Positions 1-64,000 of a DNA stretch of 64,000 nt are shown in pieces. The DNA comes from a virus. The position numbers and the translations under genes were made by a program. Numbering within the stretch: the stretch's first letter is position 1; every line of letters starts with the position of its first letter. The DNA is taken from IMG/VR virus record IMGVR_UViG_3300020401_001540, positions 1 to 64,000 of that record; one strand, written 5' to 3'. The notes beneath the pieces are model-generated. The model did no database searches. It had not been told where the DNA came from and saw only the letters and a list, made by a program, of their open reading frames with translations.

Positions 1-399
1 TACAAAGGCATGTTGGTAGTGCGAAGCGAAATAAAAAGCATGTGTTCGCATCATCATCAACCAGTAAATGGTGTAGCTTACATTGGTATTATTGCCGCAG
101 AAACACTTATAGGACTTTCTAAATATACACGTATTGCACAATGGTGTGCTAGGCGTGGAACACTACAAGAAGAACTAAACAACGTGATTGCTAACGAGAT
201 ACAAAAAGCAACTGGTAGTTCTAATGTAGGCGTATACTTACAAGCAACACATGGTTGTTGTGAAAATAGAGGTATTGGTGCTCATAGTAGTTTGACACAG
301 ACAACTGTACTACGTGGAGCATTCGGAGACGATGCAGGTACTAAAAAAGAGTTCATGGACAATATCAAATTACAACAAGAATTTGCTTGTAACAAATAG
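1..399 (+). CDS. folE: GTP cyclohydrolase I (FolE type), 5' end outside window
   Basis: GTP cyclohydrolase I opens the GTP imidazole ring to give dihydroneopterin triphosphate, the first step of both folate and 7-deazaguanine (queuosine, preQ0) synthesis. The frame is open from base 1, so the gene starts upstream; the ATG at 10 is internal. What is visible is the catalytic core: the CSHHH motif that carries the first zinc cysteine and histidines, the LIGLSKYTRI stretch, and the HGCCENRG segment carrying the later zinc cysteine and the RG conserved in the family. The C-terminus is complete. QueE lies 700 bases downstream on the same strand, so the likely role is preQ0-type precursor supply for modified phage DNA rather than folate. 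Family assignment is secure; the pathway role is inferred from the neighbour. Confidence 0.9.
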   Translation, partial: YKGMLVVRSEIKSMCSHHHQPVNGVAYIGIIAAETLIGLSKYTRIAQWCARRGTLQEELNNVIANEIQKATGSSNVGVYLQATHGCCENRGIGAHSSLTQTTVLRGAFGDDAGTKKEFMDNIKLQQEFACNK

Positions 400-409
400 A
401 AAGGTGAAT

Positions 410-637
410 ATGAAAATTTCTAATAAAGATCCAGGCGCAGGGCATTTTGCCGTTAGCCTGGTTAAAAGCATTTTTAGATTGGTAGCATCGGCTATATTAA
501 TTTTAGCAGGATACTACTTATATGGTGCAGAAAATTACACAGACTTGTTATTATCAGATGCAGGATACTTTTTGATGTTAGCAGGAGGTGGACTTTTCTG
601 TGCTGAAGTACTTGGCATTGTAGAGGAGATTGTGTAA
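410..637 (+). CDS. Small two-helix membrane protein
   Basis: Not recognised as a known family. A 75-residue protein with two hydrophobic stretches (roughly residues 15-40 and 48-72), the second rich in Gly/Ala, so it is probably a two-span inner-membrane protein. The ATG at 410 is chosen because AAGGTGA sits just upstream and the longer frame back to 314 runs into folE. The stop overlaps the next start (TAATG). It is the first of a chain of four tiny genes between folE and queE, probably co-transcribed with them. Function unknown. Confidence 0.65.
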   Translation: MKISNKDPGAGHFAVSLVKSIFRLVASAILILAGYYLYGAENYTDLLLSDAGYFLMLAGGGLFCAEVLGIVEEIV

Positions 638-837
638 TGGTGCTAGAAGATGGACCACTTAAATCAGCATTTGAAAGAAATACAGAAGGTGTTGTAAAAC
701 AAGAATTTATTACATACGTTGTGAAAGGTAATCAGCTTGTGAAAGAAACTGTAGTAAGAAAGTTTCATTCTAAAGGAGATTATGTTGACAGCAGTTATTC
801 AGAACCATTAGTGGAGGTTAAAAATGAAGTTAAGTGA
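637..837 (+). CDS. Hypothetical protein, 66 aa
   Basis: Not recognised. A short, charged, soluble-looking protein with alternating hydrophobic residues that suggest beta structure (the stretch around residues 22-45). It begins in the stop codon of the preceding membrane-protein gene (TAATG) with GAGGAG upstream as ribosome binding site, and its end overlaps the start of the 37-residue gene at 824. Tight coupling is the main support for it being a real gene. Confidence 0.6.
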   Translation: MVLEDGPLKSAFERNTEGVVKQEFITYVVKGNQLVKETVVRKFHSKGDYVDSSYSEPLVEVKNEVK

Positions 838-937
838 ATTTAGAAAAAAGTTTGGTGAAGGTACAGATTTTGATCTTGATTATGGAAAACTTTTTATTAT
901 TGCTTTGTGTATCTACATTGCAGTACAGGTGAGCTAA
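824..937 (+). CDS. 37-aa single-span micro-protein
   Basis: A very short gene. The ATG at 824 follows GTGGAGG at a good distance; the frame runs to TAA at 935-937, which overlaps the next ATG. The product has a charged N-terminal half (KLSEFRKKFGEG) and a hydrophobic C-terminal helix of about 15 residues (LFIIALCIYIAVQV). It resembles the single-span micro-proteins often found in early regions of T4-like phages. It is supported by its ribosome site and by end-to-end overlap with both neighbours; the function is unknown. Confidence 0.5.
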   Translation: MKLSEFRKKFGEGTDFDLDYGKLFIIALCIYIAVQVS

Positions 938-1089
938 TGATGAAGCTATTCAAAAGAAATGATACAAGGCCACACTGGGAAGTTATGGCTGACGATGGTA
1001 TGAACAAGTTTTTAAAGTTTTGTATTACTTGTGTGTTTTTATACTTTGGTTATCATACAGTAATAGCACTTATAGATAGGTTCTTTTAA
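937..1089 (+). CDS. Small single-span membrane protein, 50 aa
   Basis: Not recognised. The start is placed at the ATG at 937, which overlaps the TAA of the preceding micro-gene; a second ATG follows directly at 940. Residues 1-28 are basic and polar, and a hydrophobic segment from about 28 to 48 (FCITCVFLYFGYHTVIALI) should span the membrane. Its stop overlaps the queE start (TAATG), so it appears translationally coupled to queE. Confidence 0.55.
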   Translation: MMKLFKRNDTRPHWEVMADDGMNKFLKFCITCVFLYFGYHTVIALIDRFF

Positions 1090-2018
1090 TGACAACACTT
1101 GCCCAACATGATTTTAGTAAGACAGTAGAAAAGAAGTTTTACTATTCTGAAATATTTTATAGTATTCAAGGTGAAGGACATTACACAGGTGTTCCGACAG
1201 CTTGGATACGTTTCTTTCTATGTAACTTACAATGTAATGGCTTTGGGCAATTAGATCCAACAAATCCTGACACGTATGATTTGCCATTCCAAGACTTTGA
1301 TGTAAGTTCTGTGAAACGTGTTGAGGACTTGCCAGTATGGGAAAAAGGTTGTGACTCAAGTTACACTTGGGCAAAAAAGTTTAAAGACTTAATGGGCCAA
1401 GAAACTCCTACTGCTATGGCAAACAAGATTGTTGATTGTATTAAGAATGATAGCAATCCAGAAGGTAAGTTTTTACATCCTGTAAGTAAACAACATCAAC
1501 ATCTTTGTTTTACAGGCGGAGAACCTTTGATGGTTACAGGACAACAGGCAGTGGTAGGTATATACAATGAACTTAAAAGACAGAACAATTTGCCTGGTTC
1601 TATGACATTTGAAACTAACGGCACACAAAAATTAAGAGAGCCGTTCTTAGAATGGGCTAAGAGTATTGACACAGAAATATTTTTTAGTTGTAGTCCTAAA
1701 CTGTTTACTGTATCAGGTGAAAAAACTGAAAAGGCAATCAAGCCCGAAATTGTTGCTGAATACTTAAAGGCATCTACAAAAGGACAACTTAAATTTGTGG
1801 TTGGCAGTTTACAACGTGAATGGGATGAGATGGAAGAAACAGTAGAAAAGTTTAGAAGTGCTGGTGTTGATTGGCCAGTATGGATTATGCCTACAGGAGC
1901 AAGATCAGAAGAACAGGAAGCAACTGCTGGTTCTGTAGCACAAAAGGCATTCCAAAGAGGATACAATGTTGCGGCAAGAGTACATGTATATCTATTTGGT
2001 AATGCTATAGGAACGTAA
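1089..2018 (+). CDS. queE: 7-carboxy-7-deazaguanine synthase (QueE-like radical SAM)
   Basis: QueE is a radical SAM enzyme that contracts 6-carboxy-tetrahydropterin to 7-carboxy-7-deazaguanine, the precursor of preQ0. The N-terminus carries the family signature SIQGEGHYTGVPTAWIRF (about residues 23-40), followed by Cys45 and Cys49 (CNLQC), TGGEPL and the TFETNGT stretch. The third cluster cysteine appears to be Cys88 in GCDSSYTW, which matches the usual CDTxY motif but is separated from Cys49 by 38 residues instead of two. The protein is 309 residues, longer than most bacterial QueE, largely because of this insertion. With FolE upstream it indicates phage 7-deazaguanine synthesis, plausibly for DNA modification against host restriction; QueC/QueD or a DNA transglycosylase are not in this window. 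Confidence 0.85.
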   Translation: MTTLAQHDFSKTVEKKFYYSEIFYSIQGEGHYTGVPTAWIRFFLCNLQCNGFGQLDPTNPDTYDLPFQDFDVSSVKRVEDLPVWEKGCDSSYTWAKKFKDLMGQETPTAMANKIVDCIKNDSNPEGKFLHPVSKQHQHLCFTGGEPLMVTGQQAVVGIYNELKRQNNLPGSMTFETNGTQKLREPFLEWAKSIDTEIFFSCSPKLFTVSGEKTEKAIKPEIVAEYLKASTKGQLKFVVGSLQREWDEMEETVEKFRSAGVDWPVWIMPTGARSEEQEATAGSVAQKAFQRGYNVAARVHVYLFGNAIGT

Positions 2019-2019
2019 C

Positions 2020-2202
2020 ATGTGGAATTTTTTAACAAGTTTGTTTAAAAACAAACAAGAAGATAAAGGTTACAATGATCCTTTTACTGAGATGATAGAA
2101 ATGAAAAGACAATACGAAAACGAACAACATGAAAAGGCAATGAAGGCTGAAATTAAAAAAGAGACCTTAGACGAAGAACTAAGGAGAAAAGGACTGATAT
2201 GA
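2020..2202 (+). CDS. Hypothetical charged helical protein, 60 aa
   Basis: Not recognised. A short protein starting one base after the queE stop; residues 1-10 are mildly hydrophobic (WNFLTSLF) and the remainder is very rich in Glu, Lys and Arg, predicting a long helix. It ends in an ATGA overlap with the next gene, with AAGGAGA inside its own end serving as that gene's ribosome site. Confidence 0.6.
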   Translation: MWNFLTSLFKNKQEDKGYNDPFTEMIEMKRQYENEQHEKAMKAEIKKETLDEELRRKGLI

Positions 2203-2582
2203 AAGACATGTTAGACAAATTGCTTGGTAGAAAAGCAAAAACAACGCCAAAAAAAATGACTGCGGAAGAAGAACGTAGATCTGTCCTTGCAAAAGAAAAA
2301 GAAGAAGCTACAAAAAATAAAAAACCCTGGGTTGGTGTTTTAGACACAAAAGTAAATCCAGATGATATTAAAAACGGCTTTTTTGAACTAGACTGGAACA
2401 ATGAATTTATTGAACAGTTGCTAGATGCAGGATATACAGGCGAAACAAATGAACAAATAGTAGATGCTTGGTTTAAAACTATAGCAAGGCAAATACTTGA
2501 AGATGAAGGATTAGATCCAGATAGAGGTGCTGGATTTATTGATACTAAAGGTATTGGTAAAGGAAAAGCAGAAGTTTCTTGA
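2199..2582 (+). CDS. Hypothetical phage protein, 127 aa
   Basis: Not recognised with a named family. The first 45 residues are highly basic with coiled-coil character (MTAEEERR, EKEEATKNKK). The rest looks like a compact globular domain with the conserved-looking segment GFFELDWNNEFIEQLLDAGY and a C-terminal acidic stretch. The start at 2199 follows AAGGAGA. Its stop codon overlaps the -35 box of the promoter that drives the next gene, so it is the last gene of its transcription unit or is read through. Confidence 0.65.
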   Translation: MKDMLDKLLGRKAKTTPKKMTAEEERRSVLAKEKEEATKNKKPWVGVLDTKVNPDDIKNGFFELDWNNEFIEQLLDAGYTGETNEQIVDAWFKTIARQILEDEGLDPDRGAGFIDTKGIGKGKAEVS

Positions 2583-2607
2583 CATCTTTACAAAAAGGCA
2601 CTATAAT
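2579..2607 (+). promoter_or_regulatory. Consensus sigma-70 promoter for exonuclease gene
   Basis: A perfect TTGACA (2579-2584), a 17-base spacer and a perfect TATAAT (2602-2607). Transcription would start near 2614, giving a leader of about 20 bases before the ATG at 2635. This is a host-polymerase promoter, expected for early phage genes. The -35 box overlaps the stop codon of the preceding gene. Confidence 0.85.
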
Positions 2608-2634
2608 ATAATAAAAATGCAAAAGGCAAACAAC

Positions 2635-3618
2635 ATGACGTATATTTTGGTAGATACTGCAAATACTTTCTTTCGTGCAAGACATGTAGTACGTGGAGAT
2701 CTTGATACAAAAGTTGGTATGGCGTTCCATATAACACTAGGTAGTATTAGAAAGGCATGGGCCGATTTTGAAGGTGCTCATGTAGTATTTTGTTTGGAAG
2801 GACGTAGTTGGCGTAAAGACTTTTATGAACCTTACAAAAGAAATAGAAGTGATGCCCGTGCGGCACAGACAGAATCCCAACAAGAAGAAGATAAAGTATT
2901 CTGGGAAATGTTTGATGAATGGAAAGAATTTGTAACTAATAAAACAAACTGTTCTGTTTTACATCATCCGCAACTAGAAGCTGATGATCTAATTGCTGGT
3001 TGGATACAGGCACACCCAAATGATAATCATGTTATCATATCAACAGATGGTGACTTTGCACAATTGATTGCTCCTAACGTAAAGCAATACAATGGTGTAA
3101 GTAACACAATTATTACACACGAAGGCTACTTTGACGATAAGAAAAAACAACCTATCATAGATAAAAAGACAGGCAAAGAAAAAGAGGCACCTAATCCAGA
3201 ATTCATGCTATTTGAAAAATGCATGAGAGGTGATACAAGTGACAATGTGTTTAGTGCATATCCTGGCGTAAGAACAAAAGGCACTAGAAACAAAGTTGGA
3301 CTTATAGAGGCTTTTGATGATAGGCAAACAAAAGGTTTTAATTGGAATAACCTTATGTTACAACGTTGGACTGACCACGAAGGTAATGAACATCGTGTGT
3401 TAGATGATTACAATAGAAACGTAACCTTGTGCGATCTTTCTGCACAACCTGGCAATATTAGAAGCATTATAAATGATGTTGTAGAAGAAGCTATGGAACC
3501 AAAGAAGGTATCACAAGTAGGATTACATTTAATGAAATTCTGTGCAAAACACGATATGCAAAGAATAGCAGATAACGTACAACAATATGCAGAGGCTTTG
3601 AATGCAAAATATGCCTGA
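2635..3618 (+). CDS. 5'-3' exonuclease of the FLAP/RNase H family
   Basis: Metal-dependent 5' nuclease of the family that includes T4 RNase H and the 5' exonuclease domain of DNA polymerase I; in T4-like phages it removes RNA primers and trims 5' flaps during replication. Visible acidic motifs: DTANTFFRAR at the N-terminus, the LEADDLIA helix, STDGDFAQL, and RGDTSDNV, which together supply the metal-binding carboxylates, followed by a helix-hairpin-helix-like region. The start is put at 2635: AAGG lies eight bases upstream, and the promoter at 2579-2607 would begin transcription near 2614, ruling out the longer frame that reaches back to 2527. An in-frame ATG at 2617 is possible but would be nearly leaderless. 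Product 327 residues. Confidence 0.85.
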   Translation: MTYILVDTANTFFRARHVVRGDLDTKVGMAFHITLGSIRKAWADFEGAHVVFCLEGRSWRKDFYEPYKRNRSDARAAQTESQQEEDKVFWEMFDEWKEFVTNKTNCSVLHHPQLEADDLIAGWIQAHPNDNHVIISTDGDFAQLIAPNVKQYNGVSNTIITHEGYFDDKKKQPIIDKKTGKEKEAPNPEFMLFEKCMRGDTSDNVFSAYPGVRTKGTRNKVGLIEAFDDRQTKGFNWNNLMLQRWTDHEGNEHRVLDDYNRNVTLCDLSAQPGNIRSIINDVVEEAMEPKKVSQVGLHLMKFCAKHDMQRIADNVQQYAEALNAKYA

Positions 3619-3628
3619 AGGAGGAAGT

Positions 3629-4105
3629 ATGACAATTAAAGCAAAACCTATACTAAAAAATAAATTTTGGATTATTGAATCCAACGGAGAAAGAATTGGT
3701 ACTTTATCAAAACAAGAAGATAAAAGATTAATGTACAGTTGTGCAACAGGCACTGAATACTTTACAGATACAAAATCTTTCAATAGTTTTATCGGTGGTG
3801 TGAGCTGGGACAAGGCAAGTATCTCAGACGGTAGTAGTACAAAAGAGATACATGGATTTAACACATCTACATCGCCTTTTAATGTAATGTACAATGTACA
3901 AAAGAAACTGCCATTATTCACAAAGAGTAAAAAGAGCAAAAGTTTATATTGTGCAGGATACTATATTATTAAATTTGAAAAAGGTTGGGTAAGAAGTTTT
4001 TGTCCTAAACTAGTTACACTAGAAAAGTATCCTTACAAAGGACCTTTTAAAACAGAGTTTACAATGAGACAGGAGTTATCAAATGCAAACAAAAGAAGCA
4101 ATTAA
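3629..4105 (+). CDS. Conserved phage hypothetical, 158 aa
   Basis: Not assigned to a known function. The ATG at 3629 is preceded by AAGGAGGAAGT, an excellent ribosome site, which decides against the frame start at 3602. The product is basic, has several aromatic residues and a conserved-looking PYKGPFKTEF motif near the end. It is the kind of small protein found beside replication genes in marine T4-like phages, but this is an impression rather than a match. It overlaps the next gene by 23 bases. Confidence 0.65.
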   Translation: MTIKAKPILKNKFWIIESNGERIGTLSKQEDKRLMYSCATGTEYFTDTKSFNSFIGGVSWDKASISDGSSTKEIHGFNTSTSPFNVMYNVQKKLPLFTKSKKSKSLYCAGYYIIKFEKGWVRSFCPKLVTLEKYPYKGPFKTEFTMRQELSNANKRSN

Positions 4106-4328
4106 TACAATTCCTATTCAAAAATTTGTGCAACAAGTAAAGGTTGCTGATGCAGGCAATCATAAAGAAATACGTATGCAGATTCAAGAAGCAAAGAATC
4201 TTATGTTTGCTTTAAGCACCGTATTAGCTAATCAGCAGGGTAGATTAGAGCAATTAATAATAGATAACAAAGGTAATGCTGACGAAGTTGTTACAGTAAC
4301 AATGGACGGCGGCACAGGTTGGAAATAA
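4083..4328 (+). CDS. Hypothetical protein, 81 aa
   Basis: Not recognised. A mostly helical small protein with the Gln/Leu-rich segment AKNLMFALSTVLANQQGRLEQL (about residues 36-57), possibly a coiled coil, and a short beta-like acidic C-terminus. It starts inside the end of the preceding gene with AGGAGTT upstream. Confidence 0.6.
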   Translation: MQTKEAINTIPIQKFVQQVKVADAGNHKEIRMQIQEAKNLMFALSTVLANQQGRLEQLIIDNKGNADEVVTVTMDGGTGWK

Positions 4329-4353
4329 AACACTCTGTTATCCTCTAAAAAGA

Positions 4354-4361
4354 GATAAATA
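4354..4361 (+). promoter_or_regulatory. T4-type late promoter
   Basis: GATAAATA, matching the T4 late promoter consensus TATAAATA except at the first base, 31 bases before the ATG at 4392 and in the only gap in this stretch. It is the first of a set of such boxes in this window that all lie 19-31 bases before gene starts. It would be read with the phage late sigma factor (gp55 type), which is not in the window. Confidence 0.6.
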
Positions 4362-4391
4362 TATGTGTAGTTAATTTAAAGGATTACACAT

Positions 4392-4682
4392 ATGAGTAGA
4401 CCAAAACCAACAGTGATACTTGAAAACATTGACAAGGCGTCATATAAATGTGAGCAAGTTTTAAAGGCTGAAGCAATATGGGCCGTGTTTTATCAGGGTG
4501 TACCATTCAATTTAAAAACATCTAATGCCTTAACAAACTATCCAGGACCTAAGTATAAAAAGGTTTCATTTTCAAATCCAGGACATGCACATAACCTTGC
4601 AAAAAAACTAAACGACATGTTTAATTGCAAAGACTTTGAAGTATATAAGTTAACACAAGGTGAAGTGGTTACTGATGAATAA
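4392..4682 (+). CDS. Hypothetical phage protein, 96 aa
   Basis: Not recognised. Small alpha/beta protein with tryptophan and tyrosine residues spread through the N-terminal half and the motif FSNPGHAHNLAKKLN near residue 65-79. It follows a late promoter box, starts after AAAGGATT, and its stop overlaps the next start (TAATG). Confidence 0.65.
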   Translation: MSRPKPTVILENIDKASYKCEQVLKAEAIWAVFYQGVPFNLKTSNALTNYPGPKYKKVSFSNPGHAHNLAKKLNDMFNCKDFEVYKLTQGEVVTDE

Positions 4683-5062
4683 TGAACTGGAAAGAGACAT
4701 ACACAAAGATCTTCCTTAAACAAGCCAACATTGCAATAAGCGAAGCAACACTGAAAGAGTATATGCCAGTATGGTGGCAGAATACAAGAGGTAAAAGTAC
4801 AGGTGGATTGCGTCTTACAGATGACGGCTTTGATTTTCTTTTGGAAAAACTTGATCTACAAATGTACGAGATACCGTTTCCAAAAGACTTTACTATGACT
4901 ACCCAAACAATTATATTTTTGGACCAATTTATCAATTGTCCATACTATATTACTCCTAGAAGCATATTTGTAACGGACGAAAAGAAGTCAATGGAACTGC
5001 ATCTTTTCTCCGGAGATCTCCGAAAATACGGATTAGTAAAAGCAATAGAACGCCAAAAATAA
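4682..5062 (+). CDS. Hypothetical phage protein, 126 aa
   Basis: Not recognised. A soluble protein with a central segment TGGLRLTDDGFDFLLEKLDL and an IIFLDQFINCPYYIT stretch, which look like a conserved core. It overlaps the preceding gene by one base and is followed by a 97-base gap carrying the promoter for the AAA ATPase. Its length and position suggest a conserved T4-like accessory protein; no function can be given. Confidence 0.65.
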   Translation: MNWKETYTKIFLKQANIAISEATLKEYMPVWWQNTRGKSTGGLRLTDDGFDFLLEKLDLQMYEIPFPKDFTMTTQTIIFLDQFINCPYYITPRSIFVTDEKKSMELHLFSGDLRKYGLVKAIERQK

Positions 5063-5084
5063 TCATATTTTGGCAAAAAAGAGG

Positions 5085-5112
5085 TTGACTTTTATCTAAG
5101 TGATGCTATACT
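5085..5112 (+). promoter_or_regulatory. Extended -10 sigma-70 promoter for the AAA ATPase gene
   Basis: TTGACT (5085-5090), 16 bases, then TATACT (5107-5112) preceded by TGC, the extended -10 element. It lies in the 97-base gap before the ATPase gene. The leader carries AGGCACTGA (5131-5139), which recurs in the leader of the next promoter at 6339-6347, and AAAGGAG before the ATG at 5160. Confidence 0.75.
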
Positions 5113-5159
5113 GTATACATAGTTAGAAATAGGCACTGACTTAGAAAAAGGAGTACAAC

Positions 5160-6248
5160 ATGGAAAATATCGCACTTAGAACAGTTTCACCGAATGGCGC
5201 AAAAAGAAGCATTCGTAGGGCGTTCAAAAAACAAAGACCAATCTTTATTTGGGGACCTCCAGGTATTGGTAAATCAGAAGTAGTTCATCAAATTGGTGAT
5301 GAATATAAAAAATCGTTAGTAATTGACATTCGTTTGTCATTATGGGAACCTACAGACATTAAGGGTATTCCATACTTTGACGCAGTACAGGGTAGAATGG
5401 TATGGGCACCACCTGTAGAACTTCCAGATGCGGAAACTGCTAAGAAGTACGATATTATTATCCTGTTTATGGATGAAATGAATTCGGCTCCGCCAGCAGT
5501 ACAGGCGGCGGCATATCAGTTAATTCTTAACCGTAGGGTTGGAACTTATCACTTGCCAAAGAACGTTGTTATCGTTGCGGCAGGTAATAGAGAAGCTGAC
5601 AAAGGCGTTACTTATAGAATGCCTGCTCCGTTGGCTAACAGATTTGTTCACTTAGAAATGAAAGTGGACTTTGATGATTGGTTTTCTTGGGCTACTGGCA
5701 ACAAAATACATACTGATGTTGTCGGTTATTTGAATTTTGCAAAGAAAGACTTATATGACTTTGATCCTAAGAGTCCGAGTCGTTCTTTTGCAACACCTCG
5801 TTCTTGGTCATTTGTGTCTGAATTACTTGAAGACGATGATGACGAGAATACCACTACCGATTTGGTAAGTGGTGCAGTCGGCGAAGGACTTGCCGTAAAG
5901 TTCATGGCGCATCGTAAGGTTGCTTCGAAACTTCCTAATCCAATTGACATTTTAAATGGCAAGGTGAAGGAAATAGAGACCAAAGAAATCAGTGCCATGT
6001 ATTCCTTAACGGTCTCGCTATGTTATGAGCTTAAAGACGCTTGTGATAAAAACGACAAAAAGTTCGACGATAAAGTCAATAACTTTTTACGTTTTGCAAT
6101 GGACAATTTTGACACTGAATTGGTTGTTATGGGTATCAAGTTAGCCCTCACTCAGTACTCACTTCCAATTGACCCAGATGAGGTTGAGTGTTTTGATGAG
6201 TTCCACAATCGTTTTGGCAAGTACATACAAGCCGCTCAAAGTGCATAA
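5160..6248 (+). CDS. MoxR-type AAA+ ATPase
   Basis: A 362-residue AAA+ ATPase of the MoxR/RavA group, whose members remodel or insert cofactors into partner proteins and usually work with a von Willebrand A (VWA) protein. Walker A is GPPGIGKS at residues 32-39; Walker B is IILFMDEMN around residue 100; the sensor region APLANRF and the downstream arginine-rich segment fit the AAA+ core. The C-terminal third is helical. The next gene encodes a metallopeptidase-like/VWA protein, the classical partner. The gene has its own sigma-70 promoter and ends in an intrinsic terminator, so it is a single-gene unit in early-type expression. Substrate unknown. Confidence 0.85.
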   Translation: MENIALRTVSPNGAKRSIRRAFKKQRPIFIWGPPGIGKSEVVHQIGDEYKKSLVIDIRLSLWEPTDIKGIPYFDAVQGRMVWAPPVELPDAETAKKYDIIILFMDEMNSAPPAVQAAAYQLILNRRVGTYHLPKNVVIVAAGNREADKGVTYRMPAPLANRFVHLEMKVDFDDWFSWATGNKIHTDVVGYLNFAKKDLYDFDPKSPSRSFATPRSWSFVSELLEDDDDENTTTDLVSGAVGEGLAVKFMAHRKVASKLPNPIDILNGKVKEIETKEISAMYSLTVSLCYELKDACDKNDKKFDDKVNNFLRFAMDNFDTELVVMGIKLALTQYSLPIDPDEVECFDEFHNRFGKYIQAAQSA

Positions 6249-6263
6249 TAGCACAGGGAGTTT

Positions 6264-6296
6264 GGACAGTCTCCTCCAAAAAAACTGTCCTTTTTT
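6264..6296 (+). terminator. Intrinsic (rho-independent) terminator
   Basis: Stem GGACAGT (6264-6270) pairs with ACTGTCC (6284-6290) around a 13-base loop and is followed directly by six T residues (6291-6296). It ends the ATPase transcript just upstream of the next promoter, whose -35 box begins two bases after the T tract. Confidence 0.85.
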
Positions 6297-6297
6297 C

Positions 6298-6326
6298 TTG
6301 ACAAACTTGTTTAAATATGCTATTAT
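6298..6326 (+). promoter_or_regulatory. Sigma-70 promoter for the VWA/metallopeptidase gene
   Basis: Perfect TTGACA (6298-6303), 17 bases, then TATTAT (6321-6326) with a TGC extension. It is sandwiched between the terminator of the ATPase gene and the AAGGAG ribosome site of the gene at 6360, so the two partner genes are transcribed independently from strong promoters. Confidence 0.8.
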
Positions 6327-6359
6327 ATAAACATAATAAGGCACTGAAGGAGAGGCAAC

Positions 6360-7631
6360 ATGACAATAGATACTAAAGGATTTGAACCTAAAGAGCTTAC
6401 ACAAGATGAACTTGCAGTAATGCGAGCTGATGTAGCTGATAGAATTATTGTTGCCAGAGTAGGTTTACTCCTTAGACATCCGTTTTTTGGTAATATGGCT
6501 ACAAGGTTGAAAGTTCAACATTGTGATGATTGGTGCCCTACAGCCGCTACAGATGGCAAACATTTATTTTACAATACACAATTCTTTAATGCTCTATCTA
6601 ATAAAGAAATAGAGTTTGTTATTGCACATGAAATTCTTCATTGTGTTTTTGACCACATTATTAGACGTGAAGATAGAGATCCTCAGATTTATAATATTGC
6701 TTGTGATTACATTGTTAACAATACATTGGTACGTGATGGTATTGGTGAGCCTGTAAAAATGATACAGATTTTTCAGGACTTTAAGTATGATGGTTGGATG
6801 TCAGAAGAAGTTTATGATGATATCTACCAGAAAGCAAAAGAGAATGGTCAAAAGTTCTTAGAGCAAATGGGTGAACTTTTAGATGAACATATTGATTGGG
6901 AGAAGGCTCCTAAGAAATCTAAAGGCAAAAAAGGTGGTGCTGGTAGCACCCGTCCAACTTATACTAAAGAGCAACTAGGCAAGATAAGAGATGAAATAAA
7001 AGAAAATATGATGTCCGCGGCACAGGCCGCAGGTGCAGGTAATGTTCCTGGTGAGATCGAAAGGATGATCAAACAACTTACCGAACCTAAGATGAATTGG
7101 AGAGAAATACTTAGACAGCAGATTCAGGCAACAATAAAAAATGATTACACGTTTAGTAGACCTAGCAGAAAAGGTTGGCATACTGGTGTTGTATTACCAG
7201 GTATGAATTTCGATCAGCAAATTGATGCCGCTATTGCAATTGACATGTCAGGCTCAATTGGTGACGATCAAGCTGGAATTTTCCTTACAGAAGTAAAAGG
7301 CATCATGGACGAATTCAAAGAGTACAACTTGAAGATCTGGTGTTTTGATACAAAGGTTTATAATGAACAGGATTTTTCTTCTACAGAAGGTGATGATATT
7401 ACAAGCTACAAAGTTATGGGAGGCGGCGGAACCGAGTTTATGTGTAATTGGGAATACATGAAAGATAATGATATTGTTCCTAAAAAATTAATTATGTTTA
7501 CAGATGGTTACCCATGGGGACAATGGGGTGAAGAAGACTACTGTGAAACTGTATTTGTTATTCACGGTAATCATGACAAATCACTTAATGCACCATTTGG
7601 TGTTACTACCCATTACGAAGATGCCGCTTAA
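6360..7631 (+). CDS. Metallopeptidase-like VWA domain protein (DUF2201 type)
   Basis: A 423-residue protein with two recognisable parts. The N-terminal half carries the zinc-protease signature HEILH at residues 90-94, followed by HIIRRED and ACDYIVNN, as in the putative metallopeptidase domain (DUF2201/COG3864). After a basic linker (about residues 180-200) the C-terminal half is a VWA-like domain with the metal-ion adhesion motif DMSGS at 295-299 and later MFTDGYPWG. Such proteins pair with MoxR ATPases; the ATPase is the preceding gene. The likely job is ATP-driven remodelling or processing of a target protein, possibly of the host. Whether the HEXXH site is active is not known. Confidence 0.85.
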   Translation: MTIDTKGFEPKELTQDELAVMRADVADRIIVARVGLLLRHPFFGNMATRLKVQHCDDWCPTAATDGKHLFYNTQFFNALSNKEIEFVIAHEILHCVFDHIIRREDRDPQIYNIACDYIVNNTLVRDGIGEPVKMIQIFQDFKYDGWMSEEVYDDIYQKAKENGQKFLEQMGELLDEHIDWEKAPKKSKGKKGGAGSTRPTYTKEQLGKIRDEIKENMMSAAQAAGAGNVPGEIERMIKQLTEPKMNWREILRQQIQATIKNDYTFSRPSRKGWHTGVVLPGMNFDQQIDAAIAIDMSGSIGDDQAGIFLTEVKGIMDEFKEYNLKIWCFDTKVYNEQDFSSTEGDDITSYKVMGGGGTEFMCNWEYMKDNDIVPKKLIMFTDGYPWGQWGEEDYCETVFVIHGNHDKSLNAPFGVTTHYEDAA

Positions 7632-7633
7632 AT

Positions 7634-7918
7634 ATGATTGCACACAAAAATAAAATATCACCTGAAGATTTTTTCAACATAAGGAGACTGAAATATAAGC
7701 CTCCTCATTTAGCTATGATAGATTTACCCTCACAATATAATCTAGAACAAGCAGTTGAAAAATGGATAGAAACCAATCTTAAAAAGCGGTATTATTTGAA
7801 TAAAACCGTGGGTTTGACTAAGGAAAACAAGCTAGAACAAGTAATGAGAGTTGGATTTGAAGATCCAAAAGAGCTTTCATATTTCGTTTTGGCGTGTCCA
7901 CTTTTGAAGTACAAGTAA
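7634..7918 (+). CDS. Hypothetical protein, 94 aa
   Basis: Not recognised. A basic small protein (pattern of Lys/Tyr residues, WIETNLKKRYYLNK in the middle) starting two bases after the VWA gene stop, so probably on the same transcript. No domain or membrane segment is visible. Confidence 0.55.
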   Translation: MIAHKNKISPEDFFNIRRLKYKPPHLAMIDLPSQYNLEQAVEKWIETNLKKRYYLNKTVGLTKENKLEQVMRVGFEDPKELSYFVLACPLLKYK

Positions 7919-7955
7919 ATATAAAGTACATATATAATTAAGAAGGAGTATTAAT

Positions 7956-8228
7956 ATGTCGACAGAACAACCAAAAGCACCCGAAGCTCAACCGGCGGCT
8001 CAGCCACAAGCTGGAGCACCTGTTGAATTGACAGTGCAAGATCTTGGAGTACTAAGATCTATTATTGATGTTGCATCTCAAAGAGGTGCTTTCAAAGCCA
8101 ACGAAATGGAAGCAGTTGGTAAAACATATAACAAGCTAGACACTTTCTTACAGCAAGTTCAAAAGGCTGAGGAAGAGGCAAAAAAAGCAAACGAAGCCAC
8201 TAAGGAAGAGTCCAAAGGAGACAAATAA
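7956..8228 (+). CDS. Hypothetical phage protein, 90 aa
   Basis: No known function. The first 25 residues are rich in Pro, Ala and Gln (disordered), the middle (VQDLGVLRSIIDVASQRGAF) looks helical and conserved, and the tail is a Lys/Glu coiled coil. A strong AAGGAG precedes the ATG. It overlaps the next gene by one base (TAATG). This pair sits in marine T4-like genomes near structural genes, from general knowledge of such genomes. Confidence 0.65.
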   Translation: MSTEQPKAPEAQPAAQPQAGAPVELTVQDLGVLRSIIDVASQRGAFKANEMEAVGKTYNKLDTFLQQVQKAEEEAKKANEATKEESKGDK

Positions 8229-8887
8229 TGGCGGAGATAAAACACGTAGGAAGATTCAAAGATAATCAACGAAAAGTAGTAGTTGCTTACAGAGTCATTC
8301 CTGGAGACGCAGAAGCAAAATCTGCATTAGTCATTGATACTGCATCTTTATCAGATGCTGATCATGATACACTTATCAAAACAGTTGAAAGTCCAGCAGG
8401 TCAAGAAGCATTTGAATTTGCAGAAGTAATGGCTAGAACACAACTGTCAGATGGTGCTAATATGTTAGCAAGATTTCATGCTACAGGTAAATTGCATAAA
8501 GTATTGCATACTGAAGTTGAAATGATGCCAACACCTACATACATTATGGGTTTAGACGAACTTAACAAAGTTATCGCTGAACAAAGAGGAACAACCATTG
8601 CCGATCTTGCTCTTAAAGATCCTAACGAATTACCGGAAGGAACTACTATTGAAGAAGCTGGTTCAGTAAGTGAGATGCCAAAAAAATCTCCAGCAGTACA
8701 AGCAGAAGCACAGGCGGCTCGTGTACAAGCACCAGATAATGGTGTGTTGAGTGATGAAGATTTAGCGGCAAGCTATAGGTCACAGGCTGACAGAATGTAC
8801 AAAGAAGCAAAACGTTTAAGAGAGCAGGCAGAAGAACTGGTTCCTACTAAAAAGAAAAGTAAAGCCAGTGTCAAAACGGCTTCCTGA
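8228..8887 (+). CDS. Conserved marine T4-like phage protein, 219 aa
   Basis: Function unknown, but the opening (MAEIKHVGRFK, then VVAYRVIPGDAE) resembles a protein widespread in marine T4-like phages. Residues 1-120 look like an alpha/beta domain; the region around 130-165 is Pro/Glu/Ala-rich linker; the last 50 residues form a charged coiled coil ending in a Lys-rich tail. It is co-translated with the 90-aa gene upstream and the 104-aa gene downstream. Confidence 0.65.
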   Translation: MAEIKHVGRFKDNQRKVVVAYRVIPGDAEAKSALVIDTASLSDADHDTLIKTVESPAGQEAFEFAEVMARTQLSDGANMLARFHATGKLHKVLHTEVEMMPTPTYIMGLDELNKVIAEQRGTTIADLALKDPNELPEGTTIEEAGSVSEMPKKSPAVQAEAQAARVQAPDNGVLSDEDLAASYRSQADRMYKEAKRLREQAEELVPTKKKSKASVKTAS

Positions 8888-9182
8888 TGATGTAGTAAGA
8901 TATTGGCCAGACGTACTTAAAGACATTGATATAAAAACTATACCCATAGACTACTTGAGCTCTATAAGGATAGAATACAAGAACGGAAAGATCTGGGAAG
9001 TTGATTGCAATGCCAAAAGAAGTACTGGAGCCAAGCTCGATAACTCCATAGCTGATTTGTTTAAAAACTATGGGGACGACATCTTACACGTAGATTTCAG
9101 GCTTAATACACCCAAATTAAAGCGAGATATAGAAAAAAAGACTCGTGCTTTCTTCAAGAACCCTACTAAAAAGAAGAAGTAA
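8868..9182 (+). CDS. Conserved phage hypothetical, 104 aa, GTG start
   Basis: Unknown function. The only usable start is GTG at 8868, inside the end of the preceding gene (20-base overlap), giving a product that begins SKRLPDDVVRYWPDV. That opening and the following IDIKTIPIDYLSSIRI are typical of a small protein found in many marine T4-like phages. The C-terminus is very basic. Start choice is moderately sure because no ATG lies in frame nearby. Confidence 0.65.
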   Translation: MSKRLPDDVVRYWPDVLKDIDIKTIPIDYLSSIRIEYKNGKIWEVDCNAKRSTGAKLDNSIADLFKNYGDDILHVDFRLNTPKLKRDIEKKTRAFFKNPTKKKK

Positions 9183-9198
9183 ATAAATGTGTATTTGG

Positions 9199-9206
9199 CA
9201 TAAATA
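9199..9206 (+). promoter_or_regulatory. T4-type late promoter before fibre gene
   Basis: CATAAATA followed by TATA, 28 bases before the ATG at 9234, in the 51-base gap. Matches the late box seen elsewhere in the window, fitting late expression of a virion fibre. Confidence 0.65.
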
Positions 9207-9233
9207 TATATAACAATGAATTAGGAGCATTAC

Positions 9234-10346
9234 ATGGGTACTTTACGTTTAAAACGAGGCACTAAAACAGCTTTACAAACTACTCCAGGTTTTACACCAG
9301 CTGAAGGTGAACTTGTTTATACCACAGATAGTAAGGAAGTGTTTGTAGGAGATGGGATTACTCAGGGTGGGGTTCCAGTATCTGTAAGCACACAAAATTT
9401 AGAAGATTTAGGCAACGTTCAAGCATTAGCGGCACAGAAAGATCAAATACTTGTATACAACGGATCTAACTGGGCGGCAACAGATAATCCTCAAATTGAT
9501 TTAAGAGGTAACATTTATGCAGATGATTCGACGCTCCTAGTTGATGCAATAAATGGAAAAATAGTTGCTCCAGTAGAAACAAGTTCAGTAACTGCCACAA
9601 ACATTGTTGGTAACCTTGTTGGTGATGTCACAGGATCCGTTACAGGTAATGTGGTAGGAAATACAACAGGAACACACTTTGGTAATGTAACAGGCAACCT
9701 ACTTGGCGATATGCTAGGTAGTGTATTTTCAGATGATTCAAGTGTAATGATAGATTCAGTTGGTAAGAGAGTAGTTGCTAACATTGAATCTCCAAGCATT
9801 ACAACCACTAAAGAAATTTCAGTAACAACGGGTGGTGATAACTCAGTTATACTTGCAACTGGTATTGCAGGTGCAGGATCAACTGGTCCTAAACTAATTG
9901 TTAGAAGTTCTAATGGTACTACAGTGGCTCCAACAGTAAGTGTTGGTGGAACAACTGGTGATGGACTTATGGACTTGCATGGTATGGGATATGATGGCAC
10001 AGATTACAAATTAGCAGGTATGTTAAGGGTAGCGGTTGATCTTGATGCTACTGTATCAGCAAACACTGTTCCAGGAAGAATTAATCTTATTACAGCAAAT
10101 AGTTCAGGTAACCTAATTAATCTTTTAACTTTTAATAGTTCAGGTAACTTAGGTATTGGATTACCTAGACCATTAGAAAAGTTACATGTAAACGGAAATG
10201 CTAGAGCTACAGGATTTGTGCAATTTGGTTCTTTAACAACTACTGAACGTGATGCACTTACAGCCGCTAACGGTATGGTAATTTATAATTCAAGCACTAA
10301 TAAATTTCAAGGTTACGAAAACGGTAACTGGGTCAATTTAGTTTAA
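9234..10346 (+). CDS. Fibre-like virion protein with tropism-determinant-type N-terminus
   Basis: A 370-residue structural protein. The first 50 residues (LRLKRGTKTALQ, then PAEGELVYTTDSKEVFVGDG) are the N-terminal attachment module found in many phage fibres and in major tropism determinant proteins. The middle contains short repeats of the type GNVTGN/GDVTGSVTGN (residues 120-165), typical of beta-helical shafts, and the end has LEKLHVNGNARATGFVQFGSLTTTERDALTAANG-like tail-fibre sequence, described here only in parts: LHVNGNARATG and a final GYENGNWVNL. It has a late promoter and meets the minus-strand radical SAM gene tail to tail with a 14-base overlap. Whether it is a receptor-binding fibre is inferred. 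Confidence 0.75.
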   Translation: MGTLRLKRGTKTALQTTPGFTPAEGELVYTTDSKEVFVGDGITQGGVPVSVSTQNLEDLGNVQALAAQKDQILVYNGSNWAATDNPQIDLRGNIYADDSTLLVDAINGKIVAPVETSSVTATNIVGNLVGDVTGSVTGNVVGNTTGTHFGNVTGNLLGDMLGSVFSDDSSVMIDSVGKRVVANIESPSITTTKEISVTTGGDNSVILATGIAGAGSTGPKLIVRSSNGTTVAPTVSVGGTTGDGLMDLHGMGYDGTDYKLAGMLRVAVDLDATVSANTVPGRINLITANSSGNLINLLTFNSSGNLGIGLPRPLEKLHVNGNARATGFVQFGSLTTTERDALTAANGMVIYNSSTNKFQGYENGNWVNLV

Positions 10347-11316
10347 ATTTAGTAATCATTATTTCATCAAGAGTAGTACAAACTTCTTTTCCGCATATAG
10401 TCCATTCTTCGTTGAATATACTTAAATCCTTTTCAAAAATATTACCCACAATTCCTGTGTTAGCACAGGTTCCGTATTGCACATCTCCGTTGGCCTGAAT
10501 AAGTATTTTCTTATTTGTAATAGCACACTTCCAGCCTTTAAACTTATTTGTTCTTTTTTGTAAGAAATCTACCGCATTGGTTTGTATTGTGTCGTCTACC
10601 GTAAAATTAAGATAGTCAGGCATCTTTTGATCGAGTGTTTCTATATATTCTAATTCTTCTTTAGTATAATAATTCAAATCACCATTATCTAATCTTTGAT
10701 GGTAACCTTTTAAATTTCTACTAGATTGATAAGTTTGATTTGTTACTTTAGTCTTTTTGTTATATAAAGGATTAACAGGAATCTTTACAATAGGTGTTTC
10801 TTTAAGTTTCTTTTCTAATTCGAATATTTTATCAAACAAACCTTGTGCTAACATTGCTCTTACTTCAACATTGCCTCCATTGGTTTTAATCATGTTTACA
10901 AATTCTACTATTTTATTAATGTCTGCACTTTCAGGATGAAAACTAATCTTGATATTAATGTTTTTAAAAGATTCTTTACTGTAATCATATATACGTAATG
11001 GTAAACTGCCATTTGTAAATATACCAACACGCATTCCATTTTCGCCCATATAGTTAAACCACTTATGTACGTCCTTGATTAAGAAAGGTTCTCCGCCTGT
11101 GATGTATACTAGGATAGACTTGTTTGCTGGTACTGAGTCTCTTATTTTTTTAGATGCTTTTATTAAATCATCTATTTTAGGTAGCTTAGACTTTACAATA
11201 GGTAAATGATTGCTAGGTTCACAATAACTGCAATCGTAATTACACATATCTGTAGGGCGCCAATGTACAATATAATCTTCGTACCAATCAGATTTTTCTA
11301 TCTTTGATATACTCAT
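10333..11316 (-). CDS. Radical SAM protein with SPASM-like C-terminus
   Basis: Radical SAM enzyme with the CX3CX2C cluster motif at Cys25, Cys29 and Cys32 (CNYDCSYC), the SAM-binding TGGEPF motif, and FTNGS on the next strand. The C-terminal 60 residues have further cysteines (WKCAITN, YGTCANTG, ICGKEVC) that look like an auxiliary cluster domain of the SPASM/twitch type, as in enzymes that modify peptides or sugars. CAGGAAAG precedes the ATG. It is the last gene of a five-gene minus-strand block with the ligase, hydrolase and Tct genes. The substrate is not known. Confidence 0.8.
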   Translation of the reverse strand: MSISKIEKSDWYEDYIVHWRPTDMCNYDCSYCEPSNHLPIVKSKLPKIDDLIKASKKIRDSVPANKSILVYITGGEPFLIKDVHKWFNYMGENGMRVGIFTNGSLPLRIYDYSKESFKNINIKISFHPESADINKIVEFVNMIKTNGGNVEVRAMLAQGLFDKIFELEKKLKETPIVKIPVNPLYNKKTKVTNQTYQSSRNLKGYHQRLDNGDLNYYTKEELEYIETLDQKMPDYLNFTVDDTIQTNAVDFLQKRTNKFKGWKCAITNKKILIQANGDVQYGTCANTGIVGNIFEKDLSIFNEEWTICGKEVCTTLDEIMITKFKLN

Positions 11317-12454
11317 TGTACAGATCTTTCCTGTTTATTTTTCCTTGACCTTTTCTCTTGATTTCATCTACTGAAAATATTTTTGGTATTTTATACCTTA
11401 CTAGTTTGCTTTTCAATTTTTCTAAATCTACTTTACCTACTACTTCTGCATATACTCTATCATATCCAAATACTACTGCATCTTTGGCTCCACATTGTAA
11501 CAGTGCCTTTTCTACTTCGTAAGGCATAATTTTCCAACCACCCTTGATTATTGTTTCTTTTTTCCTACCAGTAATGAATAGATATCCGTCTTTGTCTATG
11601 TGTCCTATGTCTCCCGTAGCAAATCCGTTTACAATTATTTCATTATCGTCTTCAAATTTAATATCAATTTTATCCAACACAAATCCTACACTATTGTATT
11701 TTTGCGGATAGTGCATAATGCTAATAGTTCCTATTTCATTTATGCCATAACTATCAGTTGTAATGCAATTAAAATATTGTTGAGCTTTTATTTTAAAGTC
11801 TTTATACATTGGTGCACCAACGGTTCTTATATGTCTTATAGTCATATTTTCGTAAGGCACATCGGTCTCCATCATTCCATTTAAGACATTAGGACTTCCT
11901 ATAATAAATGTTGGATTTACTTTTGGCCAGTCTTTCCAAGGATTGTTAAGAACATGATAGGTTGCTCCGTACTTGTAACAAGCAGAAAATGTTTGAAACC
12001 CTATACATACCCATAGAGGAATAAAGTTAACAGTGCTGTCTTTATTGCACAAATTTGCATGTATTTGTATGTTATTATCTAAACCGTCTACTTCATATTG
12101 TTGTTTAGTAATTGGTACTATTCTTGGTTTGTCGGTACTACCGCTAGAACATATTCCTACCACTTCATCTTTCGCACACTGATTAAATTTAGGTTCTGGT
12201 AAAGTGTCATTCCATATATCAATATCATAAAAATCTAATTCAAAGGTTTTAGAATCTTTATCTATTATTACCGGACTGCAAACCTTCATAGCACCAAATA
12301 TCTTAAAAATATTTTTCCAATCACTATAAATGCCTATACGACAAGTTTTATCGTATCCCGCCTCTATTAGTTGATTAGTATATTCTTGAGCCAGCTTATC
12401 GAATTCTTGTTTGGTATAAGATTTTCCGCCCTCAAACTTTAGTATTATACTCAC
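11288..12454 (-). CDS. AMP-forming acyl/aryl-acid ligase (ANL superfamily), GTG start
   Basis: An adenylate-forming enzyme that activates a carboxylic acid with ATP. Core motifs are all present in order: SSGSTDKPRIVP (phosphate loop), YGINEIG (A5), TGDIGHID (A7), GRKKETIIKGG (hinge, A8) and KGQGKINRKDL with the C-terminal catalytic lysine (A10). At 388 residues it is shorter than the usual 500 or so; the missing part is in the N-terminal subdomain. The start is set at GTG 12454 because GAGGAAA lies eight bases upstream; the longer reading needs a TTG. It overlaps both neighbours. Context with an alpha/beta hydrolase and a tricarboxylate-type transporter suggests it activates an acid, imported or synthesised. 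Confidence 0.85.
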   Translation of the reverse strand: MSIILKFEGGKSYTKQEFDKLAQEYTNQLIEAGYDKTCRIGIYSDWKNIFKIFGAMKVCSPVIIDKDSKTFELDFYDIDIWNDTLPEPKFNQCAKDEVVGICSSGSTDKPRIVPITKQQYEVDGLDNNIQIHANLCNKDSTVNFIPLWVCIGFQTFSACYKYGATYHVLNNPWKDWPKVNPTFIIGSPNVLNGMMETDVPYENMTIRHIRTVGAPMYKDFKIKAQQYFNCITTDSYGINEIGTISIMHYPQKYNSVGFVLDKIDIKFEDDNEIIVNGFATGDIGHIDKDGYLFITGRKKETIIKGGWKIMPYEVEKALLQCGAKDAVVFGYDRVYAEVVGKVDLEKLKSKLVRYKIPKIFSVDEIKRKGQGKINRKDLYNEYIKDRKI

Positions 12455-13118
12455 GTATTTCCTCTTCAATCATGTTTAGGTATTGTAATCTATATTCATT
12501 ATGCGATTTCAATGTCGTAGGTTGTGTCCTGTAACCATAACGTTCACCCAAATATTTATGATTAGGTTTAAGTTGATCAAACTCTTGTTGACTCATTACT
12601 TTTCCTATGTTACCATATCTAACCATATGAAAAGATCTATCAATATCGCTTACCATAAATGCATGATGTACTCCAGGTAATTCATAATGTTTGGAAGGTG
12701 GATGCTTTAACATGTCTCTAAAAATTTTATACTTGTTTTGTCCATTATCTTCTGTACCAGCTATTACCACTGCATTTCTATAATCTACATCAAGCATGAA
12801 TTTTGCAATAGCAATACAGCCAGGATAAAATAGATAATTTTTCAAAAACTTTTTGTGATGAACAATACCTAAAAATGCACCTAAACTAAATCCTATATGT
12901 ATAAGATCACCTTCAGGAAAGTTTACATTAAACATTTCACTAAATGTGCAATCATGATCATCTTGGCGATGACTGTCACTCCACCATAGGTTTGTAATTC
13001 CGTGTGGTGTAAAGTAATCGATAAGATGTACTTCATAACCTTTGTCTTTGAAAAAATCATGGGTGAAGGTTTCGGCTGTGCCTATACCTCCACTACCATG
13101 TGATATAACTATTTTCAT
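12432..13118 (-). CDS. Alpha/beta hydrolase (dienelactone-hydrolase-like)
   Basis: A 228-residue alpha/beta hydrolase. The HGSGG oxyanion motif is at residues 6-10, the nucleophile elbow GFSLGA around residue 80, an acidic AGTED stretch near residue 120 and the final histidine in GVHHAF near residue 150, giving a plausible Ser-Asp-His triad. The last 70 residues extend beyond the fold. It lies between tctC (ATGA overlap) and the ligase gene, so it may hydrolyse an ester or thioester made in the same pathway. Substrate unknown. Confidence 0.75.
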   Translation of the reverse strand: MKIVISHGSGGIGTAETFTHDFFKDKGYEVHLIDYFTPHGITNLWWSDSHRQDDHDCTFSEMFNVNFPEGDLIHIGFSLGAFLGIVHHKKFLKNYLFYPGCIAIAKFMLDVDYRNAVVIAGTEDNGQNKYKIFRDMLKHPPSKHYELPGVHHAFMVSDIDRSFHMVRYGNIGKVMSQQEFDQLKPNHKYLGERYGYRTQPTTLKSHNEYRLQYLNMIEEEIREYNTKV

Positions 13119-14158
13119 TTTAAGCCAAGTTCGATCTTGAATACACTTTTCAAACCAAGTGCTTGTGTATTAAATGTTACAAGATCTTCTAGTGCTTCTA
13201 CAGTTACAAATGTCATAAGTGTATCTCTATGATTATTACCTGCCTCACCAATTTTCCATTCGTACTTGCCTACTTTCTTTTCGATGATAGCTCTGCTATC
13301 AGGATTATTTGACATAGCTGTTAAAGCATCTTGTAATTTTTCTGCATTAGGATTTCCTTGATTTACCCATAGTGCTTTCTGCATTCCATCTCTAAATGAC
13401 TTCACTAACTTATAAGCATTATAAAAATCACCACTTGGCTTTTGTCCCCAAAGCTGTTCAAATAATACTTCGAATTGATAACCTGGATAGTTTGGATCAT
13501 CTGCGTGACTTCCGTCAGCCTGTAGTATACCATGATGAAACCATATCACTGCATTTTCATCTGGCTCAACATGTTTTTTGTAAGCCGCAGGATTTTCTCT
13601 AGTTCCTGTTAACTCACCACGTTTAAATGCAAGACGTCTTTCACTACCGCTCATACCCTTGATCCATTTCACATTTTTCTTAAAGCAGGCAATATATTCG
13701 TCCATGCCTTTGTCAGGTCCACATATCAACATTGTCATTGCGTATGCTTCTGGTGTTTGTCCACTACCAGCCGCAAAGCTAGGAGTTGTCATATCTTCAC
13801 CAACACGTTTTCCTGCAATGATGTTAAGATTCATAAGACCAATACTTTCGTATTGACGATAATCATAATCAACTTCTTCTTGTAAAAAGGCAACACCATT
13901 ACCGCCGTGTGATACCATAATCACTTTGTCATCATTCCGCATTTCATTATGCCATTTGTTAAATCCCGGAATATCTCTTGCTCCGGGGATATGTTTGATC
14001 TTAATGTTTTCTCCTAGATACTTTTCAAGTTCTTTAGCAACAATCTCTGCCCAGACACTTGTGCCGCCACCTGGCTTTTGGGGTACTACCATTGTATAAT
14101 CTGCATGTGCAACTGTAGTAAACATTGCAAATACAAGTCCTAATAATAATTTACGCAT
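13115..14158 (-). CDS. tctC: TctC-like periplasmic solute-binding protein
   Basis: Extracytoplasmic substrate-binding component of a tripartite tricarboxylate transporter (TTT family). Residues 1-19 are a clear signal peptide with a hydrophobic core and AHA cleavage site; the mature protein opens with YTMVVPQKPGGGTSVWAEIVAKEL, of which the part VVPQKPGGGTS is the family hallmark. At 347 residues it is of the usual size or slightly longer. It overlaps tctA by eight bases. Families of this kind bind citrate, other di- and tricarboxylates or aromatic acids in the periplasm. Finding it in a phage genome is unusual; the signal peptide implies export by the infected host. Confidence 0.85.
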   Translation of the reverse strand: MRKLLLGLVFAMFTTVAHADYTMVVPQKPGGGTSVWAEIVAKELEKYLGENIKIKHIPGARDIPGFNKWHNEMRNDDKVIMVSHGGNGVAFLQEEVDYDYRQYESIGLMNLNIIAGKRVGEDMTTPSFAAGSGQTPEAYAMTMLICGPDKGMDEYIACFKKNVKWIKGMSGSERRLAFKRGELTGTRENPAAYKKHVEPDENAVIWFHHGILQADGSHADDPNYPGYQFEVLFEQLWGQKPSGDFYNAYKLVKSFRDGMQKALWVNQGNPNAEKLQDALTAMSNNPDSRAIIEKKVGKYEWKIGEAGNNHRDTLMTFVTVEALEDLVTFNTQALGLKSVFKIELGLK

Positions 14159-15584
14159 AGTTTATTTTCCTTTTTGATGTCAATCCCCATAAAAGTGTAA
14201 CAGCTATTGTAACACACAAACCGAGGAATATTGGTTTGTCTAGCAGTTTATCTACCGTATAAAGTCCAGTCATTTGTACTGTGAGTGCTTCTATTCTATC
14301 TGCTAGAATAAATGCAAATAGCAGTGCTGGTCTGCTAAATTTGTATCGTTTTGCCAGTAGTCCTACAATACTACAAATGGCAAGCATGAAATAATCTTCC
14401 CAACCGCCTGTATATTGGACACATGCCAAAATAATAAATCCAAGCAAAATTGGAAAGTAATACTTGTAAGGTATCTGTGCTATCTTCGCTATATATGGCG
14501 TCGTAAACAAGCATAGAGCGCCTACTAGCACGGTTGCAAGCATAAACCCGTACAACATACTATCAAAGAATTTAGAGTCATTTGCAAGCTCTAAAGTGCC
14601 CAATTCAAAATCCAAATATGCAAATAATCCAATTACAATAGCGGCAAAACTTGCACCAGGTATTCCAAATAAAACTGTCGGAATCATCGAAGTTGCTTTC
14701 TGTGCATTATTGGCTCCTTCAGGTCCAATCACTCCTTTAATATTTCCTTCACCAAATTTGTCTTTTGGATGGCTAGCTACTGTTGAACTATATGCCATCC
14801 AGTCTGCAACTGCTCCACCTAACCCAGGAAGCAGTCCTATAAATGCTCCTATAAATCCACCTCTGATAGCGTCCCATTTATTTTTCCATACAGCAAGTAT
14901 TCCTTCTTTGGTTTGTTTACCATTACCAAGTGCCACCATGCTGGTATTTGTTCTTTGTTTTAATCCTGATAATAATTCTGGTATAGCAAAAAGTCCTGCA
15001 ACAAGTGGCATCAGTTGGACACCGTCACCTAGATATTCCCAACCGCCTGTCCACCTATCTGCATTGGTGCTAGGATCAACTCCTATAAGTCCTACAAATA
15101 ATCCTATACATAAAGCTAACAAACTTCTAAACCAAAACTTATTTGTTACAAAAGTTACACACACAAGAGCTAACATTGTGAACGCCCATAATTCAGGTAC
15201 TCCGAATATCATAATCAATTGTGTGTAGTAAGGCAATAGGAAAAATGTCAAAGATCCCCATATAAGCCCATTCAGTGTACTTGTGGTTACTGCTGAACTA
15301 ATTGCATAAGTTGCCTGCCCTTTAAGTGCTAATGGAAAGCCATCTATCATTGTTGCCGCCGCACTATTAGCACCGGGTATACCTAGCAACACTCCTGTAT
15401 ACGTATCTCCTGTAGTGCTTGCCGCTACCACTGCCATAACAAATATAACTGCCAAATAAGGATCTGGAAATAATGTTATAAAAGAGAATACAAAAATTAA
15501 ACCCGTAGTTGCTCCTGCGCCTGGCAGTATACCAATTATCAGACCGTAAAATGTTCCTGCTAGTAATGCCAATACTGAAGCCAT
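14151..15584 (-). CDS. tctA: TctA-like large membrane permease
   Basis: The large membrane subunit of the TTT family, 477 residues with about twelve hydrophobic spans. The two family repeats are visible: GILPGAGATTGLIF and VLLGIPGANSAAATMIDG with FPLALKGQA in the N-terminal half, and GLLPGLGGAVADWMAY with IPTVLFGIPGASFAA in the C-terminal half. AAGGAAAA precedes the ATG. It is the first gene of the block and is followed by tctC. The small TctB subunit (about 150 residues, four spans) is not encoded anywhere in the block, so the pair must use a host TctB or work without one. Confidence 0.88.
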   Translation of the reverse strand: MASVLALLAGTFYGLIIGILPGAGATTGLIFVFSFITLFPDPYLAVIFVMAVVAASTTGDTYTGVLLGIPGANSAAATMIDGFPLALKGQATYAISSAVTTSTLNGLIWGSLTFFLLPYYTQLIMIFGVPELWAFTMLALVCVTFVTNKFWFRSLLALCIGLFVGLIGVDPSTNADRWTGGWEYLGDGVQLMPLVAGLFAIPELLSGLKQRTNTSMVALGNGKQTKEGILAVWKNKWDAIRGGFIGAFIGLLPGLGGAVADWMAYSSTVASHPKDKFGEGNIKGVIGPEGANNAQKATSMIPTVLFGIPGASFAAIVIGLFAYLDFELGTLELANDSKFFDSMLYGFMLATVLVGALCLFTTPYIAKIAQIPYKYYFPILLGFIILACVQYTGGWEDYFMLAICSIVGLLAKRYKFSRPALLFAFILADRIEALTVQMTGLYTVDKLLDKPIFLGLCVTIAVTLLWGLTSKRKINYA

Positions 15585-15672
15585 GCTATTTTCCTTCTAT
15601 ATAATTAATTATGTAACAAATGTACTTTTTTTAAAGAAAGTGGATTTTTTTTGAAAGAAAGTGAAAAAAATT
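15585..15672. repeat. Divergent intergenic region with direct repeats
   Basis: An 88-base gap between the divergent tctA and methyltransferase genes. It holds two copies of AAAGAAAGTG (about 15634-15643 and 15654-15663) separated by a poly-T run, and ATAATTAATTAT palindrome-like sequence near 15601-15612. The repeats could be a regulator site or polymerase-binding AT tract. No consensus -35/-10 pair was found in either direction. Confidence 0.4.
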
Positions 15673-16398
15673 ATGAATACACGAATTTTTTCGTTAGTAA
15701 TGGAAAATTTACAGCATACATTTAGCTTGCCTAAATACGCTGATTTACAGATAGATAAACAAAGCATCATTGATGACTTACCCTTTACTCCTGCACGTAA
15801 AGAAAAATTTTGCCAGAGTATAATGAATGAATTAGATATAGATTACTTAGATTTAACAGGTACAATAGAAGAATTTGTGCAATCTTTAGATACTTTTTAT
15901 ATGAAAAGATTCTTTGGAGAAATTTGGAAACCAAATACAGATGAGCATACCTATAGTGGTTGGAGTATAGTTGACAGAATAAATGAACGCAATCCAAAAA
16001 ATGTTCTTGACTTTGGGTGTGGTTACAATCAATTTAAACCACGAATAAAAAATTTAACTGGTATTGATCCGTTTAATGAAAATGCAGACTACATGGTTGA
16101 CATTTTAGATTTCAATGTAGATGAAAAATACGACCACATGATTGTATTTGGCAGTCTAAACTTTGGTGATGAAAACGATATAAGATTACGTTTCAAAAAA
16201 TTATATTCCCTACTAGCAACAGGTGGTAGAATGTATTTTAGAGTCAATCCAGGAATACTTTGGCCTAAAGGTCCTTATGTAGATATCTTTCCGTGGAGTT
16301 TTGAATTTGCATACGCCCTTGCAAAAGAACATAATTGTAAATTAGAACAATACAAAAAAGATCGAAAACGCTTTTACTTTGAAATCTTAAAGATGTGA
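15673..16398 (+). CDS. Class I SAM-dependent methyltransferase-like protein
   Basis: A 241-residue protein with the Rossmann SAM-binding loop VLDFGCGYNQF near residue 110, a following LTGIDPFN strand (acidic residue for ribose), and FGSLNFGDE and the later GGRMYFRVNP strand that fit the class I methyltransferase fold. The N-terminal 90 residues are a separate helical part. The start is placed at ATG 15673 with GAAAG upstream; a GTG at 15661 in frame is the alternative. It is the only plus-strand gene between two minus-strand blocks and ends tail to tail with the sulfotransferase-like gene. Substrate unknown. Confidence 0.65.
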   Translation: MNTRIFSLVMENLQHTFSLPKYADLQIDKQSIIDDLPFTPARKEKFCQSIMNELDIDYLDLTGTIEEFVQSLDTFYMKRFFGEIWKPNTDEHTYSGWSIVDRINERNPKNVLDFGCGYNQFKPRIKNLTGIDPFNENADYMVDILDFNVDEKYDHMIVFGSLNFGDENDIRLRFKKLYSLLATGGRMYFRVNPGILWPKGPYVDIFPWSFEFAYALAKEHNCKLEQYKKDRKRFYFEILKM

Positions 16399-17115
16399 TC
16401 TATTTTCAAATAATACTTTACACTTATCATAATTTTCTTTATTAACAATTAGTCCTAATTTTTTACACATCTCTTCATATACATCAAATTTCAACACATC
16501 ATTTATTTCTGTAATAATAACATCTTTATCTGTTGAATGTGTTTTATAGTTTTTTATTTGATTTTCAAACTCGTTTACTAATACTTGCTTCATTGTTATG
16601 CCTTGCTGTTTAGCTTTGTCTTCATATAAATCTTTGTAAAGATATTCCTTATTTTTAGGATCAACAAAATAATAGTAACTACTACGCATCCATCTTTCAA
16701 TTAATAAATCAATGTCATTTGGAATAACCACTACATATTGAGCAGGATCAAAAAACTTTTTTGTCTCATCTAGATTATCGTGTAAAGTATAAATGAAATG
16801 ATTAGGATATAATTTTTTCTTCCAGGCTTGTATATCATTTGGTGTTGTGTTTATTCCTCTTGAACGGGCAAAACTCAAGACTGGTGGTATTGTATATTCA
16901 GGATCTAACCCTTTAGGCTTTGCTCCCTTGAATCTCTTGTTGAAATGCATTTTACTGAAATCTTTATCTTTACCCATATAAGGTAACCATGGATGTTCAT
17001 TGTTTTGTTCATGATCGTACCATGCAACATTATCGCAACAAGCTATCATACGTCCTAGCATGTGTCCTCCACTGCCTTGCGGAAAATTTAATGTAATACA
17101 ATTACTTTCTACCAT
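16387..17115 (-). CDS. Sulfotransferase-like P-loop protein, uncertain
   Basis: Not firmly recognised. The N-terminus has LNFPQGSGGHMLGRM, which resembles the phosphosulfate-binding loop of sulfotransferase-like phage proteins, and a central ERWMRSSYYYF could be the matching 3'-phosphate site. The rest is alpha/beta with a basic C-terminal half. The ATG at 17115 is used; the reading back to 17139 needs a TTG. It starts inside the end of the truncated AMP-binding gene and is the last gene of the halogenase block. If the guess is right it would transfer a sulfuryl group, but a plain kinase-like or unknown protein is equally possible. Confidence 0.45.
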   Translation of the reverse strand: MVESNCITLNFPQGSGGHMLGRMIACCDNVAWYDHEQNNEHPWLPYMGKDKDFSKMHFNKRFKGAKPKGLDPEYTIPPVLSFARSRGINTTPNDIQAWKKKLYPNHFIYTLHDNLDETKKFFDPAQYVVVIPNDIDLLIERWMRSSYYYFVDPKNKEYLYKDLYEDKAKQQGITMKQVLVNEFENQIKNYKTHSTDKDVIITEINDVLKFDVYEEMCKKLGLIVNKENYDKCKVLFENRSHL

Positions 17116-17782
17116 AATACCAATAGCATCCGTTTTCAAATTTTACAATATCACCTGTGGCAAACCAATCATCATATACACAGATTTTACCTTTTACAAA
17201 AAGTTCTTTTCTTATAATTTTAACCTCACAAAAAGTTGTATCTCCAATTATTGTGTGTAAAGGTAAATCATAAGCCTCAGGATCTTGTTCTGTATAAGTT
17301 TTGTTTATTGCCATAGGTCCTATTTCACTCATTCCCCAATTAGCAATAAATGTTGCTCCTTTTGCTACATATCTATTAATGCATTCTGCAGGTACTCTAT
17401 CACTACCACAAGCAATAATTTTATCTTTTAAATCTAGATTATTCCAACCTTTTGTTTTTGTGATAGCAAGTGCCATACCCGGTGTAAGATGACTATGTGT
17501 AAAATGTTTTATCTTGCTAACCCAACTAAAAGGATTAAATTGTTCAATGTGTATTTCTGCATCAATTTCTAAAGCTGGCAATGTTTGTGCAAATAAACCA
17601 CCTGCATGGTCTAATTTACACACGGTATAAATTTTACTGGTTCTTGTAATTTTTTGAACATCACGTGCGGCTTGATTTGCATGTTTTATTTTATCAGGGC
17701 TTTGATAAATTTGCTTTGCTGGTCCTGTTGTACCACTAGAACTAATACTAGTTCCGTTTTTTAAAATGTTTTTCAGTTCCAT
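17102..17782 (-). CDS. Truncated AMP-binding (ANL) core protein
   Basis: A 226-residue fragment of the ANL adenylate-forming fold. It starts almost at the phosphate loop SSSGTTGPAK (residues 13-22), continues with NWGMSEIGPMA (A5 motif) and DDWFATGDIV (A7), and ends right at GRK, the hinge before the C-terminal lid. It therefore lacks both the N-terminal subdomain and the lid with the catalytic lysine. The sequence beyond its stop encodes an unrelated protein, so this is not a simple frameshift. It may bind ATP or an adenylate without full catalysis, or work with a partner. It overlaps both neighbours in an intact operon, which argues for a maintained function. Confidence 0.75.
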   Translation of the reverse strand: MELKNILKNGTSISSSGTTGPAKQIYQSPDKIKHANQAARDVQKITRTSKIYTVCKLDHAGGLFAQTLPALEIDAEIHIEQFNPFSWVSKIKHFTHSHLTPGMALAITKTKGWNNLDLKDKIIACGSDRVPAECINRYVAKGATFIANWGMSEIGPMAINKTYTEQDPEAYDLPLHTIIGDTTFCEVKIIRKELFVKGKICVYDDWFATGDIVKFENGCYWYYGRK

Positions 17783-17954
17783 CAGTGATCTTCTTAGCTA
17801 ATTTGTAAGGTGTAAAAGCAAATAAAAAAGGAAATATGGCATGTATTGTACCAGTTATAAAGACTAACAAAGCTAGTATGTTAAAGTACATAGCATAAAA
17901 GAAGTGTTTAAAATAATTAGATTTTACTTTTTTAAGATGATTCCATTCTATCAT
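17748..17954 (-). CDS. Small membrane protein, DUF6356-like
   Basis: A 68-residue protein with one or two hydrophobic spans. The pattern NYFKHFFYAM, then a hydrophobic helix, then GTIHAIFPFLFAFTPYKLAKKI resembles the DUF6356 family, which has the same HAxxPFLF ending of its membrane segment and is of the same length. The ATG at 17954 forms an ATGA overlap with the halogenase stop; the longer reading would need a TTG. Function of the family is unknown. Its position may tie the pathway to the membrane. Confidence 0.6.
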   Translation of the reverse strand: MIEWNHLKKVKSNYFKHFFYAMYFNILALLVFITGTIHAIFPFLFAFTPYKLAKKITDGTEKHFKKRN

Positions 17955-19027
17955 AGCATATGATCCTTCAACAAATTCCAACTATGTTTTCCCATAAGTC
18001 CTTGATGTCCATTCTCACTGTAAAAATATATATCATTTACAGCCTCCTCTTTATTCTCTTTGTAATAATCCCAATACTTTCCTTTCCTAGTATTACACGA
18101 ATATAATGCCTTTATCCATTTATGTATTCCTGTATATGTTTTATTAATCAATCTGTTATATGCATCAGGCTTGTCCTCCAATAAAAGAAAATTTTTGATT
18201 CCGCTTTGAGCCGCAAAATTTGCAGTAGCATTTAAAGGTTCTATAAATCCTGCACTCAAACCTAAAAATAAAACATTATCTTTCCAAGCCTGCTCTGGTA
18301 TTCTAGTTTCAAATTTGATTACGTTTTCATGTTTAATTCCTGTTGTGTTTTCAAATTCTTTTATTGCATTGTTAATAGAAATGTATTTAGAACTAAAAAC
18401 ATAACCGTAACTTAATCTTGTTTGTAAACTTATACTCCATAACCACCCATTGCTTAGAGCTTGTGATTTAGTGTAAGGAATATATTTGCTTTGAGCATTA
18501 CCAATCACTGCATAGTCATTTATAAGGAAATCACTTTTATGATGCACTAAACCTACTTGATCAGAAAGCACACCGTTTTGTCCTGTAGCATCAACATAAA
18601 ACTCATCTTTATTATATTGATCTTTTGTAAATTGGGAATTTACAATTTCGAAATTATCTTGCTGTTCACACCATTTCTGTATCACTTGACAAAATCCAGG
18701 AGCATCTATATGATAAGCATAAGTTTGATGTCTATCCGTTTCTAATGCTTTAGGCTCATTTGCAGAGTAATAAAGCCAACTATTATTATCTTTCCAACCA
18801 GAAAATAATGTCCCGTATTTGAAAAAACCATTTACCTTGTTTAAAAATTCTTGATCTGACATACCTATCAATTTAGGTATTTCGTTTATTGTAGGTACAG
18901 TAGATTCGCCTATTTTTCTAACGTTTGTATTTGGATCTCTAAATAATGTAACTTGTTTGTTTGCTTTTAGCAAATACAGACATGCTATCCAAGACGCAGT
19001 ACCACTTCCAATTACATTAATTTTCAT
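17951..19027 (-). CDS. Flavin-dependent (tryptophan-type) halogenase homologue
   Basis: A 358-residue FAD-dependent enzyme of the tryptophan halogenase family, which uses FADH2, oxygen and halide to chlorinate or brominate an aromatic ring. Seen: the dinucleotide loop GSGTASW at residues 7-13; KIGESTVP; NGFFKYGTLFSGW with the lysine at the place of the catalytic lysine; GWLWSISLQTRLSYGYVFS, the family WxWxI motif (with Ser in place of Pro); and GLSAGFIEPLNAT, the family EPL motif. It is shorter than the 500-plus residues of PrnA-type enzymes, so the substrate cap is reduced. A reductase for FADH2 could be one of the nitroreductase-like flavoproteins nearby or a host enzyme. It is the third gene of a six-gene operon. 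Substrate unknown; a non-halogenating flavoenzyme of the same family is possible. Confidence 0.8.
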   Translation of the reverse strand: MKINVIGSGTASWIACLYLLKANKQVTLFRDPNTNVRKIGESTVPTINEIPKLIGMSDQEFLNKVNGFFKYGTLFSGWKDNNSWLYYSANEPKALETDRHQTYAYHIDAPGFCQVIQKWCEQQDNFEIVNSQFTKDQYNKDEFYVDATGQNGVLSDQVGLVHHKSDFLINDYAVIGNAQSKYIPYTKSQALSNGWLWSISLQTRLSYGYVFSSKYISINNAIKEFENTTGIKHENVIKFETRIPEQAWKDNVLFLGLSAGFIEPLNATANFAAQSGIKNFLLLEDKPDAYNRLINKTYTGIHKWIKALYSCNTRKGKYWDYYKENKEEAVNDIYFYSENGHQGLMGKHSWNLLKDHML

Positions 19028-19544
19028 ACCGCTTCCTTATTTCAAAATATCTATCAACATTTAATTTCCAAATACTTTGCCATGAATTGAAAACTTGCTC
19101 GTTACAGATCCATTCAACCATCTTACCTCTAGCCATAGCAGAAAAACTATTGTGTATCCTATTCATTCTCCCACTGTTATCTCTATCAGTGTTTGTTGTT
19201 ATGTACAAAGGCTTACCTTGTGCAAATTCTATTTGTAAAGGAAGATGTGCATATATACCCCAACTTTGCATTTGATATCTATTGAGTCCTTTTATAGGTC
19301 TTGGTGATAATTGAGCACCTCTGTACAATGCTCTATATCCATCCTTGAACGGATGTATACCAGTCATTGCAATTATATGATTAAAGTCATTGTCATATGT
19401 TGCGTACCAAGCACCTTCTTCTAAACACCAATCCCAACGCATTTCTTTTAGACTGCTGTTATTTTTAAAACCTTTCAAGGAACATTTAAAAATAAATTCT
19501 TGCACAGCAGGATTTAATTCTTGCACTCTTTCTGTAGAAATCAT
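19017..19544 (-). CDS. GNAT-like hypothetical protein, 175 aa
   Basis: No firm family. The overall layout (an N-terminal helix pair, the strand ATYDNDFNHIIAMTGIHPF, a Gly/Arg-rich stretch YRALYRGAQLSPRP and a later LYITTNTD strand) is compatible with an N-acetyltransferase (GNAT) fold, but the acetyl-CoA loop is not clear. It overlaps its neighbours by four and eleven bases, between the dioxygenase and halogenase genes, so it belongs to the same operon and probably the same pathway. Confidence 0.5.
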   Translation of the reverse strand: MISTERVQELNPAVQEFIFKCSLKGFKNNSSLKEMRWDWCLEEGAWYATYDNDFNHIIAMTGIHPFKDGYRALYRGAQLSPRPIKGLNRYQMQSWGIYAHLPLQIEFAQGKPLYITTNTDRDNSGRMNRIHNSFSAMARGKMVEWICNEQVFNSWQSIWKLNVDRYFEIRKRYEN

Positions 19545-20161
19545 TTTGCTCTCATTCGCTCAATGACTGTCATTACTGTTTTAGGATTAGTTCCTACATT
19601 AAGTACAATCATATAAGCATCTTCGCTCCCAGCATTAAACAAATGATGTTGTTTTGCAGTATTAAGAAAATATGCAGAGCCGTTTTTCCAAGGTAAAATT
19701 TTATCTTCTAGCATAAACGTAAACTTAGGATATTCCATATTTCTCATAGGCACAATTATTCTAAAAGAATGTAAGTCAGTAGATTTGAAATCTCTGTGTG
19801 GTGGAAAAAATCCTCCTGGAGGTATTTTTAAGAAGTGTGAACGTCCTACATAAGGTTGCCAATGTTCGCATAACTTTTTAATTTCAGGATGCTCGTAAAC
19901 AGGTGTAGGTACATTAATATCCATCTCTGTTGGCATTGATGCAGGATCTTCTGCATAAAAGGAATCAAGGTCAGGACGTCCTGACAGACCTCCGTCTAAA
20001 CTTGTAATACTTAATCCCCAACGATTTATGTTTTTTCTTGGATTATATTTTACGTAGGTAAAATTTTCTTCTGTCCATTGCACTATTTTTTTTGGATCTT
20101 TTAGTGTGATATCTAGTTCTATAAAATCTCCGTATGTGCATAATGTAACGTATTCTAGCAT
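19541..20161 (-). CDS. Aspartyl/asparaginyl hydroxylase-like Fe(II)/2OG dioxygenase
   Basis: A 206-residue protein with a cupin-type iron site. PPHRD (about residue 120) gives the His-x-Asp-type pair, and KQHHLFNAG (about residue 170) the distal histidine; between them lie SFRIIVPM, FTFML and WKNGSAYFLNT, the order seen in the aspartyl/asparaginyl beta-hydroxylase family. Such enzymes hydroxylate side chains using 2-oxoglutarate and oxygen. A strong GGAGAGG ribosome site precedes the ATG. It is the first gene of the halogenase operon. Substrate could be a peptide, amino acid or small molecule. Confidence 0.7.
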   Translation of the reverse strand: MLEYVTLCTYGDFIELDITLKDPKKIVQWTEENFTYVKYNPRKNINRWGLSITSLDGGLSGRPDLDSFYAEDPASMPTEMDINVPTPVYEHPEIKKLCEHWQPYVGRSHFLKIPPGGFFPPHRDFKSTDLHSFRIIVPMRNMEYPKFTFMLEDKILPWKNGSAYFLNTAKQHHLFNAGSEDAYMIVLNVGTNPKTVMTVIERMRAK

Positions 20162-20175
20162 TAACCTCTCCTGAT

Positions 20176-20202
20176 ATTATACTTATTTGGTTTCAACAAC
20201 AA
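20176..20202 (-). promoter_or_regulatory. Possible promoter for the halogenase operon
   Basis: On the minus strand a perfect TATAAT (20181 down to 20176) lies 15 bases upstream of the dioxygenase start, with TTGTTG at 20202-20197 as a weak -35 and a short 15-base spacer. The -10 box is good, the -35 and spacing are poor, and the leader would be very short. Confidence 0.3.
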
Positions 20203-20222
20203 ATTTTTGCATTATGGCACGT

Positions 20223-20230
20223 AATAAATA
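20223..20230 (+). promoter_or_regulatory. T4-type late promoter for nitroreductase-SGNH block
   Basis: AATAAATA (preceded by T), 26 bases before the GTG at 20256, in the divergent 94-base gap. AAGGAGA follows at 20243-20249 as the ribosome site. It suggests that this accessory block is expressed late, with virion genes. Confidence 0.6.
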
Positions 20231-20255
20231 TGTATAACGAATCAAGGAGACTATT

Positions 20256-21242
20256 GTGGGTAATAAATTTGGCAAAAGTAAAAAGTTTGGTGAAAGTGTA
20301 GAAGAAGGGAGAGGTGAATCCTGGACTAGAATTTGCCGTATTGCCTATGGGTTTAATGTAAAAGATAAAACAAGAGACACTGCTATAAAGCACATGTTCT
20401 ATAACTGGGACCAAGAGATGGAAGTTATACGCAATATGCAAAAGTGTCAGCGTAATTGGGATTATAGCCAACCTGTACATCCTGAAACTATTGATTATCT
20501 ACTATGGCACGCAGAAAATGCTCCATCAAAACAACACGAAGCATACTACGATGTATACTGGACAGCAGACAGAAAAGTAATTGAAGAATGTTCAAAGTAT
20601 ACCTGGGGATCAACACACACTAGAACTCCGCCTTCAACATGGCGTAACACACAAGCTAATGCTAACTTGTACATACTTTTTGTAGCAAAGCAACCTGAAA
20701 CACAACAAAACTGTAATAGTGACGGAACATTAAAAGATAACAAACATCATGCACGTTGGGAAAATTCTTATGTCAGTATAGGTATTGCTATGGGACTTGT
20801 TATGAGAGCCGCAAATAGTTTAGGACTTGCAACAGGCTGTAATAAAAGTCATGGAGACCTAAATGGCAATATGTTCTGGGAAAAGAAACTAGGAATAGAA
20901 CAAGATGTGTTGGATGGTAAGAAAAAAATTGCCTATGGAATAGGAATAGGTACTCCACAAGAAGGTAGACCAAGATGGGAAACTGATGATTATGAATTAG
21001 CAATTGGTTCAGGTAACGGAAGTCATCTTACCACACTAGACGAAAGTCATCCTGACTGGACAGAAAGGCGTCAACTTCCTGCACCTTGGGACAAAAAGTT
21101 TAATAAAATTAAAATTGTAGACATAAGAACCACAGATAAAGCAACTGATCCTTATGGTGTAGAACACAAAATACCAAGCGAATCTTCTATCAAAGTAAAC
21201 ACTATAAGGAAGAGAATAATCAACGTAACGGAAATAAAGTAA
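20256..21242 (+). CDS. Nitroreductase-family flavoprotein, GTG start
   Basis: A 328-residue member of the FMN-dependent nitroreductase fold. The N-terminal third is an unusual basic extension; the fold begins near DYLLWHAENAPSKQH (the xxAPSxxN-type FMN-binding motif), continues with ANLYILFVAK and SIGIAMGLVMRAANSLGLATGCNKS (the Gly-rich helix typical of the family) and later GIGIGTPQEGRPR. The start is GTG 20256 after AAGGAGA; no ATG lies nearby in frame. Such enzymes reduce or oxidise a range of substrates with NAD(P)H. It heads a three-gene plus-strand block with two SGNH hydrolases. Confidence 0.75.
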   Translation: MGNKFGKSKKFGESVEEGRGESWTRICRIAYGFNVKDKTRDTAIKHMFYNWDQEMEVIRNMQKCQRNWDYSQPVHPETIDYLLWHAENAPSKQHEAYYDVYWTADRKVIEECSKYTWGSTHTRTPPSTWRNTQANANLYILFVAKQPETQQNCNSDGTLKDNKHHARWENSYVSIGIAMGLVMRAANSLGLATGCNKSHGDLNGNMFWEKKLGIEQDVLDGKKKIAYGIGIGTPQEGRPRWETDDYELAIGSGNGSHLTTLDESHPDWTERRQLPAPWDKKFNKIKIVDIRTTDKATDPYGVEHKIPSESSIKVNTIRKRIINVTEIK

Positions 21243-21940
21243 TGCAAACTAGATTACTAGCCTATGGGTGTAGTAATACATTTGGTGAAGGTTTAGATGA
21301 TGTCTGGCATCATGATCCTAATTTAAAGTATGGTAGCAATAGCATGAAACCTAGTCGCTACGCTTGGCCTCGAGAACTAGGCAAACTTATGAACTTTGAT
21401 GAAGTTCATAATCACGCCGAAGGTGGTGCATCAAATAAGAAAATATGGCTTAATATTTTACAAACAAAAATAGATCCTATTACAGATACTGTAGTTGTAC
21501 AATGGACATTTGTTGCTAGATGGACAATTTTTTATGATGATGGTTCTAGTGAAAGATTTTTACCAAATGATATTGATAACAAAGAAGGTAAAATGAGAAT
21601 GTCTAAAGGTATAGCGTTACAAAAGATAAAAGATGAAAAAACAAATAGGACTGAAGCTTGGTATGGAAATTTTCATAGTGACATAGATGCCATTCTAGAC
21701 ACTTATTGTAGAATATCACATATCAAACATTATCTTGATAATAAAGGTGTGAGAAATTTTCATTTTATAAACGATAAAAGATGGGCGTGGCAAAGTGATT
21801 CCCAATTGATAGATCCAAAAATTTGTAAATGTTTATTGTTTAAAAAAGAACATGGCGTAGCACTAGACGGAATGCATCCTAGTAGAAAAGCACATAAGAA
21901 GTATGCTCAAGCAATTTATGAACATATGAGATCATCATGA
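21242..21940 (+). CDS. SGNH/GDSL-type hydrolase, copy 1
   Basis: A 232-residue protein with the block I motif LAYGCSNTFGEGL, carrying the nucleophile serine, EGGASNKKIW (block with Gly and Asn) and the C-terminal LDGMHPSRKAH, which provides the Asp-x-x-His pair. SGNH hydrolases act on esters, often O-acetyl groups of sugars. It overlaps the nitroreductase stop by one base and the next, similar gene by four bases. Function here could be deacetylation of a host or virion glycan. Confidence 0.75.
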   Translation: MQTRLLAYGCSNTFGEGLDDVWHHDPNLKYGSNSMKPSRYAWPRELGKLMNFDEVHNHAEGGASNKKIWLNILQTKIDPITDTVVVQWTFVARWTIFYDDGSSERFLPNDIDNKEGKMRMSKGIALQKIKDEKTNRTEAWYGNFHSDIDAILDTYCRISHIKHYLDNKGVRNFHFINDKRWAWQSDSQLIDPKICKCLLFKKEHGVALDGMHPSRKAHKKYAQAIYEHMRSS

Positions 21941-22569
21941 ATAGATTAGTAGCCTTTGGTTGTAGTCACACTTACGGCGAAGGTTTAAAGGATTGTTGGG
22001 TTAATGGGAAAGCAGGAAAACTTCCAAGCAAATATGCATGGCCTCAACTACTTGCAGATAGATTGAAAAGGAAGTGTTTTAATAAAGGTATGGAGGGTGC
22101 CTCTAATAAATTTATTTGGCATAAAATTTTAAACACAGAATTTACGGACAAAGACATTGTTGTAATCTTATGGACATATTATAACCGCACATGTATTTTA
22201 GAAAACAAAGATTCATTCCAAAGAATTATGGTAAGTGATGTTGACAATCCTTTTAGACCAGAACAAGAAAGATTGTTTGCAAAAAATTATTACGAAAATT
22301 ATTACACCGACTATGACGTGGTTACACACAGTATAGGATATTTTAATCATATTAAGAGTTACTTAGATAACCTAAAAGTAAAAAACTTTCATCTAATTAA
22401 TAAAGAACCTTTTGCAAGGCATCCTATTCCGGAATGGAATCAAGTTGTTTTACATCCTATAGACTTGCATTTTGATTTACCTCTCGCCGAAGATAACAAA
22501 CATCCTGGTGAGCAAGCACATCAATCGATAAGTGATCATGTATATTCTATAATCGACCAATCAAAGTAA
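21937..22569 (+). CDS. SGNH/GDSL-type hydrolase, copy 2
   Basis: A 210-residue paralogue of the preceding protein. Matching blocks: VAFGCSHTYGEGL, KGMEGASNKFIWHKIL and NKHPGEQAHQSI, with Asp/His near the end. The two genes overlap as ATGA, which is consistent with tandem duplication. The gene meets the minus-strand methyltransferase gene tail to tail with a 23-base overlap. Confidence 0.75.
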   Translation: MNRLVAFGCSHTYGEGLKDCWVNGKAGKLPSKYAWPQLLADRLKRKCFNKGMEGASNKFIWHKILNTEFTDKDIVVILWTYYNRTCILENKDSFQRIMVSDVDNPFRPEQERLFAKNYYENYYTDYDVVTHSIGYFNHIKSYLDNLKVKNFHLINKEPFARHPIPEWNQVVLHPIDLHFDLPLAEDNKHPGEQAHQSISDHVYSIIDQSK

Positions 22570-23224
22570 ATCTTGTACCTCTTGGATCTGGTACTTCATC
22601 TTCAATTAATACCTCAGCGTTTTCAGGTAACTGGTCTTTGAACTCTTGTATAGTGTGTACACAATTTGTATGTGTAGGTATATCAAACATAGCATTTGAT
22701 TGAAAAGCAAAGTAAGCTGGCGATACTCTACTCCACCAAGGATTTTTGTACTTGGGCCAAGGTCCCCATTCCTTCATAGGAGCCATGTGTTCACAAGATG
22801 TATTAATAAACAAATCGCATGTCGTATATTGATCTCTGTATTTTTCAAAAACATCACCCGTAATAAAATCTATATCGAATCCTTTAAACAATTCATATTT
22901 GGCTCGGTATATTACATCAGAATCAACATCGATACAAGTAATTTTTTTTACTTCGTTATAGAAAGCAGGTATTAAAATACTGCCATACCAACTACCCATT
23001 ATAACTATTTCCGAATCTTTGTTTAAAAAATTTAAACTTTTAATATGATCAATTAAATTCAATTTTGATAAAAACTGATTTGAACTGAAACTATCTAACA
23101 CATCTTTTTGTCTTAGTTGCCTTAGCCTATTCTTATCTGCATCAGGCGTATTTGCAAAGTCACGCATTTCTTGTGTAACTAAATTATCAATTATTGTTTG
23201 TAATTGTTTTACATCTATCGCCAT
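22547..23224 (-). CDS. SAM-dependent methyltransferase-like protein
   Basis: A 225-residue protein with a Rossmann-like methyltransferase core: VIMGSWYGSILIP (glycine-rich loop), KITCIDVDSDVI (acidic residue binding the SAM ribose), DIDFITGDVFEKY and DLFINTSCEHM, the last resembling the motif IV region. The N-terminal 65 residues are helical. It is the final gene of the 16-gene minus-strand operon. Substrate unknown. Confidence 0.65.
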   Translation of the reverse strand: MAIDVKQLQTIIDNLVTQEMRDFANTPDADKNRLRQLRQKDVLDSFSSNQFLSKLNLIDHIKSLNFLNKDSEIVIMGSWYGSILIPAFYNEVKKITCIDVDSDVIYRAKYELFKGFDIDFITGDVFEKYRDQYTTCDLFINTSCEHMAPMKEWGPWPKYKNPWWSRVSPAYFAFQSNAMFDIPTHTNCVHTIQEFKDQLPENAEVLIEDEVPDPRGTRFTLIGRL

Positions 23225-23946
23225 TTTACTACATCCTGTATTGGTGGTTTACGATCTGTTCCTTTATTATCATGGTCTATTAGCCATTGGTATCTATAAT
23301 ATTCTCCGTATCCTATTGACATAATAGAATGAACTTTTGCCAATTGATTTTCGTTGTCATACCACAACCAAGGCGTGTCTTTCCATTTATAGGGTCTTTT
23401 AGGAAGGCATGCACAATATGATACATCAATTCCTTGTTCTAAACATAAAACTGTTAAGGCTTGTGCAAATAAACCAACTTCAAAGCTAGTGCTTTCTGCT
23501 ATGTGCTCTACTTTATCTACTTCACATTGTTCGGCATAATGGCCTTCTACTCTTACTTTTTCCTTGTAAAACTCATTAGGCTCAGGTACAACTCTTGAAG
23601 CAAATACTATCAAGTGTGAATTTTCTAATACGTGTGCATATGAGGGATTAATTTCAAACTTATATTCTACCTTCATTTTAGGATTAGCTTTTGTGTCTAC
23701 TTCAAGACCTTTCTCATCATAACGAATGTGATTACCTACTACTTTGTCATATATAATTTTTTTTCTTTTATCACCAGGACCCAAAACGTTTACAGTATAT
23801 GGCATAAAATTATTCTTTGATGGAGAAACTTTCCATGCTTTATAGAGTATTTTTGATAAAACATCATCAGATACATTTTTGTCACTGTATCTTAACACAT
23901 GATGTCTTTTTTCCAATGTAGTGAGTATGTCTTTTTTCTTACTCAT
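23215..23946 (-). CDS. Nitroreductase-family protein (paralogue A)
   Basis: A 243-residue nitroreductase-like protein: RHHVLRYSDKNVSDD at the N-terminus, AWKVSPSKNNFMPY (FMN phosphate site, PSxxNxxP), and STSFEVGLFAQALTVLCLEQGIDVSYC, the Gly-rich family helix, ending in HSIMSIGYGE. The start is ATG 23946, with GGAGT upstream, overlapping the carbamoyltransferase stop as ATGA. It is clearly related to the protein encoded at 26263-26910 three genes upstream; the two bracket the carbamoyltransferase and a radical SAM gene. Confidence 0.75.
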   Translation of the reverse strand: MSKKKDILTTLEKRHHVLRYSDKNVSDDVLSKILYKAWKVSPSKNNFMPYTVNVLGPGDKRKKIIYDKVVGNHIRYDEKGLEVDTKANPKMKVEYKFEINPSYAHVLENSHLIVFASRVVPEPNEFYKEKVRVEGHYAEQCEVDKVEHIAESTSFEVGLFAQALTVLCLEQGIDVSYCACLPKRPYKWKDTPWLWYDNENQLAKVHSIMSIGYGEYYRYQWLIDHDNKGTDRKPPIQDVVKWR

Positions 23947-25421
23947 TTTTTCATACTCCAATCATTTATCACTAACATATCTAAATCAGTTTTATTAAAA
24001 GTTTCAATTGCATCTTGTGGTGTTTCAACAATAGGCTCTTGACAGTTAAAACTTGTATTCAGGACCATAGGAATTCCTGTAAGTTTATAAAATTCATTTA
24101 TTAGATCGTAATATAGTTCATTTTCCGATCTCTTGACTGTTTGTATTCTAGCAGTGCCGTCAATATGAGTTACGCCTGGAATCTCGCCAGATGTCACTGG
24201 CATAATTCTTGACATGTATGGACTTGGCTGGTTAGTATCAAAATAATCTTGATAATGTTCATATAACACACTTGGTGCAAATGGTCTAAAGTCTTCACGT
24301 TTTTTAATCTTACTGTTGATTACATCTTTGATATTTGGATTCCTCGGATCTGCTAGTATGCTTCTATTTCCTAATGCACGGTTGCCGCTTTCGCTTTTAC
24401 CTTGAAACCAACCCACTATTTTTCCATCAGCAATAGCTTGTGCAACTTCCTTCATATCTAATTTGTTTTTACCTTTGTACTCATATTCTTTGCCTGCATA
24501 CACTGTTGGTATATGTACTTCGCCTTCTAAAAAATATTTGGCATGCATATATGTGCCTAGTGCTTGTCCTTCATCTCCTACCGCAGGAGGCACATGTACA
24601 TTCTTATAATGTTTTGTAAGTTCTTCGTTCATATATCCGTTATATGCTACGCCGCCAGCTACACATATATTTTCGCTTGACTTCAACGGATAGACAAATT
24701 GTTTTACCAAATCAATAGTAACTTTCTGTAGTGTAAATGCAATATCTTCTCTAGCTACTCGTTCTATTACCTTATGTGAGAATTTAGGCAACGTGTGATT
24801 AGGATCCATTAGATATGCTTCTATCATTGCGTGGGCTCTGTGATTGTATGCGCCATAACCTGCTAGTCCCATTACCTTTCCTGCATCTAAATATTTGAAG
24901 CCTATATCCTGAGATAATCTATTCCATAAACCACCAATTGGTATTTTTTTACTCAGATCAGTAATATCTCCTTGGGAATTAATAAAGATACAACTAAATT
25001 TCCAACCTCTTCCGTCTATAGCAAGAACATCAGATTGTTCATAGCCACTGCTTAATAGTGCGTAAGTGCCGTGTGATTGATGGTGATCAATGTAATATAC
25101 ATTGTCACGATAGTATGGTTCCCAAATATTTCTTGGCTTGAATTTTGTAAATTCTTGATCAACAAAATGCTCATTAATAAGTTCTTCAACAAATTGATAT
25201 CCTAAATTGGATATTGTAAATGCAAATTGATTATCTGCGTCTCTTGATTTATACTTTGGTAATACATGTTCCATAAAAAATTGTTTACTAGGATTAGGAT
25301 CGTGCGGCCAATCATAATTTAAATTATGCTTGCGTCTGTTATGACGTTCTATTTGATTATGAAACGTGCCATCATATGTGTTATGGTCATGTATGTTTAG
25401 TGCTACTGAATAAATGTTCAT
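23943..25421 (-). CDS. O-carbamoyltransferase (NodU/CmcH/TobZ family)
   Basis: A 492-residue carbamoyltransferase that moves a carbamoyl group from carbamoyl phosphate via carbamoyl-adenylate to a hydroxyl of a sugar or antibiotic. The N-terminal Kae1-like domain has YYIDHHQSH (metal histidines), VLAIDGRGW and CVAGGVAYNGYMNE; the C-terminal domain has GNRALGNRSILADPR, KKREDFRPFAPSVL and MVLNTSFNCQEPIV, all hallmark stretches. It is close to full length for the family. Overlaps of four bases with both neighbours place it inside the operon. The acceptor is likely a hydroxylated glycan or small molecule made by the other gene products. Confidence 0.9.
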   Translation of the reverse strand: MNIYSVALNIHDHNTYDGTFHNQIERHNRRKHNLNYDWPHDPNPSKQFFMEHVLPKYKSRDADNQFAFTISNLGYQFVEELINEHFVDQEFTKFKPRNIWEPYYRDNVYYIDHHQSHGTYALLSSGYEQSDVLAIDGRGWKFSCIFINSQGDITDLSKKIPIGGLWNRLSQDIGFKYLDAGKVMGLAGYGAYNHRAHAMIEAYLMDPNHTLPKFSHKVIERVAREDIAFTLQKVTIDLVKQFVYPLKSSENICVAGGVAYNGYMNEELTKHYKNVHVPPAVGDEGQALGTYMHAKYFLEGEVHIPTVYAGKEYEYKGKNKLDMKEVAQAIADGKIVGWFQGKSESGNRALGNRSILADPRNPNIKDVINSKIKKREDFRPFAPSVLYEHYQDYFDTNQPSPYMSRIMPVTSGEIPGVTHIDGTARIQTVKRSENELYYDLINEFYKLTGIPMVLNTSFNCQEPIVETPQDAIETFNKTDLDMLVINDWSMKK

Positions 25422-26254
25422 TGTTCTAATGCTATTTTTTCTAAAATTTCTAATCTACGTTTTGCAGGTCTTGGTGGAATAATATCCATACAAATTTTAC
25501 AATAACTTTCAAATTGAAACAAATCAAAATTCATCATTTTATCTATGTTTTCTTTTGTAACGTCAAAGGCTCTTGAGCCATTAATTACCTTTCTACTGCA
25601 ATGTCTTATCTTTTGAATTTCAAAATCAATTACAGGAACCAAAGGGAACTTTGCACATACCCTTCTGTCTAGTTCCGGTGCTTGTACCATTTCGTGATCA
25701 CTAAAAAAGTCAGGAGATCTTGAATTGTATTCTTTGAATTCTGTGTTTTTATGATCAATAATACTAAGATCATGTTTATCTCTATATGCAAAATATCCTG
25801 GTGTTTCGATTATAAGATTGTAATTATTTAAATCATTAGGCTCAAACCAATCATAGTTTCCTAATTTTTCAATTCGGTCTTCATAAAAGTCAAGTATAAG
25901 GTGTTCAATATATATAATCTCAGGATCTTCTAATATTTCTGGATAAAACTTCCTAACAAGTGAGTTTGATAAAACCTGTATTTGAAGATTTTCATACTTT
26001 TTTATTTCTGCTATTACTTCATTAAGATTTTTTATAAGTCCAGGTTCGCCTCCCAGTAAACAAATTCTAGTCTTGTATGGGCTTAAATACTGGCATGTTC
26101 TACGTAGAAAATCCATGTCTACTGTCAAATAACGCATTTCCAATGTCCATGCTGTACAATAGTGGCATGACTTGTTACAAGACTTTGACAGATAAAAGTC
26201 CACTGTAAGATAATCCGAATTCTTCAAATCAGCTAGAGTATTGATTTTTTTCAT
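25418..26254 (-). CDS. Radical SAM protein with C-terminal cysteine cluster
   Basis: A 278-residue radical SAM enzyme. The cluster motif is at Cys26, Cys30, Cys33 (CNKSCHYC); LLGGEPG follows as the SAM motif, and LSNSLV on the next strand. C-terminal cysteines in RRVCAKFP, RHCSRK and CKICMDIIPP look like an auxiliary iron-sulfur site. It overlaps the carbamoyltransferase gene by four bases. The CHYC form and short C-terminal domain resemble phage and biosynthetic SPASM-type enzymes; substrate unknown. Confidence 0.8.
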   Translation of the reverse strand: MKKINTLADLKNSDYLTVDFYLSKSCNKSCHYCTAWTLEMRYLTVDMDFLRRTCQYLSPYKTRICLLGGEPGLIKNLNEVIAEIKKYENLQIQVLSNSLVRKFYPEILEDPEIIYIEHLILDFYEDRIEKLGNYDWFEPNDLNNYNLIIETPGYFAYRDKHDLSIIDHKNTEFKEYNSRSPDFFSDHEMVQAPELDRRVCAKFPLVPVIDFEIQKIRHCSRKVINGSRAFDVTKENIDKMMNFDLFQFESYCKICMDIIPPRPAKRRLEILEKIALEQ

Positions 26255-26262
26255 ACTAATAT

Positions 26263-26910
26263 TTACTTTACGATACTGACGATTTCATCAAGAGTTGGCC
26301 GGGGGTTCTCCGGATCTTGCCAAGTATAAACTTTACCTTTGCCGATAGTCATTATCATAATAGGAGTTTCAGTAACGAAAGGTAATGTTTTCCAATTTTC
26401 TTTATTATTTCTAAAACATCCTGTATAACAGGAATCAATATTTTTTTGTAAAAGATAATACTGTAAAGCATTACAAAATAATCCAACTTCAAAACTTGCT
26501 ATAGAATTAATTGCATCCTGTTTTTTGGGATCCATTTGTTCCGCTACATGGCCTTTATCTAATCTTTTCTGTTGGCAAACATTTGGTTTTGTAACCAATC
26601 GTTGTGTTATGATTAAGGCATAAGAACAATTAGTAATACTATGGTAACTAGGAGGACGGTGCTCATATCTTTTAATTAATTGTTCATCGGATAAATTATC
26701 AACAGTACCTTCATTTCTAAGACACATGGCATAAAGTTTATCTTTCCATTCTTGGGCATCTGGGCCTATTACATGTATGCGATAAGGCATAAAGTTTTGT
26801 TTAGAGGGAGTAACTTTCCAAGCTTCATTGAACGACTCAGTAACTTCTTTCTCAATGTCAACGCTATTATCATAGGCATCCACATGTTTTCTGTTTGTAA
26901 AAAAGTCCAT
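26263..26910 (-). CDS. Nitroreductase-family protein (paralogue B)
   Basis: A 215-residue nitroreductase-like protein with AWKVTPSKQNFMPYRIHVIGP (given here as its core PSKQNFMPY), SIASFEVGLFCNALQYYLL and the final IMIMTIGKGK. It shares these segments with the protein at 23215-23946. It sits one base from the aminotransferase gene and eight from the radical SAM gene. Keeping two paralogues in one operon suggests a heteromer or two successive redox steps. Confidence 0.75.
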   Translation of the reverse strand: MDFFTNRKHVDAYDNSVDIEKEVTESFNEAWKVTPSKQNFMPYRIHVIGPDAQEWKDKLYAMCLRNEGTVDNLSDEQLIKRYEHRPPSYHSITNCSYALIITQRLVTKPNVCQQKRLDKGHVAEQMDPKKQDAINSIASFEVGLFCNALQYYLLQKNIDSCYTGCFRNNKENWKTLPFVTETPIMIMTIGKGKVYTWQDPENPRPTLDEIVSIVK

Positions 26911-26911
26911 C

Positions 26912-27985
26912 TTAAAAACTTTCTTTGACTATTTTTATAATCTTGGCAATTTCTTCTTCTTTAAGATACGCATGGATAGGTAAAGATAGGACAGTATCAG
27001 CAACAAGACTGCTATTTACACAGTCATCTTTTTTGTATTCTATATTTTTGTACATAGAATTATTTGAAAGTGTAGTTTCATAATGTATACTAGCACCCAA
27101 CGCATTTTTTATTTTCTTTCTTGTATCTTTGTTTTCTAATCTTATAACGTATTTGTGAAAATTGTGTTCTTGTTCTTCTATAGGATTTTGTGTGACTATA
27201 GGCAGATCTTTAAGTTCTTCGCTATATCTTTTAGCAATGTCTTGCCTTGTTTTTTGTGTGTTTAACATGTTTTTCAATCTTTGTTCTATGATCCAAGAAT
27301 TGAAAACATACATTCTTGAATTATATCCTAACATAGAAAAGTCTTTATCCTTACCGTGACGTCTTAGTTTTTTGACTAATTCAGCTTTGCTCTCATTATT
27401 AGTCATGAACACACCTCCGCCATTTATTCCAGCAACAACTTTATTTGTGTTAAAACTAAAAGAACTGCAATGTCCGACACTCCCTGCTTTTGTGCCTTTG
27501 AAGCTAGAACCTATGCTTTGTGCGGCATCTTCAATAAAGTAAATTTTGTGTTCCTTACAATACTCAATAACATCAGTAACGTCAACCATGTTGCCAAAAA
27601 GATGTGTATATATGATTGCTTTTGTCTTTTCTGTTTTCATTTTTTTGATACTATCTAAACTTATATGATATGAGTCTAGGTCTATATCACAGAACACAGG
27701 AGTTGCACCAACCATACTAATACAAGATGATGTTGATATCCAACTAAAATCAGTGACTAGTACCTCATCTCCCGGACCTATTCCGTGACTTAATAAACTG
27801 AAAGCTAAAGCATCAGTTGCTGTAGCCACCGACACCACATGCGGCCTTCCAGATAGATTTGAAATATATTTTTCAAAGTCTTCCGTGTTCTCATAGTTTG
27901 TTTGACTCATAAACTTATCAAACAGTTCTGCGTATTCTTTTTTATTTTCTTGGTATTCTCTATCCCATCCTTCGTATGCAATCAT
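26912..27985 (-). CDS. DegT/DnrJ/EryC1-type sugar aminotransferase
   Basis: A 357-residue PLP enzyme that usually transfers an amino group to a keto-sugar nucleotide during synthesis of aminosugars in surface glycans or antibiotics. Seen: ATATDALAFSLLSHGIGPGDEVLVTDFSW opening (family hallmark GDEV region), FIEDAAQSIGSSF with the PLP-binding aspartate, SFNTNKVVAG with the Schiff-base lysine at about residue 182, and NFHKYVIRL towards the end. Complete in length. It lies in the middle of the long operon beside carbamoyltransferase and glycosyltransferase genes, which supports sugar work. Confidence 0.85.
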   Translation of the reverse strand: MIAYEGWDREYQENKKEYAELFDKFMSQTNYENTEDFEKYISNLSGRPHVVSVATATDALAFSLLSHGIGPGDEVLVTDFSWISTSSCISMVGATPVFCDIDLDSYHISLDSIKKMKTEKTKAIIYTHLFGNMVDVTDVIEYCKEHKIYFIEDAAQSIGSSFKGTKAGSVGHCSSFSFNTNKVVAGINGGGVFMTNNESKAELVKKLRRHGKDKDFSMLGYNSRMYVFNSWIIEQRLKNMLNTQKTRQDIAKRYSEELKDLPIVTQNPIEEQEHNFHKYVIRLENKDTRKKIKNALGASIHYETTLSNNSMYKNIEYKKDDCVNSSLVADTVLSLPIHAYLKEEEIAKIIKIVKESF

Positions 27986-28324
27986 TTATATTTCCCTTAC
28001 ATGTTTAAATTTTTTGTTAGAAGTATCGACGTGTTCATCTCTTCTAACACCTTTTCCTTTTTCTTTTATTGAACATACTTGCATACACGCTGGAGGTCCA
28101 ACGTGTCTTTTTAAGTTCTTATAAAATCTTGCCCATTCTTTTTTTGCTAAAATTTCTTTAATACTTTCATTGTCATCTAACTTACTTACAGCCATTAATT
28201 TTTGAAATTCTGGATCATTAGTTGTAGGCGGATCATCGCAATAACAACACGGTAGCAAGTAACCTTCGTTTGTCACTGCAAAAGGAAATCCGTTGAAACA
28301 TGCTGGGTTCAATCTTACATTCAT
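27986..28324 (-). CDS. SPASM-like domain as a separate protein
   Basis: A 112-residue protein that looks like a free-standing C-terminal auxiliary domain of a radical SAM enzyme: NPACFNGFPFAVTNEGYLLPCCYCDDPP has the arrangement of cysteines and the Gly-x-x-x-PCC pattern of SPASM domains, of which the key parts are ACFNG and LLPCCYC; more cysteines follow in PPACMQVC. The gene starts in the stop of the radical SAM core gene (ATGA overlap), in a different frame. In most relatives the two parts are one polypeptide, so this is either a natural split or a frameshift. Confidence 0.7.
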   Translation of the reverse strand: MNVRLNPACFNGFPFAVTNEGYLLPCCYCDDPPTTNDPEFQKLMAVSKLDDNESIKEILAKKEWARFYKNLKRHVGPPACMQVCSIKEKGKGVRRDEHVDTSNKKFKHVREI

Positions 28325-28965
28325 TTTCGTTTTACTTCCCTTACTTCCAAACTATATTGGTCTAAAGTTGGTTTAAAAGGATCGTTAGGACCTCGCCACC
28401 TTGAACTTATTAACTTGTAAAAATCAACACCAATGGAATCAGCCATATCAATTGCCTCGTCTATATCATTTTGATTATATTTAAACACTATGTATTGCCA
28501 AGTAGGTTTTACTTTTAGATAATTTACCGATTCTTTCATAATATTGAACAGCTTTTCGCCGTCTTGATTAATTCTATATTGATGACTATCTTTTGGCAAG
28601 CCATCTATACTGAATACCCATTGGGCATAAGGGTGTGCCTCAAATGCTTTTATATACCATTTTAAAGATTTGACTGATGAAGCATTATGTATTTCTACTC
28701 TTACTTCACGATCATAGCACTTTTTTAAAAATTCTATAAATCTTGGATGATGTACTGGGTCAGATAACTGTCCTTCAAAATCTATTTTCATCATAAAATT
28801 TAAAATTTTTTCAAAATTACTATCTGAAAGATCATGACCAGGAACCTTCAATCCTCTATACCTATACAAAAATTGTCTTGGACAATTAGGACATTCTATT
28901 GCACATCTGTGGGTAAGGTCTAAGTTTACAGCACGTCTGTTAAAAAATGGATTGTTTCTATTCAT
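28321..28965 (-). CDS. Radical SAM core protein lacking its own SPASM domain
   Basis: A 214-residue radical SAM core. The cluster motif is Cys21, Cys25, Cys28 (CAIECPNC) close to the N-terminus; the following strands (FEGQLSDPVHHP, WVFSIDGLP, TWQYIVFKYNQND) fit the partial barrel. It ends right where the SPASM domain usually begins, and that domain is encoded by the next, overlapping gene. The start is ATG 28965; the upstream TTG is ignored. Likely substrates for this class are peptides or sugars. Confidence 0.75.
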   Translation of the reverse strand: MNRNNPFFNRRAVNLDLTHRCAIECPNCPRQFLYRYRGLKVPGHDLSDSNFEKILNFMMKIDFEGQLSDPVHHPRFIEFLKKCYDREVRVEIHNASSVKSLKWYIKAFEAHPYAQWVFSIDGLPKDSHQYRINQDGEKLFNIMKESVNYLKVKPTWQYIVFKYNQNDIDEAIDMADSIGVDFYKLISSRWRGPNDPFKPTLDQYSLEVREVKRK

Positions 28966-29812
28966 CAAATTGTCCTAATGCTTGTTCAATAGCTGTTATA
29001 TCAGGTGTGCTTGGTTGTCTATTCCAATAAACATTTCCACCATCATTCATATTTTTGTCTCTTGCATAAATTACATTTTTATTAAAGTATTTACATTCTT
29101 GGAAAATCCTTGGTGCTGGATCAAATGTATCTTTTGTGTACACATAGGTATCGAACAAACTCATTAAATTTTTTACAGGAACAAATATATTGTTGTTTTT
29201 AGGATTTATGTAATCAGCATCATAAGTTAAAATACCATGATCTGGGTATTGATCAATTACTTTTTCTACTGTTGCATAATATTTGTCATTAGTTCCCAAG
29301 AATAAGTGTTTGAATTGTATATTATCTTTGTGTGGTTTATATATTTCAAAATTAATTGTTTTTTCAAAATGTATACCTACGCCTTCTGGATATACTTGTT
29401 TATCACATAAGTCAACTATCTTTGCAGGATCATAAAATTTTACAGCCAAAGGATATTTTGCAGGGTGATTTTCCGAATACACGCTTATTAGATTGCCACC
29501 GAACAAGGTTCTAAGGATCATTTGCTGTTGAATTGTGTAACTATCAAAGTCTTGGTAACTGAGAGTCATCATACTCCTACCCATAATTAGTGTAGCGTCA
29601 CCTGTCCAACCGTCTAATGAATTAAACAGAACATTATGTTGGTGTATGTATTTGTATTTTAACACGTTAAGATAATCTTGTTGAGTAAAATTTCTGTGTG
29701 TAATAACTATAACTCTTGCCTTTATTCCTTTGCTATTTAGATATGAACAATATTCATAACTATAATAAAACAATCCATCTACAGGTTTACTTGTTACAAC
29801 TATATTAAGCAT
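28958..29812 (-). CDS. GT-B-like protein, possible glycosyltransferase
   Basis: A 284-residue protein that I cannot assign firmly. The opening MLNIVVTSKPVDGLFYYSYEYC and the KGIKARVIVITH strand resemble the first Rossmann fold of GT-B glycosyltransferases, and FDPAPRIFQECKYFNKNVIY near the end (key part APRIFQEC) fits the second fold, where the nucleotide sugar binds. It overlaps genes for a GT-A-like protein and the radical SAM core. A glycosyltransferase is the best guess. Confidence 0.5.
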   Translation of the reverse strand: MLNIVVTSKPVDGLFYYSYEYCSYLNSKGIKARVIVITHRNFTQQDYLNVLKYKYIHQHNVLFNSLDGWTGDATLIMGRSMMTLSYQDFDSYTIQQQMILRTLFGGNLISVYSENHPAKYPLAVKFYDPAKIVDLCDKQVYPEGVGIHFEKTINFEIYKPHKDNIQFKHLFLGTNDKYYATVEKVIDQYPDHGILTYDADYINPKNNNIFVPVKNLMSLFDTYVYTKDTFDPAPRIFQECKYFNKNVIYARDKNMNDGGNVYWNRQPSTPDITAIEQALGQFDE

Positions 29813-30509
29813 TGAATTGTTCCTTTAACCAATCAAAGTTGTTTATCAGCCGAAGATCAGTCCTCCGAGAAAAGCCAAACTCCATACCAGCGGTAGCGCC
29901 TGCCAAAGCATATTCGCCATACTGTCTATCGTGTCCCACGGTTGTCCAAGTTTTGAGTCTTTCATTTGTTTCCTCCTCGTTTTGTCTTTCAATTGTTTTA
30001 CTTGCTAATTTTGCACACTCTCTAAATGCACTTTTCCATGTGTTAAAAGGATCTGTGTTAAATGCAGTAATATTTGATATTGTGTCTATAACTTGAAAAT
30101 TTTTTGATATACTTGTTGTCATGTCATTTGTGTTTGTATCCATTTTTAGTGTTTTGTGTTTAGGTAATATTTTAACACCTCCGTAACCATATACTAGATC
30201 ATTAATAGGATTTACACTTTTATATACGAACACTGTGCTTTCATTCCTATCTTTATCTGTCAAAGGTGTAGGTACAATAAAATTAAATTTAAAATTTAAA
30301 TCAACTACAGCGTCACCGTCAACTACATAAAAATAATTTGTGTTTGCAATTTCAGCCGCTTTAACATGAGCTTGATGTATTCCTTTTACTCCATCAACTC
30401 TTTTTACTTTGGCTCCTAATGTTCCAGTGTAATTGAACCTACCATAGAGATTACTGTAGTTTTGTTCAGCATTAGGTTCATTATAAGATATAAAGATTAT
30501 ATCATACAT
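29805..30509 (-). CDS. GT-A-like glycosyltransferase, paralogue 1
   Basis: A 234-residue protein beginning YDIIFISYNEPNAEQNY, with FYVVDGDAVVD near residue 65 as the DxD metal/nucleotide-sugar motif, and YGYGGVKILPKH further on, which would be part of the acceptor or nucleotide pocket. These three segments are shared with the protein encoded at 31843-32745. The pair brackets the large radical SAM gene. It is probably a cytoplasmic glycosyltransferase; donor and acceptor unknown. Confidence 0.65.
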   Translation of the reverse strand: MYDIIFISYNEPNAEQNYSNLYGRFNYTGTLGAKVKRVDGVKGIHQAHVKAAEIANTNYFYVVDGDAVVDLNFKFNFIVPTPLTDKDRNESTVFVYKSVNPINDLVYGYGGVKILPKHKTLKMDTNTNDMTTSISKNFQVIDTISNITAFNTDPFNTWKSAFRECAKLASKTIERQNEEETNERLKTWTTVGHDRQYGEYALAGATAGMEFGFSRRTDLRLINNFDWLKEQFNA

Positions 30510-31846
30510 TTTTTACACTCCAACCAAAATTCGTGCAATTCAGGAAAAGTTTTATGAAATTTAGTTTCTCGCCTTTTATCATATTGAACAATCCATTCAA
30601 TAAACATTCTTCTATTTTCCTGTGCAATAGTACCAAACTCGTTTGGTTTTTTAAATCTTGTTTCTAAATCATTGATAATCCTATCTAAGTCTTGGGTTTC
30701 TTTTTTATCAAATACTGCCTTGTTTGCTTTCATGTAACTTAATGCTGGATAAAGGTATTTTTCTACCAGAGGTTTCGTTGCAATTTTAGCATCTAAAAAT
30801 CCAGGATTTCTTACATAAGGAATACTGAGCCAAATTCTAGGTTTGAATTTATACTTTAAATTTCCTACATACTTTACAAAAGGAAAAAATGTTGGAAAAC
30901 TTAATATGTTGAACGCACTCATAAAGACGCAAACTGCTTTTGTATTTTCTAAATAGTAATTTACATTTTTAGAAAACATATCCCAGTCCATTCCAAATCT
31001 GTTATATTCAGCTTGTTCGCCCATGCTTTCTGCACTTACAAATAATGTAAATCTTTTAATACATTTTTTATCCTCTAAAGTTTTAATTTTCTTAACAAAA
31101 TCTTTCCATTTGTTTCCAGGAGGACATGCGTTACTGTTTACAGCAAATTCTAAATTTGGTTGTGGATTTTTTAATAAATGATCTAAAACTTTATTTGTAT
31201 GTTTACTCATTAAAGGTTCTCCACCTGTAATTCTAAAAGTATGCATGTGTTTTACTGCTGTTGGAAACCATTTCCAAAAGGCTTCAATGTAAGGATTAGT
31301 TTCACGTTCAGGAATCTGTTTTTGATATTCATCTATTTGATTATATTTCCAACTGAGTCCTTTAAAGTTATATGGTCCATGCCTGTTTATTTCATCTCCC
31401 CATTTACTACTAAATGCAGGACCACAGTATCCACATTTAAAATTACACACATTTGAAAAACTTATTTCTACATACCTAGGATAAAAATCTTCTTGGGCAT
31501 TAGCTTTTCTTATTTTATGAAAATCTGGCCAACTCCAATCATCTGCACTTTTGTATATTCTATCACTAAAATTTTCTGTGTTATCTTCTATTCTCCAGCA
31601 ATAGTCGCATTCACTAGGGCGTTCGCCTTGCAACATCAAGTGTCTTGTGTTTTTCTTAAATTGTGTATTGTGCAATACGTTTGGATTATCTTTAAGCTCT
31701 TTGAGAGGAATAGCATGTGCTTTTACATGATGACAGCTATGATTTATTCCTGAACCCAAATGAATAGTCACCTGTGTCCACTTTGCAAGACAAAATCCTG
31801 GTCCAACTTGATTCAGTTTTTCTTTTACTTTTTCTGGACTGGTCAT
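30497..31846 (-). CDS. Twitch-type radical SAM protein, 449 aa
   Basis: A large radical SAM enzyme of the twitch-domain group that is common in marine phages. The N-terminal 90 residues have extra cysteines and histidines (FCLAKWTQ, NHSCHHVKAH, SECDYCWRIED) that probably bind an auxiliary cluster. The core motif CNFKCGYC lies around residues 132-140, followed by RITGGEPLMSKH and FAVNSNACPPG. The C-terminal 150 residues are helical. It overlaps the two GT-A-like genes on both sides by 13 and 4 bases. A role in modifying a peptide or a sugar made by the neighbours is plausible. Confidence 0.8.
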   Translation of the reverse strand: MTSPEKVKEKLNQVGPGFCLAKWTQVTIHLGSGINHSCHHVKAHAIPLKELKDNPNVLHNTQFKKNTRHLMLQGERPSECDYCWRIEDNTENFSDRIYKSADDWSWPDFHKIRKANAQEDFYPRYVEISFSNVCNFKCGYCGPAFSSKWGDEINRHGPYNFKGLSWKYNQIDEYQKQIPERETNPYIEAFWKWFPTAVKHMHTFRITGGEPLMSKHTNKVLDHLLKNPQPNLEFAVNSNACPPGNKWKDFVKKIKTLEDKKCIKRFTLFVSAESMGEQAEYNRFGMDWDMFSKNVNYYLENTKAVCVFMSAFNILSFPTFFPFVKYVGNLKYKFKPRIWLSIPYVRNPGFLDAKIATKPLVEKYLYPALSYMKANKAVFDKKETQDLDRIINDLETRFKKPNEFGTIAQENRRMFIEWIVQYDKRRETKFHKTFPELHEFWLECKKCMI

Positions 31847-32745
31847 TTGTAATTGTTTTTCCTAACTGCACTATCATTTACGCTTTTAAAAAAATTGCTT
31901 TGTTCTTGATTAAGAGGTTGTACTGCAATTGGTATTTCAAGTTTATCAATAAGTTGATTACCTAAATTAAAAATTTCACTATGTAATACATCTTCAGGAA
32001 GCTCGTCTCTTCCTCCCCATAATTCATTTAAGCAATCAAAGTCTCTTACATTAACATAATCCCAATCACTACACATTGTCATGAACAAGCCTTCCCTTGC
32101 TCCATATATGGCCCAAGAACCGTTTTTGACATCTGCTCCCACCATGCACCAAATATACAACATGGCTAAATTTTTTTGATGGCTTTTTAAAAATTGCTCC
32201 TTTGGAATACGTGCTCCTCTATTTAATGCTAGTTTGACTCCTTCTCTAAAACCTGCTCTCCAGGCTTGGTAAGGTGTTGCATTGTTATGTACATTACTAA
32301 AGCAATCTGCCATCTGGACATATCTAGCGTCCCAACAAAATTCTATTTGTGCGTTTATGTTTTCTTTGTCTGCGTTTTCGTGTGTTTTCATATTCAACAC
32401 GTATTGTTTTGGCCAACATTTAAGCCCACCGTTTCCATAAACCAAACCGTTAATTGTATTCTTTCCACACCAACTTATAACACTATTCTCTAAATTTTCC
32501 TTTGGATCAAATTCAAGAACTTGATTAATAAAATTTTGATCTACTGTATTGTCGCCGTCTACTGTAACAAATCTATCTGTTTCTGAAAGTTCTGCACAGG
32601 CCTTATGAGCGGCATCTGATCCTTTTATTCCATGTATACGCTTTGCCCAAGGAACCTTACTTAACAAGTCTGTATAATTTTGTTCTGCATTTGGTTCATC
32701 ATAACTAAGATATATTATATCTATTTCGCCGACATTAAGTTTCAT
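31843..32745 (-). CDS. GT-A-like glycosyltransferase, paralogue 2
   Basis: A 300-residue relative of the protein at 29805-30509: IDIIYLSYDEPNAEQNY, RFVTVDGDNTVDQNF (DxD motif) and VYGNGGLKCWPK correspond segment by segment. It is longer by about 65 residues, mainly at the C-terminus. Two similar enzymes in one operon could add two sugars in sequence or act on different acceptors. Confidence 0.65.
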   Translation of the reverse strand: MKLNVGEIDIIYLSYDEPNAEQNYTDLLSKVPWAKRIHGIKGSDAAHKACAELSETDRFVTVDGDNTVDQNFINQVLEFDPKENLENSVISWCGKNTINGLVYGNGGLKCWPKQYVLNMKTHENADKENINAQIEFCWDARYVQMADCFSNVHNNATPYQAWRAGFREGVKLALNRGARIPKEQFLKSHQKNLAMLYIWCMVGADVKNGSWAIYGAREGLFMTMCSDWDYVNVRDFDCLNELWGGRDELPEDVLHSEIFNLGNQLIDKLEIPIAVQPLNQEQSNFFKSVNDSAVRKNNYK

Positions 32746-33253
32746 ATTTCACTCCACAGTCTATTGTAAGACAATTTGTGTATACACTAAAATTATCAAG
32801 AGTAAACTTGTACGTTTGTTGCTTTTGTGTATCAAAATTTAAATGTGTGTACAACATATGAGGATCACCTTTTTTAGTAATACTAAATGCTAGTCTTTCT
32901 TTTATTAAATTTTCTAAACCTTCTTTTAATTTTATGTAACATGTTTTATTAATTCTGTCAATGACTAAGAACAAGTCTGCTTGATCGTTTTCTTTTACTT
33001 CTACAAAAGGAAAATTCTGTTCTAAATCTAAAGTAATTTTTCGTAATTCATATCTTTGTTTTTTTGTATTAAGCACAACTGCGTAATCAGACATTGTTTC
33101 TTTCAATGACGTAATCGGTTCTATTTCTTTTTCAGATACTTCAATGCTACTATAGTCTAAATCCTTGTTAGGCCCAACTGATTTTACTTCTCCAGTCTTC
33201 TTATCATAATTTACATATTGTTGTGTGGAAACTGCTACTTCAACTAATTGCAT
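32735..33253 (-). CDS. Hypothetical protein, 172 aa
   Basis: Not recognised. A mixed alpha/beta protein with several beta-like stretches (RYELRKITLDLEQNF, ADLFLVIDRINKTCYIKL) and no membrane segment. The ATG at 33253 with AAGGAAAA upstream is preferred to the TTG at 33277. It lies between glycosyltransferase genes with short overlaps. Confidence 0.55.
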   Translation of the reverse strand: MQLVEVAVSTQQYVNYDKKTGEVKSVGPNKDLDYSSIEVSEKEIEPITSLKETMSDYAVVLNTKKQRYELRKITLDLEQNFPFVEVKENDQADLFLVIDRINKTCYIKLKEGLENLIKERLAFSITKKGDPHMLYTHLNFDTQKQQTYKFTLDNFSVYTNCLTIDCGVKYET

Positions 33254-34052
33254 TGTATTTTTCCTTATAAGTTTCAAACACTGTATTACAAAAATTATTA
33301 TCTACATAATGGAACAGTCCATGTTGTTTATAGTTTCCTATCTTTAAATCATCTCCAACAAAGTATTGTATTTCATTTACCCAACTATCTTGTTGCCAAT
33401 CCACGTTCTGTATTTTAGATTTCATATGAACAAAATCAATACTAGACGTTTTATAATTGTTATTGTTATTGTGTATCATACATATAGCATGGTTAACATC
33501 CATACTATCTAACCTAGGTGTGTTTTTTGGCAGGTATTCTTTGTAATATGATTGCCAGTTCCTAACAATATGTTTTAAATTTTTATAATATTTCAAACTG
33601 TTGTCATTCTTTTTAAAATATTGATATGCATTATACACATTTGGTAAATTATTTTCAGTAAAAGTTTTTCTATAGTAATCATCGGTCACTGTTTCATTTT
33701 TGTATGTTCTAACTTTTTCAACAAGGCAAACATCGTACCTATTAAATATATCCCAGTGATGTGATAGATCACTTAAAAATAACATATCTGTATCTAAAAC
33801 AATAGTTTCTTCATATGGACTTACGTGATATGCTTTCCATCTATTCTGTGTGTCATAAAAACAAACTGTTTCTTCATGCCAAGGTATCTCAATTATATGA
33901 TCAAACAGGTTTTCAAATTGTTTTTCAACTGTATCATTTGTTATAATTGAAACATTCTGTATTTTCTGTGTCAGTTTGATTGACATTGCACATAGACACG
34001 CTTGTTTTACATAATCTTTCCCAGATGCTATCATTACATATCCTTTTGTCAT
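33240..34052 (-). CDS. GT8-like glycosyltransferase, copy 1
   Basis: A 270-residue protein with features of GT8-type (GT-A fold) enzymes: MIASGKDYVKQACLCAMSIK at the N-terminus, SIITNDTVEKQF, RWKAYHVSPYEETIVLDTDMLFLSD with the DxD motif in LDTDMLF near residue 90, and FVHMKSKIQ at the end where the family HxxG-like metal histidine often lies. It overlaps the next glycosyltransferase-like gene by four bases. Donor and acceptor unknown. Confidence 0.65.
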   Translation of the reverse strand: MTKGYVMIASGKDYVKQACLCAMSIKLTQKIQNVSIITNDTVEKQFENLFDHIIEIPWHEETVCFYDTQNRWKAYHVSPYEETIVLDTDMLFLSDLSHHWDIFNRYDVCLVEKVRTYKNETVTDDYYRKTFTENNLPNVYNAYQYFKKNDNSLKYYKNLKHIVRNWQSYYKEYLPKNTPRLDSMDVNHAICMIHNNNNNYKTSSIDFVHMKSKIQNVDWQQDSWVNEIQYFVGDDLKIGNYKQHGLFHYVDNNFCNTVFETYKEKYNAIS

Positions 34053-34855
34053 AGTAATCTTTCCAAACTAAATTTATTCATGACATGAACATTTGCATCA
34101 CGTATCGAACCTAAAATATACTCGTTACGAGTATGTTCTTTTTCTAGTAAGAACTTTAATTTTTCTTTATCAATTTCAATTAATTCATCTCTATCAAGAG
34201 TGTAGTACATTTTTCCTGGCATAGGTTTTGCCCAGTCATTATCTTCAAATCCGTTCATCATATGTATTCCAATACTGAAAAGATGATCATTCCTGAAATT
34301 TCTTGCATCTATATCGTATACCATTTTGTAATGATTCCAATTTTCACTTATGTGTTTTAGAAGATCAAAGAAAATCTTATGCTCTTGATTTTTTACAAAG
34401 TAAAAACATGTTGCCCAATAAAAAGGAACTCCTTTATCGTTTATGAAATCAAACTCTTTGTATTTTCTCCATGGACATAAATCTACTCCATGTCTGTAAA
34501 TTTTAAAATCCCCATTAATAAATGCATCAGATAATTTATTGTTTGTAATAATGTAATCAACATCAAGAACTAATGTTTTATCATATGGAGATAGATCATA
34601 ACTTTTACAACGACTATAGTTTTTGAAGTTTAAAGTTTTAAAGTCAACTGTATCGTAATATCTTTTATTGTTAGGTTGGCCTTCTTTTAATTTAATTATC
34701 TTATCAAAAATTTTACCACTGTTAGAATATTGATCTGATGTGCATAAAGATGTAGGAAGTCCCATGTATTTTTTGATTCGAATTGCTAACTGTTCAGCTT
34801 GCTTTATATAATTGATTTCATTATTGTTAGCAAAACATAAAACGCCATTAGACAT
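34049..34855 (-). CDS. GT8-like glycosyltransferase, copy 2
   Basis: A 268-residue protein with the same plan as its neighbour: FANNNEINYIKQAEQLAIRIK, then CKSYDLSPYDKTLVLDVDYIITN with DxD in LDVDYI near residue 98, and NVHVMNKFS at the C-terminus. Similarity to the 33240-34052 product is clear in the SPYxxTxVLDxD segment. Probably a tandem duplication with divergence. Confidence 0.65.
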   Translation of the reverse strand: MSNGVLCFANNNEINYIKQAEQLAIRIKKYMGLPTSLCTSDQYSNSGKIFDKIIKLKEGQPNNKRYYDTVDFKTLNFKNYSRCKSYDLSPYDKTLVLDVDYIITNNKLSDAFINGDFKIYRHGVDLCPWRKYKEFDFINDKGVPFYWATCFYFVKNQEHKIFFDLLKHISENWNHYKMVYDIDARNFRNDHLFSIGIHMMNGFEDNDWAKPMPGKMYYTLDRDELIEIDKEKLKFLLEKEHTRNEYILGSIRDANVHVMNKFSLERLL

Positions 34856-35183
34856 CCACTATACCTTCAACACTTCTTTTGTTGCTAATCGCTTTATATC
34901 TGCTGAGAAAATTATCACTAGCTGTTGTGTAATGAGACTTTACTAAATTTTTAAATTCTTCTACTTCAATCTTGACTGGTACATTGTTTTCATCTATAAT
35001 TACAGCATCTTCACTGTCAAGATTGCATACAAAAGAAAACAAAGTTCGATCTGCTTTGAACTTACCGCCAGCATGATAAAAAACCAATTCTTCATCATAC
35101 TGTTCTTTTAGAATCCGTTTTTGGTTGTTCAAAATAGTTGCTAAATTAGAAAAACCAAGAGCTTTTTCTAGCTTTTCATCCAT
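34848..35183 (-). CDS. Hypothetical protein, 111 aa
   Basis: Not recognised. The first gene of the long minus-strand operon, with TGGAGT before the ATG. The product has a helical N-terminus (LEKALGFSNLATILNN), a central beta-like region (AVIIDENNVPVKIEVEEF) and a polar end. It overlaps the GT8-like gene by eight bases. Confidence 0.55.
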   Translation of the reverse strand: MDEKLEKALGFSNLATILNNQKRILKEQYDEELVFYHAGGKFKADRTLFSFVCNLDSEDAVIIDENNVPVKIEVEEFKNLVKSHYTTASDNFLSRYKAISNKRSVEGIVDV

Positions 35184-35206
35184 AGTAATACTCCATTAAG
35201 CACTAC

Positions 35207-35214
35207 TATTTAAT
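35207..35214 (-). promoter_or_regulatory. Possible late-type promoter for the 16-gene operon
   Basis: On the minus strand ATTAAATA, which keeps the TAAATA core of the late box but differs at the first two bases, 24 bases before the ATG at 35183 in the only gap upstream of the operon. Weaker than the other late boxes in the window. Confidence 0.3.
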
Positions 35215-35215
35215 A

Positions 35216-36130
35216 TTATAGGTTGTTTGTTGTATTGAAAGTTGGCTTGCTAATGTTTACGGAATTTATGTTGTTTGGACGTTTACATTCAACGATACTT
35301 CCTGTAGTTGCTGTTACAGCTTCGTCAAAATTTGGATTTGGTCCTTTATCTTCGTTAAATGTTATTCTAAATGAAAGCACATTTCCGTTTTTCTTGCCTT
35401 CAATAAGATAGTCGTTTGCACTATAAGCAGATGCTGTCTTATTGAATATTGTGGTATAACTTGTAGGTAAGTTTACAAAACCAAAACTAGTTCCTACAGA
35501 ACCATTACTTGTATTATCTCTATCAAAAGTTACAGTACCAACCGAAGTCATTAAGTTTCGCCAGTCGTTATTAATTGTAGTATTACCTGATCCAATTGTT
35601 CCTCTGAAAAGTATTGCACCACCTGCATTAAAAAATACTCGCATATGATCTTCGCCTGTCAATGCAGTTGTAGTTCCGTCACCATTAGTTACACTATATC
35701 CTGGAAATGTTACAGTAACAATATGATTAATATCAGTTGCCCAGTCTGCTGTTCTTGAACTGCTTTCTCCTGATTCAATTCCTACTTGATTGGATGCAAA
35801 GTTTAACCTTGCTGATTGAGCAGTGATACTTAAATCTTCATATTGCACATAACCTTCTTTTGTAGTTGTGTTTGAATCTTCTACAGTATCGCCTATCGAT
35901 GGTTGTGCTATTTCAGTAACTGCGTTACCTGTTTGATGGACTCTACATTTATTAATATCAACAAACAAATTTGCCATGTCCAGTGCTGTTACTGTAGCAC
36001 CCACACTTACTGTTTGACTTGTAATTGCTTGTCCATAACCTTCGTCACCTGCTCCTTTTCCTAGAACAGCCGCTATCCTTGCTCTGATAATATTATATCT
36101 CGCCGCGGTAATTGTATCGCCTACTGCCAT
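35216..36130 (-). CDS. Virion structural protein, fibre-associated
   Basis: A 304-residue protein of the kind encoded among fibre genes in marine T4-like phages. N-terminal part: GDTITAARYNIIRARIAAVLG, helical, then GYGQAITSQTVSVGATV; the remainder is beta-rich with Asn/Thr/Gly-rich segments (HMRVFFNAGGAILFRG, SYTTIFNKTASAYSANDYLIEG). No enzyme motif is seen. Position at the downstream end of the fibre block supports a structural role. Confidence 0.65.
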   Translation of the reverse strand: MAVGDTITAARYNIIRARIAAVLGKGAGDEGYGQAITSQTVSVGATVTALDMANLFVDINKCRVHQTGNAVTEIAQPSIGDTVEDSNTTTKEGYVQYEDLSITAQSARLNFASNQVGIESGESSSRTADWATDINHIVTVTFPGYSVTNGDGTTTALTGEDHMRVFFNAGGAILFRGTIGSGNTTINNDWRNLMTSVGTVTFDRDNTSNGSVGTSFGFVNLPTSYTTIFNKTASAYSANDYLIEGKKNGNVLSFRITFNEDKGPNPNFDEAVTATTGSIVECKRPNNINSVNISKPTFNTTNNL

Positions 36131-36144
36131 CTTACTTCCTTATT

Positions 36145-37614
36145 TTATAACTTCAAAATACATTCAACTAATGTCTCTTCGTGCCTGTCATTGCTTTCTA
36201 AGGCAATACCAATCATGTCTCCGCTTCCATCAACACTTGCTGTACCGTTTTTAGCAACATGTACAGGCTCCCCTTTATTTACCGGACCTGTTATACGCAC
36301 TGGCACTCTTCCGACTAACGCTACGGCTTGTCCTTCGGCTTCTGAATTCATTAAGTAAGCAGGTTTTGTACTGATTACTCCAATACAAATACCATGTTCA
36401 TCTTCACATGCAGTTGCTTCAGCTTCTCCACCTATCATCATTAGTGTTCCTACAGGGTAATTTTTATCAGTTGTATATTTTTCTGCCAAGTCAGCGTATC
36501 TTGCTTGTGTAGATATACCATTGAAAACGTTTGCCGCTAAATTACCACTTGAATCTCTTACTGCTACAGTATTATTTGTTGCACTTACGTCACCTGTTCT
36601 ATAGTTAGAACCAACTTGTAAGTTAATTGCGTTAGTTGCTAATCCATTAAATGCAGTAGCATACATATTTCTGAACTTGAAGTTTACATCACCAATATCA
36701 AATGTGTTAGTAGTTGTTGGAATTAATCCTACACTTTGAATATGGAATGGTTCAGTTGCAACTCCTCCACTTGATCTTACCTTTAATCTAATTTTTGTTC
36801 CAACAGTATTTTCTATTACACCTTCATCACCGTTGGTAATAAACACAGCAAGGTCATTTGCCGCACCAACTGTAAAACCTGCGTCAGCAAATCTTGTGAT
36901 ACTTGTAAAGTTTGCACTTCCTGCCAATGCATAATCACTTGCAGGCAAACCATTTAATCTTTCTGCGTTTGTAGCAGTACCATGGAATCTGTGAGCTGTT
37001 GCTGTTACACCATTTGTAGCCGCTGTTGTGTTTCTTAGTGTTAAACCTTGTCTTACAACATCAAATCCTGTAATAACATTGCTTGGATCTGTAGCATCAA
37101 TTGTAAATTCTGCATTACTTATAATGAATACAACACCATCATCAACTGTACCTTTGATTATAGTTCTGTTTACCTGGTTATTGTCGCGTACAATACTTGT
37201 AACCATTGCAGAAACTGTTTCACCTATGGACTGTGGACCGATTAGGACAAATCCACCATTTGCGTTTTGTGCATATAACTGATTGTTATTGGTATCCCAC
37301 CAAAAATCTCCAGTTGTAAGTCCAACTGGTTGTGTAGTGGATACTTCCGCTCCGCCTGTTGTTCTAAATTTTGTTCCGTCGTAAAATTTTAGTTTTTTTA
37401 CTGCACTATCAAACCAAATCTGTCCTGACAAAGGACTTGCAGGTTGGTTTGCACTTGAAAAATTCTCAAGCAAATGGACGAAGTTTTCGTTTTGTATTTC
37501 ACCATAACCAGCATAGTTTTTACCAACTAATTTAAGCGTTGTGCTTTGGTCGATAGTTCCATCTTCAACCGAAGTTAACTGTGTGCCATTTGTTAAATTT
37601 ATTATGTACGCCAT
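36145..37614 (-). CDS. Fibre-like virion protein, paralogue 1
   Basis: A 489-residue structural protein. Residues 1-130 form the shared attachment module of three tandem genes: NYAGYGEIQNENFVHLLENF, PLSGQIWFD and GDFWWDTNNNQLY. The middle is beta-rich. The last 110 residues (ADLAEKYTTDKNYPVGTLMM, then ICIGVIST and ALVGRVPVRITGPVNKGEP) form a C-terminal domain common in phage fibres and related to intramolecular chaperone/autocleavage-type ends, though I cannot see a definite cleavage site. A late promoter box lies 29 bases upstream. Confidence 0.75.
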   Translation of the reverse strand: MAYIINLTNGTQLTSVEDGTIDQSTTLKLVGKNYAGYGEIQNENFVHLLENFSSANQPASPLSGQIWFDSAVKKLKFYDGTKFRTTGGAEVSTTQPVGLTTGDFWWDTNNNQLYAQNANGGFVLIGPQSIGETVSAMVTSIVRDNNQVNRTIIKGTVDDGVVFIISNAEFTIDATDPSNVITGFDVVRQGLTLRNTTAATNGVTATAHRFHGTATNAERLNGLPASDYALAGSANFTSITRFADAGFTVGAANDLAVFITNGDEGVIENTVGTKIRLKVRSSGGVATEPFHIQSVGLIPTTTNTFDIGDVNFKFRNMYATAFNGLATNAINLQVGSNYRTGDVSATNNTVAVRDSSGNLAANVFNGISTQARYADLAEKYTTDKNYPVGTLMMIGGEAEATACEDEHGICIGVISTKPAYLMNSEAEGQAVALVGRVPVRITGPVNKGEPVHVAKNGTASVDGSGDMIGIALESNDRHEETLVECILKL

Positions 37615-37642
37615 TTATTAACCCCTAATCATGTGTTACATG

Positions 37643-37650
37643 TATTTATA
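37643..37650 (-). promoter_or_regulatory. T4-type late promoter (exact match)
   Basis: Minus strand TATAAATA, the exact T4 late consensus, 29 bases before the ATG at 37614. It overlaps the last codons and stop of the upstream fibre gene. Confidence 0.75.
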
Positions 37651-39481
37651 CTAAATTGCCCGGAGTTAAGTCTTGCACATACTCCCAGGAACCGTTGTTT
37701 ACTCTAAATAATTTTAATGTTCTTGCTACTGTTGATGTAATTGCACCAGTAACATCGTTAAATGTTGCATCTCCTATAACAGATGCTGACCCATCATCTG
37801 CACCATTTCCGTCTAATTTTTGTACTACTTCTAAACTTTTGTTGAAACTAGTGTTCAAATTCGCCGCAGATAGTGTTGCTTGGGCTCCTACAGTGGATGT
37901 ACAGTGTACTCTAGCTTCTGTACCGTTTATTTTTGTTGCACTCGGAGCAATATCATTTATAATTGTGGCGATATTTGAGTGTAGCGTAGAACCTGTACCT
38001 AAACCTGTTATATCTAGTGTCAAAGGAATAACTTCCAAATCAATACTGCTATCTACGTATGCTTTAGTTGCAACATCTTGCGGTGCAATAGGATCTGCTA
38101 CATTTCTAATTTTCACTTGATTAACATAGTTCATGTCTCCAGCTAATGTTAAGTTTAAGCCGTTGCCACTTGCGTCTGTAACTCCTGTGCTTATACCTAT
38201 TCCGCCAGTAAAACTGATGTTTCCTATGTTTGCCTGTGTCAAATTACCAATACTAGTAAGTCCAGGAGCACTTGTTCCATCAATTAAGTCAATTCCGTTG
38301 TATTTTAGCTTTGCTGAACCAGTTAAATTTATACTTACATTTGTTGTCCAAGCATTATTTGCATTTCTCCAAAGCCATTCTTTGTTTCCATTTAAACCTT
38401 CTACTGTGATTCCTGACTCATCTGCTTGTGCATCTGTCAATAAAGTACTATCGTCACCTCTTGCTAGTTGGATTTGTTTATCTCTTACACGCAAAGTATC
38501 AACATCAATAATAGTTTGCGTACCATTTACCTTTAAATTACCTGTTATATTGACATCGCCACCAACATCTAGTGTAGCTGATGGACTAGTATTGAAAATT
38601 CCAACTCTACCTAATGAAGATTTAATTGTAACTGCATCTGCTTTACCTGTGCTTGTAGTCATTCTCAGCGTATAATCTTCACCACTAACGTTATTCTCTG
38701 CAACAACACCCAAATTAGTGACTTTGACAACATGGTTATCAGTCAATCCAACTGTCATTCCATTATTGTTTCTTACCGTTAATGCACCACTTGTTGAATC
38801 ATCTGAATCACTAGCAAGGAACTGTCCTGCTGTCCTTACATTTCCTTGTGCATCAATAAGCGATTGTGTCCTTGTTGCTGTGCCTGCAAATAGAAAATCA
38901 TTATCTACAACATTAAATCCTTTTACAACGTCTCCGGTGAAGCCTGGTATTGTGTCAATGTTCTGAGGACTGAAAGCAATCTTACTCCATAATCCTACTA
39001 GAGTACCTCCAACCCAATATTTTACAATAGTTCTACTTGTTCCAGTGTTATCTAGAACTGTAACAACCTGCGGCCCTGATCGTCCTTGGAAAGCATTATA
39101 AATTGGACCTGCTAATTCTAAATCAGTTCCATCAAAAAAGTATAATTGATTTTGATCATTGTTAATCCAAAGGTCGCCTGCCACCATTGTTGGTCTAGCC
39201 GGACCTACTAATGGTCCTCCACCAGTGGTCCAAGCAGTACCTGTATATACTTTCAATCTAGATGATGCTGTGTCCCACCAAATTTGACCAGCTAAAGGAT
39301 TTGCCGGAGCACTTGCATTCGCAAAGTTTTCCAACATTTTTACAAAGTTTTCGTTTATTGCTTCACCAAAACCTGAATAGTTTTTTCCTATTAATGTAAT
39401 ATCCGTTGATGCTACATCAATTTGTCCGTCTGCTAGATTTACAAGTAAAGCGCCGCTTGTTTTATTAATTTGATATGCCAT
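37646..39481 (-). CDS. Fibre-like virion protein, paralogue 2
   Basis: A 611-residue structural protein sharing the N-terminal module with its neighbours: NYSGFGEAINENFVKMLENF, PLAGQIWWD, GDLWINNDQNQLYFF. The central part is beta-helical in style (SPSATLDVGGDVNITGNLKVNGTQTI has the common fibre shaft sequence LDVGGDVNITGN), and the region KIRNVADPIAPQDVATKAYVD is the well-known phage fibre motif before the C-terminal head. The stop overlaps the late promoter of the next gene. Likely a long tail fibre or collar component. Confidence 0.75.
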   Translation of the reverse strand: MAYQINKTSGALLVNLADGQIDVASTDITLIGKNYSGFGEAINENFVKMLENFANASAPANPLAGQIWWDTASSRLKVYTGTAWTTGGGPLVGPARPTMVAGDLWINNDQNQLYFFDGTDLELAGPIYNAFQGRSGPQVVTVLDNTGTSRTIVKYWVGGTLVGLWSKIAFSPQNIDTIPGFTGDVVKGFNVVDNDFLFAGTATRTQSLIDAQGNVRTAGQFLASDSDDSTSGALTVRNNNGMTVGLTDNHVVKVTNLGVVAENNVSGEDYTLRMTTSTGKADAVTIKSSLGRVGIFNTSPSATLDVGGDVNITGNLKVNGTQTIIDVDTLRVRDKQIQLARGDDSTLLTDAQADESGITVEGLNGNKEWLWRNANNAWTTNVSINLTGSAKLKYNGIDLIDGTSAPGLTSIGNLTQANIGNISFTGGIGISTGVTDASGNGLNLTLAGDMNYVNQVKIRNVADPIAPQDVATKAYVDSSIDLEVIPLTLDITGLGTGSTLHSNIATIINDIAPSATKINGTEARVHCTSTVGAQATLSAANLNTSFNKSLEVVQKLDGNGADDGSASVIGDATFNDVTGAITSTVARTLKLFRVNNGSWEYVQDLTPGNLV

Positions 39482-41562
39482 TAGCCCCCAACTCCTGTAT
39501 AAATGATATACTTAACTGTCAAGAACGGGTTCATTACGTTGTATGGTGTTCCAAGTTCTGTAATATCAAATGTTTGGTATTCTTCAACACCTGTATTTTG
39601 ATTGTATGCAATATTTCTTCTGTTAAGCACACCACCTGATGATGTTCTAGCTTGTCCTGCACCTGTACCAGTAGGAGCATCATAAGAAATAGTGTCAGCA
39701 TCTTGTGGAGTGCCACTATCATCTAAGATAACATAAAACTGAGCACCTTTTGGTGATCTTAAATCGTGTTCGTGTTCTGGTAAATTTCTAACATCAATTG
39801 CTCTACTTTCAACACCAGATGCTAATCCAACTGTGTCAGCGTTTACATCTGATACTCTATTTGCACTTGTGCCACCCAAGTTGTCAGCACCAAGAGGAAA
39901 TCTACCACGTAAATCAGGTAAACCAAATTGTCCCGATGTAACCTGGCTTTGATCTTTAAACTGATATTGTATTGTATTAAACAATGTTAAATAATCTGCT
40001 ATTCTTACTTCCGTTCCATCACAAAGTAACCAACCTGCAGGAGTGCTTACACCTGCAAAAGGCACAATAGTTCCAATTGGAATAACAGGTACCGAGCTTA
40101 CTAATGCTTGTTGTGAAATTTTAAATACGCCTGTTTCATCGCCTGATATTCTGTTAATAATAATTTCATCATCATTATTTGGAGTCGTAGTTAAAGTTTT
40201 GTTAGCAATAAAAGTGTTGCTTATAGATGTGTTAAAAGTTTTTGTAGTACCACCAGTTTGTCCATCAAAGGTAATTTGATTTGAACTTACGTCTCCTGTC
40301 AGTTCAAAAGTCGATGCACTAGTAAGTTTGTTTGCGTTTGCCGCGCCACCTGTAACTGTACCTGTAATGTTTCCTACTAAATTACCTCTAAATTCAACTG
40401 CATGTACTTGCGACCATCTCTTGTCACTTGATCCTAAGTTCGAAGTTTGTGTGTTTGCTGGTAAAATGGATCCTGTTGTACTTGTCCCAGCAACATTTAA
40501 ATCTGTACCTACATAAAGTTTTTTGGCAATTCCTACACCACCTGATATCTTAACTGCACCTGTACCAATACTTGCACTATCTGTAGTACCTTGAATAATA
40601 AGATTTGTACTTGCTTGTATTGATCCTGCTACGTCTAATGCTTCAGCAGGTGATAAAGTATTAATTCCTACCTTTTCTGTTGAGTCAATTCTAATTACGT
40701 TTGCTTGTGTTCCTAAATTGTTAACTTTGAAATCTATAGGTGCACCTGACGTTAAGTTTGTAATTACTCCAGATGTACCTTGGACGTCAAATGTAACAAT
40801 AGCATCTTGTCCTACTTGCAAACCTTTGTTGTTACTAATAACAATTTGTTCATTTGATGTACTTGAAACATCACTTCTTAAAAAGTTTGTAGCTGAAACA
40901 CTGACTCCGCCTATAACTAAATTTTCTGCTTTTTCACTTGTTCCTAAAAATTTTCCTACACCGGCGCCACCTATGTCAGCACTTGATAAGTTAAGTCCTG
41001 GTTGAATAATTGTAAATCCAACAATAGTTGATTTAGGTTGGAAAGTTTTTGTTGAATAAATTGCAACAGGACTTCCCCCAACTTCAACTTGTAGTATGGT
41101 ATAGTTTATTTCATCTTTACCTGTAACTACAACAGGCTTAGATCCTGTCAATAAACCGTCACTGTATTCTGGGCCAACCAATGTCCAACCAGAACCAGTA
41201 AAAATATAAAGCTGATTATTATCAGTATCTGACCAAAGGTCTCCAGTCAAAGCAGAACTTACATCAGGAGCATTATTTCCTTTTTTCAATCCACTTGCAT
41301 TAATCCAACCAGTACCATCATATAACTTCAATGTGTTTACACCAGTTGAACTATCATACCATAATTGTCCTTGCACAGGATTACGTGGTGCCGCGTTATT
41401 TGCAAAATTTTCTAATAAGTGTAAAAAGCTCTCTGCAATAACTGATCCATAACTTGTTGTATTACGTCCTGGAATATCTAAGCTGGTAGCTTGATTAATT
41501 GTACTATCTTCAATTGATATAGTACCTTTGTTGCTGTCTGAGTAATTAATAGTATAAGCCAT
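39481..41562 (-). CDS. Fibre protein with phage tail collar domain, paralogue 3
   Basis: A 693-residue protein with the N-terminal shared module (SYGSVIAESFLHLLENF, PVQGQLWYD, GDLWSDTDNNQLYIF). The shaft includes NTLSPAEALDVAGSIQASTNL and NLGSSDKRWSQVHAVEFRGN. From about residue 500 a phage tail collar domain is clear: IGTIVPFAGVSTPAGWLLCDG, then FGLPDLRGRFPLGADN and LPEHEHDL, the last with the histidines typical of metal-binding short-fibre heads such as T4 gp12. This is the best candidate for a receptor-binding short fibre. It starts in the stop codon of the 203-aa gene. Confidence 0.8.
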   Translation of the reverse strand: MAYTINYSDSNKGTISIEDSTINQATSLDIPGRNTTSYGSVIAESFLHLLENFANNAAPRNPVQGQLWYDSSTGVNTLKLYDGTGWINASGLKKGNNAPDVSSALTGDLWSDTDNNQLYIFTGSGWTLVGPEYSDGLLTGSKPVVVTGKDEINYTILQVEVGGSPVAIYSTKTFQPKSTIVGFTIIQPGLNLSSADIGGAGVGKFLGTSEKAENLVIGGVSVSATNFLRSDVSSTSNEQIVISNNKGLQVGQDAIVTFDVQGTSGVITNLTSGAPIDFKVNNLGTQANVIRIDSTEKVGINTLSPAEALDVAGSIQASTNLIIQGTTDSASIGTGAVKISGGVGIAKKLYVGTDLNVAGTSTTGSILPANTQTSNLGSSDKRWSQVHAVEFRGNLVGNITGTVTGGAANANKLTSASTFELTGDVSSNQITFDGQTGGTTKTFNTSISNTFIANKTLTTTPNNDDEIIINRISGDETGVFKISQQALVSSVPVIPIGTIVPFAGVSTPAGWLLCDGTEVRIADYLTLFNTIQYQFKDQSQVTSGQFGLPDLRGRFPLGADNLGGTSANRVSDVNADTVGLASGVESRAIDVRNLPEHEHDLRSPKGAQFYVILDDSGTPQDADTISYDAPTGTGAGQARTSSGGVLNRRNIAYNQNTGVEEYQTFDITELGTPYNVMNPFLTVKYIIYTGVGG

Positions 41563-42173
41563 TATTCATTAAATCCTGATAAACTTTGTACTCTTACAGT
41601 GTAATCTATCTGTACCAGACGATTTAAACTCTTTTGTACTGGGTGGAAAATTACGTGAGTTAACAATCTTCCCTGTCCGGAAGGACTATAACTTACTAAA
41701 CCTAATTCATCAAATACATACAAACTGTCTGCGTTTGTTGCATTATCAATGGCATCCTGTCCTGTAGGCTCACCATAATCTAGTAAACAACTTACTAATA
41801 TGTCCGTGTAGTTAGTTCCGCTTACATGTCTTGATTCTATCTTATTACGAGCAGGATCTGTGTTATTAACACTTCTATCGTCAACTACCTTAATAAATGT
41901 TTGATTGTATAAACTTGCATTTGTACCAGTTGAATTTGGTGTTAGATACGTAATAATACCTGTAGGATCGATACTAGTACCACCGTTTCCAAATGCCATT
42001 TGATATATAAAACCTTCTCCAGCATTAGCTAAACTTTCTGCTAGTGAAATACTCATGTTTTCATAATGGATAGCATTGCGTTTATCCACTAATATTTCAC
42101 CTGTTTCCGGGTTGGTTATTTTAATGTGTCCTTGGAGTAAAACTCCGTTTTCTTCTTTAAGTTTGTCAATCAT
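41562..42173 (-). CDS. Virion-associated protein, 203 aa
   Basis: A protein seen in marine T4-like genomes next to the giant structural gene; function unproven. N-terminus has GHIKITNPETGEILVDKRNAIHYENMS (core NPETGEILVDK), followed by GFIYQMAFGNGGTSIDPTGIITY, both likely beta-rich and conserved. Its position between the giant protein and the fibre block suggests a baseplate or fibre-connector role. A late box lies 19 bases upstream and AGGAAAA serves as ribosome site. Confidence 0.65.
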   Translation of the reverse strand: MIDKLKEENGVLLQGHIKITNPETGEILVDKRNAIHYENMSISLAESLANAGEGFIYQMAFGNGGTSIDPTGIITYLTPNSTGTNASLYNQTFIKVVDDRSVNNTDPARNKIESRHVSGTNYTDILVSCLLDYGEPTGQDAIDNATNADSLYVFDELGLVSYSPSGQGRLLTHVIFHPVQKSLNRLVQIDYTVRVQSLSGFNE

Positions 42174-42191
42174 AATGTTTTCCTACAACTG

Positions 42192-42199
42192 TATTTATT
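42192..42199 (-). promoter_or_regulatory. T4-type late promoter
   Basis: Minus strand AATAAATA, 19 bases before the ATG at 42173, overlapping the last codons of the giant gene. Spacing is shorter than at the other late boxes, leaving a leader of about a dozen bases. Confidence 0.5.
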
Positions 42200-45100
42200 T
42201 TGGTAGCTCCACCTTTTCTGCCTTAAAGAAACGTGCTACCGAACTTTCCGAATCATTAAGCGAAACTCCAGGATCTGCCCAAACTGTACCTTGTCTGCGT
42301 ATAATTTGTACCTTAACACCACTTGCTGGTGTATTTAACAAAGTTACTGCCGGCGTATTACCTGTGACTGAGAATTCTGCAGGAGCAGTAATATCTGCTT
42401 CTGGACTATCTTGATCTTTTGTTGGATCAAATACCTGAATTTCTGTTTTTCTTAGACGTTTACCAGCAACAAAAACTTCAAATTCATTGACTGAATTAGG
42501 TGTAAATCCGAGATCAAATACCGAAGTTGAACCGTCACCTATTTGTGTATCGGTAATTGTTTGATCTGCATATGGAGCAGTTTGTTGGATACCTTGGTTA
42601 TATACATCACTTCCGGCAAAATGCACTTCTGGTGCACCTGTTCCAAACGTACCACGCTGTATTTGGCGTAAAGTGTTACCCTGTCTAATTAAGAATTCTA
42701 TACGTTCTCCATTAATGAATATAATTCCTGGTACACTACTAGTTTTATCAGGAGAACTTATTGTGCTTGCATCATCTAATACAATTTCTTTGTCTGTTAC
42801 AAGTAAATCTTGTGCAAGTTTGATTGGTGCTACATCACCTAAACGTTTATATATGTTTCTATTAAGAATATCTTTAAACTGACTAAATCCAAACTTAGGT
42901 TCTGTTGCTCCTGTTGCACTGAATTGTATTACTTCTATTACGTCATTATCATTTAATATTCCATTATATTTTACAAATTTCTTATCATCAGTTAGTTTAT
43001 AATCAACGCTTGGAGTTTTCAAAATACCATTTACTGTCAACCAAACAAATTGTGCATCTATTGCTGGGTTACGTAATTTAACTAATCCAGCCTTTAAATG
43101 ATTGTATTGAATATGATCATCGGTTCCAACTGACAATGTTGATCTAGCAACGACATCAAAATTAATTCTTTCAAAGTCTTGGAAATCATGTTTGTTAAAT
43201 GTATATACTGTCAGCAATTCTCCTTCTGCCGGAGCAGTATTTAATTGTAATACATTACCACTATCGACCCATGTGTTTTGATTGTTTATAACTTGTATAC
43301 TACCAAATGCATAATCCCCATCTGTTCTAATATAAACTTCTAATTTATCTCCGTCTGTGCCTATTCCAGGTTCTAATATTATAGAACTATTTGCAGGACG
43401 TATATTATATTCAGTTGCAATTTTTAATTCAGTACCATTTAACAATACTAACACGTCTGAGTTATCAAAACTTCCTATAGGTCTTTGCCAAATTTCTAAA
43501 AAGTATTCACGCACACCATCTTCAACATTAAATTGTTGATTGTAACCAGGATTTAAAATTTTATTTCCTTGTTTTACAATAACATTATGACTGTTTGGTT
43601 TTGCACTGTAAGGAGTTTTAGCAAGAGTAAAGTTTACTGTTGATCCATCACCAGTAAATTCTTGCGTTTCTAATTTACTGAAACTATCTATTTTACTGTA
43701 GATTGCAAAATTAATAACACTTTGATCAGGTGGTGGACTACCAAAGAATAGCACTGCCTTGGTATCTTCAGATCCACTATCATCACTTGCAATTAAGACT
43801 GATTCTACCTGCTTGCCATTTACAGTTGCATAATAATCTAGATTAGCACTCCAGCGAGCCTTTGTAACATATTGAACTGAACAACCATCACCAATGAATT
43901 CATCAAACTCTACAATGTTATCACCGTTGCCGCTCACAGAAAGTATGTTTATAAAATCTCCTGCACTAGGTGGTGTTCTAAATTTAACTTTTTTAAGTCT
44001 ATAATCAACAATGTATGTATTTTGATTTTGTATTATTTCGTTTACCCTAACAATTAAACCATCTTTATTTTGCGGTTGTATTCCAAATCCAAATTCTACA
44101 TTTACGCCGTCGGCATTATAAGAGTTACTTGACAATAGACTTCCACCTTTGCTTTGTCTATGGAAAACTCTTATATCTACAGTGTCTAAAATTTGTCCTG
44201 GAACTTGCTCTTCAGGTCCTTTAGATGTTGTAGGTGTTACAAATCCATCTCCGTCCACAATGATCTCTTCTGGATTGATTCCTTTAGCAGTGAAGAATTG
44301 TAAATCTCCTCCACTTAATATTGTGTCATAAGATCTTGGATCAGGTAAAAATGCTCCATCTGATGTTGTCTTTCTAAATACCACAACATCATTAGCAACA
44401 AATTTTTGTACATCATTTGTAATTTCTACTGTTGTTTGTCCTGCACCTACTATACTTTGTAATACTGCATTGGCATTCGTTTGTGCATTTGTTCCAAAAT
44501 TAGGATCATCAATTCTTGTTCCGTTCAGATATACATTGTACACAACACCATTTTCTAAAGGCTTTGATAAATTAAATATTTCTGTGCTACCATCCATTTG
44601 GAATATTTCATCATCAAATGTTGTATCAAAAGTATCATATGTAGTTGTAAACCATTCATCTGAATCCCAACCAGTTCCTGACCCAAAGCTATAACTGCTT
44701 ACTTCAACTCCTCCATAGTCTATGCCTTCTAAAATTTGTCCTAAATCATTTCCATACATTCCGGTTGCTGGATTATAATAAAGATTAATTCTATCTTGTG
44801 CTTGTAACAAGTCTGGTGCTTTATCGTATTCTATAATAACATTTTGACCTGTCCTTAAAGGAAGAGTAAAAGTTATTCTTCCATAATATCTTGTGTAACC
44901 TTTAGAAGTGTCTTTAATGTTTTCAAAAGTATATTCACTACGTAAACTATCAAGTCCGTCAACTGTAACTTTTATTCTTGTAGATTTAAGTTGAACAGGC
45001 CATTTTAAATTAAATATCTGTTGGTTAATAACACTTGTAAATGTTTGTGTTTCATTAAGTTTACTAAACAGATATACTCCAGTAACTCTATCAAACTTGC

Positions 45101-48100
45101 ATCTTACATGCATGCCTCTTGCTTTACCTTTACCTAACACAGGACTTAATCTAGCAGTAGTTCCGCCTTCTTCCAACGATCCGATAATTTCAACATTTGG
45201 TTGTGAAAGATAACCGCTTCCTGATTTAGTTACTTCTACTGTTGTAACCCTGCCATTAGTACCTATGTAAGCTCTTGCTTCTGCACCTGAGCCGCCTCCG
45301 CCGGAAATTTTAATTTGAGGTGGTATTGAGTAACCACTACCTGCATCAGCTATATTCAATTCCAACAATTCAAAGCCAACATTCTCTGCCCAATGTTTGC
45401 TTGGATATTTTGTTATTTCAGAAGTTCCTGAAACAATTTGATTTTCCATCACTTGAACACTCTGTGGAATTATTTTTCCTGCGTCTGCATTGTAAACTGG
45501 AGGTAAATCAAAGTCGGTCATTACAGTTGAAGAAGGATCAATCTTTTCATACGAACTTAGATATTCTCTAATTTTTGTTTTGTATGGTTTAACTTCTTCA
45601 ACAAAATTTTCGTAACTTGATAAATTATCGTTTTGGAAATTAGTTTTTTGTTTTAATTCGCCGATATTGTGTTTTGCTTTTATGAAGCTAGTTTTGAAAA
45701 CCCAATCTACATTTGGTTGTTCTGCAAAAACGTATCTAATACTTGCAAAGAATAATTCGTTCCATTTGCCTGCTAATTCATCTATGAAGATATCATTTTT
45801 AATTGCATCTATTAGAACTCTAAATTCCTCAACAGGCTCAGTGTCATAGAATATCTTATCAAAACTTGCTCCATCATATGCAATATTTTCGTTTGTTACA
45901 TCATACAAGCTATTCAAAAATTCAATAGTACCGTTTTGTCTTCCAATCGTATTGTAATTTATTGAATAATCATCTGTCTCTTGATTATCTTTTTTCTGTA
46001 ACAGTAACCATCCGCCAGTTCCAACATTATCTATTTTTACGACATCTCCTATGTTATCACCTAATCCAGATAATTCATAGCTTGACGAAAGCTGGAAAGA
46101 TATAGGTGTAAATTGATTGAATCCTGTCGCATACCAATCAATGTATTTCCAATAAGCATTAACATCATATGCTTGTGTAAGAGTTCTTTGCCATTCGGTA
46201 CCTATCCATTCAAAAATTGCCCATTTACCACCAACTGTCTCATCATTTTGCACAAGGACACTGAATTTTCTTATTAATATAGAAACGTTATTTGTATAGT
46301 TTTGTCCTGCACTAACAATTTCAACATCTGATATAGCACCGTTTGCATCTAGTGTAAATTTAAGTTCACAACCTGTTCCTTGTGCATCGGATATTGTGTA
46401 AGTTGGAGGATTAATATATCCTTGTCCGCCATCATTTATTATGACGTTTATGATGTTACCATTTTCAACTTCTAGTGTAAGGCTAGCTTGTCTAACTTTA
46501 GCAACACTTACAAAATTTAATTCTGCAAAGCTATCACTAGTAGTATCAAACTTTCCTTCTGCATTTGTAGGCAAAGGATCTATTCTGGTCAGTTTTGTTA
46601 AATCTTTATCATCAACAATTAAATTTTCTTTTAATGTTTTATTAATTCTTTCTACAAACTGCTTTCTAGCTTCAGTTTTATTAACGAACCAAGATTGTCT
46701 AGGTTCATTTAAGTTTCCATATTTTTGTCTTACTGGAAGATTTATATCTGGCACTGGTCTATCGTTTTTGTCAAAACCGACCAAACTATCATACCATTTC
46801 TGTTCTAAATCTGCACGTGGTATGCTTGTTTCTAAACCATCTGTTATAATTTGATATTCATTGTGTGTATTTTGTTCTTGATTTTCTATTGTCCACCAAT
46901 TCCAACTTATACCAACATTTTTGTCTTTAATGAATGGTTCACAATTGAACAAGCTAAATCTGTTTGATCCTAAAGGAGCAACAAATCTTGTACCAGCTGA
47001 TGCTGGATCTGATATTGCGGCCGCCACATCAAATGCACTTGTTCTTCTAGTATCCACTGACGGTAAAGTAGCTTTGTTCCTTACCCAGTAATAATAATAA
47101 TTTGTAAATGTTTGTGTAGCTGTATCGTATCTTCGTCTTACACTATATGCACTGTCACCGTACTTTGTTGTACCACTAATACCTTGTGTTAATCCAGCTT
47201 CAGAACCAGATTGTTCATCCCATTCGCTAGGAAGTAATGTAGTCTCTACCCATTCATAAACATCTACAACAGAACCTGGAAATAATTTGTTAAAGTTTTG
47301 TGTGGATTCAATTACATCTCCTTGATGGAAGTTTATAAATTTAGCACTTCCGATGTCCCACCAAATCTTTCCTATCCATTTTTCTGCTGTATAATCCATT
47401 GGATAAGCTGTAACAGAATCAATAGTGCTGACACTATATCTCGCAGGATCATAACTTACTTTAAAATCAATTTCTTGATCTGCTATGCCTGATATTTTTC
47501 CTTGTAATGGATCTATGTAATCTAAGTATGTAACTAAACTATTATCAGTTTTATCAAATAAGTATACTCCTTTTAATTTTGATGTGTCTACAGGATCTAC
47601 TGGACTTCTAGCAATAGTCCAGTTTGTCATACCTTGTGGTTTTCTGTATTCTGCGACTAGTCCTCTGTCAATTTCATTTGTTAAATTGACTTGTTGTTTA
47701 GGCAATCCTAAGTAAATGTGATTATCATTTACACGCATGATATTTCCAAAGTCTTGCGTATCTGTATTATATGCAAAGTCTTGGGCATACAATAATGTAT
47801 CGTTGATTGTTTCATATATACTTACTAGACCGCTATCATTGTCTATTAATTTAAATTCTGTACTTGCATTATCAAATTGTGTTGAAGATTGATCGAATGT
47901 TGTTACTTTTTCTAAGTCACCGCCACGTGAAGTAATTGCTAATGTATTTCCGTCAAAGTCTAATTTAAAACCAAAACGTGTGTTTGGCTGTTTATCTCTC
48001 GGACGTATGGTTTGTCTATATGAAAATGTTGTTCCGTTTTGCACATAGATATATACACAACCACCGTTTGGAACTAGTTCACTATTAAACGGAGCTCCCA

Positions 48101-51100
48101 CTGCAATTTTCTTTCCGTCATTTGATATAGCTATGCTTCTACCATAATCTTCAAACTGATTAAAAGGTTCAAGAATTTGACTATATTCATATTGATCTGC
48201 AACTTTTCTGTATACAACTATTTTGGTACTGGCGAGTGAACTATCTACTGCATCGCCTTCTGCATATAATAATGTTCCATCAGTAGAATCAATTTGATAT
48301 TGACTCGTATACATAGATGATGCAATTAAAACATCTGCAGATTTACTTACATCAAAGTTTTCTCCAAATGCTTCCAGTTTGTTTTGTTCTAAAACACTTT
48401 CACTTATACTAAAATTAGTATCATTAGGCACATATCCTAGCAAATCTAATCCGCTTGTTTTACGGGTCCATAAAGCTAAATTAAATGCTCCAGGAATAGT
48501 GTTAGTGTTTGCTTCATATATTTCATTGCCAAACCTTACTAGGTCTCCTTCAAAATAAGTTGCAGAAGATCTATGAAAGCCTTTGTATTTTCTTTCAATA
48601 CCTAAAGACCAATCTTCAGTAGCATTTTTTTCTACAAAGTAAATTCGACCTTGATTGTGTTCTGTTCCATCACCTTTGGCATGTACAAAAAGTTTATATG
48701 TATCTGCGTCTATCTGTCTAAACTCAACTTTATTTCCTAACCTTCTTCCAGGTCGTGCATTAGGAACAGTGTAATAGTTAATTAATTGATAGGTTGCACC
48801 TCTTTTTTCATATATAGCAAATGTGCCTTGAGCATCCATATCACTTGCCGCAGTGTAACCGCTTGAGTTGAGAGGTATATTATAAACTCTAGTCCAGTCT
48901 AGATTTAATGCTCCTGGAGGATTTGCACTATCTGATATTCCTTGTATAGTGTTGCTAGAATAAATCCAATATTCTGTATCTTGAATAAAGCTATTTCCTG
49001 TAGGAATTTCTATGTTTGATCCTTTGTCTACAACCAGCAATGGTCCTGATAAATTATTTTCAACATGTGTATTGTTAATCGGACCAACAGTTCTTACTGT
49101 TGAATCATTTTCGATAAATGTACAATTACTTGGTTCAGAAAAGTCGCTTCCCCTTGACCATGTTCCGTTTCTATTTTTAAGCCAAAATCTTGCTATTGCA
49201 AATGAACGTTGAATGTAAGCAACTTCAGCTGTGCTTCCTGTAGCAGTATCAGTTACTATATCTCCTATGTTAGGTAAGAAGGGATCACCATTCAAATCAA
49301 AATTTGTAAGTCGTACGTCAACCCAACCATTCCAAATATCTGCAACAGTATGTTCAGTGTTGTTTACATAGGTATAATCCAAACCTATTGCTGAGGGATC
49401 TTGTCTTACTCCGCTTACATATATGTCGTTTATCCAGGTTCTAAATTTATCTCCAACTGTGAAACTATTTCCGTGTGCTAATTCTGTTCTAATTACCCAC
49501 CTTGAATCTAAGAGGTTTATTTCAGTTGCTCCTTGCTGGTGACTTAGAACAGCGTAATAACTTGCTCTAGTTGGATTGTTTATAATATCTTCGTTTTGTT
49601 TAGTATCAAGAATATTTGTAAAAGCAGGATCGTTTGTAGTATCGCCTTCGAGTGTAATATTTTGTACGACTAGATTTGGCTTTGTCTCTTGTAAATTTGT
49701 ACTGTTAAATGATGTTCCAACATTTATGTACCACCAACCTGTATGATAGTTGTCAGCAATATGGTTCACTGCATTATAAGTTCCTATTGTAATATTATTT
49801 TGTAATATTGTTCCAGAAGTTTCTAGTTGACCATTTACATCATTTAGGTAAAGAATCAGCCTGTTATCATTATCAATGAATCTGTATTGTACTTTTGCTC
49901 TTGCTGTATCAGTAGTTATTTCGTCGCCAACATCAGGAGTTGCCAAAGCACTAACAATTTCAACAACCATTTTAACTTTACCAACAATGATATGTTGTCC
50001 GTTAAAGAAGTTTGCATTTAAAACAGGATCTCCGTTGAAAGGCAATACTCCTCCTGCTGATGTTGTTGTAAACTGATTCCATTTCAGTGTAAGTTTATCA
50101 CCTGGCTTGGTTCCTTCCCATTGTTCTTTTTCAGCTCTGATTAAAACGTGATCTGTTGCTTCTGTAGGCATACTATAGTTTCCACGCATCATGAATACTA
50201 TTTCTGGATATTGTGATGTTTCTGCATTGTAATCGTCTGATATACTTTGTTGATTAGATGCATGACTTTCAAAAGTCTGTATTGCATCTGCTGTTACATT
50301 TCTTTTTGCTCTCCAAAGTTGATCACTATATAAAACTATATCTCCTGAAGCGTATGCTTCTGTATTGACATAGTCGCCTTTTAATTTTGATTTAGCATTT
50401 GATGCATTTGGTGACCCTATAGCAAGATATTTTCCATCAGGTGTGATAGACACACTTGTTCCAAACCCACCATTACTATCATATAAGAAAGCCTGTTCGT
50501 CTATTTGTTGTAATAATCCTAATTCTGTATTATCACTAGGCCTCGTAAAGACATAAACACTTCCATTTAAATCCTTAGGTGCTGTAATTGCTACAGTATT
50601 ATTATCCTGACTTACACTTACGCTTGATCCAAAATCTTTTTGAGTGCTATCTAATAATCCTGCTGTTGTATTCAAAATATTAGGTTTAAGTTCATATACC
50701 TGTTTACTTTTTAAAACAATCCATTTTCCTGTGTCGTCATCATCTACCCATATAGTTTGGCCAGCCGCGGAACTTCCTGTTAATGAGAACGGAGTAATAC
50801 CTCCGTCTTTTATGTTTTCATTTGCTTCAGTAAGATTTGAAACTCTTACTTTTTTATACTTGGTTAAGAATCCTTCACCTGTGTAATCTGCTGTTGAGTC
50901 TGATATGCTGTCTGTTGAATCTAGGGATAATACATTCAATTGTATTTTATTGACTGTGTAAAATCCGTCAGTTTCATCGTTAACATCTTTGATTCCAATT
51001 ACATCTCCTATTTCAAAATCAGGTTCGTTATTTAGAGTAAGTTGAAATACATCATTCTGGGTACCGGTAACTGATTGTATTTTCAAATCGGTAGCCATGT

Positions 51101-54100
51101 ATTTGTAAACTGCCCAATTTATTTGATCTTTTTCAAGTGCAGTCCAAATGTAAGATCCTGCTTGTAAAGTTGTAATATCTTGATCTTTAAGTTGTGAATA
51201 ATTTAAAATACTTGTGTACACATCTGTTGGATTAACATATCCTGCTGATGGTACAAAAATATTATCATCATTAAAATACTTTGTAGGTAAAGGCTTATGG
51301 TCATAATTTTTAGATTTGACGTAAACATTATTCCTGTCAATTTTATATACTAATGATGTGTCCTGTGGAGGTACTACATCAACTAGTTCAACTGTCTGCG
51401 GTTCTAATCTATACTTACTTTCATCCAATAAAACTTCAAAAGTATCAGTACCTTCAGTTGCACCGTAACGTCCTACCCTTACTGCCCATTCTTCAAAAAA
51501 TTCTATGCTATCTTTATTGATGCTTCCTAATTTATCAAATAATTTTGTAAGAACATTTTTGGTACCTTTGTCCTGAATCATACCTTGGAAAAATTTGTAC
51601 TGACTAACATCATCTGGAATAATGTTTTCTAAATATTTTCTTTTTTGATATCCTATTAAATGCTGAGCAAGTTTTTGTTGTTCTATATCAAAGTTATCAC
51701 TGTCTAAATCGTAAAAATCTTCGAATTGTTTTGCTTTGTAATCAAAATTAGGAAGAAGTTCTGACTTAGGTTTTCCGTTTAATAGTACAAATGCCCTATC
51801 ATTAAATACGCTAGAGCCTGCAATGTTTCTATTAGCGACATAAAAATACTGCTTATATTTTACTAAATCACCAATTTTATAATCTTGCCAAGCTGTCCAT
51901 TCGTATACTGTTGCATCTGAGAAAATAAATCCAGGAACATTTAAGCCTCCATTCCAGCCATCACTTTTATATCCTTTTACCTTGATTCTTTCTTGTCTAT
52001 ATCCTTGTGGTCTAGTATAAATTTTATCATTGAATACTGTTTGGTTATCAATAATAATTGCATGTTCAGTTTGTACTGTAGGAATTTTTAAATGATATAT
52101 TCCTTCTTGAGTATTCTTAACATACATTCCAAAATCGTTTGTTGTATCTCTTTCTGTTGTTGCAAAATCTGCAAGTAATCTTTTACCGTCTGCTTTCAAA
52201 AGACTGTAGTCATAAAAATTATCATAGATATCATCAACCACTGCAAATGGATTTGTAAATGCAATTTGTCTAGCACTAGGACTAATTGTTAATACAGCAC
52301 CTTCGCCCCAATTCTGTGTAGTCCAAAACATAAACTCTTTACAACTTAATTTCCAGTTCTCAATTTCTTGCAGTGTTTTATTATATGTGTCAAAAATAAA
52401 TCCTGAACTTTGTAGGTATTCTTGATAACCGAGCAAGAAATCTACTACATCTTGTATCTCTGGAAATACTGTACCGTAGCTGACTTCAAAAATTTCGTTG
52501 TCAAAGTTAGTAGCAAATGTAGCATTGGCTCCACCTTCTGTTGGAAGGTCTGCCATTTGTTGAAAATTATCTGTATTAAAAGCATCACTACTAGTATGAC
52601 CAATTTTCACTCTATAATATGTGCCTTTGAAGTCAACAACTTGTCCAGGTTCATACACTTTTCCTGTTGACCATGTTAAGAAGTTTTCACTTATACCACC
52701 AATGTTAACTACTTGATCAGTTGCTTTCTTTAGCACAGGATATGTTTTGAATGTTGGACTATCTTTGTCGTAACCTGATACTTTAAAACCTCTTGGTAAT
52801 TTTTCTACAATGACACCACTATAAGAATATACATTAGTAGGAACACTTTTTGTTAAGACTATATTGTAATTTTCTTCCGGAATAAAAATATTACCTTCAT
52901 TTGTAGGTGTTCTACTATCAAGTATAAGTCTAAATTTATTTTTTTGTGTAAATCCACCAATCTTACAACCTAACTTGTTTTCTATGCGTTTTAGTTTATT
53001 TGAATATTCGTTAAATCGTAACGTTTCATTTGCAGACAAATATCCTTGCATGTAGTTTACAAGGCCAGCTGTTAAAACTCTATTTTGATCGTTTGCACTA
53101 TTAGGAAACTGTAGTGTTGACAATTCAATTCTTTTTGACGTATCAGTTCTTACTAATTGGTCTGCTTCATTTCTAGCAATTCTACTTCTGTCAAATGCAA
53201 GCCCAAAATACTGTGCAGGTTGTAGTAATGACCAAGCCTTTACTAGTGCAAACGGATAATGGGAACTTCTTCTCCAAGCAGTTTCTACAGGTCCTTCATC
53301 ACCAAATCTAAAATCTATTCCGTATGTGCTATCAACTCCTCCCTGTGCATAACCAATTTCTGCAGGACTCAACAGATCTCCATTTTTATCAACTGGAATA
53401 TATTTTAAAATATCACTATTTTTAAATTTATTTCTGTAAACAATTTTTTTATTAGGCTCTCTAACTATACCTTTGCTTAAATCTTGCCATAGTAAATTAT
53501 TATTTCTTGTATAAGGTGCAGGACCGTACACATCGTCAAACCAGTCTGGCTTTAATTTATATCCTAATATTTCCCAAGGATGAGTGTGAGGTCTATCTGT
53601 GTTGAAAATATCTTTATAAATTGATCTCCAAAATCCTGGAAGTGGTTTATTGTATGGATTACCAAAGTAAGAATAATTATATGTAAAACTATTACCCCTA
53701 GTGAAAACTTTATTTGTAGAATAATCTGGAACTCCTACAGTTTCTAACCAAGCGTTAAATTCGGATATAATTACCTTGCTAATATTTTTTCTAGTAAATC
53801 CAGTTGGTCTAAAATCAGTTTCAATAAAGTCTGCTAAATCTATTACGTTTTCATCATAAGATATTTTTAAATTATTGTAAATTCTTTTTTCATATTCTAA
53901 CAACAACTTATCTCTAAAATCACCAAAGCATCTCCATATAGATCCATCATGACCTTGAAGCACAGGTTTAGCAACCTCCCATTCAGGATATTCTATAGTG
54001 TCGCCAGTAGCATGACTCATGGAAGAATTTGGCATAAAGAAAATTCTGTTATGGCCATCAAACTTGTGCGTATGAGCAAGTCCTGTTCCGCCATTGTTTT

Positions 54101-57100
54101 TATCAAATGCCTGTGCTGAAGTTTCATCAGTAAACAATGGATAGAACCAACCTAGCTTGTTTTTATATCCTTTGGTCGTTGTAGAATCAATACCGTAAAT
54201 TTTATAAGGTCCTGTACTGTCTGGTATTGTTGAGATATAAGTGTCGTCTAAAAATATCTGTGGTTGGTACTTAGGATATAATCCTAATTTAGTTGGCGTA
54301 GGAGGTATCCAACAACCATCGGTAGTTTCGTATTCTACGATCTTGATTTTGTCGCCTGCTTTAATATTTGTTGTTATAGTTACAAAGCCATCTGTGCTTA
54401 AAGTATAATCTTTGTCCTTTATCAATTGTTCAAGATTAAGATATATCAATACAGCGTTTTCATTTAGATTTGTAAAGGATACAGTTCTTGTAAGATTAAA
54501 AATTGTTTGACTTGTATCTTCTATTTCATATTCTTGAACTGTGTCTCCACCAAATGGAATCATGTCGCTAAAATAAAAAGGATCCTTTGTGCCTCTAGTC
54601 TTAGTAAGTTCTAATAAAATTTTATCTACATGCGTTTTATCATCTGATTCAAAACCTAGGTCATTTGCTATTCTTAGAAATTCTCTTTTTTGTTTGATAT
54701 ATTCTCTACCAGAATATTCAATTGCCTTTATCATATTGTAATCTTTGCTTGTTAAATTAAACAAAGCAAGATTAATTGGTCCAGAATGTTGTACAAAACG
54801 CAATCCAAATTGTGATACCGGACCTAAGTCTCTTAAATTTCCAACTCCTGGAAAACTTCCTGTAAAATCATTTACATTATCAACTATACTGCTTACATGA
54901 TCTAAAACCTCACCAAACGTAAAATCAACTACGTTTTCATTCATAGGATTTTTTTCGAAGTTAATAGGAAACTTGTAATAGCCTCTATGATTTTTTGCAG
55001 TTGCAGATGTTGATTCTATAACTACTTTTTGATTTAACTGTAAATCAGTGTTGAACTTAATGTATGCATAACCATTTTGTCTAAAAATAGTATAATCAGT
55101 TGTGTCATACATTCTTACATTATCAACATAAATTTTTACTTTCAAATCATTTAGATCGCCGCTTCGCAGATAACAATCTATAATAAAATTGTTCGTCCTT
55201 GGCCCTGACACATATTGCAACACAACTGGTTGCTCTGATAACATAGGAGCTTTTTTCCAACCCGATACGCTAGAAAAAGTTGTTCTGGCTGTATATTTTC
55301 TAAGTAATGCTGTATCTGTTTTTACTGTTAAAACATCTGTCAATACATCGTATTGATATGTATCATTCAGTAAATTAAAATCAAACGTGATATCACCACT
55401 GTTCTCAATCGTTCTATAAGATAAAGGAAAACCTAATTCAGTGTCGTTAGATCCGACACCAGTTTTATAAGAAAAAATCTTATTACCTGCAAAAGTACTT
55501 CCTTCTAAAGATGAAAGTGGTGTACCTGCATCATTATACAAGTCAAAAACAGGCGCTTGGTTAATACCAGTTTTGTTTTGACCTTGCTTCCAACTAGTTC
55601 CGTCATAGTAAAAAATTGTTCCCCTAAAATTTGTACCTGCTTTTACCAACACAGTTTGATTTAATAATGGTGTGGTATCTGTAGTTTCTTTGAGGGCAAT
55701 TTGATTTGTACCATTTTGATTTATAAATGTTACCGTATAAATTTTTCCGTTTACAAGAGAGTCTGGGTCAGCAGTAAATAAAACACGCATACCTGTTACT
55801 AGTTCTGTGCCGTCAACAAAGTAACCAACTTGGCCTTCAATATCAGAGAACACATCTGTTGTCACAGTATCTACAAGATCAACTGCTGTCTTTGCTTCTG
55901 TACCAAAGTTATACAGTTTTAATCCAGCTTCAAATTCAATAATAGGTCTTGTAGCTCTAAATTGTTGATCAATAGTTACCGCTGTGTTATTAATTGCACT
56001 AGTTGTTTCAATTACAGATTTATGAGTCCATAAGTTATATCTACTCCATTGGTTTCTATCTTTAGATCCCTTGTTAATGACTATATAATCTTTTTGGTTT
56101 GTGTATGATAATGCATCGTCAAATGGTAAAGCATCAAATGCTTGTCCATCAAATTGTGTTTTAATATCACTTAGATAGCCTGCACTAACACTCAAATCAC
56201 TTTCAGCTATTAGTTTTATACTATCTCCTACTCCTTCAACGTACCAAGTGCCTTCTCCATATTTAGAGGGAGATACATCTCCAAAAAATTCTAACTTCAT
56301 TCCATTGGATAACTCGTATCCGTTTTGCATTTTGTAGGTTTTCTTACCTACAATATCTAAGTCTACATCTAAAAAAGTGTTGTCTATTATGTTTTTAATG
56401 ATTATTAATCCACTTGCTTCTATATCATTTCCATTAACATAATATAAAGTATCAGGAGCTTCTAAATCAATCTTCCAAGTAATCTTTCCATTTTCAATTT
56501 TTTGTTGGCTTACTCCTTCATTGTAAAGATTAGAATCATCGTCAACATTAATAGATGTCCTAATGCTAAACGGCATGTCTGTAGCATTTATATCAAATGT
56601 ATATGATTGTCCTTTGTATAATGTAAGTGTTGGATTGCTAACAATATTTTCCTCAGAGAAAGCGTAAGCGTCATTATCTACATTATTTTGTTTTGTAACC
56701 TTGAATGTGCTTTCTATATCTCTTGCTGTACCATAAACAGGAATGCTGTTAGGACCAGTAGGTAACCAATAATACTCTCTAAAATTTGTAAACTTATCCC
56801 AATCAATGTGCGGTTCCCAAGCATAGTATTCTTGGCTATTTAAAAGACTATGATTGCTTGTATCTGCATTTCTAATTTTAGCACTGTTTACATAATCTCT
56901 ATAATCTCTATATAATGTATTATTACCGAGATCGTCTGTAATTGTAGCTACAGGTTCTAATTGATAATTTTCTCTATCATCGGATACATCAGACAGGTAA
57001 TTGTCATCAGCCTTGAATGCTTTTGCATCACGTCTTCCTATAAAGCCGTCTACTTTCTCAATGACACCTGGTTGCATCATTTGATCAAGTGTGCTACTTA

Positions 57101-57203
57101 GAAACTTTCTGTTTGCAGTGGTTCTAAAGTATCTAGGAAGTAAAGATGCTACTTCTCTTTTTTCATCTTTTCCAGTCTGGATTGGTTTTTCGTCTTGCGC
57201 CAT
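42195..57203 (-). CDS. Giant virion structural protein, 5002 aa
   Basis: One uninterrupted frame of 15 kb, about 550 kDa. It starts in the gp6 stop (TAATG). Residues 1-160 (LLPRYFRTTANRKFLSSTLDQ, then WEPHIDWDKFTNFREYYWLP) match the opening of very large virion proteins of marine T4-like phages, where a protein called VrlC lies next to gp6; I recall this rather than having compared it. FG-GAP/beta-propeller-like segments occur near 2184-2260 (FGSSVSVSQDNNTVAITAP, FGTSVSITPDGKYLAIGSP) and 2950-3150 (YGRSIAISNDGKKIAVGAP). Two copies of a glycine-rich GxGY-PP repeat lie near 3590 and 3960, and GDGST-F-L beta repeats fill the last 1000 residues. No T4 gp7 or gp8 is otherwise visible, so it may fill that baseplate-wedge role. 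Virion location is inferred. Confidence 0.8.
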   Translation of the reverse strand: MAQDEKPIQTGKDEKREVASLLPRYFRTTANRKFLSSTLDQMMQPGVIEKVDGFIGRRDAKAFKADDNYLSDVSDDRENYQLEPVATITDDLGNNTLYRDYRDYVNSAKIRNADTSNHSLLNSQEYYAWEPHIDWDKFTNFREYYWLPTGPNSIPVYGTARDIESTFKVTKQNNVDNDAYAFSEENIVSNPTLTLYKGQSYTFDINATDMPFSIRTSINVDDDSNLYNEGVSQQKIENGKITWKIDLEAPDTLYYVNGNDIEASGLIIIKNIIDNTFLDVDLDIVGKKTYKMQNGYELSNGMKLEFFGDVSPSKYGEGTWYVEGVGDSIKLIAESDLSVSAGYLSDIKTQFDGQAFDALPFDDALSYTNQKDYIVINKGSKDRNQWSRYNLWTHKSVIETTSAINNTAVTIDQQFRATRPIIEFEAGLKLYNFGTEAKTAVDLVDTVTTDVFSDIEGQVGYFVDGTELVTGMRVLFTADPDSLVNGKIYTVTFINQNGTNQIALKETTDTTPLLNQTVLVKAGTNFRGTIFYYDGTSWKQGQNKTGINQAPVFDLYNDAGTPLSSLEGSTFAGNKIFSYKTGVGSNDTELGFPLSYRTIENSGDITFDFNLLNDTYQYDVLTDVLTVKTDTALLRKYTARTTFSSVSGWKKAPMLSEQPVVLQYVSGPRTNNFIIDCYLRSGDLNDLKVKIYVDNVRMYDTTDYTIFRQNGYAYIKFNTDLQLNQKVVIESTSATAKNHRGYYKFPINFEKNPMNENVVDFTFGEVLDHVSSIVDNVNDFTGSFPGVGNLRDLGPVSQFGLRFVQHSGPINLALFNLTSKDYNMIKAIEYSGREYIKQKREFLRIANDLGFESDDKTHVDKILLELTKTRGTKDPFYFSDMIPFGGDTVQEYEIEDTSQTIFNLTRTVSFTNLNENAVLIYLNLEQLIKDKDYTLSTDGFVTITTNIKAGDKIKIVEYETTDGCWIPPTPTKLGLYPKYQPQIFLDDTYISTIPDSTGPYKIYGIDSTTTKGYKNKLGWFYPLFTDETSAQAFDKNNGGTGLAHTHKFDGHNRIFFMPNSSMSHATGDTIEYPEWEVAKPVLQGHDGSIWRCFGDFRDKLLLEYEKRIYNNLKISYDENVIDLADFIETDFRPTGFTRKNISKVIISEFNAWLETVGVPDYSTNKVFTRGNSFTYNYSYFGNPYNKPLPGFWRSIYKDIFNTDRPHTHPWEILGYKLKPDWFDDVYGPAPYTRNNNLLWQDLSKGIVREPNKKIVYRNKFKNSDILKYIPVDKNGDLLSPAEIGYAQGGVDSTYGIDFRFGDEGPVETAWRRSSHYPFALVKAWSLLQPAQYFGLAFDRSRIARNEADQLVRTDTSKRIELSTLQFPNSANDQNRVLTAGLVNYMQGYLSANETLRFNEYSNKLKRIENKLGCKIGGFTQKNKFRLILDSRTPTNEGNIFIPEENYNIVLTKSVPTNVYSYSGVIVEKLPRGFKVSGYDKDSPTFKTYPVLKKATDQVVNIGGISENFLTWSTGKVYEPGQVVDFKGTYYRVKIGHTSSDAFNTDNFQQMADLPTEGGANATFATNFDNEIFEVSYGTVFPEIQDVVDFLLGYQEYLQSSGFIFDTYNKTLQEIENWKLSCKEFMFWTTQNWGEGAVLTISPSARQIAFTNPFAVVDDIYDNFYDYSLLKADGKRLLADFATTERDTTNDFGMYVKNTQEGIYHLKIPTVQTEHAIIIDNQTVFNDKIYTRPQGYRQERIKVKGYKSDGWNGGLNVPGFIFSDATVYEWTAWQDYKIGDLVKYKQYFYVANRNIAGSSVFNDRAFVLLNGKPKSELLPNFDYKAKQFEDFYDLDSDNFDIEQQKLAQHLIGYQKRKYLENIIPDDVSQYKFFQGMIQDKGTKNVLTKLFDKLGSINKDSIEFFEEWAVRVGRYGATEGTDTFEVLLDESKYRLEPQTVELVDVVPPQDTSLVYKIDRNNVYVKSKNYDHKPLPTKYFNDDNIFVPSAGYVNPTDVYTSILNYSQLKDQDITTLQAGSYIWTALEKDQINWAVYKYMATDLKIQSVTGTQNDVFQLTLNNEPDFEIGDVIGIKDVNDETDGFYTVNKIQLNVLSLDSTDSISDSTADYTGEGFLTKYKKVRVSNLTEANENIKDGGITPFSLTGSSAAGQTIWVDDDDTGKWIVLKSKQVYELKPNILNTTAGLLDSTQKDFGSSVSVSQDNNTVAITAPKDLNGSVYVFTRPSDNTELGLLQQIDEQAFLYDSNGGFGTSVSITPDGKYLAIGSPNASNAKSKLKGDYVNTEAYASGDIVLYSDQLWRAKRNVTADAIQTFESHASNQQSISDDYNAETSQYPEIVFMMRGNYSMPTEATDHVLIRAEKEQWEGTKPGDKLTLKWNQFTTTSAGGVLPFNGDPVLNANFFNGQHIIVGKVKMVVEIVSALATPDVGDEITTDTARAKVQYRFIDNDNRLILYLNDVNGQLETSGTILQNNITIGTYNAVNHIADNYHTGWWYINVGTSFNSTNLQETKPNLVVQNITLEGDTTNDPAFTNILDTKQNEDIINNPTRASYYAVLSHQQGATEINLLDSRWVIRTELAHGNSFTVGDKFRTWINDIYVSGVRQDPSAIGLDYTYVNNTEHTVADIWNGWVDVRLTNFDLNGDPFLPNIGDIVTDTATGSTAEVAYIQRSFAIARFWLKNRNGTWSRGSDFSEPSNCTFIENDSTVRTVGPINNTHVENNLSGPLLVVDKGSNIEIPTGNSFIQDTEYWIYSSNTIQGISDSANPPGALNLDWTRVYNIPLNSSGYTAASDMDAQGTFAIYEKRGATYQLINYYTVPNARPGRRLGNKVEFRQIDADTYKLFVHAKGDGTEHNQGRIYFVEKNATEDWSLGIERKYKGFHRSSATYFEGDLVRFGNEIYEANTNTIPGAFNLALWTRKTSGLDLLGYVPNDTNFSISESVLEQNKLEAFGENFDVSKSADVLIASSMYTSQYQIDSTDGTLLYAEGDAVDSSLASTKIVVYRKVADQYEYSQILEPFNQFEDYGRSIAISNDGKKIAVGAPFNSELVPNGGCVYIYVQNGTTFSYRQTIRPRDKQPNTRFGFKLDFDGNTLAITSRGGDLEKVTTFDQSSTQFDNASTEFKLIDNDSGLVSIYETINDTLLYAQDFAYNTDTQDFGNIMRVNDNHIYLGLPKQQVNLTNEIDRGLVAEYRKPQGMTNWTIARSPVDPVDTSKLKGVYLFDKTDNSLVTYLDYIDPLQGKISGIADQEIDFKVSYDPARYSVSTIDSVTAYPMDYTAEKWIGKIWWDIGSAKFINFHQGDVIESTQNFNKLFPGSVVDVYEWVETTLLPSEWDEQSGSEAGLTQGISGTTKYGDSAYSVRRRYDTATQTFTNYYYYWVRNKATLPSVDTRRTSAFDVAAAISDPASAGTRFVAPLGSNRFSLFNCEPFIKDKNVGISWNWWTIENQEQNTHNEYQIITDGLETSIPRADLEQKWYDSLVGFDKNDRPVPDINLPVRQKYGNLNEPRQSWFVNKTEARKQFVERINKTLKENLIVDDKDLTKLTRIDPLPTNAEGKFDTTSDSFAELNFVSVAKVRQASLTLEVENGNIINVIINDGGQGYINPPTYTISDAQGTGCELKFTLDANGAISDVEIVSAGQNYTNNVSILIRKFSVLVQNDETVGGKWAIFEWIGTEWQRTLTQAYDVNAYWKYIDWYATGFNQFTPISFQLSSSYELSGLGDNIGDVVKIDNVGTGGWLLLQKKDNQETDDYSINYNTIGRQNGTIEFLNSLYDVTNENIAYDGASFDKIFYDTEPVEEFRVLIDAIKNDIFIDELAGKWNELFFASIRYVFAEQPNVDWVFKTSFIKAKHNIGELKQKTNFQNDNLSSYENFVEEVKPYKTKIREYLSSYEKIDPSSTVMTDFDLPPVYNADAGKIIPQSVQVMENQIVSGTSEITKYPSKHWAENVGFELLELNIADAGSGYSIPPQIKISGGGGSGAEARAYIGTNGRVTTVEVTKSGSGYLSQPNVEIIGSLEEGGTTARLSPVLGKGKARGMHVRCKFDRVTGVYLFSKLNETQTFTSVINQQIFNLKWPVQLKSTRIKVTVDGLDSLRSEYTFENIKDTSKGYTRYYGRITFTLPLRTGQNVIIEYDKAPDLLQAQDRINLYYNPATGMYGNDLGQILEGIDYGGVEVSSYSFGSGTGWDSDEWFTTTYDTFDTTFDDEIFQMDGSTEIFNLSKPLENGVVYNVYLNGTRIDDPNFGTNAQTNANAVLQSIVGAGQTTVEITNDVQKFVANDVVVFRKTTSDGAFLPDPRSYDTILSGGDLQFFTAKGINPEEIIVDGDGFVTPTTSKGPEEQVPGQILDTVDIRVFHRQSKGGSLLSSNSYNADGVNVEFGFGIQPQNKDGLIVRVNEIIQNQNTYIVDYRLKKVKFRTPPSAGDFINILSVSGNGDNIVEFDEFIGDGCSVQYVTKARWSANLDYYATVNGKQVESVLIASDDSGSEDTKAVLFFGSPPPDQSVINFAIYSKIDSFSKLETQEFTGDGSTVNFTLAKTPYSAKPNSHNVIVKQGNKILNPGYNQQFNVEDGVREYFLEIWQRPIGSFDNSDVLVLLNGTELKIATEYNIRPANSSIILEPGIGTDGDKLEVYIRTDGDYAFGSIQVINNQNTWVDSGNVLQLNTAPAEGELLTVYTFNKHDFQDFERINFDVVARSTLSVGTDDHIQYNHLKAGLVKLRNPAIDAQFVWLTVNGILKTPSVDYKLTDDKKFVKYNGILNDNDVIEVIQFSATGATEPKFGFSQFKDILNRNIYKRLGDVAPIKLAQDLLVTDKEIVLDDASTISSPDKTSSVPGIIFINGERIEFLIRQGNTLRQIQRGTFGTGAPEVHFAGSDVYNQGIQQTAPYADQTITDTQIGDGSTSVFDLGFTPNSVNEFEVFVAGKRLRKTEIQVFDPTKDQDSPEADITAPAEFSVTGNTPAVTLLNTPASGVKVQIIRRQGTVWADPGVSLNDSESSVARFFKAEKVELPK

Positions 57204-60200
57204 TAGTATCCATAGCCTCCGCCGCCACCGCCGCTTGAACCTCCTCCTCCGGAACTACCACCGCCTCCAGAACTGCTACCGCCTCCGCTTGATCCAGATC
57301 CTGTGCTAGATTGATTACTGCTTGATGTACTTGTACTTGAAGTTGACGGAGTAGATGAGGACGTAGTTGTGGATGTAGTTGAAGTAGTTGTTACGCTTAA
57401 CGCCTGGCTTTGTATACCTGTGTTATTTGTATTAGTTGCTGATACAACATTTCCAGCGGCTTGTATTCTTGACGCTGTAACAGAATCAATAATTTCAACA
57501 TCTGCAACTTTTGCATCACTTACAAATATTTCATCGTTTTCACTTTTTATTTCGTACAAGCTACCAAAAGTTAATGTACCTTGTTTAGGCACAATTAAAA
57601 AGTTTAATAAGTCTGGCGCCATTGCATTCATTACAAATGTTGCCATTTCAGTAAAATGAAAAGTTTCTCCAAATTCCCAATTTTGTAAAGAGAAATAAGA
57701 ATTAATTGCAGAAATTACTCTTACTTTAATATCATTATTATTAACTACATTCTCTGTGTTTTTTACAACTTTAAAAACTGCCTGTAGATTTTCTTCTGCT
57801 TTACTTCCAAAAAGAATTTTGTATTTTGCGGGATGGTAAATTACTTCATCGCTTATTGATTTGATCTTGTTAATATTTTGTCCGTATTGTTGAAACAAAG
57901 AATCAACGCTAGGCGGTAAAGGTTTCACGCTACTTGTTCCGTCTAAATAACTTCTAAAGGCACTGTCATAACTTTTTGTAAGCATGTATACATCAATTAT
58001 ATTAGATACACTTGGATCTATTCTATTGCTTTCATCAGCACTATGAATGTAATGAAATTTTAAATTATCTCTACCAACAAATGCAGTATAATCACTTGTT
58101 AAACTTAAACTACCACCGCTTAATATTTTAAAATTATTTTGATCTACAATATAGAATATTGTTGGATCGTTTTCGTATTGGGTATATGCACCTATTTCAA
58201 CCTCGCTAGATTTTACAATAATTTCAGATCCTCTATCATAGTAATTGTATTTGTTAAATCCTTGATCAGAAAGTTCTCTTTTTAAGAAAATGTATTTTGT
58301 TAAGCTATTTGTTTCAGGAGCAACAACATTATCAAAAATATCTGGATCGTCAATTGACCCGTCGTCATTAAGATCAAAAAAGCTGACTTCTACTTTTTTG
58401 CTATTCACGTATCCATCTAGATTTCTATATTCTTTTACTATTTCCCAATTGATGTCATTATTAAAATTTTGTAAACCATCTGGTACAGTATTAAAATTCA
58501 TAATACTAATTTTGTCTTTTACTAATTGTCCTGTTGCAGAATCATAAATTTTATTTTGTCCGTCATAATAAAAAGATAATTCTTTATCACTTTCAAAGAT
58601 GTATCTTAATCCTCTGTTAGTTACTGTATACTTTTCACCATTCGTTTCAAATAGAATTATCCAACTAGCATCTAATTGGTTATTTGTTACATCACCTGTT
58701 TTACCGTTACTAAATGTATCGTAAATATTTAGGTTCTCATTAATAATTACACGCCAAATTCTATTAACTTGATCATATCTTAATCCAAAAGTTTTATATG
58801 CAAAGACTTGATCAATTATTTGCGATCTTACATCACTTGTAATATCTTTAACAAGTTTAGGTTTTACTTCTTCAAGCACACTATTTTTTGGTAGTATTTC
58901 ATTAAACACTATAGGTCCTTGTCCAGTTGTTGTATCAACTGATGTTCCTGCACCACTTACACTAATAACTTTTACCCATTTGTAACTGCTTGCACCTTTT
59001 GCAGTTGCATCGCTAGTCAGTTCTCCTTGACCTATAAAATAAAATCCTGCTGGTGGTACAAATTTTAATAATGCACCAGCTTCAACATATTTTAAAGAAC
59101 CTCCTGTAAACGCTCCAACTTGATATGGATTGTTACTAGCACTGTTTAAAAATCCTGTTGATTGATTAGTAGATTTTGTACTTTGTACCCAAACTGCATT
59201 TAGATCACTAACAATAATTTTTGCATAGTTACTAAAATAAAAATTACTTACTGCTCTGCTTTGTATGGTAGGTAAAATTAGGTTTTCAATCTGTCCTTCT
59301 ATATCAGTTTGATTACTAAATGTAAAACTATTTTTAGCTACATAAGATTCTCTATAAAGTATACCATCTGATCCGTATAGGTTTGTGCTAGAATATTTTC
59401 CAGTCACATCTTTTAAATCAAAATATCTACTAATACCACTTGAAATTCTATTGGTTGATTTTACTTTTACAATTTCCTGATTAGATGTAAGGGGAGCAAT
59501 ATTATAATCCTCACCTGTTATCATTCTATTTTGTGTGTAGTAAGTTTGTGGTGCATTTGTTCTAATACTAGCACTTGTTTCTGTTATACTAGCATTTGTA
59601 ACAACATCTTTTAATTCTAAACCTAATGTCAAAGTTTCTAATTTACCTGACTTACTAACATAGTCTATGCTTAAATCAATATCAGTCAATTCTTCAGGAG
59701 ATATACGCATAGATCTGTTTGCACTTTGTCTATAAAAAGTTCTAAACAATCCATTTGGCACATTACCAAAAGTGCCGTCCGCAAACACAAAAGTTATTTC
59801 ATCATCTTTTCTTGTTTGTACAACGTAAAAGTCTCTAATATTTTTTGCTAATCCATTGTAGATTGCGTTGTTGCCTTCGATAGCATCAACTTTCGTCCAT
59901 AATTTTTCAACTTGTCCGTTTCCATCTAGTTTATACAACCAGACATCAGTGTCGTTAATGTTAGAAGCTTCGATGTTTATTCTTTGATTAGCACTTGGAC
60001 TGTCCACGTTGAACTCTCCAGAATTCAAAGAACCTTGTCTAAAATGCATAAAGTAACCTGTGTTACTACTTCCGTTTCCTCTGCCATCTTCTCTATACAA
60101 GAACGAAACTTGATTTCCTGGTAATGGAATTTCTTCTTGGATTATATCTTTATCTAAATTTATATCAGTTGATACTATTTCAAAAGTAGTAGGAAGTCCG

Positions 60201-60817
60201 TTTACTCCTTTACTGAAACTGAATACTGGAACATCTGCACTTGAAGAATTGAATCTATAAGTTTGTGTTAACACACCATTTAGTTGCGTAGACTTTCCTG
60301 GCTTTCCTATAATATTGTTTTCAGGTAAAGCAGAATTTAAAACTCGTTGAAATTGCTCTGCCCAATTTGCGTTGGAAGGATCATTCCAAGTAATTGTTTG
60401 TTCTGCTAAATTTGTTCCGTTGCTATCTACTACACTTTCTGTTGTGGTGACAGTCTCAAATTTTAGCAGTCCATTTGCCGCTTGGTTTCTTTTTGGATTG
60501 TATGATAAAAGTCTAGCTAATCTTAAAACAGATTCTCTACGTTCTGCTAATTCTAAATAATTTTCTCTTGCATTAAGATCAACTCTATATGCAATGTTTT
60601 GTCCAAGAAATGCAATGATGTCAATCAACGCAAGATATTCAGAAGTTTCAATGTAATCGTTGAAATCTTCAGGATAATTATTCCTTAGATAGGTAATCAT
60701 TGCCCTTCTAAGGGTATCAAAATCATAACTTTTGAATTCAGCGTTTCTAAAACTTTGATAGATTTTACGCCAATCCTCAGCTAGTAATAGTCTATTTTGT
60801 CTATCGGTAGATGACAT
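57203..60817 (-). CDS. 6: Baseplate wedge protein gp6-like
   Basis: Homologue of T4 gp6, the baseplate wedge subunit that forms the inner ring. The N-terminal region is convincing: AEFKSYDFDTLRRAMITYLRNNYPEDFNDYIE and LIDIIAFLGQNIAYRVDLNARENYLELAERRESVLRLA contain the gp6 landmark pieces NYPEDFNDYIE, IAFLGQN and DLNARENY. At 1204 residues it is nearly twice the T4 protein (660). The C-terminus is odd: about 30 residues of Ser/Thr then a Gly/Ser tail ending in GGYGY, absent in T4. The tail-coding DNA also supplies GGAGG upstream of the giant gene. A late promoter lies 27 bases before the ATG. Confidence 0.9.
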   Translation of the reverse strand: MSSTDRQNRLLLAEDWRKIYQSFRNAEFKSYDFDTLRRAMITYLRNNYPEDFNDYIETSEYLALIDIIAFLGQNIAYRVDLNARENYLELAERRESVLRLARLLSYNPKRNQAANGLLKFETVTTTESVVDSNGTNLAEQTITWNDPSNANWAEQFQRVLNSALPENNIIGKPGKSTQLNGVLTQTYRFNSSSADVPVFSFSKGVNGLPTTFEIVSTDINLDKDIIQEEIPLPGNQVSFLYREDGRGNGSSNTGYFMHFRQGSLNSGEFNVDSPSANQRINIEASNINDTDVWLYKLDGNGQVEKLWTKVDAIEGNNAIYNGLAKNIRDFYVVQTRKDDEITFVFADGTFGNVPNGLFRTFYRQSANRSMRISPEELTDIDLSIDYVSKSGKLETLTLGLELKDVVTNASITETSASIRTNAPQTYYTQNRMITGEDYNIAPLTSNQEIVKVKSTNRISSGISRYFDLKDVTGKYSSTNLYGSDGILYRESYVAKNSFTFSNQTDIEGQIENLILPTIQSRAVSNFYFSNYAKIIVSDLNAVWVQSTKSTNQSTGFLNSASNNPYQVGAFTGGSLKYVEAGALLKFVPPAGFYFIGQGELTSDATAKGASSYKWVKVISVSGAGTSVDTTTGQGPIVFNEILPKNSVLEEVKPKLVKDITSDVRSQIIDQVFAYKTFGLRYDQVNRIWRVIINENLNIYDTFSNGKTGDVTNNQLDASWIILFETNGEKYTVTNRGLRYIFESDKELSFYYDGQNKIYDSATGQLVKDKISIMNFNTVPDGLQNFNNDINWEIVKEYRNLDGYVNSKKVEVSFFDLNDDGSIDDPDIFDNVVAPETNSLTKYIFLKRELSDQGFNKYNYYDRGSEIIVKSSEVEIGAYTQYENDPTIFYIVDQNNFKILSGGSLSLTSDYTAFVGRDNLKFHYIHSADESNRIDPSVSNIIDVYMLTKSYDSAFRSYLDGTSSVKPLPPSVDSLFQQYGQNINKIKSISDEVIYHPAKYKILFGSKAEENLQAVFKVVKNTENVVNNNDIKVRVISAINSYFSLQNWEFGETFHFTEMATFVMNAMAPDLLNFLIVPKQGTLTFGSLYEIKSENDEIFVSDAKVADVEIIDSVTASRIQAAGNVVSATNTNNTGIQSQALSVTTTSTTSTTTSSSTPSTSSTSTSSSNQSSTGSGSSGGGSSSGGGGSSGGGGSSGGGGGGYGY
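57206..57400 (-). repeat. 6: Low-complexity Ser/Thr and Gly/Ser coding repeat
   Basis: Codes for the last 60-65 residues of the gp6-like protein: a Ser/Thr block (STTTSTTSTTTSSS and relatives) followed by repeated GGGGSS units and a final GYGY. On the minus strand the DNA is a run of GGC/GGA/AGC-type triplets, markedly more GC-rich than its surroundings. Length variation between relatives is expected for such a tract. Confidence 0.8.
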
Positions 60818-60843
60818 CAGTAATCCTTTATCTTAACTTACAG

Positions 60844-60851
60844 TATTTATG
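60844..60851 (-). promoter_or_regulatory. T4-type late promoter before gp6
   Basis: Minus strand CATAAATA, 27 bases before the ATG at 60817, in the 63-base gap between the gp25 and gp6 genes. It would start a transcript through gp6 and the giant gene. Confidence 0.65.
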
Positions 60852-60880
60852 ATATTTAATAATACTAGCGGTTAATTCTA

Positions 60881-61315
60881 TCACAGAAGACCGATGTCTT
60901 TATCAAACTGTAAACGTAAGTTTTCGCTAATGTTATAATCCTTATACAGTAATGTACATTCTATTTGAATTCCTTTTTCAAATTCTGTTACACTTACTGC
61001 TGTGGCTTGTGTTCTTGGGTCAAAATTTACAATATTTGTAACATTTTCTGTTATTGCATCTTTTAGTTCTGTAGTAAGTGGTTCATACAAAGCGTCCCAT
61101 ATAATGCAACCAAATGCAGGATTGTTTATCTTTTCACCTTGGCGTATGTTAAAATGATTCAGTAAGTCTTGTTTGATTAAAGACAAATCATACTGCTGAA
61201 AACTGTTGTTCTCAGGATTTACCGTGCTAAACCCTCTGTATGCTTTTTGTTTGACAGGTGGTTCTGGTCTTCTTTTTGGTGTAATCGATATTTCTTTGTA
61301 TAAGTTCTGTGCCAT
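60881..61315 (-). CDS. 25: Baseplate wedge protein gp25-like
   Basis: A 144-residue homologue of T4 gp25 (132 residues), the lysozyme-like-fold subunit that starts sheath assembly on the baseplate wedge. Seen: KQKAYRGFSTVNPENNSF at the N-terminus, SLIKQDLLNHFNIRQGEKINNPAFGCIIWDALYEPL in which QDLLNHF, RQGEK and FGCIIWD are hallmark pieces, and NIVNFDPRTQA. The ATG at 61315 follows CAGGA at about eleven bases. Neighbours gp6, PAAR and the gp5-like hub confirm the baseplate module. Confidence 0.9.
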   Translation of the reverse strand: MAQNLYKEISITPKRRPEPPVKQKAYRGFSTVNPENNSFQQYDLSLIKQDLLNHFNIRQGEKINNPAFGCIIWDALYEPLTTELKDAITENVTNIVNFDPRTQATAVSVTEFEKGIQIECTLLYKDYNISENLRLQFDKDIGLL

Positions 61316-61332
61316 ATTAATATTTATCCTGC

Positions 61333-61620
61333 CTAATCACCCACAAAAACTGTGCCACTTCCTTGATCTGTATCTGGATTACAATGTCCAGGAGCTGGAC
61401 AAAGATCATCAGCACTAGCGGTATCTGGCGTATGATTTACAACTGCTTTTCCATTTATGAATACATTGTTAGATCCTGCTGAAAGGTTACCAGAGCCGTG
61501 ACTATTTTGGTCTTGATCTACTGATACTAATTGTGTTTCGACATATACATTGCTTTGTCCTGAAACAACTGTTGTTCCACCGCAAGTTCTTACATGTCCG
61601 TGTATGTGAATTCCTGGCAT
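61333..61620 (-). CDS. PAAR-domain spike tip protein (gp5.4-like)
   Basis: A 95-residue PAAR-type protein that caps the tip of the central spike and helps pierce the outer membrane. The length equals that of T4 gp5.4 (97). Features are the Gly/Ser-rich beta-turn pattern, HGHVRTCGG, SNNVFINGKAVV, and Cys/His residues (HTPD, LCPAPGHC) that could hold the tip metal. It starts in the stop of the hub gene, as expected for a protein binding the end of the gp5 helix. Confidence 0.85.
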   Translation of the reverse strand: MPGIHIHGHVRTCGGTTVVSGQSNVYVETQLVSVDQDQNSHGSGNLSAGSNNVFINGKAVVNHTPDTASADDLCPAPGHCNPDTDQGSGTVFVGD

Positions 61621-64000
61621 TATATAACCTGTCCTGTTCCTGTACCCATCGGTGTTGGCGATGATACATCCGGTAATGGTGTAAGATCACCATTTTTAAT
61701 TTGTTGCCAAATACCTTGTCCTAATTTTCTTCTTTCAACAGTCTTGCTTCCAGACGGGTCAGCATATCCTACTGCATTTTTAAATTGGTTTGCTAGAGAA
61801 GTAAAATTAGTATCTGTCCAAGTAATAAATCTTGCCTTAGGTGGTTTTGTAAGATAAGCTACTGCTAACTTACAAGCATTCTTAGGATCATTAGCTAACT
61901 CTGGATTGTTATAAATGTCTACTCCGGCATATCCTCCATATAATTTGTAGTTGTCTGTACCTGTAATTTGAATCAAGCCACGTCCTCTGTATCTCCATCC
62001 GTCTCCAGTTTCAGGACCACCATTGCCCATTCTACTTCCATAAACCACGCTACCTATTTCAACAGGCTTACGATGAAGCTGTTCAGACAATTCAAATCCC
62101 CCTGGCTTTCTAAACATTTTAAATGTTGCTCGTAAACCTTTCGCACTGTAATTTAAATTTTCACTTTGTGGTTCATAATTACTTTCTGCTTTTATCTGAG
62201 CACATGCCATAGCTAATGCTTCTCCGGCTCCTCCAACAGATCCGCTTTTTAATGCCTCCACAGGATCTAAGCCTAAGCCTTTTATAAGTTCACTTAAGAA
62301 AAATCTTTGTGACTCACGTCTTGATATTGGCTCTGCTGGTAATGCTCCGACCTCTCCGTCATCGTTAGTCTTGAATACCTTGTTTATATCTACCACTGCT
62401 GGATCTGTGTCACCTGCTCTAAATACACCCGAAGTACTGTTACGTTCAGGCATGTCTGATTCTTTTTCTAACGTTGGTGACGAACGTCTTAGTGAAGGAG
62501 ATGATTGTATAATTGCTTCTGTCTCGCCTGAAGTATGTGCAGACGGATTCAAGTTTTCGTGTTCTGGCCAAGGTTCATGCAATGGCACACGTCTTGGAGT
62601 GTTTGCTTCTTTGGCTTCAATTGCTCTTGTGGCATCTGCTGTCACACGTAAGTCTGCAATAGGATTTCCGTCTTTGTCTAAAACTTGATCGCTATCATCA
62701 ACTGATTCTTCTGTAGCAGGTTTTGTAAATGTATCACCAATTGAATCTGCTGTATCTGAAGCTGTTGCAACAGGACTGCTATTCATGTGTATTTGTGATG
62801 CAGTTTCTATATGAAATCCTCCTGACAGTATTTCTGTATCAACTCCTGCATCCATTTTATTACGAAGGGAACTTTTAATTTGTGTATTCAAACCACTTGT
62901 AAGTTTATTGTCTCCTACTGTATTCAAATTAAAGCTACCATTTACTGTTTGTCTATAATCGCCTACTACTTTACTGTGGAAGTTTGCGTTAACGGCAATA
63001 TGACCGTCTTGGCTAACCTGTAAATTATAGTCGCCTGAAATTGTAGATCTTTGTGTGCCAGCTATTTGAACATCCTCATCTGCTCCAATTGCTTTTTGTC
63101 TAGATCCACTTACTCTTAAATCTTGATTAACCCCAACATTTTTAGTATCATTTTGACCAATGATCACATCATTGTCTACACCTATGTTCTCTTTCTTATC
63201 TCTACCGGTTGTTAGGTTATAGTCTCTACCTGCCCTAATATTGATATCTCTATCAGCTGTTATGTTGAGGTCTGTTTCAGTTCTAATGTTTATACTGTCA
63301 TTTGCGTAGATATCTATTTTACCGTTTGACGTTAATTCTACCCAGGCACTGCCTGAAGAATTTCCTATGTATATAAGATCCTCGGAGTTATGCATTAAGA
63401 TTTGGTGGCCTGTTCGCGTTCTAAATCTTAATGAATCGCCGTATGGAAATGATTTATCAACCTTAGAATTATTTTTAGGTTCTGCTCCTAAATCATAATA
63501 AACAGAACCTGTTGTTCCAGGATTTCCTTGTCTAAATATTTCTTGATCACCGTCATCCATTACAAAGCTAGATCCACCTAGTCTACTTCTTGGATATTGA
63601 ATTGATCTTCCTTGTTCACCGTATGTACCTTTTGGTGCACCATCTGACCTATCTAAAGGTCCAGGACTGTTCATTCCAAATACAGTATTAGGAACATCTC
63701 TTCTTGCACTTGCAGTTGATTGTCCTCTGTTTACATCATTTATTAATCCTTGTGTTGCTACTGCTCTAGTGTAAAAAGGATTATGTGGCTTACGAAACTT
63801 ATCTGGGTCATCTCCTCTTAGATCGTTTCTTTTTTTATTGTATTCGCCAACTGGTAATCTTTTGTTTTTTAGATCATTAGGTAATTGGTCTTGTATAATG
63901 TTTTCTGGTTTATCAACAGGTTGTCCTTGTGGAACCTGATAGTTCATAAATTCATCTTGAATACAACCAATCCAATACGCCTGATTGGATTGACCTTCTG
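61620..64000 (-). CDS. 5: Baseplate hub/spike gp5-like with GH19-type lytic domain, N-terminus outside window
   Basis: Central spike and cell-wall-cutting protein. The ATG at 63947 is internal: the frame stays open to base 64000 and reads AYWIGCIQDEFMN just before it, which looks like the OB-fold of gp5. Then come a linker, a beta-helix of VxGxxxxx-type octad repeats (about residues 200-350 from that ATG, such as NIRTETDLNITADRDINIRAG), and a C-terminal catalytic domain from about residue 570 with AMACAQIKAESNY, MGNGGPETGDGWRYRGRGLIQITG and DPKNACKLAVAYL. The GRGLIQITG motif and the glutamate in IKAES fit a GH19 chitinase/lysozyme-like domain. In T4 gp5 the lysozyme is T4L-type and lies between OB and helix; here it is of another family and C-terminal. 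Confidence 0.85.
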   Translation of the reverse strand, partial: EGQSNQAYWIGCIQDEFMNYQVPQGQPVDKPENIIQDQLPNDLKNKRLPVGEYNKKRNDLRGDDPDKFRKPHNPFYTRAVATQGLINDVNRGQSTASARRDVPNTVFGMNSPGPLDRSDGAPKGTYGEQGRSIQYPRSRLGGSSFVMDDGDQEIFRQGNPGTTGSVYYDLGAEPKNNSKVDKSFPYGDSLRFRTRTGHQILMHNSEDLIYIGNSSGSAWVELTSNGKIDIYANDSINIRTETDLNITADRDINIRAGRDYNLTTGRDKKENIGVDNDVIIGQNDTKNVGVNQDLRVSGSRQKAIGADEDVQIAGTQRSTISGDYNLQVSQDGHIAVNANFHSKVVGDYRQTVNGSFNLNTVGDNKLTSGLNTQIKSSLRNKMDAGVDTEILSGGFHIETASQIHMNSSPVATASDTADSIGDTFTKPATEESVDDSDQVLDKDGNPIADLRVTADATRAIEAKEANTPRRVPLHEPWPEHENLNPSAHTSGETEAIIQSSPSLRRSSPTLEKESDMPERNSTSGVFRAGDTDPAVVDINKVFKTNDDGEVGALPAEPISRRESQRFFLSELIKGLGLDPVEALKSGSVGGAGEALAMACAQIKAESNYEPQSENLNYSAKGLRATFKMFRKPGGFELSEQLHRKPVEIGSVVYGSRMGNGGPETGDGWRYRGRGLIQITGTDNYKLYGGYAGVDIYNNPELANDPKNACKLAVAYLTKPPKARFITWTDTNFTSLANQFKNAVGYADPSGSKTVERRKLGQGIWQQIKNGDLTPLPDVSSPTPMGTGTGQVI

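What the first reader, a model, noticed from the sequence alone, without database searches (positions are those of the whole stretch)
17951..20161. Halogenase-dioxygenase-GNAT operon in a phage
A compact flavin halogenase homologue with all main motifs is translationally coupled to an aspartyl-hydroxylase-like gene and a GNAT-like gene. The WxWxI motif has Ser for Pro and the protein is about 150 residues shorter than PrnA, so substrate and even reaction may differ. Possible targets include a peptide, an aromatic metabolite or a fibre residue.
Basis: partly seen in the sequence, partly recalled or inferred. Interest (0 to 1): 0.6.

Follow-up and report, generated by a model that had tools for sequence, protein, structure and literature searches.

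The report
Swappable halogenase-like gene in jumbo phages
A marine giant phage carries a short relative of chlorine- or bromine-adding flavin enzymes inside a six-gene operon, and related phages carry the same enzyme, a very different one, or only a deletion scar at exactly that spot, so it looks like an exchangeable tailoring step rather than a fixed pathway.

Summary
The three genes exist as described: an Asp/Arg-hydroxylase-like gene, a GNAT-fold gene and a PF04820 (flavin-dependent halogenase) gene, overlapping by 4 and 11 bases. The claim of "all main motifs" fails: the catalytic Lys (K70 = PrnA K79) is kept, but the catalytic Glu (PrnA E346) is Asn266 in every ortholog, WxWxIP reads WLWSIS, and the tunnel motif reads FIEPLNATA. 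Two tryptophan-binding regions are missing, so free tryptophan is an unlikely substrate. The operon runs on into a DUF6356 protein, a truncated AMP-binding enzyme (mini-ANL) and an unknown gene. In IMG/VR phages, GNAT, DUF6356 and mini-ANL recur together; the halogenase is optional (9 of 41 loci). At one syntenic site I found this enzyme, a PF04820 enzyme of another lineage (26% identity), or an 18-codon in-frame deletion scar. One 1.3-kb block containing the gene differs at 2 bases between phages 75-85% alike nearby. dN/dS is about 0.03. The phage is a jumbo-type fragment. Phage halogenases, and clusters with carbamoyltransferases and hydroxylases, are already published; the exchangeable slot, its partners and the Glu-to-Asn lineage appear new. 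Best reading: a selected, exchangeable tailoring flavoenzyme, probably halogenating a non-tryptophan aromatic. Chemistry is unproven.

The parts
19541..20161 (-). AAH206: Asp/Arg-hydroxylase-like (2OG/Fe-type, HRD...H motif) 206-aa gene, first of the operon
   Evidence: PF05118 21.7 bits, just below cut-off; 45% to Mosig EXVC030M Asp_Arg_Hydrox protein; upstream SD AGGAGAGG
19017..19544 (-). GNAT175: GNAT-fold acyltransferase-like protein, 175 aa; overlaps AAH206 by 4 nt
   Evidence: AF2 pLDDT 88; Foldseek to FdhC, AAC(6')-Ii, FeeM, E 4e-4 to 1e-3; no Pfam hit
17951..19027 (-). HALO: short PF04820 flavoenzyme, 358 aa; Lys70 = PrnA K79; Asn266 = PrnA E346; overlaps GNAT175 by 11 nt
   Evidence: Pfam E 3e-58; PDB sequence and fold matches; motif table; dN/dS about 0.03
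17748..17954 (-). DUF6356 small hydrophobic protein, 68 aa from the ATG overlapping the HALO stop (77 aa if a TTG start at 17981 is used)
   Evidence: PF19883 E 4e-10 for the longer form; 60-67% to Pelagibacteraceae chromosomal copies
17102..17782 (-). AMPb226: truncated AMP-binding (mini-ANL) protein: A3 SSGTTG, A5 NWGMSE, TGD and GRK present; N-terminal ~170 PF00501 positions and the C-terminal Lys domain absent
   Evidence: PF00501 E 4e-10, profile 170-377/384; 66 viral loci; 9 bacterial loci
16387..17139 (-). 250-aa conserved protein (242 aa from an internal ATG), last gene of the overlapping series; function unknown
   Evidence: no Pfam, PHROG or NCBIfam match; follows AMPb226 in many phages
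20162..20255 (.). 94-bp divergent intergenic region in front of the operon
   Evidence: sequence; gene on the other strand starts at 20256

Best explanation
HALO is a functional flavoenzyme of the PF04820 (variant A halogenase) superfamily that serves as an exchangeable tailoring step in a jumbo-phage operon. The operon core is a GNAT-fold acyltransferase, a small DUF6356 protein and a truncated acyl-adenylating (ANL) protein, preceded here by an Asp/Arg-hydroxylase-like enzyme. Proposed mechanism (inferred): reduced FAD, from a host or phage flavin reductase, reacts with O2; halide attacks the flavin hydroperoxide to give HOX; HOX passes through the tunnel to Lys70 and halogenates an electron-rich aromatic substrate other than free tryptophan, probably a precursor or product of the acyl-transfer module. 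Shown: homology, fold, the conserved Lys, loss of the catalytic Glu and of the Trp-binding regions, operon structure, strong purifying selection, and swap and loss of the gene at one site. Inferred: the reaction, the halide, the substrate and the benefit (varying a product between competing phages, as in other tail-fibre-adjacent variable clusters).
For: PF04820 E 3e-58; AF2 model (pLDDT 83, pTM 0.86) matches PyrH at E 5e-28, TMq 0.79, and PrnA, MibH and VirX1 at TMq about 0.77-0.80. Lys aligned with PrnA K79 and present in all 11 slot-type and related proteins. dN/dS about 0.03 for HALO against close orthologs, among the lowest in the module. Slot behaviour: 358-aa type A in several phage lineages, 388-aa type B (26%) at the same junction in L015 with homology breaking at the gene's ends, in-frame scar MYNVMGKHSWSLLKENML in L016/L017, type C between GNAT and mini-ANL in L070-L075/L078. 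A, B and C as one clade rejected, p-AU 1e-50; C groups with S-SSM5/S-SSM7, B with other jumbo-phage proteins. 1,314-bp block with 2 differences between L006 and L011 covering the whole gene. Trp4 is needed for tryptophan activity in tested enzymes (PMC8269204) and is absent here.
Against: The catalytic Glu position is Asn in every ortholog; PMC8407142 says Glu-to-Gln inactivates a characterised enzyme and Glu-to-Asp leaves low activity. WxWxIP, Fx.Px.Sx.G and FX[DE]PX[EFL] are each broken at one or more positions. No experiment links any PF04820 enzyme of this lineage to halogenation. The fold search cannot separate halogenases from flavin monooxygenases of the same architecture. The mini-ANL lacks the domain that normally carries the A10 Lys, so the proposed pathway chemistry is uncertain. 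The L006/L011 block could reflect an assembly chimera on the L011 side.
Confidence: 0.48

Rival explanations
1. Flavin monooxygenase, not halogenase: with the catalytic Glu lost, the enzyme hydroxylates an aromatic substrate or a peptide residue, as QhpG, GoxB and LodB do in quinone-cofactor maturation.
For: Sub-threshold NCBIfam matches to GoxB (E 2e-8) and LodB (E 4e-6), whose models are 358 and 361 positions long; QhpG, a peptide-Trp dihydroxylase, has a halogenase-like structure with a comparable channel (PMC7876137); Glu-to-Asn and altered tunnel motif; hydroxylase-like and radical-SAM neighbours.
Against: Those NCBIfam scores are far below cut-off (33.6 vs 400 bits); PF04820 and PDB Trp-halogenase matches are far stronger; both Trp of WxW, proposed to block monooxygenation, and the Lys are kept.
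Confidence: 0.25
2. Post-translational halogenase (or hydroxylase) of a virion or host-surface protein: the enzyme modifies an exposed Tyr or Trp in a tail-fibre protein, with the operon acting as a fibre-decoration system.
For: The operon lies in a long variable region between tail-fibre-like genes (9234-10346 and 36145-41562); a short protein without the C-terminal Trp-binding region could leave an open site; in S-SRM01 a halogenase gene lies between a tail-fibre gene and a gp37-gp38 adhesin gene.
Against: The recurrent partners are acyl-activating and acyl-transfer proteins, which suggest a small-molecule or acyl product; in other phages the gene lies in replication or transcription-gene regions (S-SSM5, S-SSM7, S-B64).
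Confidence: 0.15
3. Degenerate or non-catalytic paralog kept for binding or assembly.
For: Catalytic Glu replaced and several motifs altered; the gene can be deleted in frame.
Against: dN/dS about 0.03 with Lys70, GEST and WxW intact; whole-gene spread between phages.
Confidence: 0.07

Closest known systems
VirX1 (cyanophage Syn10 flavin halogenase, PDB 6QGM) and PHROG 2928 'tryptophan halogenase'
   Same: Phage-encoded PF04820 flavoenzyme with conserved Lys; same fold
   Different: VirX1 is 531 aa with an active-site Glu described as activating (PMC8407142); HALO is 358 aa, about 20% identical, Asn at that position, in a GNAT/mini-ANL operon
Short cyanophage halogenases (S-SSM5 388 aa, S-SSM7 367 aa) and Campylobacter phage CP21 (399 aa)
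   Same: Compact PF04820 proteins already in databases; S-SSM7 and CP21 also lack the Glu (Gln)
   Different: Different clades from HALO; no GNAT, DUF6356 or mini-ANL annotated beside them
S-SSM6a cluster predicted to make a halogenated amino-acid/sugar metabolite (PMC7824862)
   Same: Carbamoyltransferase, a 2OG/DSBH gene overlapping a halogenase gene, methylase, behind large tail-region genes
   Different: No GNAT175, DUF6356 or mini-ANL homolog found there; its halogenase is 495 aa and 22% identical to HALO
PrnA / PyrH tryptophan halogenases
   Same: Fold, FAD site, Lys79 equivalent, GEST motif
   Different: HALO lacks Trp2 and Trp4 regions and about 180 residues; Glu346 is Asn
GoxB / LodB / QhpG maturases
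   Same: Flavoproteins with halogenase-like architecture; similar length for GoxB and LodB
   Different: Match far below the family cut-offs; no quinoprotein target gene seen nearby
Chromosomal DUF6356 > mini-ANL pair of Pelagibacteraceae and other marine bacteria
   Same: Same two proteins in the same order (DUF6356 60-67%, mini-ANL about 50% in Pelagibacteraceae)
   Different: No GNAT or halogenase beside them; rare (one close match among 147 Pelagibacterales genomes)

Membership tests
Flavin-dependent halogenase (PF04820, variant A) | Profile match over the curated cut-off | tested here: met
   198 bits vs 21; note the cut-off is lenient, the same search rings in E. coli
Flavin-dependent halogenase (PF04820, variant A) | Halogenase fold | tested here: met
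   Top 50 PDB fold matches are halogenases of this superfamily, best E 5e-28
Flavin-dependent halogenase (PF04820, variant A) | Catalytic Lys (PrnA K79) | tested here: met
   K70, invariant
Flavin-dependent halogenase (PF04820, variant A) | Catalytic Glu (PrnA E346) | tested here: not met
   Asn266 in all orthologs
Flavin-dependent halogenase (PF04820, variant A) | WxWxIP | tested here: not met
   WLWSIS: both Trp and Ile kept, Pro to Ser
Flavin-dependent halogenase (PF04820, variant A) | Fx.Px.Sx.G / FX[DE]PX[EFL] tunnel motif (PMC8407142) | tested here: not met
   FIEPLNATA: Ser to Ala, Gly to Ala, [EFL] to Asn
Flavin-dependent halogenase (PF04820, variant A) | Halide-dependent C-X bond formation | not testable with these tools
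   needs enzyme assay
Tryptophan halogenase | Trp2 and Trp4 binding regions (PMC8269204) | tested here: not met
   PrnA 101-105 falls in a gap and 443-461 lies beyond the aligned end of the protein
GoxB/LodB/QhpG maturase | NCBIfam equivalog score | tested here: not met
   33.6 vs 400, 26.3 vs 400, 17.5 vs 240 bits
GNAT superfamily (GNAT175) | GNAT fold | tested here: met
   Foldseek prob 1.00, TM about 0.5-0.57
GNAT superfamily (GNAT175) | CoA pyrophosphate-binding R/QxxGxG/A motif | tested here: inconclusive
   not seen by eye in the alignment; no structure-based check made
ANL adenylate-forming enzyme (AMPb226) | Core motifs A3, A5, TGD | tested here: met
   alignment A4; PF00501 39.5 bits
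ANL adenylate-forming enzyme (AMPb226) | C-terminal domain with A10 Lys | tested here: not met
   protein ends at GRK, profile position 377/384; same end in the four family members aligned
Asp/Arg beta-hydroxylase (AAH206) | PF05118 over cut-off | tested here: inconclusive
   21.7 vs 22.6 bits; HxD...H visible in the sequence
Phage halogenated-metabolite cluster (PMC7824862) | Carbamoyltransferase + 2OG/DSBH + halogenase + methylase near tail genes | tested here: met
   CARB492, AAH206, HALO, MT225 within 8 kb (MT225 named a methyltransferase by its match to a Mosig gene so annotated); S-SSM6a region compared

The most novel reading that the evidence does not exclude
Marine jumbo phages run a 'halogenase slot': a gene-sized position between an acyltransferase and a DUF6356/mini-ANL pair where PF04820 enzymes from different lineages are swapped, shared as near-identical blocks or deleted in frame, so that competing phages diversify a secreted or surface-bound product. 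The window's lineage, with Lys kept and Glu replaced by Asn, would be a new mechanistic class of the superfamily.
Probability: 0.3. Interest if true: 0.72.

Novelty: new variant of a known kind. Interest (0 to 1): 0.52.

Why it matters
Phage halogenase genes have been listed for over a decade without a known role. Here nature supplies matched operons with enzyme A, with enzyme B and with a clean in-frame deletion, which makes the role directly testable by comparing products. The Lys-without-Glu lineage under strong purifying selection tests how much of the accepted halogenase mechanism is essential. The GNAT/DUF6356/mini-ANL module, partly shared with marine alphaproteobacterial chromosomes, is a widespread phage pathway of unknown product.

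Tried and rejected
Three-gene trio as the unit: rejected, AAH206 is absent in L008-L010 and the downstream genes recur more widely. T4-like cyanophage or Kyanoviridae origin (my first idea from the Mosig match): replaced by a jumbo phage, because the baseplate wedge is nearest to Phosso, Atu_ph07 and SCTP-2. Single origin of the slot enzymes: rejected. Empty site as ancestral absence: rejected for L016/L017, which keep both ends of the gene. Defence system: no PADLOC match. Bacterial relatives of HALO: none at the sensitivity of one scan. GNAT175 in the bacterial genomes that hold the mini-ANL: none (no positive control). The 250-aa gene looked sulfotransferase-like to me by eye; the window protein has no Pfam match, and alignment A7 held a wrong fourth row, so the PDB search with it is void. 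Promoter scan: no more hits than shuffles.

Full report
What is there. The window lies in a 72,864-base IMG/VR virus record. On the minus strand, 17951-20161 holds three overlapping genes as reported: AAH206 (19541-20161), GNAT175 (19017-19544) and HALO (17951-19027). The series continues past the reported end: DUF6356 (17748-17954 from the ATG that overlaps the HALO stop), AMPb226 (17102-17782) and a 250-aa gene (16387-17139), again with overlapping frames; HALO has its own AGGAAG inside the end of GNAT175.

The phage. PHROG and tblastn matches show baseplate, tail-fibre and lysozyme genes. The baseplate wedge protein is nearest (about 35%) to Sinorhizobium phage Phosso, Agrobacterium phage Atu_ph07 and Salicola phage SCTP-2, genomes of 440-490 kb. 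Two adjacent genes at 5160-7631 match an ATPase family and a protein with a vWA-like stretch; a MoxR-vWA pair is reported for jumbo group 2.2 (PMC7824862). I conclude that this is a fragment of a jumbo-type phage. A shared cassette (nitroreductase, carbamoyltransferase, radical SAM, DegT, methyltransferase, AAH; 32-67%) with Pelagibacter phage Mosig and the alphaproteobacterial DUF6356/mini-ANL copies point to a marine alphaproteobacterial host; this is an inference.

The halogenase-like protein. PF04820 matches at 198 bits; that cut-off is lenient, since the same family rings in E. coli, so the fold and residue tests carry more weight. The AF2 model (pLDDT 83, pTM 0.86) matches PyrH, PrnA, MibH, BrvH and VirX1. 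In the alignment with PrnA, Lys70 falls on K79. The PDB pair 2apg (EPLESTG) and 2jkc (E346D, EPLDSTG) identifies E346 as the second Glu; HALO reads EPLNATA there, so E346 is Asn266, invariant in the orthologs aligned in A1. WxWxIP is WLWSIS, and the tunnel motif has Ser to Ala and Gly to Ala. Other phage PF04820 proteins vary at the Glu too: Glu in type B and most cyanophage proteins, Ser in type C, Gln in CP21, S-SSM7 and S-PM2; Lys was kept in every protein whose N-terminal half aligned (the S-PM2 reading frame, locus L121, lacked that part). Tryptophan regions Trp2 (PrnA 101-105) and Trp4 (443-461), as defined in PMC8269204, fall in a gap and beyond the aligned end of HALO. Enzymes lacking Trp4 did not act on tryptophan in that study. 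Short phage members are not new: S-SSM5 388 aa, S-SSM7 367 aa, CP21 399 aa.

The neighbours. GNAT175 has no Pfam hit, but its model (pLDDT 88) matches GNATs including FdhC, AAC(6')-Ii and the N-acyl amino acid synthase FeeM. AMPb226 covers only positions 170-377 of PF00501 and lacks the C-terminal domain. A complete 393-aa ligase lies at 11288-12469. AMPb226 relatives occur in 66 IMG/VR loci and in none of the annotated isolate phages searched. Of 41 dereplicated loci, GNAT lies within 3.5 kb in 33, DUF6356 within 1.5 kb in 25, and a PF04820 gene within 3.5 kb in 9. So the halogenase is an accessory to a wider module. Loci L070-L075 and L078 have a cytochrome P450 in front and a radical-SAM gene behind (L072, L073 and L078 by their near-identical FDH and AMPb matches).

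The slot. Type A (358-360 aa) follows GNAT in the window, L006/L012, L007, L011 and L008-L010. In L015 the flanks are 83-84% identical to the window, but homology stops at the end of GNAT and resumes at the start of DUF6356, with a 388-aa PF04820 protein, 26% identical, in between. In L016 and L017 the same place reads MYNVMGKHSWSLLKENML, which is the first four residues and the last fourteen of type A, in frame. These phages descend from type A carriers and lost the gene by internal deletion. Type C sits at the equivalent place in a different gene context. The tree puts C with S-SSM5 and S-SSM7 (100/100), B with other jumbo-phage-contig proteins (99/98), and A on a long branch alone; one clade for A, B and C is rejected (p-AU 1e-50; long branches are in play). 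Between L006 and L011 a block of 1,314 bases (L006 5952-7265) covering the end of GNAT, all of HALO and nearly all of DUF6356 has 2 differences, against roughly 75-85% on both sides. The L006 side is confirmed by the second contig L012 (99.9%); the L011 side rests on one contig. HALO has dN/dS of 0.028-0.032 in three comparisons, so the Asn266 form is under strong selection.

How it most likely works. See Best explanation. The Lys and the Thr of the halide-site segment are present, so HOX formation and delivery are plausible; the missing Glu suggests a substrate that does not need that residue's help or another residue in its place. The kept WxW argues against direct monooxygenation (PMC8407142), yet the weak GoxB/LodB likeness and the QhpG precedent (PMC7876137) keep that rival alive. 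The three nitroreductase-family genes in the region (20256-21242, 23215-23961, 26263-26910) could supply reduced flavin; this is speculation.

Relation to what is known. VirX1 established phage halogenases biochemically (PMC8407142). A cyanophage cluster with carbamoyltransferases, 2OG enzymes and a halogenase was predicted to make a halogenated metabolite or to decorate polysaccharide (PMC7824862); I compared S-SSM6a and found that combination but no GNAT175, DUF6356 or mini-ANL. Hence 'new variant of a known kind'. The new parts, as far as the libraries searched show, are the exchangeable slot with its scar, the acyl-transfer partners and the Lys-without-Glu lineage. The paper library holds open-licence papers only, so subscription work may exist that I could not see.

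Noticed in passing
window 13115-15584 (-): TctA permease gene (PF01970, E 3e-94) followed by a TctC-like protein (by eye; no Pfam match): tripartite tricarboxylate transporter genes in a phage, conserved beside the module in several relatives.
   Followed up: partly
window 11288-12469 (-): Complete compact acyl-CoA/AMP ligase (393 aa) in the same region as the truncated one; the pair may work together.
   Followed up: no
L070-L075, L078: Phage cluster: cytochrome P450, GNAT, PF04820 enzyme, mini-ANL, large radical-SAM protein, hydroxylase-like, methyltransferase; looks like a natural-product pathway.
   Followed up: partly
L112-L116; L109-L111; L117: DUF6356 > mini-ANL gene pair on Pelagibacteraceae chromosomes (same locus in several species) and other marine bacteria; the SAR116 copy has the mini-ANL alone.
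   Followed up: partly
L006:5952-7265 vs L011: 1,314-bp block with 2 differences between phages about 75-85% identical on both sides: recent exchange of HALO plus DUF6356, or an assembly chimera on the L011 side.
   Followed up: partly
window 42195-57203 (-): A 5002-aa open reading frame upstream of tail-fibre-like genes.
   Followed up: no
window 5160-7631 (+): ATPase next to a protein annotated HNH endonuclease in PHROGs but with a vWA-like DMSGS stretch; resembles the MoxR-vWA pair of jumbo group 2.2.
   Followed up: partly
window 22547-27985 (-) and 20256-21242 (+): Nitroreductases, carbamoyltransferase, radical SAM, DegT aminotransferase and methyltransferase shared with Pelagibacter phage Mosig at 32-67% identity: a second mobile cassette.
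   Followed up: partly
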